Virus record (IMG/VR): IMGVR_UViG_3300044511_000163
Coordinates: 1-46,773 of that record
Reading direction: 5' to 3' (one strand)
DNA length: 46,773 nt
From: a virus
The translations under genes were made by a program, and so were the position numbers. This document shows positions 1-46,773 of the stretch, piece after piece. The notes beneath the pieces are model-generated. The model did no database searches. It worked only from the letters and a program-made list of their open reading frames with translations, and was not told where the DNA came from. Numbering within the stretch: the first letter of the stretch is position 1; the number at the start of each line of letters is the position of its first letter.

Positions 1-1
1 A

Positions 2-146
2 GAGAGATGGGACCCGTTCTGCAGCGCCGGCACACAACTGCAGCAGGCCCACACACGAGGGACGCGCGTGTGCGGGACAGTGCGGATACGCCGCCGGTGG
101 CGGCGGATCGTTCCAGCTCGGGGGGCGGGGGGGGGCGGGGCGGGTG
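2..146. repeat. Terminal direct repeat, left copy
   Basis: This stretch matches 46629-46773 base for base at an offset of 46627, except at positions 19-20, which read CT here and AG at the right end. A near-perfect overlap of the two contig ends is what a circular or circularly permuted genome gives on assembly. A true imperfect terminal repeat is less likely. Both copies run into the G-rich tract. Confidence 0.9.
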
Positions 147-175
147 GGGCGCGGTGGCATGGGGGCGTGGGGCGC
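120..175 (+). other. G-rich tract, possible G-quadruplex
   Basis: At least five runs of three or more G follow one another with loops of one to a few bases on the + strand. The right end of the contig stops inside the second copy of this tract. This is a composition-based call; a DNA or RNA quadruplex would need to be shown. Confidence 0.5.
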
Positions 176-520
176 GCACACGCCTGCCAGCTCGCACGCC
201 GGGCGCGTCCTCGATGCTGTCCGGCCGCGCTGCGCTGGTGCGGCCGGCGTCGATCGCTAGCACGGTGGCGCGTCGAACGTCGCGGAGTAGGGCGTTCTGT
301 CTCATTCCTACGTTTCTCTTACACTGGCCAGCTCGTGCGCGCGCGGCGGCGCACCCGGTTCGAGTAGGCGGCTCGTTCGGTCCCTCCCCCTCCTCCTGCC
401 TGTCCCTAGCCTTCCTGCCGGCCCCGTAGCTGCACGCTAGCTGGCTTGGCTGTCCCGTTTGCCGGCGGCGCACATGGGCATCCTGTAGGGCCTGCCAGGA
501 GGCCGGCCGGTTTCCTGGGC

Positions 521-550
521 TTGACAGCTAGGCAAGCGAGCCGATAGGGT
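521..550 (+). promoter_or_regulatory. Sigma70-type promoter for the 626-1380 operon
   Basis: A perfect -35 box TTGACA (521-526) is followed after 18 bases by TAGGGT (545-550), which matches the -10 consensus at its first, second and last bases. The start point would fall near 557 and leave a leader of about 70 bases. The perfect -35 and the gene that follows make this the best early promoter on the left side. Confidence 0.6.
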
Positions 551-625
551 CTCACAGAGAGCCCGGCTCGTGCTGGGCCGGGCGCAGATCGAGCCACACT
601 ACCCGAGCAACCAGGAGACCTAGCC

Positions 626-1174
626 ATGACGTACAGACAAGTCAGAACCAGCGAAAACGACGGCTGGACGTTCCAAGCGTTCTGCCCGCGCTGCACGGCA
701 GACAGGCCGGCGCACATCCCGCCCAGTCGCCCACTCGTGGCCGGGGGCGAAGTGCTTGAGTGCCGATGCGGTGAACAAGCCGAAACGCCGCCCGAGGCGC
801 TTCTTTCTTGCCCGTTGATCGTGCGGCCGGCGTCAGACAATCACGAACGCCGCTTCACCAACTTGCAGACCGTCCTCGACTGGTACGGGCCGCACGTCTG
901 GCTGATGCGTGACAGCGAGAGCGGGCGCTACTTGCTACGATTCGTCACCGCCGGACTCTATGACGAGTCGCTAGCCGAGGTGTGGCTAGCGGACGAGCCG
1001 GAAGCGGGGGCGGTGCAGCTTACTCCGGTGTGCCAATGCACCGATCCCGAGTGCGGGGCGTGCGGTGGCCGGTGCAACGCAAACGCCGCTACGAAGCTCG
1101 GCCCGCGCTTCGATCGTGCGCTGTGCTTGGAGTGCGCGGAGCAAGTGACCGACGCGGAGAGGGTGCAACCGTGA
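626..1174 (+). CDS. Cysteine-rich zinc-binding protein, 182 aa
   Basis: The ATG at 626 has a good Shine-Dalgarno (AGGAG, 8 bases upstream). Near residue 20 there is CPRC with CRC further on. Near the C-terminus a compact module reads C-x-C-x4-C-x2-C-x3-C, then TKL, then C-x2-C. The same module recurs in the 69-residue protein at 13448-13657, so the two are related over this part. The clustered cysteines suggest zinc binding, possibly for nucleic-acid or protein contact. The function is unknown. The gene is first in a two-gene operon behind a strong promoter and overlaps the next gene by GTGA. Confidence 0.8.
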   Translation: MTYRQVRTSENDGWTFQAFCPRCTADRPAHIPPSRPLVAGGEVLECRCGEQAETPPEALLSCPLIVRPASDNHERRFTNLQTVLDWYGPHVWLMRDSESGRYLLRFVTAGLYDESLAEVWLADEPEAGAVQLTPVCQCTDPECGACGGRCNANAATKLGPRFDRALCLECAEQVTDAERVQP

Positions 1175-1380
1175 AGACCAAGCGCACCAAACGAACCCGC
1201 ACCGAGGCCGAGAAGCGCGCACAGCGCATCCGCACGACGAGCCGGCGTGTTGCCTCCATCGGCCGGCAGATTGCGCTATGCGAGCGTGCGGCCTCTCCGC
1301 CGCTGGCCCACATCGCCAAGCTCCGTAAGAAGCGTGCGGCCGAGCTTCACGCCTACATGATCGCCGGGGGGGCGCGCTAA
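1171..1380 (+). CDS. Small basic protein, 69 aa
   Basis: The GTG start at 1171 overlaps the TGA of the upstream gene (GTGA), and a GGAG-like ribosome site lies inside that gene. I prefer this start to a longer in-frame one because of the coupling and because the upstream in-frame residues are a shadow of the previous gene. The protein begins with a run of Lys, Arg and Thr and continues as a basic helical segment with one cysteine. Its charge fits nucleic-acid binding, but no family is recognised. It ends just before the terminator hairpin at 1420. Confidence 0.7.
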   Translation: MKTKRTKRTRTEAEKRAQRIRTTSRRVASIGRQIALCERAASPPLAHIAKLRKKRAAELHAYMIAGGAR

Positions 1381-1419
1381 CGTCGGCGGATACTGTTCGG
1401 TATCCTCCCGATCGCCACG

Positions 1420-1449
1420 GCGGCCGGCGGCCTCAGAACCGCCGGCCGC
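1420..1449. terminator. Hairpin between convergent operons
   Basis: An 11-bp perfect stem GCGGCCGGCGG / CCGCCGGCCGC encloses the 8-base loop CCTCAGAA. It lies between the end of the rightward gene (1380) and the end of the leftward operon (1466), where a bidirectional terminator is expected. The T-run on the + side is weak (TTCCAT), so Rho or a protein may assist. Confidence 0.65.
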
Positions 1450-1465
1450 TTCCATGTCCCGGAGC

Positions 1466-1555
1466 CTACGTCGCCGCCGCAGCGCAGCGCAGAGCGACGA
1501 GCGCCAGCGCGAGCGCCAGGATGTAGGCCGCTACTGGGCGTGCCTTGGGGCGCAT
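1466..1555 (-). CDS. Possible 29-residue membrane peptide
   Basis: A short frame starts with ATG 10 bases after the stop of the zinc-ribbon gene. It encodes a basic N-terminus (MRPKARP) followed by a hydrophobic stretch of alanine, leucine and valine long enough to cross a membrane, with one cysteine near the end. There is no clear ribosome site, so it would depend on coupling. GC-rich DNA readily yields Ala/Leu-rich frames by chance, so this is a modest call. Its position at the end of an operon and its charge/hydrophobic pattern are the support. Confidence 0.35.
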   Translation of the reverse strand: MRPKARPVAAYILALALALVALRCAAAAT

Positions 1556-1565
1556 GGCAGAGAGC

Positions 1566-1811
1566 CTAGCGAGGTGGCCGGTTGGAGCTGGGCCGCACGC
1601 TCGGCAGGCGTGGCCGCGCGGGATCGGGCGGGACGATCGACACCGGGACCGGCAGCGCTCGAGACGCCGGCCGCGCAGCGGGCGGTTGGCCCCGAGAGCG
1701 CACAGCGGCGAGCGCGGCGGCCCGGTAGCACTCGGGACACGGTTCGACGCTGTAGGAGACGGGCCAGCGGTGGCCGCATGCCGGGCACAGGTGGCTAGGG
1801 TGTGTGGTCAT
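1566..1811 (-). CDS. Small zinc-ribbon protein, 81 aa
   Basis: The N-terminal 30 residues contain CPACGH and, 14 residues on, CPEC: a four-cysteine zinc ribbon of the kind found in small nucleic-acid-binding proteins. The rest is proline- and arginine-rich and probably disordered. The gene follows the VWA gene by 21 bases on the same strand. No strong ribosome site is visible. The ribbon is the main reason to believe in it; the partner is unknown. Confidence 0.55.
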   Translation of the reverse strand: MTTHPSHLCPACGHRWPVSYSVEPCPECYRAAALAAVRSRGQPPAARPASRALPVPVSIVPPDPARPRLPSVRPSSNRPPR

Positions 1812-1832
1812 GGTGCAGGCCGCGCAGGCTCC

Positions 1833-3092
1833 CTACCCCACCCGTTCGGCGCGGCGAGCCTGAGCGAGCGCGGCGATGATCGGGTTCACGAACTCGGCCG
1901 CGATGGCATGCACGGCCGACGGCGCGAGCTTGGCTCGCGCCTCGACATCGCTAGGGGCCGCAAGTTGAGAGCGGACGACGTAGCCCAGCCTCACGCCCAT
2001 CAAAAGCTCCACGTCGTCGCAGGCCGGCATCCCGACGACGCGCAGGCGTTCGCCGTATTCGCGGGCGAGGGGCGGGAGCGAGTCCCGGCACTCGAACCCG
2101 AGCGCGCCACCGTAGCCGAATGAGCGCCAGTCACCGTCGCACAGGCCGAACACGGCGCGAGCGGTGCGTGCCGTTCCGTGCCGATTGAGCAAGCGCGCCA
2201 GAGCGTCTAGCGACTTTGGCAGGGCGTTCGCGTGGCCGGCGATGTCCCGCTCGTCGGGGTACCACTCCGGCATGGTCGCAAGCGCACGCGCAGGCGCGAC
2301 GAAGTAGCGCGTGCGATCCGATGTGCCCGCCGGGTTTAGCTCGGTTAGCTCATCTTCCCCACGGTGAAGGAACACCGCGACCAAGACGCCCCGCGACGCC
2401 GCCGCCAGCGTACGGAGAACCATAGCCGCCGCGCGACGTTGGGTATCAATGCGACGCTCGCCGCCGGGCGGATGCCGCCGCATCGAGCCCGATACGTCTA
2501 GGGACAGGCCGACGAGCAGTTCCCCGCGCCGGCCATCGGTGGCAGCCGACCACGGGCGATCGGGCCAGCGGCCGGCCGCGATGTCGTAGAGCGCATCATC
2601 ACGAACGCTATGCCCGGCATCGGCCGCGCAGTCTCGGCCGAACGTCCGCGACTGTAGCGCGGCTAGAAGGCCAGGGTGAAGGTGCGCGTCCACGCCCGTC
2701 TTGTGCTCGGGCGCGGCGGGTGGCTCGTGCCCGCCCCCCGGCTCGGTGCCGGGCGCAAGCGCAGGCGCAGGCGTCGCACCCGGCGCGGATGCTGCGCCCG
2801 CGCTGGGCCGGGGCCACTCGGGGAGTTCGATTGCGTAGACCGATCGCACGCGAGCCCGCCACGCGCCCCACCCGGAGCCCATAGCATCCGCGAGGATTTG
2901 CGCCGCCTCGCAGCCGGCTAAGCTCGCGCGCGTCTTGCCGTCCGTCATGGGTCCGTGCCACATGAGTAGCAGCGCCTCGTAGGCGCTGTTCGAGCCCAGG
3001 CTCCAATAGGCCGGATCCACACGCGCACGCGCAACGGCCGAACCGGCCACGCTTAGCAGGAGCTTCCAGCCCGGTGAGTAGTCCGCGCTCAC
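1833..3092 (-). CDS. VWA-domain protein, partner of MoxR/CobS-type AAA+ ATPase
   Basis: The 419-residue protein has an Ala/Pro/Gly-rich linker (about residues 93-130). A von Willebrand A domain follows, with the metal-ion-dependent adhesion motif D-V-S-G-S (D199, S201, S203). The GTG at 3092 is preferred because the preceding stop is TAG in TAGTG, a one-base overlap, with GGAGAAGG just upstream. In known MoxR/VWA and CobS/CobT pairs the VWA subunit binds substrate or metal while the AAA+ ring remodels it. The adjacent upstream ATPase supports such a complex here, probably cytoplasmic. The substrate is unknown. Confidence 0.85.
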   Translation of the reverse strand: MSADYSPGWKLLLSVAGSAVARARVDPAYWSLGSNSAYEALLLMWHGPMTDGKTRASLAGCEAAQILADAMGSGWGAWRARVRSVYAIELPEWPRPSAGAASAPGATPAPALAPGTEPGGGHEPPAAPEHKTGVDAHLHPGLLAALQSRTFGRDCAADAGHSVRDDALYDIAAGRWPDRPWSAATDGRRGELLVGLSLDVSGSMRRHPPGGERRIDTQRRAAAMVLRTLAAASRGVLVAVFLHRGEDELTELNPAGTSDRTRYFVAPARALATMPEWYPDERDIAGHANALPKSLDALARLLNRHGTARTARAVFGLCDGDWRSFGYGGALGFECRDSLPPLAREYGERLRVVGMPACDDVELLMGVRLGYVVRSQLAAPSDVEARAKLAPSAVHAIAAEFVNPIIAALAQARRAERVG

Positions 3093-4384
3093 TACGCCTT
3101 CTCCAGCATCGTTAGCCCATCGGCGCGAACGCTGGCCGGCGCGGCGTCCAGTAGCGCGAGCCGCCACGCGCCGGCCTCGTCGAGTCCGAGCGCAGTCCGC
3201 GCGCGTAGCGCGGTCGTCAGCGTGCGGAGCGATATTGGATGCTGCGCCGCGTGTGGCGTAGCGCGCCACTTAGCCGTGAACGCGACCGCCTTCGTGATGG
3301 CATCGGCATCGTAGCCGGCCACCGTGAGAGCCGCCGCCTCGGCCTTCGGATCGTAAGCGGCGCGCACGACGGCGAGACGTTGCACGAGCGCGATTGAGAG
3401 CGCGGCTTGAGCGTGTGTATAGCCCCCGTCGCCGTCAGCGCCGAGCGAGTTGCAGGTCGCGGCGATCTGGAAGCCATCGGCCGGCGCGATCGAACGGCCA
3501 AGCTCGGGGACGTACAGCGGCGAGCCGTCCAGTACGGTGTAGACGCACGCGGCCAACGAAGGATCAAGCGCGTCGATCTCGTCGAGTAGGAGAACCGCGC
3601 CGGCCAGCATCGCGCGCGGGAGCGCGCCCCAAGTCCAGCGCGTCACGGTGGCGTCGCCATCGCGCGCAAGCCCCTGGGCCACGACGAGGGAACGGTACGA
3701 CGACCCGAGCGAGCAGCCGTATTGCACCGCGCGCCGTTGCACGCGGGCGAGTTCTTGCGCGAGGACGTAGGTTTTCCCCGCGCCGCTTGGCCCAGCGACG
3801 ATAAGGTGGAGCCCCGCAGCGAGCGCAGCGCGGATCGGCTGAGCGTGAGCCGGCGGGCTGTAGCGAGCGTCCAGCGCCGGGATGTCGGGAAGCTCGCTTG
3901 CCCCGTTCGCCGCCGCTTCCGTCGCGGCGTCGATCCACGGTCGGCCTAGGAGCGCCCGCGCGGCCTCGTCCACCGCGCGGGCGACCAATGCGGGATCGGG
4001 CTTCGCAGCGGCCACGAGCCGAGTAACGGCATCATCGGCCGCGCCGCGCAGGACAGCCGCCGCCACGTCGGACGACGCCCAGCGCTCGGCCGCCTCCGTC
4101 TGCGCCCGCGCGGTTGCGATACCGGCGAGACGACGCACGCGCCGGGCGATGGCCGCCTCGGCCAGCGCCTCGACGCGCCGGATGCTTCCCTCGGAACCGA
4201 TCTCAGCGCGCACGCGAGCCGCGACGCCCGCGTCATGGCACCGCAAGCAAGACACTTCGCGCGAGCGCGGCGAGAAACGGGCCAGCCCGTCGGCCAGCGA
4301 GCCGCCGCACGCGGCGCACCGCTTCTCGGCTCGTGCCTCGTCAGCGTCCACGGTGCGGGGGGCGTCCGTCCGTTGCGCGTCCAC
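3092..4384 (-). CDS. AAA+ ATPase, MoxR/CobS-like, with N-terminal zinc ribbon
   Basis: The 430-residue protein starts with a four-cysteine ribbon (C23, C26, C46, C49), then a helical segment. An AAA+ core follows, with Walker A GPSGAGKT (198-205) and Walker B LLLDEID (D268, E269). The GTG at 4384 overlaps the upstream TAG by one base and has the strong ribosome site GGAGGTGG. The sequence order fits the MoxR/CobS branch, whose members form rings acting with VWA proteins, and the next gene encodes a VWA protein. The zinc ribbon suggests binding of nucleic acid or a protein target. Chelatase activity is not implied: no other cobalamin gene is present. Confidence 0.87.
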   Translation of the reverse strand: MDAQRTDAPRTVDADEARAEKRCAACGGSLADGLARFSPRSREVSCLRCHDAGVAARVRAEIGSEGSIRRVEALAEAAIARRVRRLAGIATARAQTEAAERWASSDVAAAVLRGAADDAVTRLVAAAKPDPALVARAVDEAARALLGRPWIDAATEAAANGASELPDIPALDARYSPPAHAQPIRAALAAGLHLIVAGPSGAGKTYVLAQELARVQRRAVQYGCSLGSSYRSLVVAQGLARDGDATVTRWTWGALPRAMLAGAVLLLDEIDALDPSLAACVYTVLDGSPLYVPELGRSIAPADGFQIAATCNSLGADGDGGYTHAQAALSIALVQRLAVVRAAYDPKAEAAALTVAGYDADAITKAVAFTAKWRATPHAAQHPISLRTLTTALRARTALGLDEAGAWRLALLDAAPASVRADGLTMLEKA

Positions 4385-5361
4385 TAGGCCACCTCCGGCG
4401 CGAAACGCGCGCGTAGCTCGGGGTCGTGCCACACCGGATCACCGGCCGGCACGGCGTCTAGCGCCGCCCGCTCGGCGTCCGGTGTCTCCGGGTGCCAGTA
4501 GTGGGCGACGAGCGAGCCGGCCGCCGCCAGCCCGCGAGACACATCCTCATCACCGCCGGCCGCCTCGGCCGCGCGCCGAAAGACCTCCGCGATGTCGCCT
4601 CGAAGCGGCTCCGCGACGGCGAGAACGATTGCCGCGTTGTACTCCACGGCCGCGAACGTCACGCCGGCCCATAGCGCGCTGACGCCTTCGTGACGTTCCA
4701 GTCCCGACGACCGAGTAATCACGACGGTCGATTCCCGACGCTCGGCGTCTCGGTGAGCCTGCCAGCGAATCGCGTGAACCGTTAGCGTCGCGGCCAGCGC
4801 CGCGCGGTCGATCGGCTCGACCGGATACGATCCATTGGCGCGGCCGGCGCGGCGGCCCATGCGTACGCAAATACCGCGAACCGGGAGCGCCTTCGGGGGG
4901 GCCATCCAGCCGGTAGCGGAGCCGGAGCAAGACGCTTCGACGGCGGCGAAAAACCGCGCTATCGCGTCCTTCGTTTGGTCTTGGTCACGCTTGCGCCCGT
5001 TGCGGTCGGCGAGATCGACGCCCAAGACGCCGGCCCCGATCGTACACGCCCCGTCATGCTTGGCAACGACGCGGCCATGATCGACGAGCGACGGCAGGGC
5101 GGGCAGCGACAGCGGCACGCCGCCACGCGCGAGCCGAACGGCCGAGAGGAGCGCCGGGAACTCCATGCGGAGACGGCCCCCGACGTAGAAGCCGCAGGCG
5201 TCGCCCGGATCCTCCGGCCGCGCGCTGAGGAGCGCACGCCAGCCGGCGCCAAGGCCGGGGAGCGCGTAGAGCGCGCCGCGTTCCTCGTAGGAGTGGCGCA
5301 GATCGGGCGGGATGTCGCCGGCCTCGTCAGCCGGCAGGACCGAGTAGGGTTGCGGTTGCAT
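4384..5361 (-). CDS. Unknown protein leading the AAA+/VWA operon, 325 aa
   Basis: I do not recognise a family. The protein is mixed alpha/beta in appearance, with no membrane segment or signal peptide, and is rich in Ala, Gly, Arg and acidic residues. The ATG at 5361 is one of several possible starts. A longer form from GTG at 5508 would cross the likely promoter, and no good ribosome site decides. Its stop overlaps the ATPase start (TAGTG), so the two are translationally coupled. A role as client, adaptor or effector of the ATPase/VWA pair is an inference from that coupling. Confidence 0.75.
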   Translation of the reverse strand: MQPQPYSVLPADEAGDIPPDLRHSYEERGALYALPGLGAGWRALLSARPEDPGDACGFYVGGRLRMEFPALLSAVRLARGGVPLSLPALPSLVDHGRVVAKHDGACTIGAGVLGVDLADRNGRKRDQDQTKDAIARFFAAVEASCSGSATGWMAPPKALPVRGICVRMGRRAGRANGSYPVEPIDRAALAATLTVHAIRWQAHRDAERRESTVVITRSSGLERHEGVSALWAGVTFAAVEYNAAIVLAVAEPLRGDIAEVFRRAAEAAGGDEDVSRGLAAAGSLVAHYWHPETPDAERAALDAVPAGDPVWHDPELRARFAPEVA

Positions 5362-5461
5362 GTTGGTAGCGGTTGCGTTGGTAGTGGGGCCGTCGGGTCC
5401 AATGTTCGCCAGCGCGGTGACTCCCGACGGCCCCGAGAGAGAAACAGTCCCGCGCACGCGT

Positions 5462-5493
5462 GTATTACTTCGGCACGCTTGCGGTCGCGTCAA
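5462..5493 (-). promoter_or_regulatory. Possible promoter of leftward AAA+/VWA operon
   Basis: On the minus strand TTGACG (plus 5488-5493) precedes TAATAC (plus 5462-5467) with a 20-base spacer. The boxes are good but the spacing is longer than usual. The position upstream of the 5361 start fits a leftward transcript. Confidence 0.35.
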
Positions 5494-5527
5494 CCGGAAA
5501 ACCTGCACGCTTGCATCGGGACGAGCC

Positions 5528-5552
5528 TAAACCGCTAGTAGATAAGGGTTTA
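5528..5552. promoter_or_regulatory. Inverted repeat in divergent intergenic region, possible operator
   Basis: TAAACC and GGTTTA lie 13 bases apart in the AT-richer gap between the leftward operon and the recombination operon. Half-sites a little over one helical turn apart suit a dimeric HTH protein; the regulator at 7478 is a candidate binder. Possible rightward promoter boxes (TTGCAT at 5511, TAGTAG at 5536) overlap it but are weak. Confidence 0.35.
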
Positions 5553-5622
5553 CGGCACGCCAGAAAAACCGAGACGCCGCTTGCAGCAAGCCAGCGGGCG
5601 CGGCTACCATTTGCGCCGTCAC

Positions 5623-6600
5623 ATGCCGGCTCCCACACTCACCCGCGACGCTTGGCTAGCCGCCCGCGCCCCCTGTATCGGCGCGTCTGATTGCGCCGCT
5701 GCGCTCGGATGCTCGGAGTACCGCTCCCCGCTAGAGCTTGCCGCCCGCCTCGCCGGCCTGAAAGAAGATGCCGAACAGGCCGCCACCGCTCCCAGCGAAG
5801 CGGCCGAGCTTGGCCTACTGTTCGAGGACGACATCTTGCAGGTGGCGATGCGCCGCAACGGCTGGCGGCTCCTGGGGAAAGAGCAGGCCGAACAGGCCCT
5901 AGGACCGCTGGCCGAGCCGATCGGCTGGGTGGAGGGCCGGCAACTCTTCGCCCGCAGCGTCCACAACCCCTGGATGACCTGCACCTACGACGCGATCGTG
6001 CAGGCCCAAAACGGGCAGACCATCTACCTCGACGCGAAGCTGACCGGCGGGCACAACTGGGACAACGGCCCGATCATGGACGCCTTGCTACAGGTGCAGC
6101 ACGGCCTCATGGTCGGGCCTGGGCTCAGCGAGGGGGCCATCGCCGTCTGCGTCCGAGGCACGCAGATCGTGACGCATCAGGTGGCGAAAAACCCCGATTT
6201 GCAGGCCCTCATCGACTCCGGCCTGGCCGCGTACATGCAGGCCATCCTGGACAAGCGGCTCCCCGACAATCACCGCGCAGGCCCAGCAAACAGCCGCGCG
6301 AAGGCCATCGCCCTCCTCTACCCGAAGGACACCGGCGACCTGGTGCCGCTGGGCGAGCAGGGCGCGGACATCCACGGGCGCATCGTGGCCCTGAGCGCCA
6401 AGGCAGCAGAGATTCGAGAGGAGCTTGACGAGCTACACGACAGGCTCAAGCTCACGATCGGCAAAGCAAGCTACGGCGTGCTGCCCGACGGCTCCGGCTA
6501 CTCCATGCTCACCAAGTACGCGCAGCCATACGCCGTCAAGGGCGGGTGGAAGCGCAAACTTGTCTTCACCCACAAGATTCCAACAGCGACCAAAACATGA
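5623..6600 (+). CDS. YqaJ-family recombination exonuclease
   Basis: This 325-residue protein has the layout of lambda-exonuclease/YqaJ nucleases of the PD-(D/E)XK fold: GASDCAAALG near residue 20, an acidic LFEDDI motif near 66-71, D123, then the D-A-K triad (137-139), and QVQH at 157-160. The usual E in E-x-K is replaced by D. Such enzymes chew one strand of double-stranded DNA to feed an annealing protein, and the next gene is that protein (ATGA overlap). I chose the ATG at 5623 over an upstream TTG because it begins at the conserved core. Confidence 0.9.
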   Translation: MPAPTLTRDAWLAARAPCIGASDCAAALGCSEYRSPLELAARLAGLKEDAEQAATAPSEAAELGLLFEDDILQVAMRRNGWRLLGKEQAEQALGPLAEPIGWVEGRQLFARSVHNPWMTCTYDAIVQAQNGQTIYLDAKLTGGHNWDNGPIMDALLQVQHGLMVGPGLSEGAIAVCVRGTQIVTHQVAKNPDLQALIDSGLAAYMQAILDKRLPDNHRAGPANSRAKAIALLYPKDTGDLVPLGEQGADIHGRIVALSAKAAEIREELDELHDRLKLTIGKASYGVLPDGSGYSMLTKYAQPYAVKGGWKRKLVFTHKIPTATKT

Positions 6601-7472
6601 GCACCGACACCGGGCCTCAACAGCAAGAGTTCATCGTCACGCCGGTTGGCACCGCCGAGCCGGCAACCACGCAGATCAGAACAGAGGCGGCCAAAACAAC
6701 CCAGCCGGCGAAGGCCGCGCCGCCCAGCGCAACGAGCGAGATCACCCGCATCCAGAGAGACATGGAGGCGATGATCCCGCAGTTCAAGATGGCCCTCCCA
6801 CACCAGATTTCAGCCGAGAGATTCATGCGAATCGCACTGACCGCCGTGCGCCGCAACCCCGCACTTCTCAAGTGCGAGCGGGCCAGCTTCCTCGGCGCGC
6901 TGATGACCTCGGCGCAGATCGGCCTGGAGCCAGACAGCGGCCCGCTGGGCCACGCCTACCTTGTCCCCTATACCAACAGGAAGAAGGGGATCGTCGAATG
7001 CCAGCTCATCATCGGCTATCGCGGCTACGCCGAGCTGGCCTGGCGTTCAGGCCGCATCGGCTACATGGACGCGGCACCCGTCTTCGAGGCCGACATCTTC
7101 GAGTACGAGCGCGGCATGCAGCCCAAGCTGCGGCACGTCCCGGCAGAGACAGACGACCGTGGGGAACTGCGCGGCGCGTACGCCGTGGCAGAAGTCCTCG
7201 GCTCCAGCCGCATGATGTGTGCGTACCTAACGCGCAAGCAGATCGAGGAGCGCCGATCGCACTCGTCCAGCGCACGCAGCGAATACAGCCCGTGGACCAC
7301 GGACTACCCGGCCATGGCCACCAAGTCCGCCTTCCGCGCTCTGTCGCCGTGGCTGCCGAAATCGTCCGACGACCGCATGAGCCGGGCGCTGGCATCGGAT
7401 GATGCCGACGCCGAGCTGCCGCCCATCCAGTTCCCGCAGATCGCTCCTGCTAGCGAGACCGCCAAGGAGTGA
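6597..7472 (+). CDS. recT: RecT-family single-strand annealing protein
   Basis: The 291-residue protein matches RecT in its core: a helix ending in RIALTAVRRNP, then a segment ending in IGLEPDSGPLGHAYLVPY, LIIGYRGYAELAWRSG, and a C-terminal YPAMATKSAFRALS segment. RecT coats the single strand left by the exonuclease and pairs it with a homologous strand, in recombination and often in phage DNA end-joining. The start ATG at 6597 overlaps the exonuclease stop (ATGA), so the pair is made together. The N-terminal 45 residues are a disordered Thr/Ala/Pro-rich tail. Confidence 0.93.
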   Translation: MSTDTGPQQQEFIVTPVGTAEPATTQIRTEAAKTTQPAKAAPPSATSEITRIQRDMEAMIPQFKMALPHQISAERFMRIALTAVRRNPALLKCERASFLGALMTSAQIGLEPDSGPLGHAYLVPYTNRKKGIVECQLIIGYRGYAELAWRSGRIGYMDAAPVFEADIFEYERGMQPKLRHVPAETDDRGELRGAYAVAEVLGSSRMMCAYLTRKQIEERRSHSSSARSEYSPWTTDYPAMATKSAFRALSPWLPKSSDDRMSRALASDDADAELPPIQFPQIAPASETAKE

Positions 7473-7477
7473 CCGGC

Positions 7478-7813
7478 ATGCCTACGATCCCCAGCACGCA
7501 ACAAACACTCGCCCGCTGCCCGCATTGTGGGGCACGGATCGGCGCTCACTTGGGGCGCGGCATTCCGCACTCTGAGGGCGGCACCAGGAAAACCACGGTC
7601 CTCGGCCGCGCTGTGCGCGAAGCGCGCCTAAAGCAAGGCTACCTCCAGACCAGGCTCGCCGAGCGCGTGGGCATCACGCGCCAAGCTCTCTCGCGCATCG
7701 AGCTTGGCATGAACAGACCATCTCAAAGGGTATTCGCCGCCTTGGAAGAAATCCTGGGCAAGCGATTGCCCTCGAAAAACTCAGACACTACCGCAACCAA
7801 CACAAACAACTGA
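7478..7813 (+). CDS. Zinc-ribbon plus XRE-type HTH regulator, 111 aa
   Basis: Near the N-terminus CPHCG marks a half zinc ribbon. From about residue 45 a Cro/XRE-type helix-turn-helix is clear (REARLKQGYLQTRLAERVGI, then TRQALSRIELGMNRPS). The ATG at 7478 sits 9 bases after AAGGAG; a GTG at 7469 that overlaps the recT stop is the alternative. As the only classical DNA-binding regulator in the window it is the best candidate to control the divergent promoter region near 5500. The tail is Thr/Asn-rich. No integrase is nearby, so it need not be a lysogeny repressor. Confidence 0.85.
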   Translation: MPTIPSTQQTLARCPHCGARIGAHLGRGIPHSEGGTRKTTVLGRAVREARLKQGYLQTRLAERVGITRQALSRIELGMNRPSQRVFAALEEILGKRLPSKNSDTTATNTNN

Positions 7814-7818
7814 TTCAC

Positions 7819-8778
7819 ATGCCTTCTATCCTCAGAACTCTCCCTCTCCGCAAGAACGGCGTCTCCGTGCAACTGGAGACCGTCACGCCCAGCATGGCGA
7901 AAAAGTGGCTGGAACTCGGAACGGGCCACAACGTCCGCCGTCTGAACAGGGCGCGCGTTGTCCGTTACGCCACGGCCATCAGCAACGGAGCCTGGGACAC
8001 GAACGGCGAAAGCATCAAGTTCGATGCTGCCGGCGCTCTCATCGACGGCCAGCACCGCCTCGCCGGGTGCGTGGAGGCCGGCAAGCCCTTCACCACCGTC
8101 GTCATGCGGGGCGTGTCCAGCATGGTCAACATCGACAGCGGCATGCCGCGCTCGCTGCAACAACTCGTCAGCCATGAGATCGGCGGCGACGCACTCCCGA
8201 ACGTCTCCATGGCGGTCCGCATCTACGCCAACTGGGAGGCCGGCGGACGTACCCCGGCGACCCTGATGATCGGCCCTGGCAGCCGTGCCGGTGACCGCAG
8301 CCACTACCTTTCGGTGCTGGCACAGCACGAGGGCCTGGTGCTGCTCACTCGCAACATCAGCAAGCGAGCCGCCTTGTCGCACATCCCGATCTTCCCGTGG
8401 GCGCTGGCCTTCACGGCGTATGCCGGAAAGCGCGCGCTCCCGCATGCGGCGGACGAGTATTTCGTCGCGGTCGTTCTCGGTGAGGGCAACGACTCGGACG
8501 AAAAGAACCCGCTCATGGCTCTGCGCCGCCACCTGCTCCACATCCCGAAGGCTTCTCGCATCAGCACGATCGGTCGGTTCGAGACCGTTTTCCTGATGGT
8601 GCGTGCGTGGAACCTGTGGAATCAAGGAGCGCGTCGCTCCAGCATCCGTGGGACCGTCGGCGGCCCCATGGGTCGCGGACGCCGCCGCTCCTACAAGGAC
8701 GGAGAGCAAATCTACACGGAGAGCCCGAAGCTCCCCGAGTTCTACACCGGCGCTGGGCAAACGGAGGATCTGGAGTGA
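7819..8778 (+). CDS. DGQHR-motif ParB-like protein, 319 aa
   Basis: Residues about 48-100 follow the ParB/DGQHR pattern: YATAISNGAW, a short spacer, IKFDAAG, then DGQHR at 76-80, and a closing strand. This fold occurs in ParB-like nucleases/NTPases, in DndB of DNA phosphorothioation, and in IbrB, which pairs with a PAPS-reductase-like protein. That pairing recurs here two genes downstream. The C-terminal 200 residues are helical and not recognised; an Arg/Gly-rich segment near residue 280 may bind nucleic acid. The start follows the HTH gene by 5 bases with no clear ribosome site, so it may be coupled. Confidence 0.8.
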   Translation: MPSILRTLPLRKNGVSVQLETVTPSMAKKWLELGTGHNVRRLNRARVVRYATAISNGAWDTNGESIKFDAAGALIDGQHRLAGCVEAGKPFTTVVMRGVSSMVNIDSGMPRSLQQLVSHEIGGDALPNVSMAVRIYANWEAGGRTPATLMIGPGSRAGDRSHYLSVLAQHEGLVLLTRNISKRAALSHIPIFPWALAFTAYAGKRALPHAADEYFVAVVLGEGNDSDEKNPLMALRRHLLHIPKASRISTIGRFETVFLMVRAWNLWNQGARRSSIRGTVGGPMGRGRRRSYKDGEQIYTESPKLPEFYTGAGQTEDLE

Positions 8779-8879
8779 AGTATATCCGCTACAGCGACGT
8801 TCTTTTGCTTGCTTCCGAGTTGGCGAGGAACGGCAAGCACTGGAACAACTCAACCATCAACAACACACGACTCCAATGA
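8775..8879 (+). CDS. 34-residue ORF bridging DGQHR and PAPS-reductase genes
   Basis: The GTG at 8775 overlaps the upstream TGA, and the TGA at 8877-8879 overlaps the next ATG (ATGA), so this frame exactly links two large genes. The peptide begins VKYIRYSDVLLLASELARNG, a short amphipathic helix, and has no known family. It may be a real small protein or mainly a device for translational coupling. Confidence 0.5.
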   Translation: MKYIRYSDVLLLASELARNGKHWNNSTINNTRLQ

Positions 8880-10171
8880 AGTACCTTGCGCGCCCGCTGA
8901 CGGTCGTCAGTTACGGGGGCGGGGTCAACTCCGCCGCGATGGTCGTCGGGCTGCTCGCGCGCGGCGAGCGGCCCGACGCCATTCTGTTCGCGGACACCCG
9001 CGGCGAGAAGCCAGGGACTTACGCGCACATCGACGATCATGTGAAGCCGTGGCTGCGCGAGCGCGGATGCGAGCTGACCATTGTGTGCCGAGCCGACTTC
9101 GGTCGCGGAAGCACTGGCGACGCGTCGCTGGAAGCCGAGTGCCTGCGTTTGGAACTTCTGCCGAGCCGTGCATACGGTCTCGGCACCTGCGCGATCAAAT
9201 GGAAGATCGACCCGCAACACTGGTGGTGCCAGAAGTGGCAACCAGCCATTGATGCGTGGGCACGCGGGGAGCCAGTTACGCGCTGCATCGGGTACGACGC
9301 TGGCGAAGAACGCCGCGTGAAGCCGAGCGGCGACAGGTGGTACGCCATCAGACATCCACTGATCGAGTGGGGTTGGGACCGCGACCGCTGTGTTGCAGAG
9401 GTTGAAAAGGCCGGGCTACCCGTGCCGCCGAAATCGGCCTGTTTTTACTGTCCATCGTCGCGGAAGGCCGAGATCATGCGCCTGGCCGTGGAGCATCCGG
9501 ACCTGTTCGAGCGCGCGCAGCAGATGGAGGACCGCGCGCTCGCGAGTGGGACTTGTGGCCTGCGCGGACTCGGCCGCCGATTTTCCTGGCGCGAGCTGGT
9601 CGAAGCGAACGACCGGTCGCTGTTCCCCGAGCGCCCCGTCGAGGGCTGCGTCGTCTGCGCGGACGGGGAGATCCCTGATCCACCCAAGTCGGACACGCCG
9701 ATCGAACTGGCGCTGCTCGAAATCGCTCCGGCCAAGCTCGGCTGCGCCAGTTGCAAGAGTGTCGCCGGATCCGACTCGTCGTGGTCGATAGCGGGCGCTC
9801 CCGGAAAGTGGGTGCATCGCTGCCACGGCATCAACCCGAGTGCCGGCCTGTTCGATATGTCGATCGGCGACCTCGCGCGCAAGCTCCGCCTCTGCGGCAC
9901 GGCGCTCGCGCTCGCGTTGCTCCCGGCGCTGGCCTCGGCGATCGACTGGCAGTGCAAGCGCAAGACCGGGTGCGACGCCGTGATCTACAAGGACGGCGAG
10001 CCGGTGACCAAGCACTTCGACTTCGGCGACGTTGCGAGCGATCGTGCCGGGTGGCTCATCAACCCGGCTGACGGCTGGGTGCAAGTCAACAGCGTAGACG
10101 GCCTGCTCGCGGCCGGCGTGCCGGTGGACGCCATCCCCAGTGTGGTTGGGCTCGGAGGGGTCGCGCCGTGA
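8876..10171 (+). CDS. PAPS-reductase-like protein with unusual C-terminal extension
   Basis: The first 290 residues form an adenine-nucleotide alpha-hydrolase (PP-loop) domain: SYGGGVNS at 12-19, C105 in GTCAIKWKIDP, and CFYC (C189, C192), the cysteine set often seen in phage PAPS-reductase-like proteins that may bind an iron-sulfur cluster. Two further CxxC pairs (258/261 and 290/293) look like zinc sites. Residues 328-431 look like a separate exported protein: a basic start, a hydrophobic stretch and an ALASA cleavage-like site. With the DGQHR gene this resembles Dnd/IbrAB-type pairs involved in DNA sulfur modification or its control. Activity is inferred, not shown. Confidence 0.85.
   Translation: MKYLARPLTVVSYGGGVNSAAMVVGLLARGERPDAILFADTRGEKPGTYAHIDDHVKPWLRERGCELTIVCRADFGRGSTGDASLEAECLRLELLPSRAYGLGTCAIKWKIDPQHWWCQKWQPAIDAWARGEPVTRCIGYDAGEERRVKPSGDRWYAIRHPLIEWGWDRDRCVAEVEKAGLPVPPKSACFYCPSSRKAEIMRLAVEHPDLFERAQQMEDRALASGTCGLRGLGRRFSWRELVEANDRSLFPERPVEGCVVCADGEIPDPPKSDTPIELALLEIAPAKLGCASCKSVAGSDSSWSIAGAPGKWVHRCHGINPSAGLFDMSIGDLARKLRLCGTALALALLPALASAIDWQCKRKTGCDAVIYKDGEPVTKHFDFGDVASDRAGWLINPADGWVQVNSVDGLLAAGVPVDAIPSVVGLGGVAP
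9857..10171 (+). other. In-frame signal-peptide-like extension, possible internal start
   Basis: The ATG at 9857 is codon 328 of the PAPS-reductase-like frame. From there the product would be 104 residues: MSIGDLARKLRLCG, a hydrophobic core, and an A-x-A-type cleavage site before IDWQCK. This reads as a self-contained Sec signal plus a small periplasmic domain. No strong ribosome site precedes it, so it may be a fusion that is never made alone, or a fusion created by loss of a stop codon. Confidence 0.4.
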
Positions 10172-10323
10172 CATACGACGAGGTCATGCGCCGCTGCCTT
10201 ATGTGCGCGACACCTGAGCAGATCAGACGCGCGAAGAGGCGGTTGCGTGCCGGAGTCGGCATCTTCGCCGGCAAGAATGCTGTCAAATGGCAGGGCAAGT
10301 GGCGTGGGAAACAGTTCGCCTGA
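10168..10323 (+). CDS. Small basic protein, 51 aa
   Basis: The GTG at 10168 overlaps the previous TGA (GTGA). The upstream GGAGGGG lies at a good distance and acts as a ribosome site. The product has two nearby cysteines (CLMC) and a strongly basic C-terminal half with RAKRRLR and KWQGKWRGK, which suggests nucleic-acid binding. No family is recognised. Confidence 0.6.
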   Translation: MTYDEVMRRCLMCATPEQIRRAKRRLRAGVGIFAGKNAVKWQGKWRGKQFA

Positions 10324-10335
10324 CCTGCGGCTCTG

Positions 10336-10536
10336 ATGAGCAGCAGTGTGCTGCGACCGCATCCAGCAAAAGGATGGACGCCGCCCGACCCGTCCGATAT
10401 GAGGTCGATTATCAGAGTGTTCAGAGACAAAGCATCCGTGATGGGCGAGAGCTACACGGACGCCCTGTACGCGCTGTCGCCCGGCCGCGTCCGGCAGATC
10501 ATCATGTCCCTCAGGCCAGAAAAGCAGAAAGCATGA
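10336..10536 (+). CDS. Hypothetical protein, 66 aa
   Basis: The frame starts 12 bases after the previous stop and ends in an ATGA overlap with the next gene, which is the main support. The C-terminal half is a plausible helical domain (YTDALYALSPGRVRQIIMSL). No ribosome site is obvious and no family is recognised. Confidence 0.5.
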   Translation: MSSSVLRPHPAKGWTPPDPSDMRSIIRVFRDKASVMGESYTDALYALSPGRVRQIIMSLRPEKQKA

Positions 10537-10970
10537 TCCCCGAGAGCGAGTGGCGCTGGTTCGGCTGGGCGCGGCACCTTATCGTTGGGCGCGATTGTCG
10601 CTTCCATCTGGCCACGGAGGTCGGCGACTATCTGATCTCCACTGTAGGCGACTACCTACCGGACGAGCCTATCCGTGAGATTTTGGCAAAAGTCCGTGGC
10701 GTTGTGCTGGAAGGCACGGGCGACGATCGCCGCGCCGACTACATGAAAAAGATCGGCTACGAGGAGATCGGGTGCGACCGCATGTACGAGACGATGGTGT
10801 TCAAGCTCAGCCAAGGGCCGTGCGGATGCGGCGAGGGGTGCGGCGCGCGCGAGATCGCCGAGTGGTGCGAGGTTGATTTTGCTAGGGCCAACACGCAGCG
10901 CGAAGCCACGGACGCGCACATGGAGCTGTGCCGCAAGTACGCGGCGGGAGTGCAGGAGCCCAAGCCGTGA
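10533..10970 (+). CDS. Hypothetical protein with cysteine cluster, 145 aa
   Basis: The start is the ATG in ATGA at 10533, preferred over a longer frame that would overlap two other genes. The first 95 residues look like a small alpha/beta domain. A CGCGEGC cluster follows near residue 103, then two more cysteines in a helical C-terminus, so metal binding is likely. The family is not recognised. It is coupled on both sides in the early operon. Confidence 0.7.
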   Translation: MIPESEWRWFGWARHLIVGRDCRFHLATEVGDYLISTVGDYLPDEPIREILAKVRGVVLEGTGDDRRADYMKKIGYEEIGCDRMYETMVFKLSQGPCGCGEGCGAREIAEWCEVDFARANTQREATDAHMELCRKYAAGVQEPKP

Positions 10971-11191
10971 CCGCAGCCAGCGTGACCGTCCACGAGATCC
11001 TGGACAAGCTGCAGGAGCGCTGCACCGCCACGGCCTTTGCTGCCATAAAGAACAAGGGCTCGGGCTGGTATGCGAAATGGCACGACGCCAGTACCAACTG
11101 CCGGGCGCTCGATCGCATCCAAGCAGAAATCGACCCCGGGCTGACCGTCGCCGACCTGTTGAACGGCCCACCGAAGGAGCAAGCCAAGTGA
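10967..11191 (+). CDS. Hypothetical protein, 74 aa
   Basis: The GTG at 10967 overlaps the previous TGA, and the stop overlaps the next GTG. The product is a small helical domain (HEILDKLQERCTATAFAAIKN, then GWYAKWHDA) with no known motif. Coupling at both ends and a consistent frame argue that it is real. Confidence 0.6.
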   Translation: MTAASVTVHEILDKLQERCTATAFAAIKNKGSGWYAKWHDASTNCRALDRIQAEIDPGLTVADLLNGPPKEQAK

Positions 11192-13422
11192 CCATCATCG
11201 CCAAGCTCCGCACGCTCTCCGTCCCCGACCTCTACATCTTCCCCGTGCGCGGGTTGCTGCCGATCCCGCCCGGCTTCCAGTTCGGCACGCAACCGATCAA
11301 GCTCGTGCATCCGCTCACCGGCTACCACATGCCGACGCAGGTAGAGCTGGTCGCGCGTCACTCTGGAGGCGGCGCTGCCGTCGTGGAAGTGATTGGCCAG
11401 TGCGAGCGAGGCGCGCTCGTTGCCGGCCAACCCGCAGAGTTCCCGATCGAGCTTGGCGAACCGCCGCCGCTGTCGGCAAGCAAGGCGATCCCAGGCTCCA
11501 CCGTCGCCCTCGTGCTGCCCGGCGGCCTGGAGCTGGATATGGACGGCCAGCTTACGCCGCTCTCGGTCATGGCAGGCCACGCGCTGCGCTGGCACCGTGG
11601 CAAGCCGCTTCCCGGCAATCTGATGGCGACGATCGAGCTTGCCGGAACCATCGGGCAGGGAGGGTTCCATGCGTGGCTCACCGGCTGGGCCGGCGTCGAG
11701 GCGCTGGACCTCGACATCGTGATCCACAACGGGCGAGTGAACGCGCCGAAGGCGTGGATGGACTTCTCGAAGCTCTCGCTGGTCGTCCCAATCGCGCTCG
11801 GTCCGTGGAAAGCGAGTCTCGTTTGGCCGGTGCCACAGGCCGAGGGCTATGTGCCGTGGGCAGGCGAGGGAACCGCATCGACCATGGATCTGGTGCCACC
11901 GAACTTCGATCACTCAATCCCGCCGCGCGGCGAGCACCACATCCGAATCAGACTCCGGCGGTACAACGCCGCCGGCATCGCCCCGCCAGAACAGATCGAA
12001 GCCTGGTGCGTGCCTGTCGATGGCGAGAATCTCCTGTGCTGGCAGCGCCAGGGATCGAGCTACCTCGGCCTCGGTCGGCCGCTTCCGCACGATGTCGGAC
12101 AGCCCTTGGGCTACAACAACTATGACGGCGAACTCGACACGCTGCACTCTCAGCTCGCTGACGGCAAAGCACTTATGGGCGGAAGCGGGCTCAACGTGCC
12201 GAGCACCGTGGCCTCTGGCTGGCACCACACGGCAGGCGGAACCTACGGTGGGCAGACCGGCGGCGTCTGGATCGACCAAGTGCCCGGCGTGGACGTGGCG
12301 CTCTCCGGCGACCGCGCAGCGATCGAGGTCTCGCGCATCTACCTGCGCGCGGTCGCCAATCGCCAGCGCCAGGCACTCTACGAGAGCGACGGCTTGCCGA
12401 CCGACGGGCTCTTTGCGTTGTACCAGGCCGAGAGCACGCAGTTCGCCTTCGATACGAACTTCATCAAGGACGACCCCTGGGGATACACCAAGGTCCTCAA
12501 GCTGGCGAACCCGACGGCGCACCAGGCGCACGTCGATTCGTTCGCGCCGCTCGACGGGCAGCACCTGATCCGCGCGACTCGCAACGCGAAGGTGCTGGTC
12601 TGGCTCGACAACGACCCGATCGCGCGGCGCTTCTTGGACATGGCCGCCGAGTGGCAGCTAATGATCTACGGGAGCGGCGCAACAGACGGCCTCACGTTCA
12701 GCGACGGCTCGCGGCTGGCCCAGCTCGTCGAGCGCGCGATACAGTGGCCTGCCAGCGGCACGCCGCTCGGGCGCGGCGAAGCCTGGGGCATCGACGCGAT
12801 CTGCGCGGCGTACGCCACTGGCAGCGACAAACTGAGACAGCGCGTGCTGCCGGTGCTCAAGAAGTGGCTGGACGTGCTCGCAACCTCGCAGACTCCGATC
12901 GGAGCGTGGCAGGCCGAATCGAGCGGCAAGACCGTGCAGGAGATTCAGGCCAAGCTCCCGACGGTAGCCGTCAGCCAGGCGATTGAGTTCGGGATCACGG
13001 CTCATGCGGTTCGCGCACTGATGGCCGCGCTCGGCGTGACGTATGAGCCGCTTGTTGGAGACGCGGCCACAGGTCTCGTCGAGCACCTGTGGCCCGTCGG
13101 TGCCGGCGCCCCGCATCAGAAGTTCGCCACGGCCGAGGGCGTCGTCAACGCTGGCCTGCTCGGCCCGCCGTGGGCCGGTCTCCAGCCGCCGCTGCCCGAC
13201 GGAGCGACCTACTCCGACTACGGCGGCGACGCCTTCCAGGTGCTCGGGCTGCTGGCCCTGGTGGCCACGACGCCGGCCGGCAGGCTGCGCGTGCGCTGGC
13301 TGCTCGGCCTGCCTGAGACGGCGACCGACGCCGAAGCGCTGGCCGCGCTGCGCGCGAGCAAGACCTACGGACCAAGCCTCAGCGCGCCGCTGATCCGGGC
13401 GCTGGAGGATGCGACCAAGTAA
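11188..13422 (+). CDS. Large protein of unknown function, possible carbohydrate-active enzyme, 744 aa
   Basis: The GTG at 11188 overlaps the upstream stop (GTGA), with AAGGAG upstream. The first 330 residues look beta-rich; the second half has repeated helices containing Trp and Arg (for example LDMAAEWQLMIYG, VLPVLKKWLDVLA) like an alpha/alpha toroid. A beta domain followed by an alpha toroid is typical of many glycan-cleaving enzymes, and the start reminded me of the YetA/PcRGLX lyase group, but I cannot confirm any family. No signal peptide or membrane segment is present. It is the only large non-enzymatic-looking gene in the early operon, away from the virion genes, which makes a host-directed or DNA/glycan-related role as possible as a structural one. 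Confidence 0.75.
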   Translation: MTIIAKLRTLSVPDLYIFPVRGLLPIPPGFQFGTQPIKLVHPLTGYHMPTQVELVARHSGGGAAVVEVIGQCERGALVAGQPAEFPIELGEPPPLSASKAIPGSTVALVLPGGLELDMDGQLTPLSVMAGHALRWHRGKPLPGNLMATIELAGTIGQGGFHAWLTGWAGVEALDLDIVIHNGRVNAPKAWMDFSKLSLVVPIALGPWKASLVWPVPQAEGYVPWAGEGTASTMDLVPPNFDHSIPPRGEHHIRIRLRRYNAAGIAPPEQIEAWCVPVDGENLLCWQRQGSSYLGLGRPLPHDVGQPLGYNNYDGELDTLHSQLADGKALMGGSGLNVPSTVASGWHHTAGGTYGGQTGGVWIDQVPGVDVALSGDRAAIEVSRIYLRAVANRQRQALYESDGLPTDGLFALYQAESTQFAFDTNFIKDDPWGYTKVLKLANPTAHQAHVDSFAPLDGQHLIRATRNAKVLVWLDNDPIARRFLDMAAEWQLMIYGSGATDGLTFSDGSRLAQLVERAIQWPASGTPLGRGEAWGIDAICAAYATGSDKLRQRVLPVLKKWLDVLATSQTPIGAWQAESSGKTVQEIQAKLPTVAVSQAIEFGITAHAVRALMAALGVTYEPLVGDAATGLVEHLWPVGAGAPHQKFATAEGVVNAGLLGPPWAGLQPPLPDGATYSDYGGDAFQVLGLLALVATTPAGRLRVRWLLGLPETATDAEALAALRASKTYGPSLSAPLIRALEDATK

Positions 13423-13447
13423 CAGGCACAGCAACACAGGAAACACA

Positions 13448-13657
13448 ATGGCCAAGAAGAAGATCAGCAGCAAGATGCGGTCTATTGTCCACAAACCGTG
13501 CGAATGCGATGGATGCGAGGCTTGTGGAGGCTCGTGCGACATTAGCGCCAACACCAAGCTGCGGAATGCAGAAACTGGCACATGGCACTTCTACTGTCCT
13601 GGTTGCGCCGCCAGCGCAATAGACGACGACCCGCACGTTGAGGAGTATACCTCGTGA
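13448..13657 (+). CDS. Small cysteine-rich zinc-binding protein, 69 aa
   Basis: The ATG at 13448 follows CAGGAAAC. After a basic start (AKKKISSK), seven cysteines form C-x-C-x2-C-x2-C-x3-C, then TKL, then C-x2-C. The same pattern, including the TKL, forms the C-terminus of the protein at 626-1174, so these are paralogous modules at two early loci. Probable zinc binding; target unknown. Confidence 0.75.
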   Translation: MAKKKISSKMRSIVHKPCECDGCEACGGSCDISANTKLRNAETGTWHFYCPGCAASAIDDDPHVEEYTS

Positions 13658-13706
13658 GCGCCGGGACGCCGGCACCAAATACCACACACCACTACGGGGG
13701 CCACAA

Positions 13707-14132
13707 ATGAGCATGACCGCTACAACCGCAGCCAGCCGCCGCGCATGGAGAGCGTGGCGGCAGCGCAAGATCGACGCTGGCCTGTGTATTCGGTGCGGAA
13801 CACGCAAGGCGCTCTCTATGCGGCAGAGATGCCGTAGATGCACGGCGAAGGACAAGCAGCGCTACACAGAGCGCTGGGACAACCTTCGACATGCCGGGCT
13901 ATGCGTAACCTGCGGAAGGCGCAAGCTGGCGACGAAAAATCACTGCCTCAAGTGCGCGCGAAAGATAAACGCGGCCGTTGCGGCGGGTAACAAGCGCGCG
14001 CTCGCCGCCGGCCTCTGTATCTCGTGCCGCAAGCGCAGGCTGGCGACGAAATACAAATGCGAGAGATGCCGCGTCCGTGCGTGCGAGGCAGCGCGCTACC
14101 GCTATCACGTACTGCTGAGACGCAAACGATGA
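13707..14132 (+). CDS. Protein with three tandem zinc ribbons, 141 aa
   Basis: Three copies of a G-L-C-x2-C ... C-x2-C unit follow each other: GLCIRCG, GLCVTCG and GLCISCR, each with the second pair about 12 residues on and an RKLATK-type basic loop between in the second and third copies. Units are separated by about 28-32 residues of basic helix. This looks like a nucleic-acid-binding protein built by internal triplication. The ATG at 13707 follows a G-rich ribosome site. The stop overlaps the next start (ATGA). Confidence 0.8.
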   Translation: MSMTATTAASRRAWRAWRQRKIDAGLCIRCGTRKALSMRQRCRRCTAKDKQRYTERWDNLRHAGLCVTCGRRKLATKNHCLKCARKINAAVAAGNKRALAAGLCISCRKRRLATKYKCERCRVRACEAARYRYHVLLRRKR

Positions 14133-14449
14133 CCACCGTGGCCATCCTCTACGCCGGCTGCGAGATCGCGGCCGACATCGAGCCGGGCCGGCGTGGCAAC
14201 ACCAGCGGGCCGGCCGACACCTGGGTCGAGCCCGAGGGGCCGACCGTCGGCGAGTACCGTTTGCTCAGCATCGACCACGATGCCTGGAAGGAGTGGTGGT
14301 GGGAGAACCAGATCGAGGGCGTCACGCTGCTGCGGCCCGTGAGCCCGAAGGCGATCCTGCACTACCTGTCTAATGACCGAGCGCAGCAGATCGACAAGCT
14401 GCTGCTGGACGAGTGGGAACGCCAGGAACGCCAGCGGAAGTATTCGTGA
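14129..14449 (+). CDS. Hypothetical protein, 106 aa
   Basis: The ATG at 14129 overlaps the stop of the zinc-ribbon gene. The product is acidic and rich in Trp and Glu (DAWKEWWWENQIEG), with a helical C-terminus. It has no membrane segment and no recognised family. The neighbouring basic zinc proteins and the next nuclease-like gene suggest, weakly, a DNA-related job. Confidence 0.65.
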   Translation: MTTVAILYAGCEIAADIEPGRRGNTSGPADTWVEPEGPTVGEYRLLSIDHDAWKEWWWENQIEGVTLLRPVSPKAILHYLSNDRAQQIDKLLLDEWERQERQRKYS

Positions 14450-14847
14450 CCTCCCCCACCCAGCGCACGCTCGCCGAACTCCGCAAGCGCGGCTACCTGG
14501 CCGGCGTCGTCGAGAAGTGGAACCAGTACGCGCGCGTGCGCCAGGACCTATGGGGATGGGTAGACATCGTGGCCCTGCATCCCGGCACAGAGGAACTGCT
14601 GTTCATTCAGACCACGAGCACGTCGAACGCGGCCGCCAGGGTTGACAAGATACTGAAATGGCCTGGGACCCCGGCTCTGATCGCGCTGGGCACGAAGCGA
14701 TCGGTGGAAGTCTGGAGCTGGCGCAAGGTTGTGAGTTCAAGCAAGAAGGGCAAGCGCGACGGCCAGGAGCGGCGCAAGGTGTGGGAGGTCAAGATCGACC
14801 GCGTGATGTCTAGCAGTTCGCTGGAAACTGCTGCATCGCCTGGCTGA
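14446..14847 (+). CDS. Small protein with nuclease-like core, 133 aa
   Basis: The GTG at 14446 overlaps the previous stop, with GGAAG upstream. The core reads WGWVDIVALHPG, then LLFIQTTSTSN, then a helix and a strand ending in VEVWSWRK. Strand-D-strand-(E/Q)-x-(K/T) followed by a helix resembles the PD-(D/E)XK fold of small phage nucleases and resolvases. The usual E-x-K is Q-T-T here, so activity is uncertain. It ends inside the last 38 bases of the convergent gene at 14810, with no terminator hairpin between. Confidence 0.65.
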   Translation: MTSPTQRTLAELRKRGYLAGVVEKWNQYARVRQDLWGWVDIVALHPGTEELLFIQTTSTSNAAARVDKILKWPGTPALIALGTKRSVEVWSWRKVVSSSKKGKRDGQERRKVWEVKIDRVMSSSSLETAASPG

Positions 14848-14980
14848 CGGCGCGGCGGTATCTGTTCTCGCAGTCCTCGGCCGACTCGCCGGGAAGACAC
14901 TCGATGCAGACCTGCACGATGATCTGCTGGCCGCTCGGCAGCTCGTGGCACCAGGGATCGCTCAGGTGGTCGCAGGCCAT
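14810..14980 (-). CDS. Small cysteine-rich protein, 56 aa
   Basis: The last gene of the late operon. The ATG at 14980 overlaps the upstream stop (TGATG) and has GGGAGT upstream. It has six cysteines in 56 residues and no signal peptide or membrane segment. The spacing (CIEC) could bind metal or form disulfides. Its position at the end of the membrane-protein cluster suggests a link with lysis, but no function is recognised. Confidence 0.6.
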   Translation of the reverse strand: MACDHLSDPWCHELPSGQQIIVQVCIECLPGESAEDCENRYRRAVSQAMQQFPANC

Positions 14981-15255
14981 CAGCGACTCCCGCGCTCGCG
15001 CGCCTCGGCGGTCGCCAGGTCCACCAGGAAGCGCACGCGCGCGTCGAACTCGCTGGCCTGCTCGCCGCGCCTGCGCTCCACCGAGACCTCCCACGCGCCG
15101 CCAGGATCGCTCGCCTTCCAGTGCTCGCCGGTGCCGTTGGCCGGCTCGGTGACGACGTAGCTGGTCACCTGCTCCATCCTCCAGACCATCCAGCACATGA
15201 GCAGGACGGTGATGACCGCTGCGGTCGCGGTGACGATCGAGAGGGTGCGAGACAT
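14980..15255 (-). CDS. Small membrane protein with one N-terminal anchor, 91 aa
   Basis: Residues 4-25 form a hydrophobic helix (IVTATAAVITVLLMCWMVW) flanked by Arg, followed by a soluble region of about 65 residues with a charged helix. This N-anchored layout is that of an inner-membrane spanin or a modified holin, but no family match is seen. The ATG at 15255 is set by AGGAGGGG. It is one of six genes with membrane segments in a row. Confidence 0.7.
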   Translation of the reverse strand: MSRTLSIVTATAAVITVLLMCWMVWRMEQVTSYVVTEPANGTGEHWKASDPGGAWEVSVERRRGEQASEFDARVRFLVDLATAEARERGSR

Positions 15256-15272
15256 GCGAGCATCGTCCCCTC

Positions 15273-15566
15273 CTAGTCCACGGGTGGGACCTGCAACTCT
15301 GGATTCTGGGCGCGGAGCAGCGCGGCCCACGATCGCTGCTCGTGCATGGTCCAGCGATCTCTGTTCGAGGCGTCCACGTTCTTGCGTAGCTCGGCGATGT
15401 CCCAGCTCAACGTCTGTATCTGGTCGCCGATCTCGTCGCGGAAGTCAGCGAAGAACACGGTCGCGCGCCAGGTGAACGCAACGACCGGCCCGAGGGTAAG
15501 CATCACGACGCCGACTGGCACCAGTACCGTCCGGTCGAGCACGAACCTCTTGCTGTCGTCGGGCAT
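15273..15566 (-). CDS. Small membrane protein, 97 aa
   Basis: One long hydrophobic stretch (about residues 14-36, LVPVGVVMLTLGPVVAFTW) precedes a helical, coiled-coil-like segment (FRDEIGDQIQTLSWDIAELRK). The ATG at 15566 has GGAG upstream. The layout suits a single-pass inner-membrane protein with a periplasmic or cytoplasmic coil, such as an i-spanin-like or holin-regulating protein. This is an inference. Confidence 0.65.
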   Translation of the reverse strand: MPDDSKRFVLDRTVLVPVGVVMLTLGPVVAFTWRATVFFADFRDEIGDQIQTLSWDIAELRKNVDASNRDRWTMHEQRSWAALLRAQNPELQVPPVD

Positions 15567-15568
15567 GG

Positions 15569-15763
15569 CTACTCCAGGATCATCCACACGCCAGCGAAGA
15601 TGCCGAGCACGATGAAGCCGCAGAGCATGAACGTCAGCGCGTCGCGGTCATGGTGGGACGCCTTGGACCACGAGCGCCTGAACTGCGCGCGGATGCTGCG
15701 CTCCTGCTCCGCCTGCTCGGGCGAGCGGTAGGCGCAGTCGGCGGAATCCCAGCGAGAGGTCAA
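15569..15763 (-). CDS. Small C-tail-anchored membrane protein, 64 aa, TTG start
   Basis: The TTG at 15763 overlaps the upstream TGA (TTGA) and has a strong AGGAG ribosome site at proper distance, so I accept the rare start. The first 40 residues are charged; the last 20 (LTFMLCGFIVLGIFAGVWMI) are a membrane helix. No family is recognised. Confidence 0.6.
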   Translation of the reverse strand: MTSRWDSADCAYRSPEQAEQERSIRAQFRRSWSKASHHDRDALTFMLCGFIVLGIFAGVWMILE

Positions 15764-15978
15764 CTGGTTGGCTCCTTTTGGCCAGTGATGATGGCCGGTC
15801 CGGTAGAGGCAACGAAGTCTCTGAACGTCGCTATCCCGGTGCCCGTGCTGACCGCAGGCGCCCTCTTACCGGCCCGTCTGCTGGCCAGCGCGCCGATCAG
15901 TTCGTAGAGCAGATGGATGCCGACAAACAAGGCGCAGCCTAGCAGCGCCCCCAAGAGCTGACCTGCGACAGCGCTCAC
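15760..15978 (-). CDS. Membrane protein ending in a copy of the capsid-protein N-terminus, 72 aa
   Basis: Residues 5-30 are a hydrophobic helix (LLGALLGCALFVGIHLLYEL), followed by a short basic link (SRRAGKR). The last 27 residues contain IATFRDFVASTGPAIITG. The major capsid protein at 37867-39120 begins with ISTFNDFVASTGPTYVTG at residues 5-22. About 14 of 18 positions agree, and the DNA is similar too, with a core of 25 bases nearly identical. The GTG at 15978 overlaps the upstream stop. Function unknown. Confidence 0.7.
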   Translation of the reverse strand: MSAVAGQLLGALLGCALFVGIHLLYELIGALASRRAGKRAPAVSTGTGIATFRDFVASTGPAIITGQKEPTS

Positions 15979-16382
15979 TGGGGCGTCTCCGCCTTCTTCT
16001 TCTTGTTGGCCAGCGCGCCGATCAGCCCGGCGATCACCTGAGCACCGAGCATCGAGAGGCCGGGCGGCAGGCCAAGCAACGAGCCAGCCGCACCGGCCGC
16101 GCCTTGGACCAGCACTTCGCCCTTGGTGGGGATGTGCGTGGGGTCTGCGGCCCCAGGCGCCACGGTCACCGTTGCCCCGCCAGGCAACTCAGTGGTCACC
16201 GGCTCGGTCGTGCCGGCCGGCGGCGTGTAGGTCACGGTGCCGCCAGAGCCATCGACCACGACCGGCTGGCCGGCGGTGGGCGGGGCCTCGTAGGCGGGCT
16301 CGCTGAGCAGTGCGCAGGCCGCCGCGCCGACGGCTGCGAGGCAGCCGCAGGGGATGAGCCAGTCGAAGTGTCGCAGTCTCAT
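15975..16382 (-). CDS. Membrane protein with Pro/Thr-rich middle, 135 aa
   Basis: A basic start and a hydrophobic stretch with three cysteines (LIPCGCLAAVGAAACALL) could be a signal anchor or a weak lipobox. A Pro/Thr/Val-rich middle (about 35-85) looks extended. A second hydrophobic region with many glycines (95-125) ends in KKKK. ATGA coupling to the holin-like gene places it in the lysis cluster. It may be a lipoprotein spanin or a second holin component. No family match is visible. Confidence 0.65.
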   Translation of the reverse strand: MRLRHFDWLIPCGCLAAVGAAACALLSEPAYEAPPTAGQPVVVDGSGGTVTYTPPAGTTEPVTTELPGGATVTVAPGAADPTHIPTKGEVLVQGAAGAAGSLLGLPPGLSMLGAQVIAGLIGALANKKKKAETPQ

Positions 16383-16561
16383 GCCTCACCACCTGACTTG
16401 GCGAACGTGCGTGCGATGGCGTAGCAGCAGGCGACGAGCGAGAGCCCGGCCAGCGCGACCATACGCACTCCGGGGTCCGGGTCCTCGACGCCGTAGCTGG
16501 CGACAACGACTGCGACGCCAGACGCGGTGACGAACTCCGTGGACTTCCATCCGGGTTTCAT
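16379..16561 (-). CDS. Probable holin, two membrane segments, 60 aa
   Basis: The product begins KPGWKSTEF, followed by two hydrophobic helices (about 10-25 and 33-51) and a short charged tail (FAKSGGEA), a common layout of small phage holins. A near-perfect ribosome site AGGAGGCC lies 5-10 bases before the ATG at 16561, stronger than that of any neighbour, so high expression is expected. It heads a run of membrane-protein genes. A holin would form lesions in the inner membrane at the time of lysis. The lytic enzyme it would release is not evident. Confidence 0.6.
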   Translation of the reverse strand: MKPGWKSTEFVTASGVAVVVASYGVEDPDPGVRMVALAGLSLVACCYAIARTFAKSGGEA

Positions 16562-16571
16562 GTTTGGCCTC

Positions 16572-16997
16572 CTAGGAGAGCGTAATCAGACAGTTGACGT
16601 TGCGCACGATGTAGAACGCCGCGCCGCCCGTCAGGGCCAGGCGGTACTCTACGCGGTTCCGACGCCCACCACGGAAGCGGTAGTGCGCCTGGGCCGTGAT
16701 GGTGTGCTTGAATGTGTACCCGATGCTGTCAGTGATCCAGTCCGTGCCCGTCTGGAGAGCGGCGTAGAAGGGCGGACTGGCGGCTGCGTTGCCCAGCAGC
16801 ATGTAGACAGGCTCGGACGGGTCCGTGGCCATCGCGTCCCAGATGCGCAGCTCCCAGGAGGCGAAGCTGCTGGTGAACAGCGTGGCCTTGTCGGCGCTCT
16901 CCAGGCGGGCAAAGGTCGTCAGGTCCTCGCCGTCCAGAAGCGAGACGGCATCGGTAAGCCTCGCCACTACCCCACTGGCCTGCAGTGCGCCGGTCAT
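16572..16997 (-). CDS. Small beta-rich virion-like protein, 141 aa
   Basis: The ATG at 16997 overlaps the stop of the giant gene (ATGA). The sequence is strand-rich with Arg/Tyr pairs and no membrane segment, similar in style to the small beta proteins at 28624-29585 and 34174-35053. It sits between internal virion proteins and lysis genes. A tail or fibre-tip role is plausible but unproven. Confidence 0.6.
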   Translation of the reverse strand: MTGALQASGVVARLTDAVSLLDGEDLTTFARLESADKATLFTSSFASWELRIWDAMATDPSEPVYMLLGNAAASPPFYAALQTGTDWITDSIGYTFKHTITAQAHYRFRGGRRNRVEYRLALTGGAAFYIVRNVNCLITLS

Positions 16998-19900
16998 TGG
17001 CTAGCTCCAGTGCTGACGGTACCGCGCGCCCGCAGGCGCTCTCTGAGGCTGAGCTTGACGACCTCGGCCTGCTTGGACAGCTCTTTGGCGGTGGCTGACA
17101 TGGCTTCGTCCAGGGCGCGCGACCGCGACTCTAGCGCCTTGAGAGCCGCCCTCGCAATAGAGGCCATCTGGAGCGTCATGCTGGCCCGCTTGTCCGTGGC
17201 CCAGGCGGCCGTTCTGAGCACGCTCAGGCTGGCGATGGCGGTCTTGGCGTCCTCAAGCATCAGCCGCTCTGCGCGCTCGCCTTCCGTCTCCTGGTGCAGA
17301 TAGGAGTCCTGGCGCGCGTAGGCGTCCTCCAGCCGGTCGTAGAGCTTGGAGACCGAGTACGGCCGCGTCCCGGCCTCGCCGCCAACGCGCATGACCCGGC
17401 CCAGGATGGTGATGTCGGCCGGCTCCCACTGGCGCAGCTTGGAGTCGCCAGCGAGCACGTCGGCCAAACCGAGCGCGTCTGTCGCCACGCCACCAAAGAC
17501 GTTCTTGATGAGGTGGTCTATGCGCAGCGGCGAGGCGTGCTCAGGGAAAGTCTTGCCCAGCCACACGGCCAGGCCGCTTGTGTATTCGTTGAACTGGCCT
17601 CCCGCCGGGCCAGTCTCCGTGAGCGCCCGTGGGACGATCGGGCGCTTGGTGTAGAGGTCCACGTTGCGCGCCTGCTCGTAGGCGATCTTGGCTGTGTGCG
17701 GTATCAGCGGCGGCGCCAAGCCAGCCATGCCAACGCCGATAGACCGCATGGCCAGCCCTTTGTCTTCCTTGTAGAGCGCGTCCAGGAGCATCAGCGGCAT
17801 CATCACCAAGCATCCGATCTCCGGAGGGATCGGGATGCGCACGAGCTGTCTTGCCTTCTCGCCAGGCACGCGCACAGGGAACCAGATGTTCCGCATGCGC
17901 TCCTCGGGATCCAGCTCGTTCCACCAGTCGTCGTCTTTGTGCCGCCACCACAGGGCCACAACGAACGCCTGCATGGCGGCGACGCGAGCGGCGAACTGCG
18001 CCGGATCCCGCCGCGCTGCACGAACGAATGCGCGGACGCCCTGGATGGAGGGGTTGAAGAACGGGACGTACTGGTTCCACACGGCCCCGAGCCGGCCAGC
18101 GGCGGCGAAGTCAACGGTCACTTCGCGGCCGGCGAGCATGGCGTCGATCATCACGTCGAACGTCATCGGATCGCCCGGCTTCCATCCGTGCTGCTCAAGA
18201 GTCAGCCGCATTTCGAGCGCGCGCGGGACGTTCTCGCTGAACTGCAGCACGTCGCGCACGTAGTCGATGAACGCCTGGCACAGATGCGTCCACGAGCGCA
18301 CTTCGAGCGCCTGTCGGGCCAGGGTCTTCGTCAGGCTGCGCGCGTAACTGCGGCTGTGAGGCAGGTCGCCACGCAGGCTGGTCGCCATCCCGATGCCCAT
18401 GCGATCGTAAAGGTCCAGAATCTCGCTCTTGCCAATACGGCCGCGCGTTGCAGCGCGCACGAAGGCTCGTGGGTAGAGCCCCATGTACCAGCGGACCATG
18501 CGGAACAACTGGAAGATGTCGCCGCGCGTCGTCATGTAGAGCGTTAGCGCGTCGCGCAGCGGTCCCGTAACAAGCGCGAAGCTGGCCCGGAGGCCAGTGA
18601 CACCGAGCTTGAACAGCGTTGCCGGGTGCTTCCACAGCCAGCGTATGATCCAGTGGACATCGGCAGGGTTGGCGCCCATCAGCGCTTCGAGCACGCCGGG
18701 GTCCACCTGATACATCTGGACTGCGCCATCGTCGCCGTAGCGGAACAGGATGGCTTCGCCAGTTTTGGCCTTGTAGAGCGGCGCGTGGAACGTGACGATC
18801 CGCGCCAGCGTCTTGCGCAACATCTGATCGACGTACGCCTTGATCTCATCCGCGCTCATGTCCTCTGTCACGCCATGGGCGATGGCTTGCTGGAGGATCT
18901 GCGCACGGATCTGCTCGATCGACTGGAGCGGCTCCAGGCCAGCGCGACGCAGTTCATCGTTCGCTGCTTCCAGGACATCCTCGATCGAGGCGTGATACGC
19001 CTCGGCGATCTCCGGGCTGACCGGCTCGATGATCGAGCCAGAGCGCGGAGTGCTGCGGCCCCATTCGAGCAGAGCCGTGATAACGGCCTCCCGGTGCGCG
19101 CGCTCCACCATGCGCTCCGTTTCGGCGACCAGCCCCTCAATCGGGTCCATCTTGAGCCTGCGCATGGACCCGTGTAGGTGGGCCACCAGCCCGCCGGGCT
19201 CGCCTCGGTAGTTGCGCGCCTCTTTCTCAAGCTCTGAGAACTCGCGCTGCAGAGAAATGTAGTTGCCGCCGGTCAGATCGTAGCCGAGTGCGGCGGCAGC
19301 CCTCGCCATGCGCTGCTCGCTCTCGCGGATGTTCTCAACGACGCTGGCGAACATGCTGCTTGCTTGAGCGCAGTAGTCGAGCAGCCCTTCGTGCCAGTCG
19401 TAGACGGCTGCGGCGATTTCAGCGAATGTCTTGTTGCCAGCCTTGGCTTCATGCAACTCGCCAAAGATCGTGCGCGCGTCATGGATGGTAAGCCCGGCGT
19501 CGCGTCCGCCTTCTGCGGCCAGCGCAATAGCGCGCCGCGCCCAAAGGTACAGCATGAACTCGCGCCCAAGGTCCGCGTCACGAACCGGCTTTAGGATTTC
19601 GCGCAGGCCGGGGTCGCCAGTGCCCTGCGCATTCAAGTCGATCATCCCTTTATCGACCATGTAGCGCGCGCGCTGGCGGTGCGACCCGCGAAACGCCTTG
19701 TATATCTCGTAGGGCCGCTTAGCTGCCCTGAGCGCCCAGCCGGTCTCGATCCAGTCCATCATAAAGCGGCGCAGCGCAGCCCTGGCTGAGAAGCGCCGCA
19801 TGCGCTCAAGGAGCGTGTCCCAGGAGGCGATCGACTTCCCAGCGCGCTCCTGCGCGCCTTGCTTGCGCCAGGCCGTAGCACGAACGCGGGCGCGCTCGAC

Positions 19901-22900
19901 GCGCCGCCCAAGCTCGGCGTTCTCCTTGAACAGCACGTCGCGCAACCAAGCAACAGCGTCCGGAGCGACCAGTTCCGGCTTGTCGGTGTTCAGGTAGTGC
20001 GCGAAAAACTCGGCCCATCCTTCGCGCACCTGGAGCCAGTGCTTAGCGTTCGGATAAAGCGCGAGCCCCAGCTTGTGAATCTGTTGAGCCGCCTTTGCGG
20101 TGACTTTCGGCGGCACCCACACGGGCGACTCGTCGCCAATCTTCCAGTTGTTGAGCGCGTCGTCGAGCGCGTGGCCGAGCTCGTGCGACGCCGTATACAC
20201 GTCGTTGTGCCGACGCATACGCACGACCGCCCAGAGGAGCTTGAAGATGCCGAGGGCCTTGCGCGATCCCGGCCCGAGCCGGCCGTGCCGGATGGGCGTC
20301 TCGACACCATGCACGGCAGCGATGGCGTGGTTGATGGACGCGATCACGTCCCTTGCCGAGACAGGGCCGCCTTCGGGCATCTTCTCGGGCGCTTCGGCAA
20401 CGCCGGCCAGGCCAGAGGCGATCGGCACGCCCTCGCCTGGGTGCGACATCCGGGGGCTGGCTTCTGCTGAGCGCCTTTGCTTTCTCTGCTCGACCTCCTC
20501 AATCGGGTTCTGGCTGGGCCGTCCCATGCGATCCGGGTGACCAGGAGGTAGGAAGCGCGCCATGGAGCCAGACACGCTGAGGCGCAGCGTGTCGATGACC
20601 TTCGATTCCGCGCCGTTGTCAGCCTCTTCGGTCTCTCCGTCGATCGCCGAGATCACGCCGGCAGGGTCGATCTGTTGCTCGCTACGCCCGGTCGCCACCT
20701 GGATGGCGCCGTCCTCGTCGAATGAGTAGTCACCGCTCACGGCTCCAGCGAGAGCCGAGTCCACGCCGCGCACGATGGCGCCCATGTCGCGCATGCGGGC
20801 AGCAATCCTGGGGCGCAGGGTCGCCTGCTCGAACGGCACCTGCTCAGCGACCAGCCACTCGACGTAGGCTTCGGACTGCATCCCGTAGCGACAAATGCGC
20901 GCGTTGACCTGCGCAGCGCCGGTCGCGGTCCACGGCAGGTTGATGTTCACCTGCCCGCGCGGCCTGTTGCCCACGGTGTCCTGGAGCGAGAGTCCGGTGC
21001 CTCCCTTGGCCATGGTGCAGATGAGCACCTTGAGCTTGCCGTCCAAGAACTCGCGCTTGGCGGCCGTCGCTTCGGCTGCCGACACAGCGCCGGTGTAGAC
21101 GCCGCACTGCTGTCCGAACTTCGCCTGGATCATCTCCGCCGTGGAGGGCAGTTCCACGTCGATCCCGGCATCGTGGAACGCTTTGGCGATGGCGATGATG
21201 CTGGTTGCGAACGGCGGTGGGCCGGCTTCACGCCCAGCCTTCCACTCGTCGTACATGGCCCGCATTTGCGGGTATGTGTAGAGCGTGTCGCTCTTGATCT
21301 TGCCGCCGTGGTACTTCACCCAGCCGTCGGACAGGCGGAAGCGGCCAACGTGGCGGTCGGCTTTGGTCTCGACGAAGACGACGACCTGGCGCCCGGCGTC
21401 AAGGTGTGACTGGATTCGCTCCAGGGCCGCCTCGATCTTCGACGCCTCAAGAATGCGCTTGAGAAGCCCAGCGGCGTGCATGCGGATTGTGCGATTGTGG
21501 GAACCGGCGCCCGCCAGGGCCGCCTGGTAGGCGTCCGCCACGCGGTAATACAGGTCGAGCAACTCCGCGTTCGCTTTGACCGAGCGCAGCTCGCACGTCA
21601 CCTTGTCTTTGGGGAGCCGCGCGTCGCGCTGGGTCATCAGAGCGCGGCGCGAGAACCAGTTGCGCGCTTGAGTAAGGAGCGTCCCCCGCACGCTGCCAAG
21701 CGGCCAATAGAGCGTGCCTTCGGTGCCAGAGGCATCAGATGGCTTCTTGCCGCCCTTCACCTTGGCGCCGAATGTCTTGGCCCACTCAACAAACCCGCCC
21801 GTATCTTCGCCCTCGAACACGCCGGTCGCGGCGAGGTAGCGGCACTGCACGGGGTTCTCGAACGGCGTGGCAGACGTGAACAGCGTGAAGCGCGCGTTGG
21901 CCATGAGCTTTTGAGCGGCAGCGCCCTGCGCCGACATCACGTTCTTGATGTTCTGAGACTCGTCGAAGATCACGACGGCGCCGGTAGCGTCGGGCACAGC
22001 GCCGGCTCCGAGCGCGTTGTATGTGACGAACTGGACGCCCTCCAGCCCGTAGTCGTTGAGGTCGCCCTTGATCTGCTCGATGAGGTCCTGGTTCATCGTC
22101 GCGTAGATGAACCGCTTTGCGCCGCGCTTGCGCATTTCGCGGATCGCTCCACCGAGAACGAACGTCTTTCCGGTGCCGGCCTCGTTGGCCAGCAGGAAGC
22201 ACGCCTTCTGCTTCACGTAGCCGAAGACGGCCAGGGCAACGTCGCGCACTTGGTCGGCCAGCACGTCGGGCGGGATTCCGTGCTTTGCGCCGCGCATGAT
22301 GAGCGCTTCGGTCTCGGGGGAGACGTACTCGCCGACATTGGCCGCCTGTAGGCGCTCGTCGTCACGGCGGCCGTCCTTGTCGCGCGCCCTGGCATACTTC
22401 TCTTGTTCGGCGCGCGCCTTGGAGGTTATGACCTCGCCTTCCGGCGTCACCTGGCCGCGCGCGATCAGCTCGCGGCCAATCCTGATGATGGGCGGCGTTT
22501 GGCCAAGAGCCTCGTTGGTATAGAAGACCCAGCGGCGCTGCTGGCTGTCCCAGCGCCCTCCGATGTCGCGCAGGAGATCACGAAACGGCTTGGTGTTGCC
22601 AGAGACGTACGACCAGCCCGAGTACGGGCCAGTTATCACCATGCCCGACGCACGGGTGGCTTTGGCCGCCTTCTCGTCGCCTTCCTTTTTCTGCTCCTCG
22701 GCGCGGCGCTCCTTGCGAAGCAAGTCTGCGATCTGGGCTGTCGGATCGTGCCCGGTCGTCAATCTGCGGAAGTGCTCGTTGCCGATGGTGTACGGCGGGA
22801 GCAGTCCGAGGCTGTTGAGTAGCGACTTGTTCTCGCTGAGCTTGCCCGTCACGGCGTAGAACTTGGCGCCGGACTTGGTGGTGCGCTCTACGACGCGCAA

Positions 22901-25900
22901 TCCCTCGCTGGCCAGCAGCTTGGCGTCCTTCTCGTGCTGGCTCAAGCCTCCGCCTTCGTCGCCGGGCGCACCTTCTTCCGATGGCGTCTCTGACTCCTGC
23001 TCGTCCGGATCGCGGTCGTTGCGGTCAGCAAGATCGGATGGCGGCAGCCCATCGCTGATCTTCGCGCAGTCGGCCTCGCTGGTCATCTTGGAGCGCACCG
23101 CCGGCCCGACCATCCCGCGCGCCATCAGCCAGGCCGGCATCAGGTAGCGGTCGAGCTGAGCGCCGTACATGGCGCGGCACGCCTCGGTGAACTTGCGGAA
23201 GTCGCTCGTACCGCCGTCCACCGCCATGGCCCTGGCCAGCTCGGCGGCAGCAGCGATGAGTTCCGGGTCCCATTCCGTGTTGGCCGCTTCGGTCGCGGCC
23301 ATGCCCAGCTCGGTTACGGCACTTTTGGTGGAGTCTGGCCCATCTCCGAGCTTCTTGACCTTCTTGGCTCTGCGGCGGCCTGTTTTGCCTTCCCGTACAG
23401 ATTCGCCCGGCACACCGCCACCAGCGCCTTCTGCATCGCCTCGTTGAACGCGCGCGCTCGATGACCGGAACTGGGCGGTGAAGATTTCTTTGGCTCGTTC
23501 TTCAATCGACTTTCCTTCTGATCCGAAGATGTCCGTCTGACCGCTGGCAAGATCGTCGGCAGTCTGAGCCAACGCGCTCATCCTCGCCGCGAACGCGCCG
23601 GCCGTGTCGTCGCTCATGGCAATCGCAAGCTCGACCGCCATCCGGTCTTCCTGCCACGCCTCGGGCGTGATGCTCTGCTGGCTCACGGCTTGCTCGACGC
23701 TCGTGCCAGAACGGCGCGCGAACACCTGGGCGTCGAGCGAGTTCAGGAAGATCGTCGAGAACTCAGACCACCGCGACTTGAGGCGCACAAGGTACGGCAG
23801 GGCCTTGATGACCTGCTGGCGCGTCGCATCCGACATCTCCTCAAGGCGCCGCACATCGTTCACGACCGAGCCGAGCAGTGCCGATTCGATTGTCGCCTTG
23901 GCTGCCGCCGTCGGCTTCGGCGGCAGGCCGGCGCGCCCACTCGGCTCGATCATCGAAACGATGTCGGACTGATCGAGCACCCCGGATTGAACGAGGAGGA
24001 TGGCGACGTTCTTCCATCCGGCCGGGTTGTTCAGCGTCTCCGCAAGCGTGCCGTCGCCGATTTCGGCGGACAACGCCGACGCAGCTTCGGCAGTCAGCTT
24101 GCGGCCACGCGACACGGCCTCGGTCGTCGCCGTCTTGGCCGTCGTCAGCGGCTTGTTCAGTTCGCGCGAGAGGCTGCCGGGCTCTCCCTCGCGGCCACGT
24201 TCGACGATGCGGACGAGCACGGGGTTGGCGATCCCTGCCGCTTGCGCCTCATCGACGCCGAACTGGGAGGCCACGGCCAGAGTCGATTCACGCAGCCGCG
24301 TCGCCTGTTCTTGGCCGCGCGAGTAGGCGAGCTGGACCGCCATCGAGCGCGCGTTGCCGCCGAGGACCACGCCGCCCTCCGTCACGATCGGCGGACCGTC
24401 CACGGCCGTCGGGGTGTCCGTGACGAGCAGGCTGGGCTTGGGGTTCCTGGCGATCGACTCCACGGTCTCCCGCGAAGCCGCGCCAGCCGTGGGGTCCTCG
24501 TAGGGCCGCTCGTTGATGTCGCCAGCCGGGTTGCGCCTGAACCCCTGGCGCGCGTCGTGAGAGGGCACGAGCGAGTCGGCCTCGACGATGGCATAGGTCA
24601 CGGGCAGCGACCGATTCTCTGGCAGCTCAAGCGACGCCTGCCGACCGCGCGGCCCGGTGAGCTTGGCGCTTGCAGGAGCCGCAGCCGCAGCGGCCTCTGG
24701 CTCCTGCGGCGCTGGCGCAGCTTCCTCAACTGGCTGCGGCTGTTCGGCCGGCGCTTCTTCCTGTGTAGCAGCCGGCGCCTCCTGGGCGGCCGGCTCTGCG
24801 GCTGGCGTCGTCTCCGGCGCGGCTTCCGTCTCAGCCGCCGGCCGCTTCTTGCCCAAGAGCTTTTCCAGCCGCGCCCTGGCCTGCCGGACAGATTCAGGAA
24901 CCTCTGGTTCGGCCTCGGGCTTCGCCTCTTCGGGCGCGGTCGGTGCCGGAGGAACTTCCTCCTCATCTTCTTCTTGTTGCTCCTCCTCTGGCGTAGGCGC
25001 AGGCGGCGTCTCCTCCTGCACGGGGGCCGGCTCGAAGTCCTCCGGATCGCCTTGCGGCGGCGCGGACTCCTCCGGCTTCTCGGGCTCCTTGGGCTTCTCG
25101 GGCTCCTTGGGCGTCTCGGGCTCCTTGGGCGTCTCGGGAGGCTCGGCGGCGGGCTCTGGCTCGACTGGCCCCTGCGGCTCCGGCGCAGCGCCCTCCTCCG
25201 GCGTAGGCTCGGGCGACGGCGTTGTGGGTTCCGCCGTAGTGGGAGCGGCCGGCGCGGGCTCTGGCGGGACGCCAGCTTTGGGCTGCGTGCCGCTGGGCGG
25301 TCGAGTCTTCTTCTTCGGAGCAAGGAGAATGTCCGCAACAGCCGCCGTGCCGCTGGGGAAGGCGAAGGCCGTTGCCATCACGGCCAACTCCCTTCTCGAC
25401 GGGATGACCTTCTCCCAGCCCTGGAGACCGGCCGCTGCGCGCAGAAAATTGCTGAAAATCTCTTCGCCTATTTCCACAGCGATGCCGTGGTAGGCGAACT
25501 TGTTGAGCAGCACGTCGCCGATGATCCTGGAGGCGCTCTCCTTGCCGGCCTTGGCCATCGCCCAACGGATCACGTCGGATTGGAGCTTCGTGATCTTGTT
25601 CACGAACGGGATGTAGTCCGCTGCTCCGCCAGCGCGCTCGCCTAGGAACTCGATCGTCTGATTGAGCCAGGCGCGTGGAAGCTGCTCCAGGAATGTCGTG
25701 GTTTGGTTGGCCAGCGCGAAGTAGAAGGTATCGCCGTCGATGCCGGCCTCGCGGATCTCAGGGATCGTCGCTTCGAGCGCCTCGGGCATCCAACGACCAG
25801 TGACCGCCGCTGCGGCGGCGGAGTTCACTGTGGCACGCAAGGCCGCGTCGGCCGCTTTGAGGCTAGACTTTCCAGCTACATTCACCACCTCTTTTGCCGC

Positions 25901-26425
25901 AGCCTTCGTGATCCCGCTCGTGATGGCGTGCTCCACTCCCGCAGCTACAGCCTTGCGCTGGACAACCTTCTCTCCTGCGGCGAAACCGCCGGTTATCCAG
26001 ATGTCGATGGCGAAGCCGGGCACCTCCAGGAGCACGTCGAGCACATCGTACCCGAACGATGTCGGCCGCCGCCGCTCGGCCATGAAGTCGGCCAGATTTT
26101 GTTCGTCTTCCGGTGTCCCCCTTCCCTGCTTCACGCGCTTGGCGCTCATCAGCGTGCTGCCCAGGCGGACGGTCGAAGCCGTGGCGCCGACCCAGAGTGG
26201 CAGGCGTTCCAGCGGCCGCTCGAACGCCTCGCCGATAGTCTTCGTCGGGTAGAACGAGCGGGGGACGCCGAGGTGGCCAGGCAGGCGGCGCTCCTCGGCG
26301 AGAGCGCCAAACACGCCTTCAAGCGGGTGCTTGGGTTTCCTAACGACGGCGAAGCCGGTTTCTTCTGGGCCAGCGTTGGCGCGGGCCACGATGCCAGCGA
26401 TCTGCTTCTTGAGCGCGTCGTTCAT
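16994..26425 (-). CDS. Giant polyvalent internal virion protein with ParB-like, helicase and metallopeptidase domains, 3143 aa
   Basis: Domains in order: helical/hydrophobic N-terminus (1-370); disordered Pro/Glu-rich linker (375-600) with PKEPE repeats; DdrB/ParB-like domain (about 605-760, ending near GGNARSMAVQLAYSRG); two nucleic-acid-binding-like modules with GNTKPFRDLL-x-IGGRWD (about 1180-1310); SNF2/DarB-type helicase, Walker A K1420 in AGTGKT, box II DESQ (1488-1491), SATPFEN near 1520, helicase C-terminal half to about 1860; zincin motif HELGH (H2081, E2082, H2085) with E2139 in GWAEFFAHYL as probable third ligand; long helical C-terminus (2200-3143) like large-polyvalent-protein-associated domains. 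It follows gp14- and gp15-like genes, the slot of T7 gp16, so it is probably ejected into the host with the DNA. Confidence 0.88.
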   Translation of the reverse strand: MNDALKKQIAGIVARANAGPEETGFAVVRKPKHPLEGVFGALAEERRLPGHLGVPRSFYPTKTIGEAFERPLERLPLWVGATASTVRLGSTLMSAKRVKQGRGTPEDEQNLADFMAERRRPTSFGYDVLDVLLEVPGFAIDIWITGGFAAGEKVVQRKAVAAGVEHAITSGITKAAAKEVVNVAGKSSLKAADAALRATVNSAAAAAVTGRWMPEALEATIPEIREAGIDGDTFYFALANQTTTFLEQLPRAWLNQTIEFLGERAGGAADYIPFVNKITKLQSDVIRWAMAKAGKESASRIIGDVLLNKFAYHGIAVEIGEEIFSNFLRAAAGLQGWEKVIPSRRELAVMATAFAFPSGTAAVADILLAPKKKTRPPSGTQPKAGVPPEPAPAAPTTAEPTTPSPEPTPEEGAAPEPQGPVEPEPAAEPPETPKEPETPKEPEKPKEPEKPEESAPPQGDPEDFEPAPVQEETPPAPTPEEEQQEEDEEEVPPAPTAPEEAKPEAEPEVPESVRQARARLEKLLGKKRPAAETEAAPETTPAAEPAAQEAPAATQEEAPAEQPQPVEEAAPAPQEPEAAAAAAPASAKLTGPRGRQASLELPENRSLPVTYAIVEADSLVPSHDARQGFRRNPAGDINERPYEDPTAGAASRETVESIARNPKPSLLVTDTPTAVDGPPIVTEGGVVLGGNARSMAVQLAYSRGQEQATRLRESTLAVASQFGVDEAQAAGIANPVLVRIVERGREGEPGSLSRELNKPLTTAKTATTEAVSRGRKLTAEAASALSAEIGDGTLAETLNNPAGWKNVAILLVQSGVLDQSDIVSMIEPSGRAGLPPKPTAAAKATIESALLGSVVNDVRRLEEMSDATRQQVIKALPYLVRLKSRWSEFSTIFLNSLDAQVFARRSGTSVEQAVSQQSITPEAWQEDRMAVELAIAMSDDTAGAFAARMSALAQTADDLASGQTDIFGSEGKSIEERAKEIFTAQFRSSSARVQRGDAEGAGGGVPGESVREGKTGRRRAKKVKKLGDGPDSTKSAVTELGMAATEAANTEWDPELIAAAAELARAMAVDGGTSDFRKFTEACRAMYGAQLDRYLMPAWLMARGMVGPAVRSKMTSEADCAKISDGLPPSDLADRNDRDPDEQESETPSEEGAPGDEGGGLSQHEKDAKLLASEGLRVVERTTKSGAKFYAVTGKLSENKSLLNSLGLLPPYTIGNEHFRRLTTGHDPTAQIADLLRKERRAEEQKKEGDEKAAKATRASGMVITGPYSGWSYVSGNTKPFRDLLRDIGGRWDSQQRRWVFYTNEALGQTPPIIRIGRELIARGQVTPEGEVITSKARAEQEKYARARDKDGRRDDERLQAANVGEYVSPETEALIMRGAKHGIPPDVLADQVRDVALAVFGYVKQKACFLLANEAGTGKTFVLGGAIREMRKRGAKRFIYATMNQDLIEQIKGDLNDYGLEGVQFVTYNALGAGAVPDATGAVVIFDESQNIKNVMSAQGAAAQKLMANARFTLFTSATPFENPVQCRYLAATGVFEGEDTGGFVEWAKTFGAKVKGGKKPSDASGTEGTLYWPLGSVRGTLLTQARNWFSRRALMTQRDARLPKDKVTCELRSVKANAELLDLYYRVADAYQAALAGAGSHNRTIRMHAAGLLKRILEASKIEAALERIQSHLDAGRQVVVFVETKADRHVGRFRLSDGWVKYHGGKIKSDTLYTYPQMRAMYDEWKAGREAGPPPFATSIIAIAKAFHDAGIDVELPSTAEMIQAKFGQQCGVYTGAVSAAEATAAKREFLDGKLKVLICTMAKGGTGLSLQDTVGNRPRGQVNINLPWTATGAAQVNARICRYGMQSEAYVEWLVAEQVPFEQATLRPRIAARMRDMGAIVRGVDSALAGAVSGDYSFDEDGAIQVATGRSEQQIDPAGVISAIDGETEEADNGAESKVIDTLRLSVSGSMARFLPPGHPDRMGRPSQNPIEEVEQRKQRRSAEASPRMSHPGEGVPIASGLAGVAEAPEKMPEGGPVSARDVIASINHAIAAVHGVETPIRHGRLGPGSRKALGIFKLLWAVVRMRRHNDVYTASHELGHALDDALNNWKIGDESPVWVPPKVTAKAAQQIHKLGLALYPNAKHWLQVREGWAEFFAHYLNTDKPELVAPDAVAWLRDVLFKENAELGRRVERARVRATAWRKQGAQERAGKSIASWDTLLERMRRFSARAALRRFMMDWIETGWALRAAKRPYEIYKAFRGSHRQRARYMVDKGMIDLNAQGTGDPGLREILKPVRDADLGREFMLYLWARRAIALAAEGGRDAGLTIHDARTIFGELHEAKAGNKTFAEIAAAVYDWHEGLLDYCAQASSMFASVVENIRESEQRMARAAAALGYDLTGGNYISLQREFSELEKEARNYRGEPGGLVAHLHGSMRRLKMDPIEGLVAETERMVERAHREAVITALLEWGRSTPRSGSIIEPVSPEIAEAYHASIEDVLEAANDELRRAGLEPLQSIEQIRAQILQQAIAHGVTEDMSADEIKAYVDQMLRKTLARIVTFHAPLYKAKTGEAILFRYGDDGAVQMYQVDPGVLEALMGANPADVHWIIRWLWKHPATLFKLGVTGLRASFALVTGPLRDALTLYMTTRGDIFQLFRMVRWYMGLYPRAFVRAATRGRIGKSEILDLYDRMGIGMATSLRGDLPHSRSYARSLTKTLARQALEVRSWTHLCQAFIDYVRDVLQFSENVPRALEMRLTLEQHGWKPGDPMTFDVMIDAMLAGREVTVDFAAAGRLGAVWNQYVPFFNPSIQGVRAFVRAARRDPAQFAARVAAMQAFVVALWWRHKDDDWWNELDPEERMRNIWFPVRVPGEKARQLVRIPIPPEIGCLVMMPLMLLDALYKEDKGLAMRSIGVGMAGLAPPLIPHTAKIAYEQARNVDLYTKRPIVPRALTETGPAGGQFNEYTSGLAVWLGKTFPEHASPLRIDHLIKNVFGGVATDALGLADVLAGDSKLRQWEPADITILGRVMRVGGEAGTRPYSVSKLYDRLEDAYARQDSYLHQETEGERAERLMLEDAKTAIASLSVLRTAAWATDKRASMTLQMASIARAALKALESRSRALDEAMSATAKELSKQAEVVKLSLRERLRARGTVSTGASQ
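25068..25141 (-). repeat. 18-bp tandem repeat coding Pro-Glu-Lys linker
   Basis: About four copies of an 18-base unit (GGGCTCCTTGGGCGTCTC on the + strand, with single-base changes) encode PETPKE/PEKPKE. They lie in the disordered linker of the giant protein and can vary in number by slippage. Confidence 0.8.
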
Positions 26426-26449
26426 TGATAGCGACCGATGCGCGACGCG

Positions 26450-27967
26450 CTAACGCTCTACATGACGACGCGCGGCGAAGTTTGAATGCCAGCGCGGCGG
26501 ACTCGTCCTGTCAGGCGTGACTTTCTTGGGAGGCTGGTTGGCCCCCTGATTGTTCGTCTTGCGCGCCGCCTCATCCTCCTCGTCCAACGGCGCTCCGATG
26601 AGGCCAAGGAAACGGTGTCTCTCGTCCTCGGCTTCGGCTTCGGCGCGCTCTACGCCGCGCATGTATTCATCGAAGCGTCGCTCGATCTCGGCCTGGTCCA
26701 CGCCTTTCAGCGCTTCCAGCAGGCGCTTCTCGCTCTCCGGATCGAGCATTTCGTTTTCGCCGAGCCCAAGCGCCTTGGTCACCGCGTCGATGTCTACGGT
26801 CTTCTTGTACGCATCGACCGCAGCGGCAATCTGATCGTTGCTCAGCGAGACCGGCTTGGATCCACTGGCCTCCGGCGGAGCCGGCGCGGTTTCTTTGTTG
26901 GGATCGAGCGGTGCCGGCAATCCGAGCGAGGCGGCGAGCTTGGCGGCCTCGTCGTAGAACGCGGACGGCCGCCCGGAGGGCTTGTAGAACCCGGTTGAGT
27001 CAGGCACCAACTTCTCTGGGTACAGCTTCTCCAAGACCTTGATGCCGGCGTCGTAGGCGTCCCAGCTCGCCTTGGTTTTGTCGGCTCCGAGCGGAGCCGC
27101 CTTCGTGCTCGGCGCGGGCAACAGCTCGTTGTAGACATCCTGGGCTCCGCGCGTGACCTCCTCGGGGCTGGAGAACGGCGTCATCAAGAAGCGCTGGTGC
27201 GCGACCGCGAAACGATCGAAGTTGCCGGCGGCTGCCAGCGGCCCGCCCATCTGTTGTAGGGCGACCGCCTGCTCCATCATGCGCTGGCCTTCCTCTTGCT
27301 GGCGCATCAGCGTCGCATTCTCTTTCGCCCGCGCATCGAGAAGGTCGTCTACCGCCTCCTGAACCACCTCGGTCGATGGGCGCTGCCGTCCACGGCGGTC
27401 AACGGCCGTGGGACCTTCCAGCATTTCGATGAGGCGAGTGCCGGTCTCCTGATCGACGGCAGGCTGCGCCCCCTCGGCCGTCGGCTGCATCAGCTTGGTG
27501 ACGTTGCTGGCGAGCTGCTCGCGGCGGTACTGGGCCTTGTCGGCATCGAGGCCCTGTCGCATGCGGGCCAACTCCAGAGTGCGGCCCAGCGGATCCATGT
27601 CCTTCATCAGCCGGGTGGCTTCGCCGATCGACTCGCCCCACTTGCGCGAGAGAGACTCCGGCAGATCCGGCAGATCGCCAAAGGTCTGCAAGACTTCGCG
27701 GGCGAAGGCCGTGTCCTGCTGGTACTTGTCCGCGCTGGCCTCGCGCGCGCTCTCGGCCCGCTCGTCATCAACCTTCTGCCTGTCTAGATCAAGCTTCTCG
27801 CGCGCGATATCTTGGCCAGCGGCGACAGCGTTCTTCTCTTCCTCGTCCTTCTTGCGGCGTCGCTCCAACTCGCCGATGTCGAGCTTGGCCTTGGCAAGAG
27901 CCTCGGCCATGCGGCCAGCGGAGGCGATGCCCTCCATCCAGGGTGCCGGGTTGATCTTGAAAGGCAT
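26450..27967 (-). CDS. Internal virion protein, T7 gp15-like by position, 505 aa
   Basis: A long, mostly helical, highly charged protein with strong coiled-coil stretches (LDIGELERRRKKDEEEK, KLDLDRQKVDDERAES) and no membrane segment. It has no close motif, but the size, composition and place between the gp14-like gene and the giant gene fit the second ejection protein of podoviruses, which helps form a channel through the periplasm. The ATG at 27967 begins MPFKINPAPW. The C-terminus is basic and disordered. Confidence 0.75.
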   Translation of the reverse strand: MPFKINPAPWMEGIASAGRMAEALAKAKLDIGELERRRKKDEEEKNAVAAGQDIAREKLDLDRQKVDDERAESAREASADKYQQDTAFAREVLQTFGDLPDLPESLSRKWGESIGEATRLMKDMDPLGRTLELARMRQGLDADKAQYRREQLASNVTKLMQPTAEGAQPAVDQETGTRLIEMLEGPTAVDRRGRQRPSTEVVQEAVDDLLDARAKENATLMRQQEEGQRMMEQAVALQQMGGPLAAAGNFDRFAVAHQRFLMTPFSSPEEVTRGAQDVYNELLPAPSTKAAPLGADKTKASWDAYDAGIKVLEKLYPEKLVPDSTGFYKPSGRPSAFYDEAAKLAASLGLPAPLDPNKETAPAPPEASGSKPVSLSNDQIAAAVDAYKKTVDIDAVTKALGLGENEMLDPESEKRLLEALKGVDQAEIERRFDEYMRGVERAEAEAEDERHRFLGLIGAPLDEEDEAARKTNNQGANQPPKKVTPDRTSPPRWHSNFAARRHVER

Positions 27968-27970
27968 GGC

Positions 27971-28621
27971 CTATGTCTTCGCGGACGACGAAGAGGGCGT
28001 CTGCGCATTCGCGTTTGTCATTTTGCTGAGCATCAGCAGGTACGCCCAGGGCGAGAGGTCTGGCGTGGTCACGCTGTCGTCCACCTGGCTGATGAGGTCG
28101 ATCATCGTGTTGCCGTATTGGCCAGCAACGTCGGCCTTCTTGCCGAGGATGTTGGCCAGCGCGGCGCTGGAGTTGCCGATGAGCTGGGCGCCGCCGAGCT
28201 TGGTCTGTGCCAGGGCCGAGGCGTGCGACGAGGAAATGTCAGCAACGGTGCGGGCCACGTCGGCGCTCATGCCGCGCAGCGCAGCGTCGTAGGCGCTGGT
28301 CCCCAGGCGGCCGGATCCAGCCATCCCGGCCTTGAGGCCACCAAGCGCTGATGCGAAGCCGGCGGCGGCATTGGAGACGGCTCCAGCCTGGCTCGCCCTG
28401 ATGGCTGTCTCTGCGCCTGTCGCGGCCTTCTTGTTCTGCTCGTGCTGCAGCGTGGCGAGGCGCTGAGCTTCGGAGAACTGCACGTTCTGGATCGTTGACG
28501 TGCGCGCGGCCTGCGCCTTGGCTTGGCGCAGCCTCTTCTTCGCGGACGACGAAGAGGCGAGGCTGCTGAGCGCTCCGCTGGCAACCTGCGCACCGAGAAG
28601 TAGGGGCACCCATGCAACCAT
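27971..28621 (-). CDS. Internal virion protein, T7 gp14-like, 216 aa
   Basis: The start VAWVPLLLGAQVASGALSSLA and the alanine/serine/glutamine-rich helical body (FSEAQRLATLQHEQNKK) match podoviral gp14-like ejection proteins, which insert in the outer membrane and open the way for DNA. It lies just before the gp15-like gene. The peptide SSSSAK occurs near both ends, encoded by an identical 21-base sequence (27976-27996 and 28537-28557). Confidence 0.78.
   Translation of the reverse strand: MVAWVPLLLGAQVASGALSSLASSSSAKKRLRQAKAQAARTSTIQNVQFSEAQRLATLQHEQNKKAATGAETAIRASQAGAVSNAAAGFASALGGLKAGMAGSGRLGTSAYDAALRGMSADVARTVADISSSHASALAQTKLGGAQLIGNSSAALANILGKKADVAGQYGNTMIDLISQVDDSVTTPDLSPWAYLLMLSKMTNANAQTPSSSSAKT
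27976..28557. repeat. 21-bp direct repeat at both ends of the gp14-like gene
   Basis: Positions 27976-27996 and 28537-28557 are identical over 21 bases, starting TCTTCGCGGACGACGAAGAG. Each copy is also a small inverted repeat (TCTTCG/CGAAGA). It encodes Ser-Ser-Ser-Ser-Ala-Lys in the same frame. Confidence 0.75.
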
Positions 28622-28623
28622 GG

Positions 28624-29133
28624 CTATAACCTCCGTCGGAAGATGGCCGTCACGCCAGCGCCGACGGTCGCCGTTCCGGTCACGAAGTACGAGACGATAT
28701 CGTCCTTGGAGAAGTCAACCCGCAGGCCGCTGTTGTAGTAGAGCTGCTCTCCGCCGGCCAACTGGAACGTCGTTTTCGCCGATCCGTTGGCCCGCACTTC
28801 GTATGTCGGCGTGTCGCCTGGCGCTCCCTTTTGTGCGTAGACCTCGACCAGCGTGGCGTTGAACGGCAGCTTGTACCCCATGGTGGCCGACATGGTGAGC
28901 CCGCCGGGAATAGAGATGTACGCGTTGGTGACGCCGGAGGAGGCCGAGCCGGCAAGAGTGATCGTCCTGGCCGAGAGCCACTTGCCTAGCGCCTGGTGGT
29001 AGATGCCAAGCTCCTGGAGCTGGCTGAACCAGTAGAGCGCTCCGTCGGGCGGCGCGGCCGGCGCCAACGCGCCAGACTGCTCGCCAATGCGTAGGTTGCG
29101 CAGCCCCCACAGCGCTGCCTGGCTGCGGTTCAT
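28624..29133 (-). CDS. Tail-associated beta-rich protein, 169 aa
   Basis: The first 45 residues are helical with a Trp-rich motif (LRNLRIGEQSG, YWFSQLQELG), followed by a beta sandwich with alternating Gly/Thr/Ser. The helical start could attach to the tail and the beta domain could face outward. The start overlaps the upstream stop (TAATG). Function inferred from position among tail genes only. Confidence 0.65.
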   Translation of the reverse strand: MNRSQAALWGLRNLRIGEQSGALAPAAPPDGALYWFSQLQELGIYHQALGKWLSARTITLAGSASSGVTNAYISIPGGLTMSATMGYKLPFNATLVEVYAQKGAPGDTPTYEVRANGSAKTTFQLAGGEQLYYNSGLRVDFSKDDIVSYFVTGTATVGAGVTAIFRRRL

Positions 29134-29585
29134 TAGAACCAGCCCCCGTAGGCGAAGACCCGGAACGTTTCTCCGATAGCGGTCGTGACCCGCAACTGGT
29201 CGCCGACCTCCAAGATGAGAACGCGGCCGTTGCTTTCAGACGTGGCGCAGGTGTTGGGCAGCGTGAGCCAGGAGCCTTCCCAGGTCTGCACGGTCGAAGA
29301 CGGCGCCGCTACTGCAGTGACGCTGATCTCGCCAAGCAAATGGAAGGTCGCCGAGCGATACAGAAACATGCGGACCATGCCGGCGGTCGTCGCGCCAACG
29401 GCCTTGGCGAACACATAGTCGATGCGCACGCCGTCTCGCTTGTCGCCAATGGCGTTGGAGGCCGTGGTGGCGTCAACGAGCACTCCGTAGTTGGTCGGCG
29501 CAGTCAGGCTCGTCTCGGCGATGCTGATACTAACGGCGCCGAGGAGAGGGCTCGCAGTGAAGCGGGCGATCGGATTGGCGGCCAT
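29133..29585 (-). CDS. Small beta-sandwich virion protein, 150 aa
   Basis: Strand-rich with short turns (RIDYVFAKAVGATTAG, RVTTAIGETFRVFAYGGWF). It shares the pattern of the proteins at 34174 and 34583: a strand pair, a short stretch with many Thr/Ser, then a closing strand ending in Phe. A head-decoration or tail-fibre-like role is possible. Overlaps by one base with both neighbours. Confidence 0.6.
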   Translation of the reverse strand: MAANPIARFTASPLLGAVSISIAETSLTAPTNYGVLVDATTASNAIGDKRDGVRIDYVFAKAVGATTAGMVRMFLYRSATFHLLGEISVTAVAAPSSTVQTWEGSWLTLPNTCATSESNGRVLILEVGDQLRVTTAIGETFRVFAYGGWF

Positions 29586-30145
29586 TAGCGGAAGGCTCCT
29601 CGCTGCAGAACGGTGTCGTGATTGCGGGACAGCGCCGAAATGCCGGCCTGGCGTCTCGCCGATGACCGAATGTTGGGGGCTTCCACTTGGTCGAGCCTCG
29701 TCGCCTGTTCGCTGGTCGTAGCCAGCGTGGCGTCCTGCGCGGCGGTCTGCTTGGCCATCACCTGCATGGCGTCGGCCATTGTCGCGCCTGGCAGGCCGGT
29801 CAGCCCGCGCTCGTTCTGGATGTCGGCGAGCCTCGGTCTGGCAGCAAGCCGGCCGTTGCTGTCTACGGTCATCGACAGCGCGAGCTTGATGGACACGCGC
29901 TTGGGGCTGCCGGTCGTGAAGACCAGCGGATCGCCAAGGCGCAGCGCCAGGTTGCCCTTCTCGTCCACGAAGAAGTAGTCGGTCAGATCAAGCGCAAGGT
30001 TGCCGGCCTGATCGAGCGTGACAGGAGCCTGGGTCGGCGGGCTCGTCATAGCCCGCGCGCCACGGCGGAGCCTCGGGTCGCTCGACCCCAGGAGGGGCGA
30101 GAGCCCGGCGACTCCGGGAATGCCGGCTCGTCTACGGGCGGTCAT
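29585..30145 (-). CDS. Hypothetical tail-region protein, 186 aa
   Basis: A basic, Arg/Gly-rich start, a strand-rich middle (LALDLTDYFFVDEKGNLALRLGDPLVF) and a helical C-terminus (TMADAMQVMAKQTAAQDATLATT). The helix could be a trimeric stalk, as in fibres. The ATG at 30145 overlaps the stop of the nozzle gene (ATGA). No family recognised. Confidence 0.6.
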   Translation of the reverse strand: MTARRRAGIPGVAGLSPLLGSSDPRLRRGARAMTSPPTQAPVTLDQAGNLALDLTDYFFVDEKGNLALRLGDPLVFTTGSPKRVSIKLALSMTVDSNGRLAARPRLADIQNERGLTGLPGATMADAMQVMAKQTAAQDATLATTSEQATRLDQVEAPNIRSSARRQAGISALSRNHDTVLQRGAFR

Positions 30146-33100
30146 CTGGGCCGCCTCCGCCCGCCTTCGTGCATGTCGAGCATGATGGATTCTACTGCCC
30201 AGCGCGACGCGGCGCGGCGCGACCGCAGCCTGAGCCAGAGGTAGTCACCAGACGCCCGCGTGCGCACCGTGCTTCCGTGCCCAGCGCGGAAGGTTCCGTG
30301 CTCCTGCGGCGTGTCGCGCACGTCGGGCACGAGCGAGGTATACAGCTCGTAGTCCAGGTCCCCCTGGGACGCGGCCAAGATGGCCTTCAAGGCCGTGACC
30401 TTGGTGCGCATGTCGCTGTCGCGCGGGCTGATCGGTCCGATCAGCACGTCACTGTCGATGGCCCGGCCGTCGTCGTCCGTGGCCGTCTTGGAGATCCGCT
30501 GGACGTAGCCGTTGGCGCTGCCGATCACGGTGCAGCGATCGTTGGCCGTGTCGGAGTCGATGGTGAGCGCGGACGCCGGGTTGAAGAGGCTGTAGGTCTG
30601 GCCGCTGTCAGGCCCGAAGGTCACCGGCCACCAGGCGTTCTTGCGGCGCGACCAGAACCAGTGCCGCAGGTTGGCGAAGTTGGATGGGGTCGTGACCGTG
30701 TAGGGCACGACGTACAAGTGGATGCCTTCGTGCTCGTCGTCCCAGGCGAGCTTGAACATGTAGACGCTGAGGTCCACGGCGGCCATGAGGCGATCTACGC
30801 GGTGGCGCGTGATCTTTCTCGGCGGCCCGAGCGGGTTGAAGAGGTAGACGCCTCCGCGCGATCCAGCGAAATAGCTGCGCCCTTCGTCGTCGCGGCACCA
30901 GGAATCCTGGCCGAAGGCCATGCCGGTGACGTTGGTGATGAGGTCGATGGACGAGCCGCCGAGCATTGGATCGCCCGTCACGCGATAGATCGTCGAGTCG
31001 CCTCCGATCGCCAGGAGGTCGTCGCCGATCGGCATGAGCGAGTTCACGATGTCGGGCATCGGCCCGATGCCGGAGGTCGTGCCGTCCACGGACTGAGCGA
31101 CGTTCACGATCGGCGGGTTGGTGTCCCAGTCGTAAGGATTCCCGATGGCGCTGGCGTGCCACGAGTGCGGGGCGTTGTCGCCACGGGCCAGGATCACGCG
31201 GCCGAAGCAGAGCGCGATCAGCTTGTAGCGCGGCGGAATCTTCCCCGCCGTTTTCGACTTCCACTCGTAGAGCTTGTCGTCGCGCGGGTTGTAGCGGAAG
31301 TAGCGCTCGCCGTCGGTGAAGAAGCGCTCACCGTAGGCGGTGACGCTGTAGATGCACGGCCAGTTGGTGAACAGCGGGTTCGTGAGGCCGGCGTCGAGCG
31401 TAACGATCGTCGAGGCCGACGACGTGAACTTGTAGAGCTGGCCGACCGACACGGCCAGATTCGTCGTCTGCCGCAGGCTCCCGACGGTCTGGTCGGCCGA
31501 GGCGAGGCGGACCTTGCGAAGACCCTGCTGAGTAGAGGCGTCGTTGCCGGTCGTGTCGCAGGCGATGTAGATGAACTCCGGCACGTCGATGGACGAGCCT
31601 GTGCCGTAGTTGGGGTAGGTTTGGTGCAGCGCGACGGCCTGGCCGGCTAGATAGTTGTTGTTTGAGCCGTCGGTGTCGCGGTAAAGCGCTGGCGCTGTCG
31701 GTGTTCCCGAGTCTGGTTCCCAAAAGAACACGGTCACGGAGTTCGTGTTGAAGGCGCCGTCATCCCACGGGATGTAGACGCGCTGACCGAAGACGGCCGT
31801 TCCGTTGGCGATGTTCTCGTCGCGCTGCATCTGCACGATCGTCGTGGTCGGCGCGTTGAGCGTTGGATAGCTGAAATAGGACAGGTTCGTGAACGTGTTG
31901 CCGTTGTCCACGATCGTCCGGATATACATTGTTGCCGTTCCGGCTGACAAACCTGACGCCGGATAGCTCGGCGGCGAGCTGACTGGGTATGTTGGGCCGA
32001 CGGTGGAGACGTAACGCGTGCCGCCAAACTCGACGACTTCTACACCGTAGCCGTGGCCAGCGAAGGCTTGAGGGGTTCCGCCAGACTTGAAGGCGTCCGA
32101 TGCCGCCCACACGCACTTCCCAGCCTTGTCGAACTTGGCTGTCACCATCGACGCGGCCAGCAGGTAGCGCTCATTGGTCGCGACCGAGAAGCTGTCCGTT
32201 GGCGGCTTGGGATAGTGGTTCGCGCCCGTAACCGTGTCGTACTTCCAGGTGTGCGAGTTGGGCAGGATGTTCCACACGCCGTACTCGTGGCAGGCGTGAC
32301 CCTCGATCTGCGACACCAGCCCCGACGAGGCCGGCGACGCGGCCACTCCGGCAGTGAGGCCGTAGTTGTAGGTGCAACCCATCTGCATGACCATCCCGTT
32401 GAACGGGTAGTCGAATGGGTTGTCGCCGGTGTCCGCCTGCGCGCGTCCGATCGTGCTTGCGCCAGACGCAGACCACAGCGCCGTCTGGTACGTAGACATG
32501 GTGGCGCCGTCGCTGGCCCGCGTGAGCGTCACCTGCGTACCATTGATGCGCACGTAGGAGTTGGCCGCCGATCCCGGCCTGACGTACCACACGATCATTA
32601 GGGGCGTGTTGACCTTGCCGCCAGTGACGCTGCCTCCGTTCGAGAGGTCGTAGTAGTAGCTCTGCGCGCCGTCGCGCACGCAGATGTAGCCATAGGTCGT
32701 GTCGAAGCCCTTGCCGACCACGGTGCCCTTGGTGTTCAGCATCAGGATCTTGGCGTCGGAGCCGCCCTGCGCGCCGGGCGACGTGTGCAGCGCCGCGATG
32801 ATGTCGTACTTCGGAGATGCCTGGTCTTCGAGATCCTGTGAGCCGGGGACGATCAGGCACCAGAAACAGAAGGACGAGTTCTCGAACTTCGGGATCATGG
32901 CGCCGCCGCCGGACGAGCTGGCCTCGTTGACGGCGATAGGTGATGTCAAGGCCGATGCGCCAACCATCGTCGGCGAGCCGGTCTGCGACTTGCTGGATCC
33001 GTAGAAGAGAAGCCCCGGCATGCCGCCCAGCGCGTTGCTCAGGTACTTCGGCGCGATGGCGGCAGACGACGCCTGGAAGAACGAGTTGTAGTTATCGACG

Positions 33101-34170
33101 CTGATGTGCCGGCCGCTGCCGGAGAGGTCCGACATCAGGACGAGTCCGTCGCCGTCCTTGAGGTCGTCCTTGCCGTAGCCGTTGCCTTGGCACTGGAAGG
33201 CGTCGTAGAAGCTCCAGAGACCGCCAGCGCCGGTGCCCAGCTCCTTCACCGGATTCCACATGAAGGCCGGGTGGGTCGTGATCCTGGAGGCGGTGGCCGT
33301 CGGATCTACAGCGCGCGAGATCACGCCGTCGGAGTCCTGCACGGGGTAGGGCGACGGCTGGCTCGTGACGTAGATCGTGCCGTCGGTCCAGACGGCGAGC
33401 TGGTTGCTCGGCCAGGGAAGGGGGCGTTCCAGGATGACCGTAGGATCTGGGGCGTAGATGTCGTCGTAGACGACGAGGTAGCTGCGCCGTTTCAGGTCGT
33501 CGTTCTGGATCGTGTAGAGCTTGCCGTCGGCGAACCGAATGCAGGTGACGTAGCGGCCAAGCACAAGCTCCCAGGAGAGCACTGCCACCTGCTTGGGCTC
33601 GTTCTTGATGATGGCCTTCACGTCGGGGACCTGGCTGTACCCCCACATGCGGGCATCTTTCTGCTGCCCGCTCTCCGTCACGGCCACGAACAGGAAGCCG
33701 GTCTCCTTGTCCACGTCCATGGCCTGAATCTGGTGGGCCGGGTCGGGCGTGTTGACCGTCCAGCGGACCAGCTCCACGGCGTCGGAGTTGTATTTGATGA
33801 GCCCCTGCAACCCGTCGATGGTGTAGAGGTTGTTGAACTTGTCGATCTTGATGTGGCGCGGCTTCGTTTTGCTCGGCGTGTCGGCCTTCCACTCGTAGGT
33901 GTTCTTGAGCGCGGCGTTGCTGAGCTGCGTGTAGGTGATGCCGGGCTTGTCGAACGTCACTTGGGCCAGGTGCGTCACCGGGTTCGTGCCGTTGATCTGC
34001 GCCGAGCAGAACTTGGAGTGCCCGTAGCGCTGGGCCAGCATGCGCCGCCCGGTCGTGGGGTCGAAGTCGAGCGCGTTCTTAGCGTCGTTGCTCGACGTGA
34101 CGCCCTGCTTGCCGTGGGCTTCGCCCTGATCTAGCCCATCGAGAGGCAGGACGATTTCTTCGAGCGCCAT
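30142..34170 (-). CDS. Tail nozzle-like protein with inserted LamG-type domain, 1342 aa
   Basis: The N-terminal NALDFDPTTGRRMLAQRYGHS resembles the start of T7 gp12-type nozzle proteins, and blocks of WxxD and GxYLFNP motifs in the second half suggest a beta propeller (for example DSTIYRVTG, GGVYLFNPLG). Around residues 345-630 lies a jelly-roll/LamG-like stretch (GDGLVLMSDLSGSG to EYGVWNILPN), probably a carbohydrate-binding insertion, making the protein about 500 residues longer than T7 gp12. It would close the tail and contact the receptor. A GGAG ribosome site precedes the ATG. Confidence 0.8.
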   Translation of the reverse strand: MALEEIVLPLDGLDQGEAHGKQGVTSSNDAKNALDFDPTTGRRMLAQRYGHSKFCSAQINGTNPVTHLAQVTFDKPGITYTQLSNAALKNTYEWKADTPSKTKPRHIKIDKFNNLYTIDGLQGLIKYNSDAVELVRWTVNTPDPAHQIQAMDVDKETGFLFVAVTESGQQKDARMWGYSQVPDVKAIIKNEPKQVAVLSWELVLGRYVTCIRFADGKLYTIQNDDLKRRSYLVVYDDIYAPDPTVILERPLPWPSNQLAVWTDGTIYVTSQPSPYPVQDSDGVISRAVDPTATASRITTHPAFMWNPVKELGTGAGGLWSFYDAFQCQGNGYGKDDLKDGDGLVLMSDLSGSGRHISVDNYNSFFQASSAAIAPKYLSNALGGMPGLLFYGSSKSQTGSPTMVGASALTSPIAVNEASSSGGGAMIPKFENSSFCFWCLIVPGSQDLEDQASPKYDIIAALHTSPGAQGGSDAKILMLNTKGTVVGKGFDTTYGYICVRDGAQSYYYDLSNGGSVTGGKVNTPLMIVWYVRPGSAANSYVRINGTQVTLTRASDGATMSTYQTALWSASGASTIGRAQADTGDNPFDYPFNGMVMQMGCTYNYGLTAGVAASPASSGLVSQIEGHACHEYGVWNILPNSHTWKYDTVTGANHYPKPPTDSFSVATNERYLLAASMVTAKFDKAGKCVWAASDAFKSGGTPQAFAGHGYGVEVVEFGGTRYVSTVGPTYPVSSPPSYPASGLSAGTATMYIRTIVDNGNTFTNLSYFSYPTLNAPTTTIVQMQRDENIANGTAVFGQRVYIPWDDGAFNTNSVTVFFWEPDSGTPTAPALYRDTDGSNNNYLAGQAVALHQTYPNYGTGSSIDVPEFIYIACDTTGNDASTQQGLRKVRLASADQTVGSLRQTTNLAVSVGQLYKFTSSASTIVTLDAGLTNPLFTNWPCIYSVTAYGERFFTDGERYFRYNPRDDKLYEWKSKTAGKIPPRYKLIALCFGRVILARGDNAPHSWHASAIGNPYDWDTNPPIVNVAQSVDGTTSGIGPMPDIVNSLMPIGDDLLAIGGDSTIYRVTGDPMLGGSSIDLITNVTGMAFGQDSWCRDDEGRSYFAGSRGGVYLFNPLGPPRKITRHRVDRLMAAVDLSVYMFKLAWDDEHEGIHLYVVPYTVTTPSNFANLRHWFWSRRKNAWWPVTFGPDSGQTYSLFNPASALTIDSDTANDRCTVIGSANGYVQRISKTATDDDGRAIDSDVLIGPISPRDSDMRTKVTALKAILAASQGDLDYELYTSLVPDVRDTPQEHGTFRAGHGSTVRTRASGDYLWLRLRSRRAASRWAVESIMLDMHEGGRRRPR

Positions 34171-34173
34171 GGC

Positions 34174-34575
34174 TCACTCCGGGCAGAACTGGATCGCTAC
34201 TGCCAGGCCAGCGACTCCTGAGAGAAGTCGCGCCCCGATGCCTTCTTGGAGACCGCGCCCGCCGATGCCGCCCATCGGAATCGAGAACGACCGCGTTCCC
34301 GAGCCGGCAGGGACGGTCACCTGATAGAGCACTCCGCCGCCGCCGCCCTCGGGGTTGTTGAAGATGCGCAGCGTCGCAGAGGTCGCTCCGCAGGTGGCGA
34401 CAAACACCGACTGAACCGTCAGCTTCTTCGCGTACCACGGAGAGGCGGTCGAGGTCGTCGTCGTGTTGATGCCGCCATCCAGCGGGAACGTCACGGTCGT
34501 CGTGTTGCCGATAGGCAACCACAGGGACGGCAACGATCCAGGTGCAACGAAGCCGAAGTGCGACTCGCGCGCCAT
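34174..34575 (-). CDS. Small beta-sandwich virion protein, 133 aa
   Basis: A beta-strand-rich protein with many Thr/Ser/Gly turns (TTTVTFPLDGG, SATLRIFNN). The AGGAG site before the ATG at 34575 is strong. The spacing and strand pattern resemble 29133-29585 and 34583-35053. Likely a decorative or tip protein of the particle; no family recognised. Confidence 0.65.
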   Translation of the reverse strand: MARESHFGFVAPGSLPSLWLPIGNTTTVTFPLDGGINTTTTSTASPWYAKKLTVQSVFVATCGATSATLRIFNNPEGGGGGVLYQVTVPAGSGTRSFSIPMGGIGGRGLQEGIGARLLSGVAGLAVAIQFCPE

Positions 34576-34582
34576 GTTGCTC

Positions 34583-35053
34583 CTAGAACGTGATGATGCG
34601 GAAGTTCAGTACGACGACGACGTTCGTGGCGCCGCCGAGGCTGGTGGTCTTGATGCCTAGGTGCGGCCTCAGCCCGGTGGGCTGCCGGTACAGCGCGCCG
34701 TTCGGTCCGCCAAGCGGGATGGCCTCCGAGCGCGTGATCGTCGTTGCGCCTGTGGACAGCGCGCGCACGGTGCGGATCGTGTTTTCCACGCCGTCGATGA
34801 TGAGGAGGTCGACGTTGCCGGTCGCGGTGCCGCTGCTTGCTTCTAGGAGCAGCGAGTCCACGCTGAACGAAAGGACCCTCGTTGTGGTGCCGGCGCCGAG
34901 CAGCTTGTAGAAGAGACTGTCTGTAGCGGCGTCGCCCCAGGTGGCGCTGGAGGCGACGTTGGCACTCCCGAGCACGCCGTCGGTCGGGTAGTAAGTCGTG
35001 TTGATGGCGCTGACGGTCGCGCGCATCGACATGGAGTATTCGGCGGCGCTCAT
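34583..35053 (-). CDS. Small beta-sandwich virion protein, 156 aa
   Basis: Begins with SAAEYSMSM, then repeated hydrophobic strands (VDLLIIDGVEN, VVVVLNFRIITF). It overlaps the adaptor gene by ATGA, and the next gene is related in style. It lies between adaptor and nozzle, where podoviruses often place small connector or decoration proteins. Function not known. Confidence 0.65.
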   Translation of the reverse strand: MSAAEYSMSMRATVSAINTTYYPTDGVLGSANVASSATWGDAATDSLFYKLLGAGTTTRVLSFSVDSLLLEASSGTATGNVDLLIIDGVENTIRTVRALSTGATTITRSEAIPLGGPNGALYRQPTGLRPHLGIKTTSLGGATNVVVVLNFRIITF

Positions 35054-35796
35054 GTTGGGTTAGGAAGCGTGGTTCTTGTGTAACGGTCGTCGCCCCAGGT
35101 GAGTCCATCGGGCGGCGTGATCTGCTGCGACATCGTTCCGGCCCACGGGACGCTGCGCCCGTCGCGCATGGTGGCAATCTGGAAGACCGCGCTGCGTGCA
35201 ACCTTCTCCAGCCGGTCGATGACCGTACCCTCGCGCTCCTCCTCGTAGCCCAGCGCCACGGCGATGAGCGCCTGGCGGTAGAGCATTTTCAGGAAGTGCG
35301 GGACCTGCACGCGGTCTCCGGCGTTCCGGACTGGAATCCAGCCGGCGCGGTAGAGCAGCCTCCACACGCCGTACTGGTCAGTCGTGGGCGTGGGATAGAG
35401 GCGAAAGATCGCCCGCTTGTTGGAGTCCGATGGCATGTAGAGCGCGGCGATGTGTGTCGTGCCGACGATCGTGGCAAATCCAACGGACCGCGCTCGCTCC
35501 AGGAACTCCGGGCTGACGACGTTCACCGTATCAACGAGCCCGCTCACGGGCACCAGCTCGATGATCTCAGCGAAGTCCTCGGGCAAGATCACGGTGTCGT
35601 CGTTGGCGCGCAGGTCGAGCAGGAACGGCGGCCGGCTCAGGAAGTCCCAGCGGTGCATGCTGTAGACGAACTCGCCGGCCTCGTTGGCGATCTGCGCCAC
35701 GTCGATGCCAGGGCTCGTGGACTCCGAGCCGCCGAGCGCGTGTTTGACCAGGCGCTCGCACTCCTCCATGGTCATCAGCGTGTATTCGAGGCTCAT
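35050..35796 (-). CDS. Tail adaptor (gp11-like) protein, 248 aa
   Basis: A helical start, then motifs common in podoviral adaptor proteins: DVAQIANEAGEFVYSMHRWDFL near the N-terminus and a C-terminal helix LYRQALIAVALGYEEE. The adaptor joins portal and nozzle. I take the ATG at 35796 because CAGGAG lies 6 bases upstream and it overlaps the hydrolase stop (ATGA). An ATG 21 bases earlier is less supported. Confidence 0.78.
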   Translation of the reverse strand: MSLEYTLMTMEECERLVKHALGGSESTSPGIDVAQIANEAGEFVYSMHRWDFLSRPPFLLDLRANDDTVILPEDFAEIIELVPVSGLVDTVNVVSPEFLERARSVGFATIVGTTHIAALYMPSDSNKRAIFRLYPTPTTDQYGVWRLLYRAGWIPVRNAGDRVQVPHFLKMLYRQALIAVALGYEEEREGTVIDRLEKVARSAVFQIATMRDGRSVPWAGTMSQQITPPDGLTWGDDRYTRTTLPNPT

Positions 35797-37121
35797 TGGA
35801 ACTCCTGGCGCAACCATTCGGCCGCGTCATGCGCCACGTCCCACCCATCGGTGGTGTAGGTCGCGTTCTGCCCGAACGGCTCCTGATACGTGAGCACGAG
35901 CCTGCTGTGCCGCGAGTGAAACGACCTATTCAGCTCCAAGAGCGCGCGGTGTGCGGCGACGACGTGCCAGCCGTCGTGGTCGTCATCCGAGAAGTTCTTG
36001 GGATAGCCGGTCGTCGTGGTCGGTGTCCACGCATCGTGATCGGTCTCGTTGTAGTCGTCCAGCCTCTCGTCGGAGAAGTCTCGTGCGGCGGCCGTGTAGG
36101 CGCTCTGGTTCGGTGAGGCCCCGGTCGGGACGGACTTTGGAGCGCCGACCTTGCGGTCGCTGAACATGTAGACCGGCGTGCGCATGTTGGCCTGAACGTG
36201 ATCCAGGCCGTAAAAGTAGGTCGTGCGGCGGAAGGCGTAGCCAAGGAACGAGAACTGCCGCACGGTCGATCCAGCGTCCCAGTCGTAGCTGCCGGGCGGC
36301 TGACCGCCAACCGTACCCATCGTGGTTGGGACGCCGCTCAGGCTGTATCCGGCTTCTTGGCTTCCGTTTTGTCCGTTAGGCCAGATGGCGAACTTGTAGT
36401 CGCCCGCAGACAGTACCTTGTCGAGATTGGAGTACGGGTACCAGGACTGCGGGTTTACGGCGATGGCGCCGTTGGCGCGGGTCTGGACGGCTCCGTACCA
36501 GGACGACTTCTTCTCCTCTGTCGTTCCGATCGGATTCTTGGCGTAGCCGCCCATGTCCGGGCCGAAGGCTCCCCACAGGCCGGTTGCCCCTCCTGCGCTG
36601 GCGCCGAACGTGATGATCCTCTCGGGGTCGAGGTTGTAGGTCGCCTGGCCGGCGCGCAGCGAGCCGATCAGATTCGAGGCGTCTTTGTAGACGAAGTGGT
36701 CCTGCGCCCACTGGTGGGCCGTGACCGGCGCGAAGCGCTTGAAAGCGCCGCGTGCAATCGAGACGCCGGCCCCTGGCGTAACGGCAAAGGCGTCGGATTG
36801 GTTGGCCAGCGTGGTGCTCGCCGAGACCACCGCGAAGCCGGCGTCCAGGAACAGCGTGAGCCAGTGGGAGCGGTATACGGGGTCGATGGTCCGCAGGAGG
36901 CTCGTCGCGCGCGCCGTGCTCGTGTAGCCGGCGACGAAGAACTGGACCACGACCGGCCACCCGTTTCTGGGTCGCGGGTGGACGGTCGTGTCCGGATAGA
37001 AGAGGTTGAACTTGTTGTTGAGATTGGCGCTGCTGTAGAGCGAGCCGACCGTGCTGTTCAGTCCATTCGGACCGTAGACAACATCGGTGTATGTCGGCGA
37101 GTAGCTCGACGGCAGCGCCAC
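35793..37121 (-). CDS. Alpha/beta-hydrolase in the virion operon, 442 aa
   Basis: A hydrolase core is visible: a first strand VVVQFFVAGY, the nucleophile elbow G-A-S-A-G near residue 174, and a likely catalytic His in DDDHDGWH. The spacing resembles esterase/lipase or acetyl-xylan-esterase-type enzymes, and it lacks a signal peptide. A GTG start (37121) follows AGAGG. Between the capsid/LamG genes and the adaptor this is unusual. It could de-acylate surface polysaccharide or cell-envelope lipid during entry, as a virion part, or at lysis in place of an endolysin. Confidence 0.85.
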   Translation of the reverse strand: MALPSSYSPTYTDVVYGPNGLNSTVGSLYSSANLNNKFNLFYPDTTVHPRPRNGWPVVVQFFVAGYTSTARATSLLRTIDPVYRSHWLTLFLDAGFAVVSASTTLANQSDAFAVTPGAGVSIARGAFKRFAPVTAHQWAQDHFVYKDASNLIGSLRAGQATYNLDPERIITFGASAGGATGLWGAFGPDMGGYAKNPIGTTEEKKSSWYGAVQTRANGAIAVNPQSWYPYSNLDKVLSAGDYKFAIWPNGQNGSQEAGYSLSGVPTTMGTVGGQPPGSYDWDAGSTVRQFSFLGYAFRRTTYFYGLDHVQANMRTPVYMFSDRKVGAPKSVPTGASPNQSAYTAAARDFSDERLDDYNETDHDAWTPTTTTGYPKNFSDDDHDGWHVVAAHRALLELNRSFHSRHSRLVLTYQEPFGQNATYTTDGWDVAHDAAEWLRQEFQ

Positions 37122-37134
37122 GATGGCCTCTGGC

Positions 37135-37863
37135 TCAGCGGTCGGAGACGAAACCCACGTAGTCCCAGAGGGCGCTGATAGCGGCGGAGTTGGTCGGCTC
37201 GATTGCGAACACCGGCGCCATGTAAACTCCGTTCGGGACGTTCGACGTGATCGAGGCGATCCGCACCCCGTCCTTGTAGAAGTTCACGCGGTTCTCGCCG
37301 GTGTATTCGATCGTGAGGACCGTCCAGGTGTTGATGACGGCATCGGTGCCGCTGTCAGCCACCGCGCCCGTCGAGCCCGTGCGCACCAGCGTCTCGATGT
37401 CCTGGTCGCCCGAGAAGGCGATGGCAACGATGTCGCTGGGCGTGGTGCCGGTCGGGTCGGTCGCGTTGATCGACACGCCAATGAGGGCCTTGACGGTCAA
37501 GAGGTCGAACTGGACGCGGTACTCGATGACGGTCCGCTTGCCGGCGGCGAGGTAGAGAGTCTCCCCGTTCATCTGGCAGCAGATTTCTTGGCCGTTGGTC
37601 GAGCCGGTCGTCATCTTGACCACGCCGCTCGCCTGGTCGTCCTGAATCGCCGGCCGCAGGCCAGGAGAGACGGCTGAGACCAGCCACTCTCCCATGTCGG
37701 CGGTATCGGCGAAGATGCCCCAGGCGGAGCTGTCGGTTGACTTGATGGCCGTGGCGCCGCCGACTGCGAAGTCCTGGAAGTAGGCGTAGGCGTTGTCCTG
37801 GAACACCCCCTTGCCAGGCGTGCGCAGCGTGGGCATCAGCCCAGGGTGATAAATCTGGTTCAT
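37135..37863 (-). CDS. LamG/concanavalin-like capsid-associated protein, 242 aa
   Basis: A jelly-roll pattern is visible: RVQFDLLTVKALIGVSIN, then WTVLTIEYTGENRVNFYKDG, then a closing strand and an Asp-Tyr motif (ALWDYVGFVSD). Proteins of this type next to the capsid gene are often head decoration or head-fibre proteins that bind carbohydrate. The ATG at 37863 is three bases after the capsid stop, so expression is likely high. Confidence 0.75.
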   Translation of the reverse strand: MNQIYHPGLMPTLRTPGKGVFQDNAYAYFQDFAVGGATAIKSTDSSAWGIFADTADMGEWLVSAVSPGLRPAIQDDQASGVVKMTTGSTNGQEICCQMNGETLYLAAGKRTVIEYRVQFDLLTVKALIGVSINATDPTGTTPSDIVAIAFSGDQDIETLVRTGSTGAVADSGTDAVINTWTVLTIEYTGENRVNFYKDGVRIASITSNVPNGVYMAPVFAIEPTNSAAISALWDYVGFVSDR

Positions 37864-37866
37864 GGA

Positions 37867-39120
37867 TCAGTAGGCTCCGAAGGCGGTCGAGTTGGCGGGG
37901 CAGATCCACACCTGTCGCTGACGGCTGGAGCAGATCAAGTTCCACCAGGTATCGACGGGGCAGACCCACGAGAAGGGTTGGTTGGGGTGGCGCATCACGT
38001 CGTGCTTCTCGAAGTAGCGATCGACGTGGAACACCGGGGTCAGGAAGTTGCCGTTCAGCATCCCGTAGCGCGGGCCACGGAGACCGTTGGTGGTGGTCTG
38101 CCCTTCGGTGGCGAAGGCGGTTGCCGAGGCGATGGTCGCGTGGTTGGGGTAGAGCGGCGTGCTGTCCATCGCCGCGACGTACTCCAAACCCATTCCGCCG
38201 AAGGCCGGGTTCTGGACCGCGCCGTCCGTGCGGCTGGGCGACACCCACAAGTCCTGCGCTTCGCGGGCAAGCTGCTGGAAGTGGTTGTAGCCCTTCATGC
38301 TGCACACGATCATCTGCGCGTTCAGCCCAGGGTTGGTGAAGTATTCCTCCTTGGTCGGCGGACGATCGAAGCGTCCGAGGAGGAGGCCCTGTTCCATCGC
38401 CGCCAGCACGTTGTCGCCGGTGGTGGTGGCCACGCTGTAGGAGCGCACCTGGTTGCGCCAGCGGTCCTTGGTCGTCGGGTTGATGCCCATGACCGTGGAC
38501 CACTGTGACGCGCTGGCGCCAACGGAGTCGAGCGGCTTGGTGTCGCCGGTTCCGGAGGCGAAGGTGTAGAGCGTGCCGCCGTTGAACGGCGTGGTCACGA
38601 ACTCATTGACGAAGCAGAAGAGGCTGTACGCCTTGAGCCCGCTGGCCGTCTCCATCTGAGACGAGGACGGCTGCGCGATGCAGGCGTCCTCCATGAAGTT
38701 GACCTTGCTCGTCCACATGCGCTGCTCGATCTTGCGCTTCTCCTTCTTGTAGACCTGGTGGCGTTCAGGAGCGCGCATCGAGCTGGGCGCTTGAAGAAGG
38801 ATCTGTTGGTCGGTCCAAGACATGTGATCGACGCAGAACCGCCAGTTCGCGGTGTACGTCGAGAGCACTTGCGGGTTCTGGTAGGCCAGCGTGTCGTTCG
38901 GCTGGTACCACTGAGCGGTGCTGACTTCATCCAGGAGGATGATGTCGCGGATGTCCACACCGCCTCGGAGAGTTGCGTCGAGCCCTTTGCCCCTGAGGAA
39001 GCGGCGCAGGAGCCCGTAGTTGCGCTTCACGACTTCGTTGACGATGTCTTCGGGGCCAGTCACATACGTAGGCCCAGTAGACGCAACGAAGTCGTTGAAC
39101 GTCGAAATCGCGGCACCCAT
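37867..39120 (-). CDS. Major capsid protein, 417 aa
   Basis: Size, position (after the scaffold) and composition fit an HK97-fold major capsid protein of a podovirus. The sequence has no long charged stretches and many Asn/Gln/Trp turns (QFSWVCPVDTWWNL-type near the C-terminus). No N-terminal delta region is visible, so scaffolding is by the separate gene upstream. The N-terminus (residues 5-22) is echoed in the small membrane protein at 15760. Confidence 0.9.
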   Translation of the reverse strand: MGAAISTFNDFVASTGPTYVTGPEDIVNEVVKRNYGLLRRFLRGKGLDATLRGGVDIRDIILLDEVSTAQWYQPNDTLAYQNPQVLSTYTANWRFCVDHMSWTDQQILLQAPSSMRAPERHQVYKKEKRKIEQRMWTSKVNFMEDACIAQPSSSQMETASGLKAYSLFCFVNEFVTTPFNGGTLYTFASGTGDTKPLDSVGASASQWSTVMGINPTTKDRWRNQVRSYSVATTTGDNVLAAMEQGLLLGRFDRPPTKEEYFTNPGLNAQMIVCSMKGYNHFQQLAREAQDLWVSPSRTDGAVQNPAFGGMGLEYVAAMDSTPLYPNHATIASATAFATEGQTTTNGLRGPRYGMLNGNFLTPVFHVDRYFEKHDVMRHPNQPFSWVCPVDTWWNLICSSRQRQVWICPANSTAFGAY

Positions 39121-39133
39121 GGTTGGTCAGTTC

Positions 39134-40093
39134 CTAGCTGCTGTTGTAGATGCGGCGCGCTGTCTCGCGCGACGCACCGCGTTCCAGCGCAGCCAGCACC
39201 GCGTCTTCCCGCTGGTCTTCGGTGACCGGCTTGGGTCTGGCTCCACGAGAGCCAGTATCGGGCTGTCCGTTGCGCTGACGCCTGGCAGCGTCCTGGACCA
39301 CCGGATCGCCAAGGATCGAGCGAGCTACCTCGCGGAAAAGTTCATGGGGATCGGAGTCCTCCTTGAGCTTCTCGCGCGTTTGGGTCTTGATCGCGTCGAA
39401 CTTGTCTTTCTCGGAAAGTCCTGGCCACTCGGAAAGGGCTCCGTTGCGCAGCGTGTCGAAGTAGAGTTCGGCCATCGCGTTCTTCAAGGACTCGATGGAG
39501 TCCACCAGCGCCGTGATCTCCTTGGCAGACTTGGCGTGTGCCGCCCTTACTGCCTTGGTGATGGCGCCGTCGAAGACTTTGGCGTCGTCCTCTGCCAGCA
39601 CGCTGCGCAAGGCACTCATGGCGTCGTCCAGGCCCTCGATGTCGGCTGCTTCGCCTGCCTTGGTGTCGGGGGCGGGTGCCTTTGCCCCCTCCTTCGGCTT
39701 TGGCGTCTCAGCCTTCGGGGTCTGCGACTTCTTGAGTTCCTGTAGCTCCTGCCAGGTCGTTGCCGACTTGACCTGAGCTTCCTTCGCTTTCTTTCCGAGG
39801 GCTAGCAGCTTCTCGCTGCTCACCGCCCCCAGGAGTTCGTCGTCCCAGCCCGCCAGGCGCAGCGCGGCGCGCGCGTCTTCCTCATCCGGCGAGGGCTTGG
39901 GCTTTTCCTTGGTCTTCTTGGGCTCGTCGGCGGGCGCCTCTTCGGGCTCCTCGTCCGTGACGTGCTTGGCCAGCCAGGCGTCCTCGGCCTCGCTCACGCT
40001 CTTGGCGTGGTCGGCCGGCGGCGCGTCAGCGGCCGTCGTAGACGTACTGGCCGTCTTGTCGGGCTTGGAACTCTCTGATTTCTCGTCTGCCAT
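39134..40093 (-). CDS. Scaffolding protein, 319 aa
   Basis: Very acidic with a disordered, Pro/Lys/Glu-rich N-terminal half and a helical C-terminal half (DKFDAIKTQTREKLKEDSD), the usual layout of podovirus scaffolding proteins that direct capsid assembly and leave the shell. It sits directly before the capsid gene. The start ATG at 40093 with GGAAGGG overlaps the 106-residue gene by 68 bases. Confidence 0.88.
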   Translation of the reverse strand: MADEKSESSKPDKTASTSTTAADAPPADHAKSVSEAEDAWLAKHVTDEEPEEAPADEPKKTKEKPKPSPDEEDARAALRLAGWDDELLGAVSSEKLLALGKKAKEAQVKSATTWQELQELKKSQTPKAETPKPKEGAKAPAPDTKAGEAADIEGLDDAMSALRSVLAEDDAKVFDGAITKAVRAAHAKSAKEITALVDSIESLKNAMAELYFDTLRNGALSEWPGLSEKDKFDAIKTQTREKLKEDSDPHELFREVARSILGDPVVQDAARRQRNGQPDTGSRGARPKPVTEDQREDAVLAALERGASRETARRIYNSS

Positions 40094-40346
40094 CGAATAG
40101 TGCCCTTCCGTGTTGGTCTACGCGCGGCGCGTCGGGATGGTATCTCGGAAGGCTGTAGGATACTACCCGGCGGTCACGAAGGCTGGGGCGGGACGGGGCG
40201 CCGGCGGTGAAGTTGGGCATGAGACGAGCCCAGCGCGCGCCATTGACCACCATTTCGGCCCCGATGCGCACGGGGCAGGCGCCCATCGGGAACTCGAAGT
40301 CCCGCTTTTCGCCTGTTTCCACCGACTGAAACTCGAAAAACGCCAT
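40026..40346 (-). CDS. Hypothetical protein between portal and scaffold, 106 aa
   Basis: A small, mostly beta protein (FFEFQSVETGEKRDFEFPMG) that begins two bases after the portal stop. Its last 22 codons overlap the scaffold start in another frame. Position suggests a head-completion or capsid accessory protein, though short overlaps of this kind can also arise by chance. No family recognised. Confidence 0.6.
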   Translation of the reverse strand: MAFFEFQSVETGEKRDFEFPMGACPVRIGAEMVVNGARWARLMPNFTAGAPSRPSLRDRRVVSYSLPRYHPDAPRVDQHGRALFDGRREIREFQARQDGQYVYDGR

Positions 40347-40348
40347 GT

Positions 40349-42088
40349 CTAGGCTGTCTTCCGCTTGGTGTTGCTGCCTGGGTTCAGGCCGTAGTTTGCC
40401 TGCATTTTTGGACCCTGCTTGCCGAGTGCAGCGGCCTGGCGTTGGTTAGCCGGCGTGGGGCGGGTTTGGGTAAGTCTCAGGGAAGTAGACGTTTGAGTCC
40501 CACGAGGCGGTGGCCCGCCAGGCTGCTGCGCCTGCTGTTTTAGCATCTCGCGGGCGTCCTGCAAGCCTTGGGGGTTCAGGATGGCCGACAAGCCGTGTAC
40601 CCCAGTCAAGCGCTCGTAGATGTCGAATAGACCCTTGGCGTCGATGTGCGGGGCTTGGGGCAACGCCATAGCGACGTTGAGTAACTCGTTCACCTGGCCG
40701 AGCTTAGCTACGTCCTGCTCGGGCGAGGCGTAGCCCATGGAGTTCAGGTCGATGTCGATTTCGAGGTCGGAGTACCGGAGCCCGTTCGACTCTAGGGCCT
40801 GACCTTCCATGCCCAGCATCGCCTTGTAGCGCTCGAACATGAGGTAGCCGACGGATTTCAGGGCGTCGCGGGTGTTGTCGCGCACCTGGCGCACGATGTT
40901 CGACATGCGCTCCTGGTTGGCGTTCGAGGCCAGCGCGTTCTCGGTCGCTGTCGCGGCGCCGGAGACCTGGCCCTGCTCCAGCTCGCTCATGCCGAGGTTG
41001 CGGCGCAGCCGGTCCAACTCAATCTGGTAGAGAGACACGCGCGAGGACTCGACCGAGCCCAGTTTCAGCTCGGCGACCTTCTGCTTGTCCACGCCGTCCA
41101 CGATGAGCGCGTCTCCGTCCCTGGCGTCTACGATCTTCTTGCCGATTTCCTTGTCAAGCGCTTCCAGCAGGTAGATCGTCTTTTGGCGCGCAGCCGAGAT
41201 CGAGAGGTTGACCGCGAACTCGTTGACGCGCATGTTCTGGCCGGCGTTGGCGACCAGGGGGGCGAGGCCCAGGACGGAGTTCGGGATCGGCAACGCCCAC
41301 CACTCCTGGTAGTGCCACCACGGAGGTCCCCAGTAGTCGCGCGGCTCGCGCAGGTAGTCGTCTGCGCCCGAGAGCGGGATCGTGTAGAGGGTGCCGTTGA
41401 AGCCGTCGGCCCCTTTCTCGGGCACGCGCAGCTCGACGTAGGCGATCTCGTGCCGCGTGGGCACGTCCTGAGCCGTGCGTTTCAGCTCCGTGATGCCGTC
41501 GTCGTCGCCGAGCTTTCGGATCAGCTCGACGTTCCAGCCTTCATCGGGCGCCGCCTCTGCGCGTTCTAACAGATCCTCGCGGTCGGAGACGATGATGTGG
41601 CCCTTGTAGCGGCAGTGCTCGTCATCGAATGCATGTGGATCGTACAGGAAGTATTCCGGTGGGATCCTCTCCAGCGCTGGCCAGCGTGTTTGGCCTGGCA
41701 TCGTCGGGTGCTCGACCTCTCTCACGATGGTCACGCCGTAGCCCAGCGCCATGTCCACGATCACGCGGCGGATCACCTTGATCGGATCGAACTCCGCGAT
41801 CCACTGGTTCACATCCTGCTCGAATGCAGCCGCAAAATACGTCGAGAGTGGGTCCCATGGTCTACGACTCGTGACACGCGCCTTGGGGTTGGAGAAGGCC
41901 GCCTTGGAGGCGATCAGCGACACGTAGGAGAACGGCATGTTCTCCGGCTGGAACGGATCGTCCGTGAACTCCAGCATCGCGCTCTTGTATTGCATCCGCA
42001 GAAGGTCGATCGCGCGGATGCGCTTGTCGCGCAGCGTGAGCGCGGCCTTGATCTCGCCCGAGAGGTTCTGGGGTGAGCAGTCAAGCAT
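40349..42088 (-). CDS. Portal protein, 579 aa
   Basis: The sequence shows the podoviral portal pattern: a helical wing, a Trp/Tyr-rich clip region, a long GQVSGAATATENALASNANQ segment near residues 390-410 typical of portal stems, and a Pro/Gln-rich C-terminal tail. The portal forms the DNA gate of the capsid and binds the terminase. It lies after the terminase genes as expected. The ATG at 42088 overlaps the small upstream gene by eight bases. Confidence 0.9.
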   Translation of the reverse strand: MLDCSPQNLSGEIKAALTLRDKRIRAIDLLRMQYKSAMLEFTDDPFQPENMPFSYVSLIASKAAFSNPKARVTSRRPWDPLSTYFAAAFEQDVNQWIAEFDPIKVIRRVIVDMALGYGVTIVREVEHPTMPGQTRWPALERIPPEYFLYDPHAFDDEHCRYKGHIIVSDREDLLERAEAAPDEGWNVELIRKLGDDDGITELKRTAQDVPTRHEIAYVELRVPEKGADGFNGTLYTIPLSGADDYLREPRDYWGPPWWHYQEWWALPIPNSVLGLAPLVANAGQNMRVNEFAVNLSISAARQKTIYLLEALDKEIGKKIVDARDGDALIVDGVDKQKVAELKLGSVESSRVSLYQIELDRLRRNLGMSELEQGQVSGAATATENALASNANQERMSNIVRQVRDNTRDALKSVGYLMFERYKAMLGMEGQALESNGLRYSDLEIDIDLNSMGYASPEQDVAKLGQVNELLNVAMALPQAPHIDAKGLFDIYERLTGVHGLSAILNPQGLQDAREMLKQQAQQPGGPPPRGTQTSTSLRLTQTRPTPANQRQAAALGKQGPKMQANYGLNPGSNTKRKTA

Positions 42089-42317
42089 AGATCATGTAGT
42101 CCTCTTGGAACTGGCACTCGACTTCGTAGCGGAAGGCGTCGGCCAGCGGCCAGCCATGGTACGTGGGTCCATCGTTGTAGTCACCGGCGTCGCGCCACCA
42201 CATGCCGGTCGCTGCGTCGCGGCGCCACCCGAACTCGATCAGGAACCTGGCCTGCTCTGTTCGTGACCAGAAGACGAGTGCGGGCAGGTCTATCTCGTTG
42301 GCAGAAGGCGCATCCAT
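42081..42317 (-). CDS. Small protein between terminase and portal, 78 aa
   Basis: A short Trp/Tyr-rich protein (FWSRTEQARFLIEFGWRRD, GMWWRDAGDYN). The ATG at 42317 is chosen because GGGAGCC lies just upstream; an earlier ATG at 42329 has no ribosome site. It overlaps both neighbours, as do many small packaging-region genes. Function unknown. Confidence 0.6.
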   Translation of the reverse strand: MDAPSANEIDLPALVFWSRTEQARFLIEFGWRRDAATGMWWRDAGDYNDGPTYHGWPLADAFRYEVECQFQEDYMIYA

Positions 42318-43771
42318 TCTGGCTCCCATGATCTTTTTGGCTTGAAGACCTTATCCATGTTGAGCAGCACGCGGCAGGTCTGCGACTCGTCCTTTTCGGC
42401 CTCGGCGCCAGCTCCCAGCGCCTTGCCCCATGCCCAAACGACCGCGTAGCGCATGGCGTCGCAGCCGTGGTCGGCGCAGTCCTTGTCCGGGATGCCCTCC
42501 TTGACCTGTCCGGTCACTTCGTCCCGTGCCCAGACGTACTCGGGGACCTCCATCTCCGTCTTCCACGGCTTGTGCTCCTCGATCAGCTTCTCGTCCACCA
42601 TGCGCGGGGCATCGGCCCAGAGTTGGATGCGCGGCTTGCCGGTGTTGTTGTCGAGGTCCAGGCTCCAGCGCACCATGTCGAGGCCGCCCATGTCGCCCGA
42701 CGCCGCGCGTGTGCGCCGCGAGTCGGCGGCGACGGCGATCTGGCCACGGTCTCTGCCGCCGCGCGGTCCGAGGCGGTAGTTGAACATCTCGATGCACTCG
42801 GGGCGGTACGGGTCGCAGATGATCCGGCGCAGCTCGAACTCGTCCCACAGGTCGCACGCGCGCTGCGCCCACCAGTCGAGGCTCTGGCCGGTGCGGTAGA
42901 TTTCGACGACCCTGTGCAACTGGTTGTTGGCACCTACGCCCCACACCTGCATCACGCCTGGGCCGGACCAGCCCCAGTCCACGGAGCCGAAGTACCACTG
43001 GATGCCGAGTTTTTCTCGCGCGGCTCCTGTGGGTGCGGTGACGACGTGGATGTCCGGGCTCCAGTTCGGCCACACCTGGCCTTCGGCGGCGACCCAGAGA
43101 CCTTCGTAGAGCCTGGCGCGTCTGACGCCTTTCAGGTTGCGCAGCAGCTCCAGGTACTCGGGCGTGATGGTCGGGTTGTCCTCGTGTCGCGTTTTCACGC
43201 GGAAGAGGCGCCCGGTCCGTGCGCGCTGGTTCAGCCAGTGTCCTGGGCCGTCCGGGTTGCAGTCGGCGATCATCTGCTGGTAGGGGATGACGTTCGACCG
43301 CAAGCAGCGGAACAGGAACTCCCACTCTTCTTCCTGGGTCTCGGTCGCCTCCTGCACGTAGATCATGTCGTACTCGGCCGAGAAGGTTCTGCGCGGATCG
43401 TCGAGGCCGCCCAGCACGATCTCGCTGCCGTTTTTCCAGCGCCAGGAGTGGCGTCCCTCGCGCATGCGCTTTCCGAACGCCTCGTGCCCCGGCGGGAGCA
43501 CGTCGCGCTCGAAGGTGACCATGAAGCTGTCGGTCAGGTCCTTGCGCCGTTTGCGCAGCACCAGGAATCTGGCTCCTGGGTAGTCCTCGGCGAGCTTGTA
43601 GAGGTACTGGCCGACGGCGCGCGACTTCCCCGTGCCCGCCGGCCCTTCGATCAGAACTTCTTGTGGCGGCACGCCGATGCCGCTGGCCCACGCAAAGAGC
43701 GCACGAAGGTTCCCGTACGGCGTGTATTCGGCCGCTACTGAGACCGGCTTCTTAGCCTGCCGCTTTGTCAC
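42290..43771 (-). CDS. terL: Large terminase subunit, 493 aa
   Basis: An ATPase domain with Walker A EGPAGTGKS near residues 42-50 and the region DMIYVQEATETQ as its box II, followed by a nuclease domain with the acid residues in SVDWGW, ICDPYRPE and HGCDAMRY. Together these cut and pump DNA into the capsid. I take the GTG at 43771. A TTG at 43810 would add 13 residues but lacks a ribosome site and overlaps the small subunit by 59 bases. Confidence 0.9.
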   Translation of the reverse strand: MTKRQAKKPVSVAAEYTPYGNLRALFAWASGIGVPPQEVLIEGPAGTGKSRAVGQYLYKLAEDYPGARFLVLRKRRKDLTDSFMVTFERDVLPPGHEAFGKRMREGRHSWRWKNGSEIVLGGLDDPRRTFSAEYDMIYVQEATETQEEEWEFLFRCLRSNVIPYQQMIADCNPDGPGHWLNQRARTGRLFRVKTRHEDNPTITPEYLELLRNLKGVRRARLYEGLWVAAEGQVWPNWSPDIHVVTAPTGAAREKLGIQWYFGSVDWGWSGPGVMQVWGVGANNQLHRVVEIYRTGQSLDWWAQRACDLWDEFELRRIICDPYRPECIEMFNYRLGPRGGRDRGQIAVAADSRRTRAASGDMGGLDMVRWSLDLDNNTGKPRIQLWADAPRMVDEKLIEEHKPWKTEMEVPEYVWARDEVTGQVKEGIPDKDCADHGCDAMRYAVVWAWGKALGAGAEAEKDESQTCRVLLNMDKVFKPKRSWEPEWMRLLPTR

Positions 43772-44354
43772 GGAGGGCCTGGAGTCTGTTCGACCTTTCT
43801 TGGAGGGCAAGAACGTGAACGTCGCCGTCAGTCAGCTCCTTGAGCGGCTGCGGCTCGATCTCGATGACGCGATTTGGGCCTTCGACGGGTTTGCCGGCCA
43901 AGAGGTACTCTGGCAGGCCGGTCAGGTCGAGCTTCACTCTGGTCTCGACGCGCGCGTCGATCGTCTTTTGCTCGCGGCGCGGGTCGTCTAGGCCGCGCAG
44001 CATGGACTGGCGTTCCAGGATCTTCACGCAGCACTCTGCGGTGCGCGGGTCGCCGGACGCCTCGGCCTTGGAGGCCATGATCTGCCACAGGAACTCCAGC
44101 CGCGCCATCTGCATGCGGCGGAGGTTCTCCGGGTCCATCTCGACCAGAGACTTCGTGGCCTTGTTGACGATCCGCCTGGCCTCGCCGAGCGCCCGTCTCG
44201 GCGTCAGTTTCAGCTCGTCCCCGATCTCGTCGTAGCGTTTGCCGCCGATGCGCAGGTTGAGCGCCAGCTTGTAGCGCTCCATGATCGCGCTGCGCGTGTT
44301 CCGCTGGCTGTCGCGGTCGGGAACGATCTCTGCTAGGGGCTCGCCGTCGATCAT
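43752..44354 (-). CDS. terS: Small terminase subunit, 200 aa
   Basis: An N-terminal helix-turn-helix-like region (RYDEIGDELKLTPRRALGEARR) followed by a helical oligomerisation part and an extended tail rich in Glu/Pro. Its position directly before the large subunit identifies it. It would recognise the packaging site. The start ATG overlaps the stop of the helicase-loader-like gene (ATGA). Confidence 0.78.
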   Translation of the reverse strand: MIDGEPLAEIVPDRDSQRNTRSAIMERYKLALNLRIGGKRYDEIGDELKLTPRRALGEARRIVNKATKSLVEMDPENLRRMQMARLEFLWQIMASKAEASGDPRTAECCVKILERQSMLRGLDDPRREQKTIDARVETRVKLDLTGLPEYLLAGKPVEGPNRVIEIEPQPLKELTDGDVHVLALQERSNRLQALRDKAAG

Positions 44355-44812
44355 TGGGTCAGCAGTTTGGTCTCGTCGAGGCTGCCGTCGCGCAGCATGC
44401 TAGCGATGCGATCTATCATCAAGGGATAGTGCTGCGGCTCGGTCGATGCAACAGCCCGCCAGCCCCCGAGACGGTCCATGACGGCCAGCTCGGCCTTGGA
44501 GGCGCCCTTCATGGCGCTCTCTTTGGGGTCGAAGCTGCTGGCGGCGACTCGCGCGCGCCTCGCCGCGCTGGCCCACAGGCTAGCGGCCTGGTCCTGGTAG
44601 CCGCCGGTCAGCGCCTCGATGATCGTGGCCGGCACGGGCATGAACTTCGCGGTCGTCAGGCAGCGCGAAATCGCCTTGAGCACGGCGTCCAGCTCGTATC
44701 TTTTGAGCACCTGGAAGTAAAGCTCCATCGTTTCAGGCGAAATCGTGCGGTTGAACACCGCTGCAGTCGCCGCGATGGCCCTTCCAAAGCTCGCTCGGTC
44801 GCTGTCGTTCAT
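44351..44812 (-). CDS. Putative replicative helicase loader, 153 aa
   Basis: The sequence FGRAIAATAAVFNRTISPET, then YFQVLKRYELDAVLKAISRC and KFMPVPATIIEAL follows the G39P-like helicase-loader pattern: helices ending in a Pro rich turn before a Thr-Ile-Ile-Glu motif. Loaders of this type bring the host DnaB-type helicase to an origin. The preceding gene is a putative origin-binding protein, giving an arrangement like lambda O and P. I infer rather than prove function. Confidence 0.6.
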   Translation of the reverse strand: MNDSDRASFGRAIAATAAVFNRTISPETMELYFQVLKRYELDAVLKAISRCLTTAKFMPVPATIIEALTGGYQDQAASLWASAARRARVAASSFDPKESAMKGASKAELAVMDRLGGWRAVASTEPQHYPLMIDRIASMLRDGSLDETKLLTQ

Positions 44813-45840
44813 TCGTTGGCCCTATCCTGCTCGGCAAGCCACTGGGCCAGCGCCGCGCCGTTCTTGCGCTCGGTCTCTGACCTCTGCCCGCCGCGCCATT
44901 CCCCGTAGGTCGCTGCGAACCGCACCGGGCTCGCGTAGGTCCCTGGCGTCTGTCCCAGGTAGTTCTGCCAGGCGGCCCTGACCGCCGGCCAGCTCTCCTT
45001 CTCCACCAGCGACTTGAGCGCCCGCCCTATCCACCCGCCTGGCGCCGCCCCGCCGTAGCGCGCCTGCCAGTCGTCGCAGGCTTCCTTGGTCCAGCCGTGG
45101 TTCTGGTCGGCCGGCTCCAGCGGCTCGCCGAACAGGTCCACCATTGGCGGGGACCCCTTATGCTTGCGGTTCCGTTTTGGCCCTGTTTTTATGGGTCTAT
45201 CTGTGCCTATTGGCATGGGTCCCTCATGCCAGCGGTGCCCGTTTACCCCTGTTTTCTCGTCTGCAACCGCGCCATTCGGTAGGGTCCCCTCATGCCAGCG
45301 ATCTCCGGAACCAGCCTCTTTTGCTGGCTCCACTGGCACAATCGGCGCGTATGCGTTCTGTAAGGTCAGGAGGCCCCTCGATGCCAGCGTTTCATAAACG
45401 CCCTGCACCACAGGGTCGGACTTGATCGAAATGAACTCGTGGCCAGCCGCCCCGAGCTGTTTTCGCAGCTTTTTCTCGGCCCGTCTGCGCAGCTCCGCCA
45501 GGCTGATCTCGTACTCGCGCGGCTTGGTCGGCGGACGACGCAGCCGATCCCGCTCCTGCTTGCGCTTCTTCTTCTCCCTCCGCCGCTTCCTCTTCGCCTG
45601 CGTGAGCTTCCAGCGCTCCTCGGCACTCAGCGCCGCCCGCGCCTCCCGGACCGCCGCCCAACGCTTCTTCGCCGCCTCAACCGCCTTCCGGTGCCGCTCC
45701 CTCGGCGTCAAAGACGCCGCCAACACCGTCCCCCCACAGCGCCCGGCCGCCCGCCGAGCACTGTCGCCAGCCTCCCTGGAGGCCCAATAAACCGCCTGGC
45801 CGTCAGCCTGGGCCAGCGCGGCGCGACTTCTGGCAGTCAC
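44809..45840 (-). CDS. Putative replication initiator carrying intragenic iterons, 343 aa
   Basis: A long basic, helical N-terminal region (KRKRRREKKKRKQERDR) precedes a repeated middle (RWHEG units) and a C-terminal domain with WTKEACDDWQARYGG, then AWQNYLGQTPGTYASPVRFA. I associate such ends with phage replication proteins, but this was not checked. The middle encodes four iteron-like DNA repeats, one of which is out of frame, so selection seems to act on the DNA. The GTG at 45840 is the first start in the late operon. The protein probably binds those repeats and recruits the loader encoded next. Confidence 0.6.
   Translation of the reverse strand: MTARSRAALAQADGQAVYWASREAGDSARRAAGRCGGTVLAASLTPRERHRKAVEAAKKRWAAVREARAALSAEERWKLTQAKRKRRREKKKRKQERDRLRRPPTKPREYEISLAELRRRAEKKLRKQLGAAGHEFISIKSDPVVQGVYETLASRGLLTLQNAYAPIVPVEPAKEAGSGDRWHEGTLPNGAVADEKTGVNGHRWHEGPMPIGTDRPIKTGPKRNRKHKGSPPMVDLFGEPLEPADQNHGWTKEACDDWQARYGGAAPGGWIGRALKSLVEKESWPAVRAAWQNYLGQTPGTYASPVRFAATYGEWRGGQRSETERKNGAALAQWLAEQDRANE
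45151..45389 (-). repeat. Four iteron-like repeats, probable replication origin
   Basis: On the minus strand four copies related to CGCTGGCATGAGGGGACCC lie at 45372-45389, 45282-45300, 45217-45234 and 45151-45168. Distances between the first three rightmost starts are 65-66 bases and then 90. Copies B and C are near-identical; D and A are degenerate. Copy A is read in a different frame from the others, which argues for a function at the DNA level. A T-rich run flanks copies C and D. Confidence 0.65.
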
Positions 45841-45854
45841 CCATGCACCCTAGC

Positions 45855-45960
45855 CTTTCTGTGTGAACCAGCGCCCACCTGCAGACACCAGGTAGACCCC
45901 AGGGCGGCCGTGTTGGGGCCGCCCCAGGGCGCAACACACTACCTGGTTCACACAGGAAAG
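45855..45960 (-). promoter_or_regulatory. Nested inverted repeats in the late-operon leader
   Basis: Outer arms CTTTCTGTGTGAACCAG (45855-45871) and CTGGTTCACACAGGAAAG (45943-45960) pair over 17 positions with one extra base. An inner pair CCAGGTAG (45888-45895) and CTACCTGG (45939-45946) uses part of the same right arm, so only one can form at a time. A third GGCGGCC/GGCCGCC stem lies between. The element is within the transcribed leader if the minus promoter is used. It could be an attenuator, a protein-binding site, or a packaging site. Confidence 0.5.
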
Positions 45961-46000
45961 CACAGTCCCCGCGCCGTAGCCAGCGAAGGGCCGTGGTCCG

Positions 46001-46029
46001 ATCGTAGCGCCTTGACCGGCCTGCGGCAA
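46001..46029 (-). promoter_or_regulatory. Promoter for the leftward late operon
   Basis: On the minus strand TTGCCG (plus 46024-46029) and TACGAT (plus 46001-46006) are separated by 17 bases. The start would be near 45995, giving a leader of about 155 bases to the GTG at 45840. The -35 box lies inside the spacer of the + promoter. Confidence 0.5.
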
Positions 46030-46040
46030 GCAGCTATGCT
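46012..46040 (+). promoter_or_regulatory. Rightward sigma70-type promoter
   Basis: TTGACC (46012-46017), a 17-base spacer and TATGCT (46035-46040) give five and four matches to consensus. Transcription would start near 46047 and run only about 50 bases before the strong terminator stem. Confidence 0.55.
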
Positions 46041-46046
46041 GCGCAC

Positions 46047-46147
46047 GGTTGCCATCTCGGCGACTTTGAGGCCACCCGGCCTGTAAGCGCCTTTCGGTCG
46101 CCCCGCCAGGTACACGCCTTGTAAACGGCTGGCGGGGCGGCCGTTTT
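46047..46147 (+). ncRNA. Putative small RNA of about 100 nt
   Basis: A promoter (46012-46040) and a strong terminator (46095-46147) enclose a segment without a protein gene, the usual signature of a small RNA. It could alternatively be an attenuator: read-through would reach the tRNA and the 626 operon. The 5' part, 46047-46094, is unstructured by eye. Confidence 0.45.
46095..46147 (+). terminator. Strong Rho-independent terminator
   Basis: A 15-pair stem (CGGTCGCCCCGCCAG / CTGGCGGGGCGGCCG, one G-U wobble) encloses a 19-base loop and is followed by TTTT at 46144-46147. The loop has a further GCC/GGC pair. Confidence 0.75.
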
Positions 46148-46152
46148 CCTAT

Positions 46153-46178
46153 CTAAAGGTTCCACGCCCAACCTTTAG
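46153..46178. promoter_or_regulatory. Palindromic site, possible operator
   Basis: CTAAAGGT and ACCTTTAG form a perfect 8-bp inverted repeat around 10 bases, just after the terminator and in AT-richer sequence. Suits a dimeric regulator. Confidence 0.35.
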
Positions 46179-46262
46179 CTAGACCCGCTCAAAAGAAATC
46201 CAGTTTTCTCAAACCCTTACTGCGACACAACTTACAGCGCCCACACCCGCACAAACACCCCT

Positions 46263-46281
46263 GTTGAGACCTATTCTCAAC
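46263..46281. promoter_or_regulatory. Short palindrome, possible operator
   Basis: GTTGAG and CTCAAC flank ACCTATT. It lies in the AT-richer part of the control region. No match to a known operator is claimed. Confidence 0.3.
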
Positions 46282-46363
46282 TCCCGATTGCTAACGTGCG
46301 GGCACGGGACTCAAGGCGCAGCCCCCTGCTAGCACTACCTCCCAAGCTACACCTCCGGATCCG

Positions 46364-46457
46364 GGAGGCGTAAGCCTCCTCCGGACACTCTGATTACTTC
46401 GGCCGATAGGCCGAACGGGACCGCAGGGCCAAAGGCCCGAGGACCCGATCCGGGTCC
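46364..46457 (+). other. Row of four hairpins upstream of the tRNA
   Basis: Stems in order: GGAGGC-GTAA-GCCTCC (46364-46379), TTCGGCC-GATA-GGCCGAA (46398-46415), GGGCC-AAA-GGCCC (46426-46438), GGACCCG-ATC-CGGGTCC (46441-46457). The first two have four-base loops; GTAA belongs to the stable GNRA class. The dense arrangement suggests a structured RNA or a protein-binding/replication element. Confidence 0.55.
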
Positions 46458-46481
46458 GCTACGATGCAGGCCAGCTAGCAA

Positions 46482-46558
46482 GCGCCTGTAGCTCAGTTCG
46501 GTAGAGCCGCTGTTTCGTAAACAGCAGGTCGCTGGTTCGAGGCCAGCCGGGCGCTCCA
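46482..46558 (+). tRNA. tRNA-Thr, anticodon CGU
   Basis: A complete cloverleaf can be folded by hand: acceptor GCGCCTG/CGGGCGC with one G-U, D stem GCTC/GAGC, anticodon stem GCTGT/ACAGC with loop TTCGTAA (anticodon CGT), variable loop AGGTC, T stem GCTGG/CCAGC with TTCGAGG. CCA is encoded after a T at the discriminator. G1-C72, C2-G71 and anticodon bases G35-U36 are the threonine identity elements known in E. coli. It reads ACG codons, which are frequent in such GC-rich genes. Confidence 0.9.
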
Positions 46559-46773
46559 TCACACGCCAGCCAGGCACCAGGCTCCCCGCGCGCGTGGTGT
46601 AGAAAAACCAGGCCACAGAGGTCCCACCGAGAGATGGGACCCGTTAGGCAGCGCCGGCACACAACTGCAGCAGGCCCACACACGAGGGACGCGCGTGTGC
46701 GGGACAGTGCGGATACGCCGCCGGTGGCGGCGGATCGTTCCAGCTCGGGGGGCGGGGGGGGGCGGGGCGGGTG
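46559..46773. other. Right end after the tRNA, no gene
   Basis: I see no protein frame with support here. A 7-bp stem GGTCCCA/TGGGACC (46620-46641) overlaps the start of the terminal repeat. The remainder is the second copy of bases 2-146. Confidence 0.6.
46629..46773. repeat. Terminal direct repeat, right copy
   Basis: Matches 2-146 with AG in place of CT at 46646-46647. See the left copy for interpretation. Confidence 0.9.

Follow-up and report, generated by a model that had tools for sequence, protein, structure and literature searches.

The window analysed here is the whole of IMG/VR virus record IMGVR_UViG_3300044511_000163, a stretch of 46,773 nucleotides. A single gene for a putative polyvalent ejection-type protein of 3143 residues (16994..26425) takes up 20% of this 46.8-kb record. 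It lies on the minus strand, as do all the genes and features of the window described below, and reads from position 26425 down to 16994, starting with ATG and running without an internal stop. The GC content at the codon positions was uniform over the whole gene (GC2 0.44-0.56, GC3 0.75-0.86) and, since it is the same throughout, the ORF looks like one coding frame and not a chance opening. A first-pass annotation had proposed one continuous frame of 3143 residues, and the intact ORF with its even GC content bears this out; the strand had not been given at that stage.

The gene shares its strand and its run with the portal, capsid, adaptor and nozzle-position genes, that is, with the late virion genes. 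An SU10-like portal protein is encoded at 40349..42088 (PF23899, E 2.7e-6, just below the cut-off) and an SU10-type head-tail adaptor at 35050..35817 (PF24175, E 2.8e-7, above the cut-off). In order of transcription, the adaptor is followed by a gene of 1342 codons placed in the nozzle (gp12) position (30142..34170; assigned by position only, with no significant match), a 216-codon gene in the gp14 position whose product has a hydrophobic N-terminus by eye (27971..28621), a 505-codon gene in the gp15 position (26450..27967) and, directly after it, the 3143-codon gene. Because the portal and adaptor match SU10 families, the phage is regarded as a podovirus of a tail lineage other than that of T7; no close relatives of the portal were found. 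The giant gene had been described as following gp14-like and gp15-like genes, a statement that holds for position and size and fails for similarity: comparisons of the 216- and 505-residue proteins with T7 gp14/gp15, N4 gp51/gp52 and P22 gp20/gp7 by tblastn, phmmer, hhalign and shuffled alignments revealed nothing significant. The shuffled alignments of the 216-residue protein against the gp14 family gave a mean Z of 1.05, with six null runs between -0.7 and 0.35, which is not significant and may be read as no more than a hint of kinship.

Residues 1-370 of the giant protein (25316..26425) matched no Pfam family. They are followed by an acidic linker rich in Pro, Glu and Ala at residues 371-590 (24656..25315), which a composition scan delimited at 368-612 with a net charge of -33. 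A DdrB-like ParB domain occupies residues 603-740 (24206..24619; PF18763, ddrB-ParB, E 1.8e-17). Domains of this family are predicted to act as DNases or NTPases, and the family description includes the arginine of a GNAR motif (PMC5512222); this active-site residue is present at position 693, within GNARS at 690-694. A profile of five ParB homologues built without P1 DdrB matched that protein at 178 bits, and BLAST between the two ParB domains gave an E value of 3e-9.

The next enzymatic region is an SF2 helicase/translocase of the AAA_34 (strawberry-notch-like) type at residues ~1251-1920 (20666..22675). Its assignment rests on an AAA_34 match, the best among Pfam families, at residues 1406-1471 (PF13872, E 2e-8), a weak Helicase_C match at residues 1763-1848, matches to PHROG helicase families 62 and 16, and intact helicase motifs (GTGKT at 1417, DESQ at 1488, SATP at 1518 and QVNARICR at 1839). 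The helicase of L144, an IMG/VR metagenomic contig and the closest relative, is 41% identical over 701 residues (E 4e-132), and L144 itself also matches Helicase_C_4, the strawberry-notch C-terminal domain. P1 DarB aligned with the helicase at 33% over only 60 residues (E 0.001), and no Pfam match to an N6-adenine methylase was found in the 3143-residue protein; membership of the P1 DarB group was rejected on these two grounds. Thus the domain searches recovered both the ParB-like domain and the helicase that had been foreseen, although the expected SNF2/DarB type was right only at the superfamily level.

The C-terminal ~970 residues (2177-3143; 16997..19897) form a conserved putative ejection module, delimited by alignments A1, A2 and A5, which we call the chassis; the sequence preceding it is termed the cargo. 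Only LPD38 (189 residues) is known to Pfam within this module, and it was located at residues 2832-3007 (17405..17932; PF18857, E 7.5e-24). An AlphaFold2 model of residues 2557-3143 reached a pLDDT of 87. Matches to ALPK1, channels and dynein in the fold lists were set aside as weak and confined to one C-terminal helical stretch. An initial scan with the single 3143-residue sequence, which reaches close relatives only, returned none. An alignment search of IMG/VR yielded at least 400 relatives of the module, which also aligns over much of its length with QBQ76639.1 of coliphage PTXU04 and with proteins of Aeromonas phage phiARM81mr, Vibrio phage 1.232.O, Achromobacter phage CF418P1 and the Pelagibacter phages HTVC034P and Lederberg. 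In nearly all the relatives read the module stops a few residues from the C-terminus, while the cargo preceding it varies tenfold, from ~300 to more than 3000 residues. Fifteen giant proteins, the present one included, all carry LPD38 (15/15), and among them the other domains vary (InPase, LPD1, LPD5, ART, methylase, helicase and ParB). The cargo is therefore swapped on a fixed chassis among these relatives. L144 is the clearest case: its peptidase and module are 30% identical to those of the 3143-residue protein over 1188 residues, and ~1200 extra residues with an N6-methylase, RadC and ART separate its helicase from its peptidase.

At the junction of cargo and chassis sits a predicted zinc metallopeptidase (zincin; residues 2021-2171, 19913..20365), with HELGH at 2081-2085 and EGWAEF at 2135-2140. 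Both motifs are conserved in ~16 relatives, nearly always immediately N-terminal to the C-terminal module. When residues 2021-2171 of an AlphaFold2 model of residues 1984-3143 (61 sequences, pLDDT 76.7) were compared with known folds by VIA-align, the top group consisted of Certhrax and anthrax lethal factor (Z 7-8 over about 133-152 residues) and PPEP-1 (Z 6-7), spanning Z 8.0 to 6.3 over 124-152 residues; a Z of 8 is modest, but the Certhrax, lethal factor and PPEP entries belong to a single family and cluster at the head of the list. The predicted fold is lethal-factor/PPEP-like, the same fold that Iyer and colleagues reached for the MPTases of polyvalent proteins through profile searches (PMC5512222). 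The zinc metallopeptidase motif of the first-pass annotation is thus confirmed, and so is its reading of the gene as a polyvalent protein, for ddrB-ParB, AAA_34 helicase, zincin and LPD38 are joined in one chain encoded among late genes. Since the peptidase is absent from many of the module proteins, a working chassis does not depend on cleavage. Two uses of the zincin can be considered. Self-cleavage that would free the cargo, suggested by the position of the domain, is an evenly balanced proposition. That the zincin is instead an effector cutting host proteins, which would be compatible with packaging, is possible but doubtful: its predicted fold is nearest to lethal factor, Certhrax and PPEP, and Iyer and colleagues list this option (PMC5512222), but its usual site at the cargo/chassis boundary (~16 proteins) fits processing, and P1 DdrB, which bears such a domain, is itself processed (PMC5512222).

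The position of the module among the genes of its relatives corresponds to that of T7 gp16. Profile searches found the order gp11, gp12, gp14 and module in 28 of 125 loci; T7, HTVC034P and a Manatee Spring podovirus supplied the starting sequences for the profiles, and a few of the 28 loci are re-cut copies of one contig. As the gp11 and gp12 profiles had been seeded in part with T7 sequences, the independent evidence for the slot comes from direct pairwise matches. Locus L063 encodes proteins directly homologous to T7 gp11 (1e-24) and gp12 (1e-96), after which come three genes of 132, 194 and 702 codons and then the module protein. In L147, one of the 28 loci, whose chassis is the closest among the matches listed (33% identity), gp11, gp12 and gp14 family genes and a 507-codon gene precede the module, and in shorter relatives the genes ahead of the module have sizes like those of T7 gp11, gp12, gp13, gp14 and gp15.

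Common descent with gp16 is another matter. A comparison of profile A2 with 47 gp16 sequences by hhalign gave a probability of 0.04%, that is, no profile similarity, and no homology was found between the module and P22 gp16. Among the Foldseek and VIA fold matches of two models, one of them with pLDDT 87, gp16 was not listed, a result that does not exclude a gp16 fold; and no Pfam match to a lytic transglycosylase was obtained anywhere in the 3143-residue protein, residues 1-370 included. In view of the missing transglycosylase and of the profile and fold results, we assign the module to the gp16 slot, and probably to the gp16 job, and claim no descent. The earlier placement of the protein in the position of T7 gp16 consequently stands for gene order in relatives and not for demonstrated ancestry. 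A true, highly diverged gp16 homologue that gained cargo would account for the shared slot, which in some loci lies beside clear T7 gp11 and gp12 homologues, for the mostly helical nature of both module and gp16, and, given the fast divergence of gp16-like proteins (PMC8954989), for some loss of resemblance. However, with neither the 47 sequences nor the pLDDT 87 model pointing to gp16, and with its transglycosylase missing, this origin appears unlikely. The quoted length range of gp16-like proteins is 609-1337 residues (PMC8954989), and the 3143-residue chain is well over it, which counts against an ejection role, although N4 vRNAP (3500 residues) and BcepIL02 gp70 (4667 residues) are longer still than that range.

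Evidence from virions is available for related phages. Profile A2, whose first member is the 3143-residue protein, scores 226 bits against BcepIL02 gp70 and 573 bits against VvAW1 gp01. BcepIL02 gp70 combines a transglycosylase, a methylase, an SNF2 helicase, LPD3 and LPD38, and its gene comes after genes of 234 and 530 codons. In the related phage JC1, gp69 was detected in CsCl-purified virions by mass spectrometry with 51 unique peptides, and gp67 and gp68, the products of the two genes before it, were also present (PMC9144972). JC1 gp69 is linked to BcepIL02 gp70 through the LPD38 assignment made in that paper and the reported highest similarity to the Bcep22 homologue (PMC9144972).

Because the enzymes are joined to a region that relatives keep in the injected-protein slot, the 3143-residue protein is probably an LPD38 delivery chassis with an enzyme cargo, belonging to an ejection cassette of three genes in an uncultured podovirus. 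It would be the last and largest member of this cassette. Its C-terminal ~970 residues would bring it into the head together with the 216- and 505-residue partners and, at infection, take it with them through the tail and envelope. The N-terminal ~2000 residues would be the cargo, a DdrB-type ParB (a predicted nuclease or NTPase) plus a strawberry-notch-type DNA motor, that may reach the cytoplasm and work there during the first minutes, either on the incoming genome or to counter the defences of the host. Cutting by the zincin, which lies between the two parts, may release the cargo, either in the head or after entry. Packaging is very likely, judging from homology and slot. Delivery of the cargo to the cytoplasm is quite likely by the precedent of N4 vRNAP and the P1 Dar proteins (PMC5512222); N4 vRNAP goes into the virion as an intact chain, and its encapsidation depends on its MPTase region (PMC5512222). 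As to function, an anti-restriction or DNA-protection role is conceivable, and on balance we lean slightly against it. Given that the ParB domain belongs to a group predicted to act as DNases or NTPases, it could degrade the DNA of the host or of rivals as plausibly as protect the phage genome, and the suggestions of the first-pass annotation, that the protein could shield the genome from host nucleases and remodel host proteins, are guesses.

The packaged protein might alternatively serve head morphogenesis, its enzymes acting in assembly or DNA packaging without reaching the next cell. Processing ahead of packaging is known for some virion proteins, such as P1 DdrB (PMC5512222), and the reference list of the JC1 paper includes work that connects capsid morphogenesis with the antirestriction system of P1 (PMC9144972). 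This use is quite unlikely, as the module occupies the injected-protein slot in many podoviruses and the cargo domains are like those of proteins thought to be active after entry (PMC5512222). It is very improbable that the protein is an ordinary cytoplasmic early protein, encoded by chance after the late genes and staying outside the virion: the phage is known from a metagenomic contig alone, but the gene is in the same run as the virion genes and the related JC1 gp69 is present in virions (PMC9144972). An assembly chimera of at least two genes is scarcely credible, for although one metagenomic contig makes up the whole record, the coding signal is even across the gene and L144 independently shows the same helicase-peptidase-module order.

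The delivery chassis with its enzyme cargo may have a wider bearing. We put forward tentatively, as a conjecture that could well prove too broad, that zincin and LPD38 module together are a general podovirus delivery chassis in the gp16 slot, ranging from nearly bare forms of ~1200 residues in Pelagibacter phages to forms of more than 4000, with N-terminal cargo freely swapped and freed by the zincin at the junction. If true, this would be a natural injection device accepting many kinds of cargo. LPD38 is catalogued as having an unknown role and as occurring solely in polyvalent proteins of phages, and the open-access papers searched gave no report naming the module that contains it as an ejection part. 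Its location inside a larger conserved module of the gp16 slot, in bare and loaded forms, suggests a concrete role in packaging and ejection, and such a role would explain many phage 'DarB-like' and 'methylase' annotations that close tail gene runs.

Among known systems, T7 gp16 shares the gene-order slot and the probable role with the 3143-residue protein and differs from it in having the transglycosylase domain. N4 virion RNA polymerase gp50 is likewise a giant injected enzyme with an HExxH zincin and follows virion proteins of ~150 and ~644 residues; profile A2 found no convincing match in it, and the neighbouring proteins of the two phages showed no detectable similarity. Pelagibacter phage HTVC034P gp44 (1229 residues) has the module in the gp16 slot, its gene lying after those for tail tubular proteins A and B and an internal virion protein, and is a nearly bare chassis with little cargo and no HExxH peptidase. 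P1 DarB (2255 residues) is a virion-associated protein with an SF2-type motor too, whereas its N6-adenine methylase is fused to an SNF2 helicase. P1 DdrB (995 residues) shares the ddrB-ParB domain and a C-terminal HELGH zincin but is a separate, smaller protein in which neither helicase nor LPD38 module was seen. Vibrio phage VvAW1 gp01 has the module and HExxH, and 'DNA ejection' is the annotation of a gene lying a short way upstream; gp01 carries a methylase and an SNF2 helicase and no ParB. The Bcep22-like 'DarB-like' giants, BcepIL02 gp70 and JC1 gp69, have in common with the 3143-residue protein the C-terminal LPD38 module, a helicase, HExxH before the module and two preceding virion genes of ~230 and ~500 codons. 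The N-terminal transglycosylase, the methylase, LPD3 and the SNF2 type of helicase set them apart from it, and they have no ddrB-ParB match; with the module shared and the transglycosylase absent, the 3143-residue protein is not fully of the Bcep22 DarB-like type. The closest architecture among the matches listed is that of L144, with the same helicase and the same peptidase and module, which differs by its inserted methylase, RadC and ART and whose 5' end is missing. Polyvalent phage proteins, some of them proven in virions, are already known, and such recombination of domains is the rule among them; the joining of a DdrB-type ParB domain and a strawberry-notch-type helicase, without a methylase, to an LPD38 chassis occurred in none of the other proteins among the relatives scanned for domains.

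In the IMG/VR contig L144, whose giant protein (L144:1-9075) has the architecture nearest to that of the 3143-residue polyvalent protein, N6-methylase, RadC and ART domains are inserted at residues 735-1943, with the helicase on one side and the peptidase on the other. The C-terminal module carrying LPD38 is internal in the viral loci L013, L015 and L021, where several hundred residues lie C-terminal of it; these are exceptions, and nearly all other relatives differ. In the pelagiphage HTVC010P, the module ORF (L143:13743-15257) is annotated as only 504 aa and sits amid several short ORFs, whereas relatives have a single gene of about 1200 aa. Either a fragmented gene or sequencing errors may account for this.

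Among the head-tail genes of the window, a 442-aa protein with a GASAGG motif (35793-37121, minus strand) is weakly similar to feruloyl esterases, matching BD-FAE at E 0.0018. Elsewhere, an AAA_5 (MoxR-type) ATPase (E 2e-11) is encoded at 3092-4432 on the minus strand; the 478-aa gene next to it matched nothing. On the plus strand, a YqaJ-type exonuclease gene (E 1e-8) is followed by one that, judged by eye, resembles RecT (5581-7472 for the pair), and a tRNA-Thr (CGT) lies at the end of the record (46482-46558).

A plus-strand sequence at 8603-10171 returned no match in a Pfam search. Its YGGGVNSAAMV motif resembles those of PAPS reductases, and phages BcepIL02 (gp67) and HTVC034P (gp12) likewise have genes with a PAPS reductase annotation. 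As for phage N4 (L190), no sequence similarity was detectable between its gp54-gp50 and the families analysed here; the order gp54-gp53-gp52-gp51-gp50 is nonetheless similar in size, running structural, nozzle-size, small, middle and giant.
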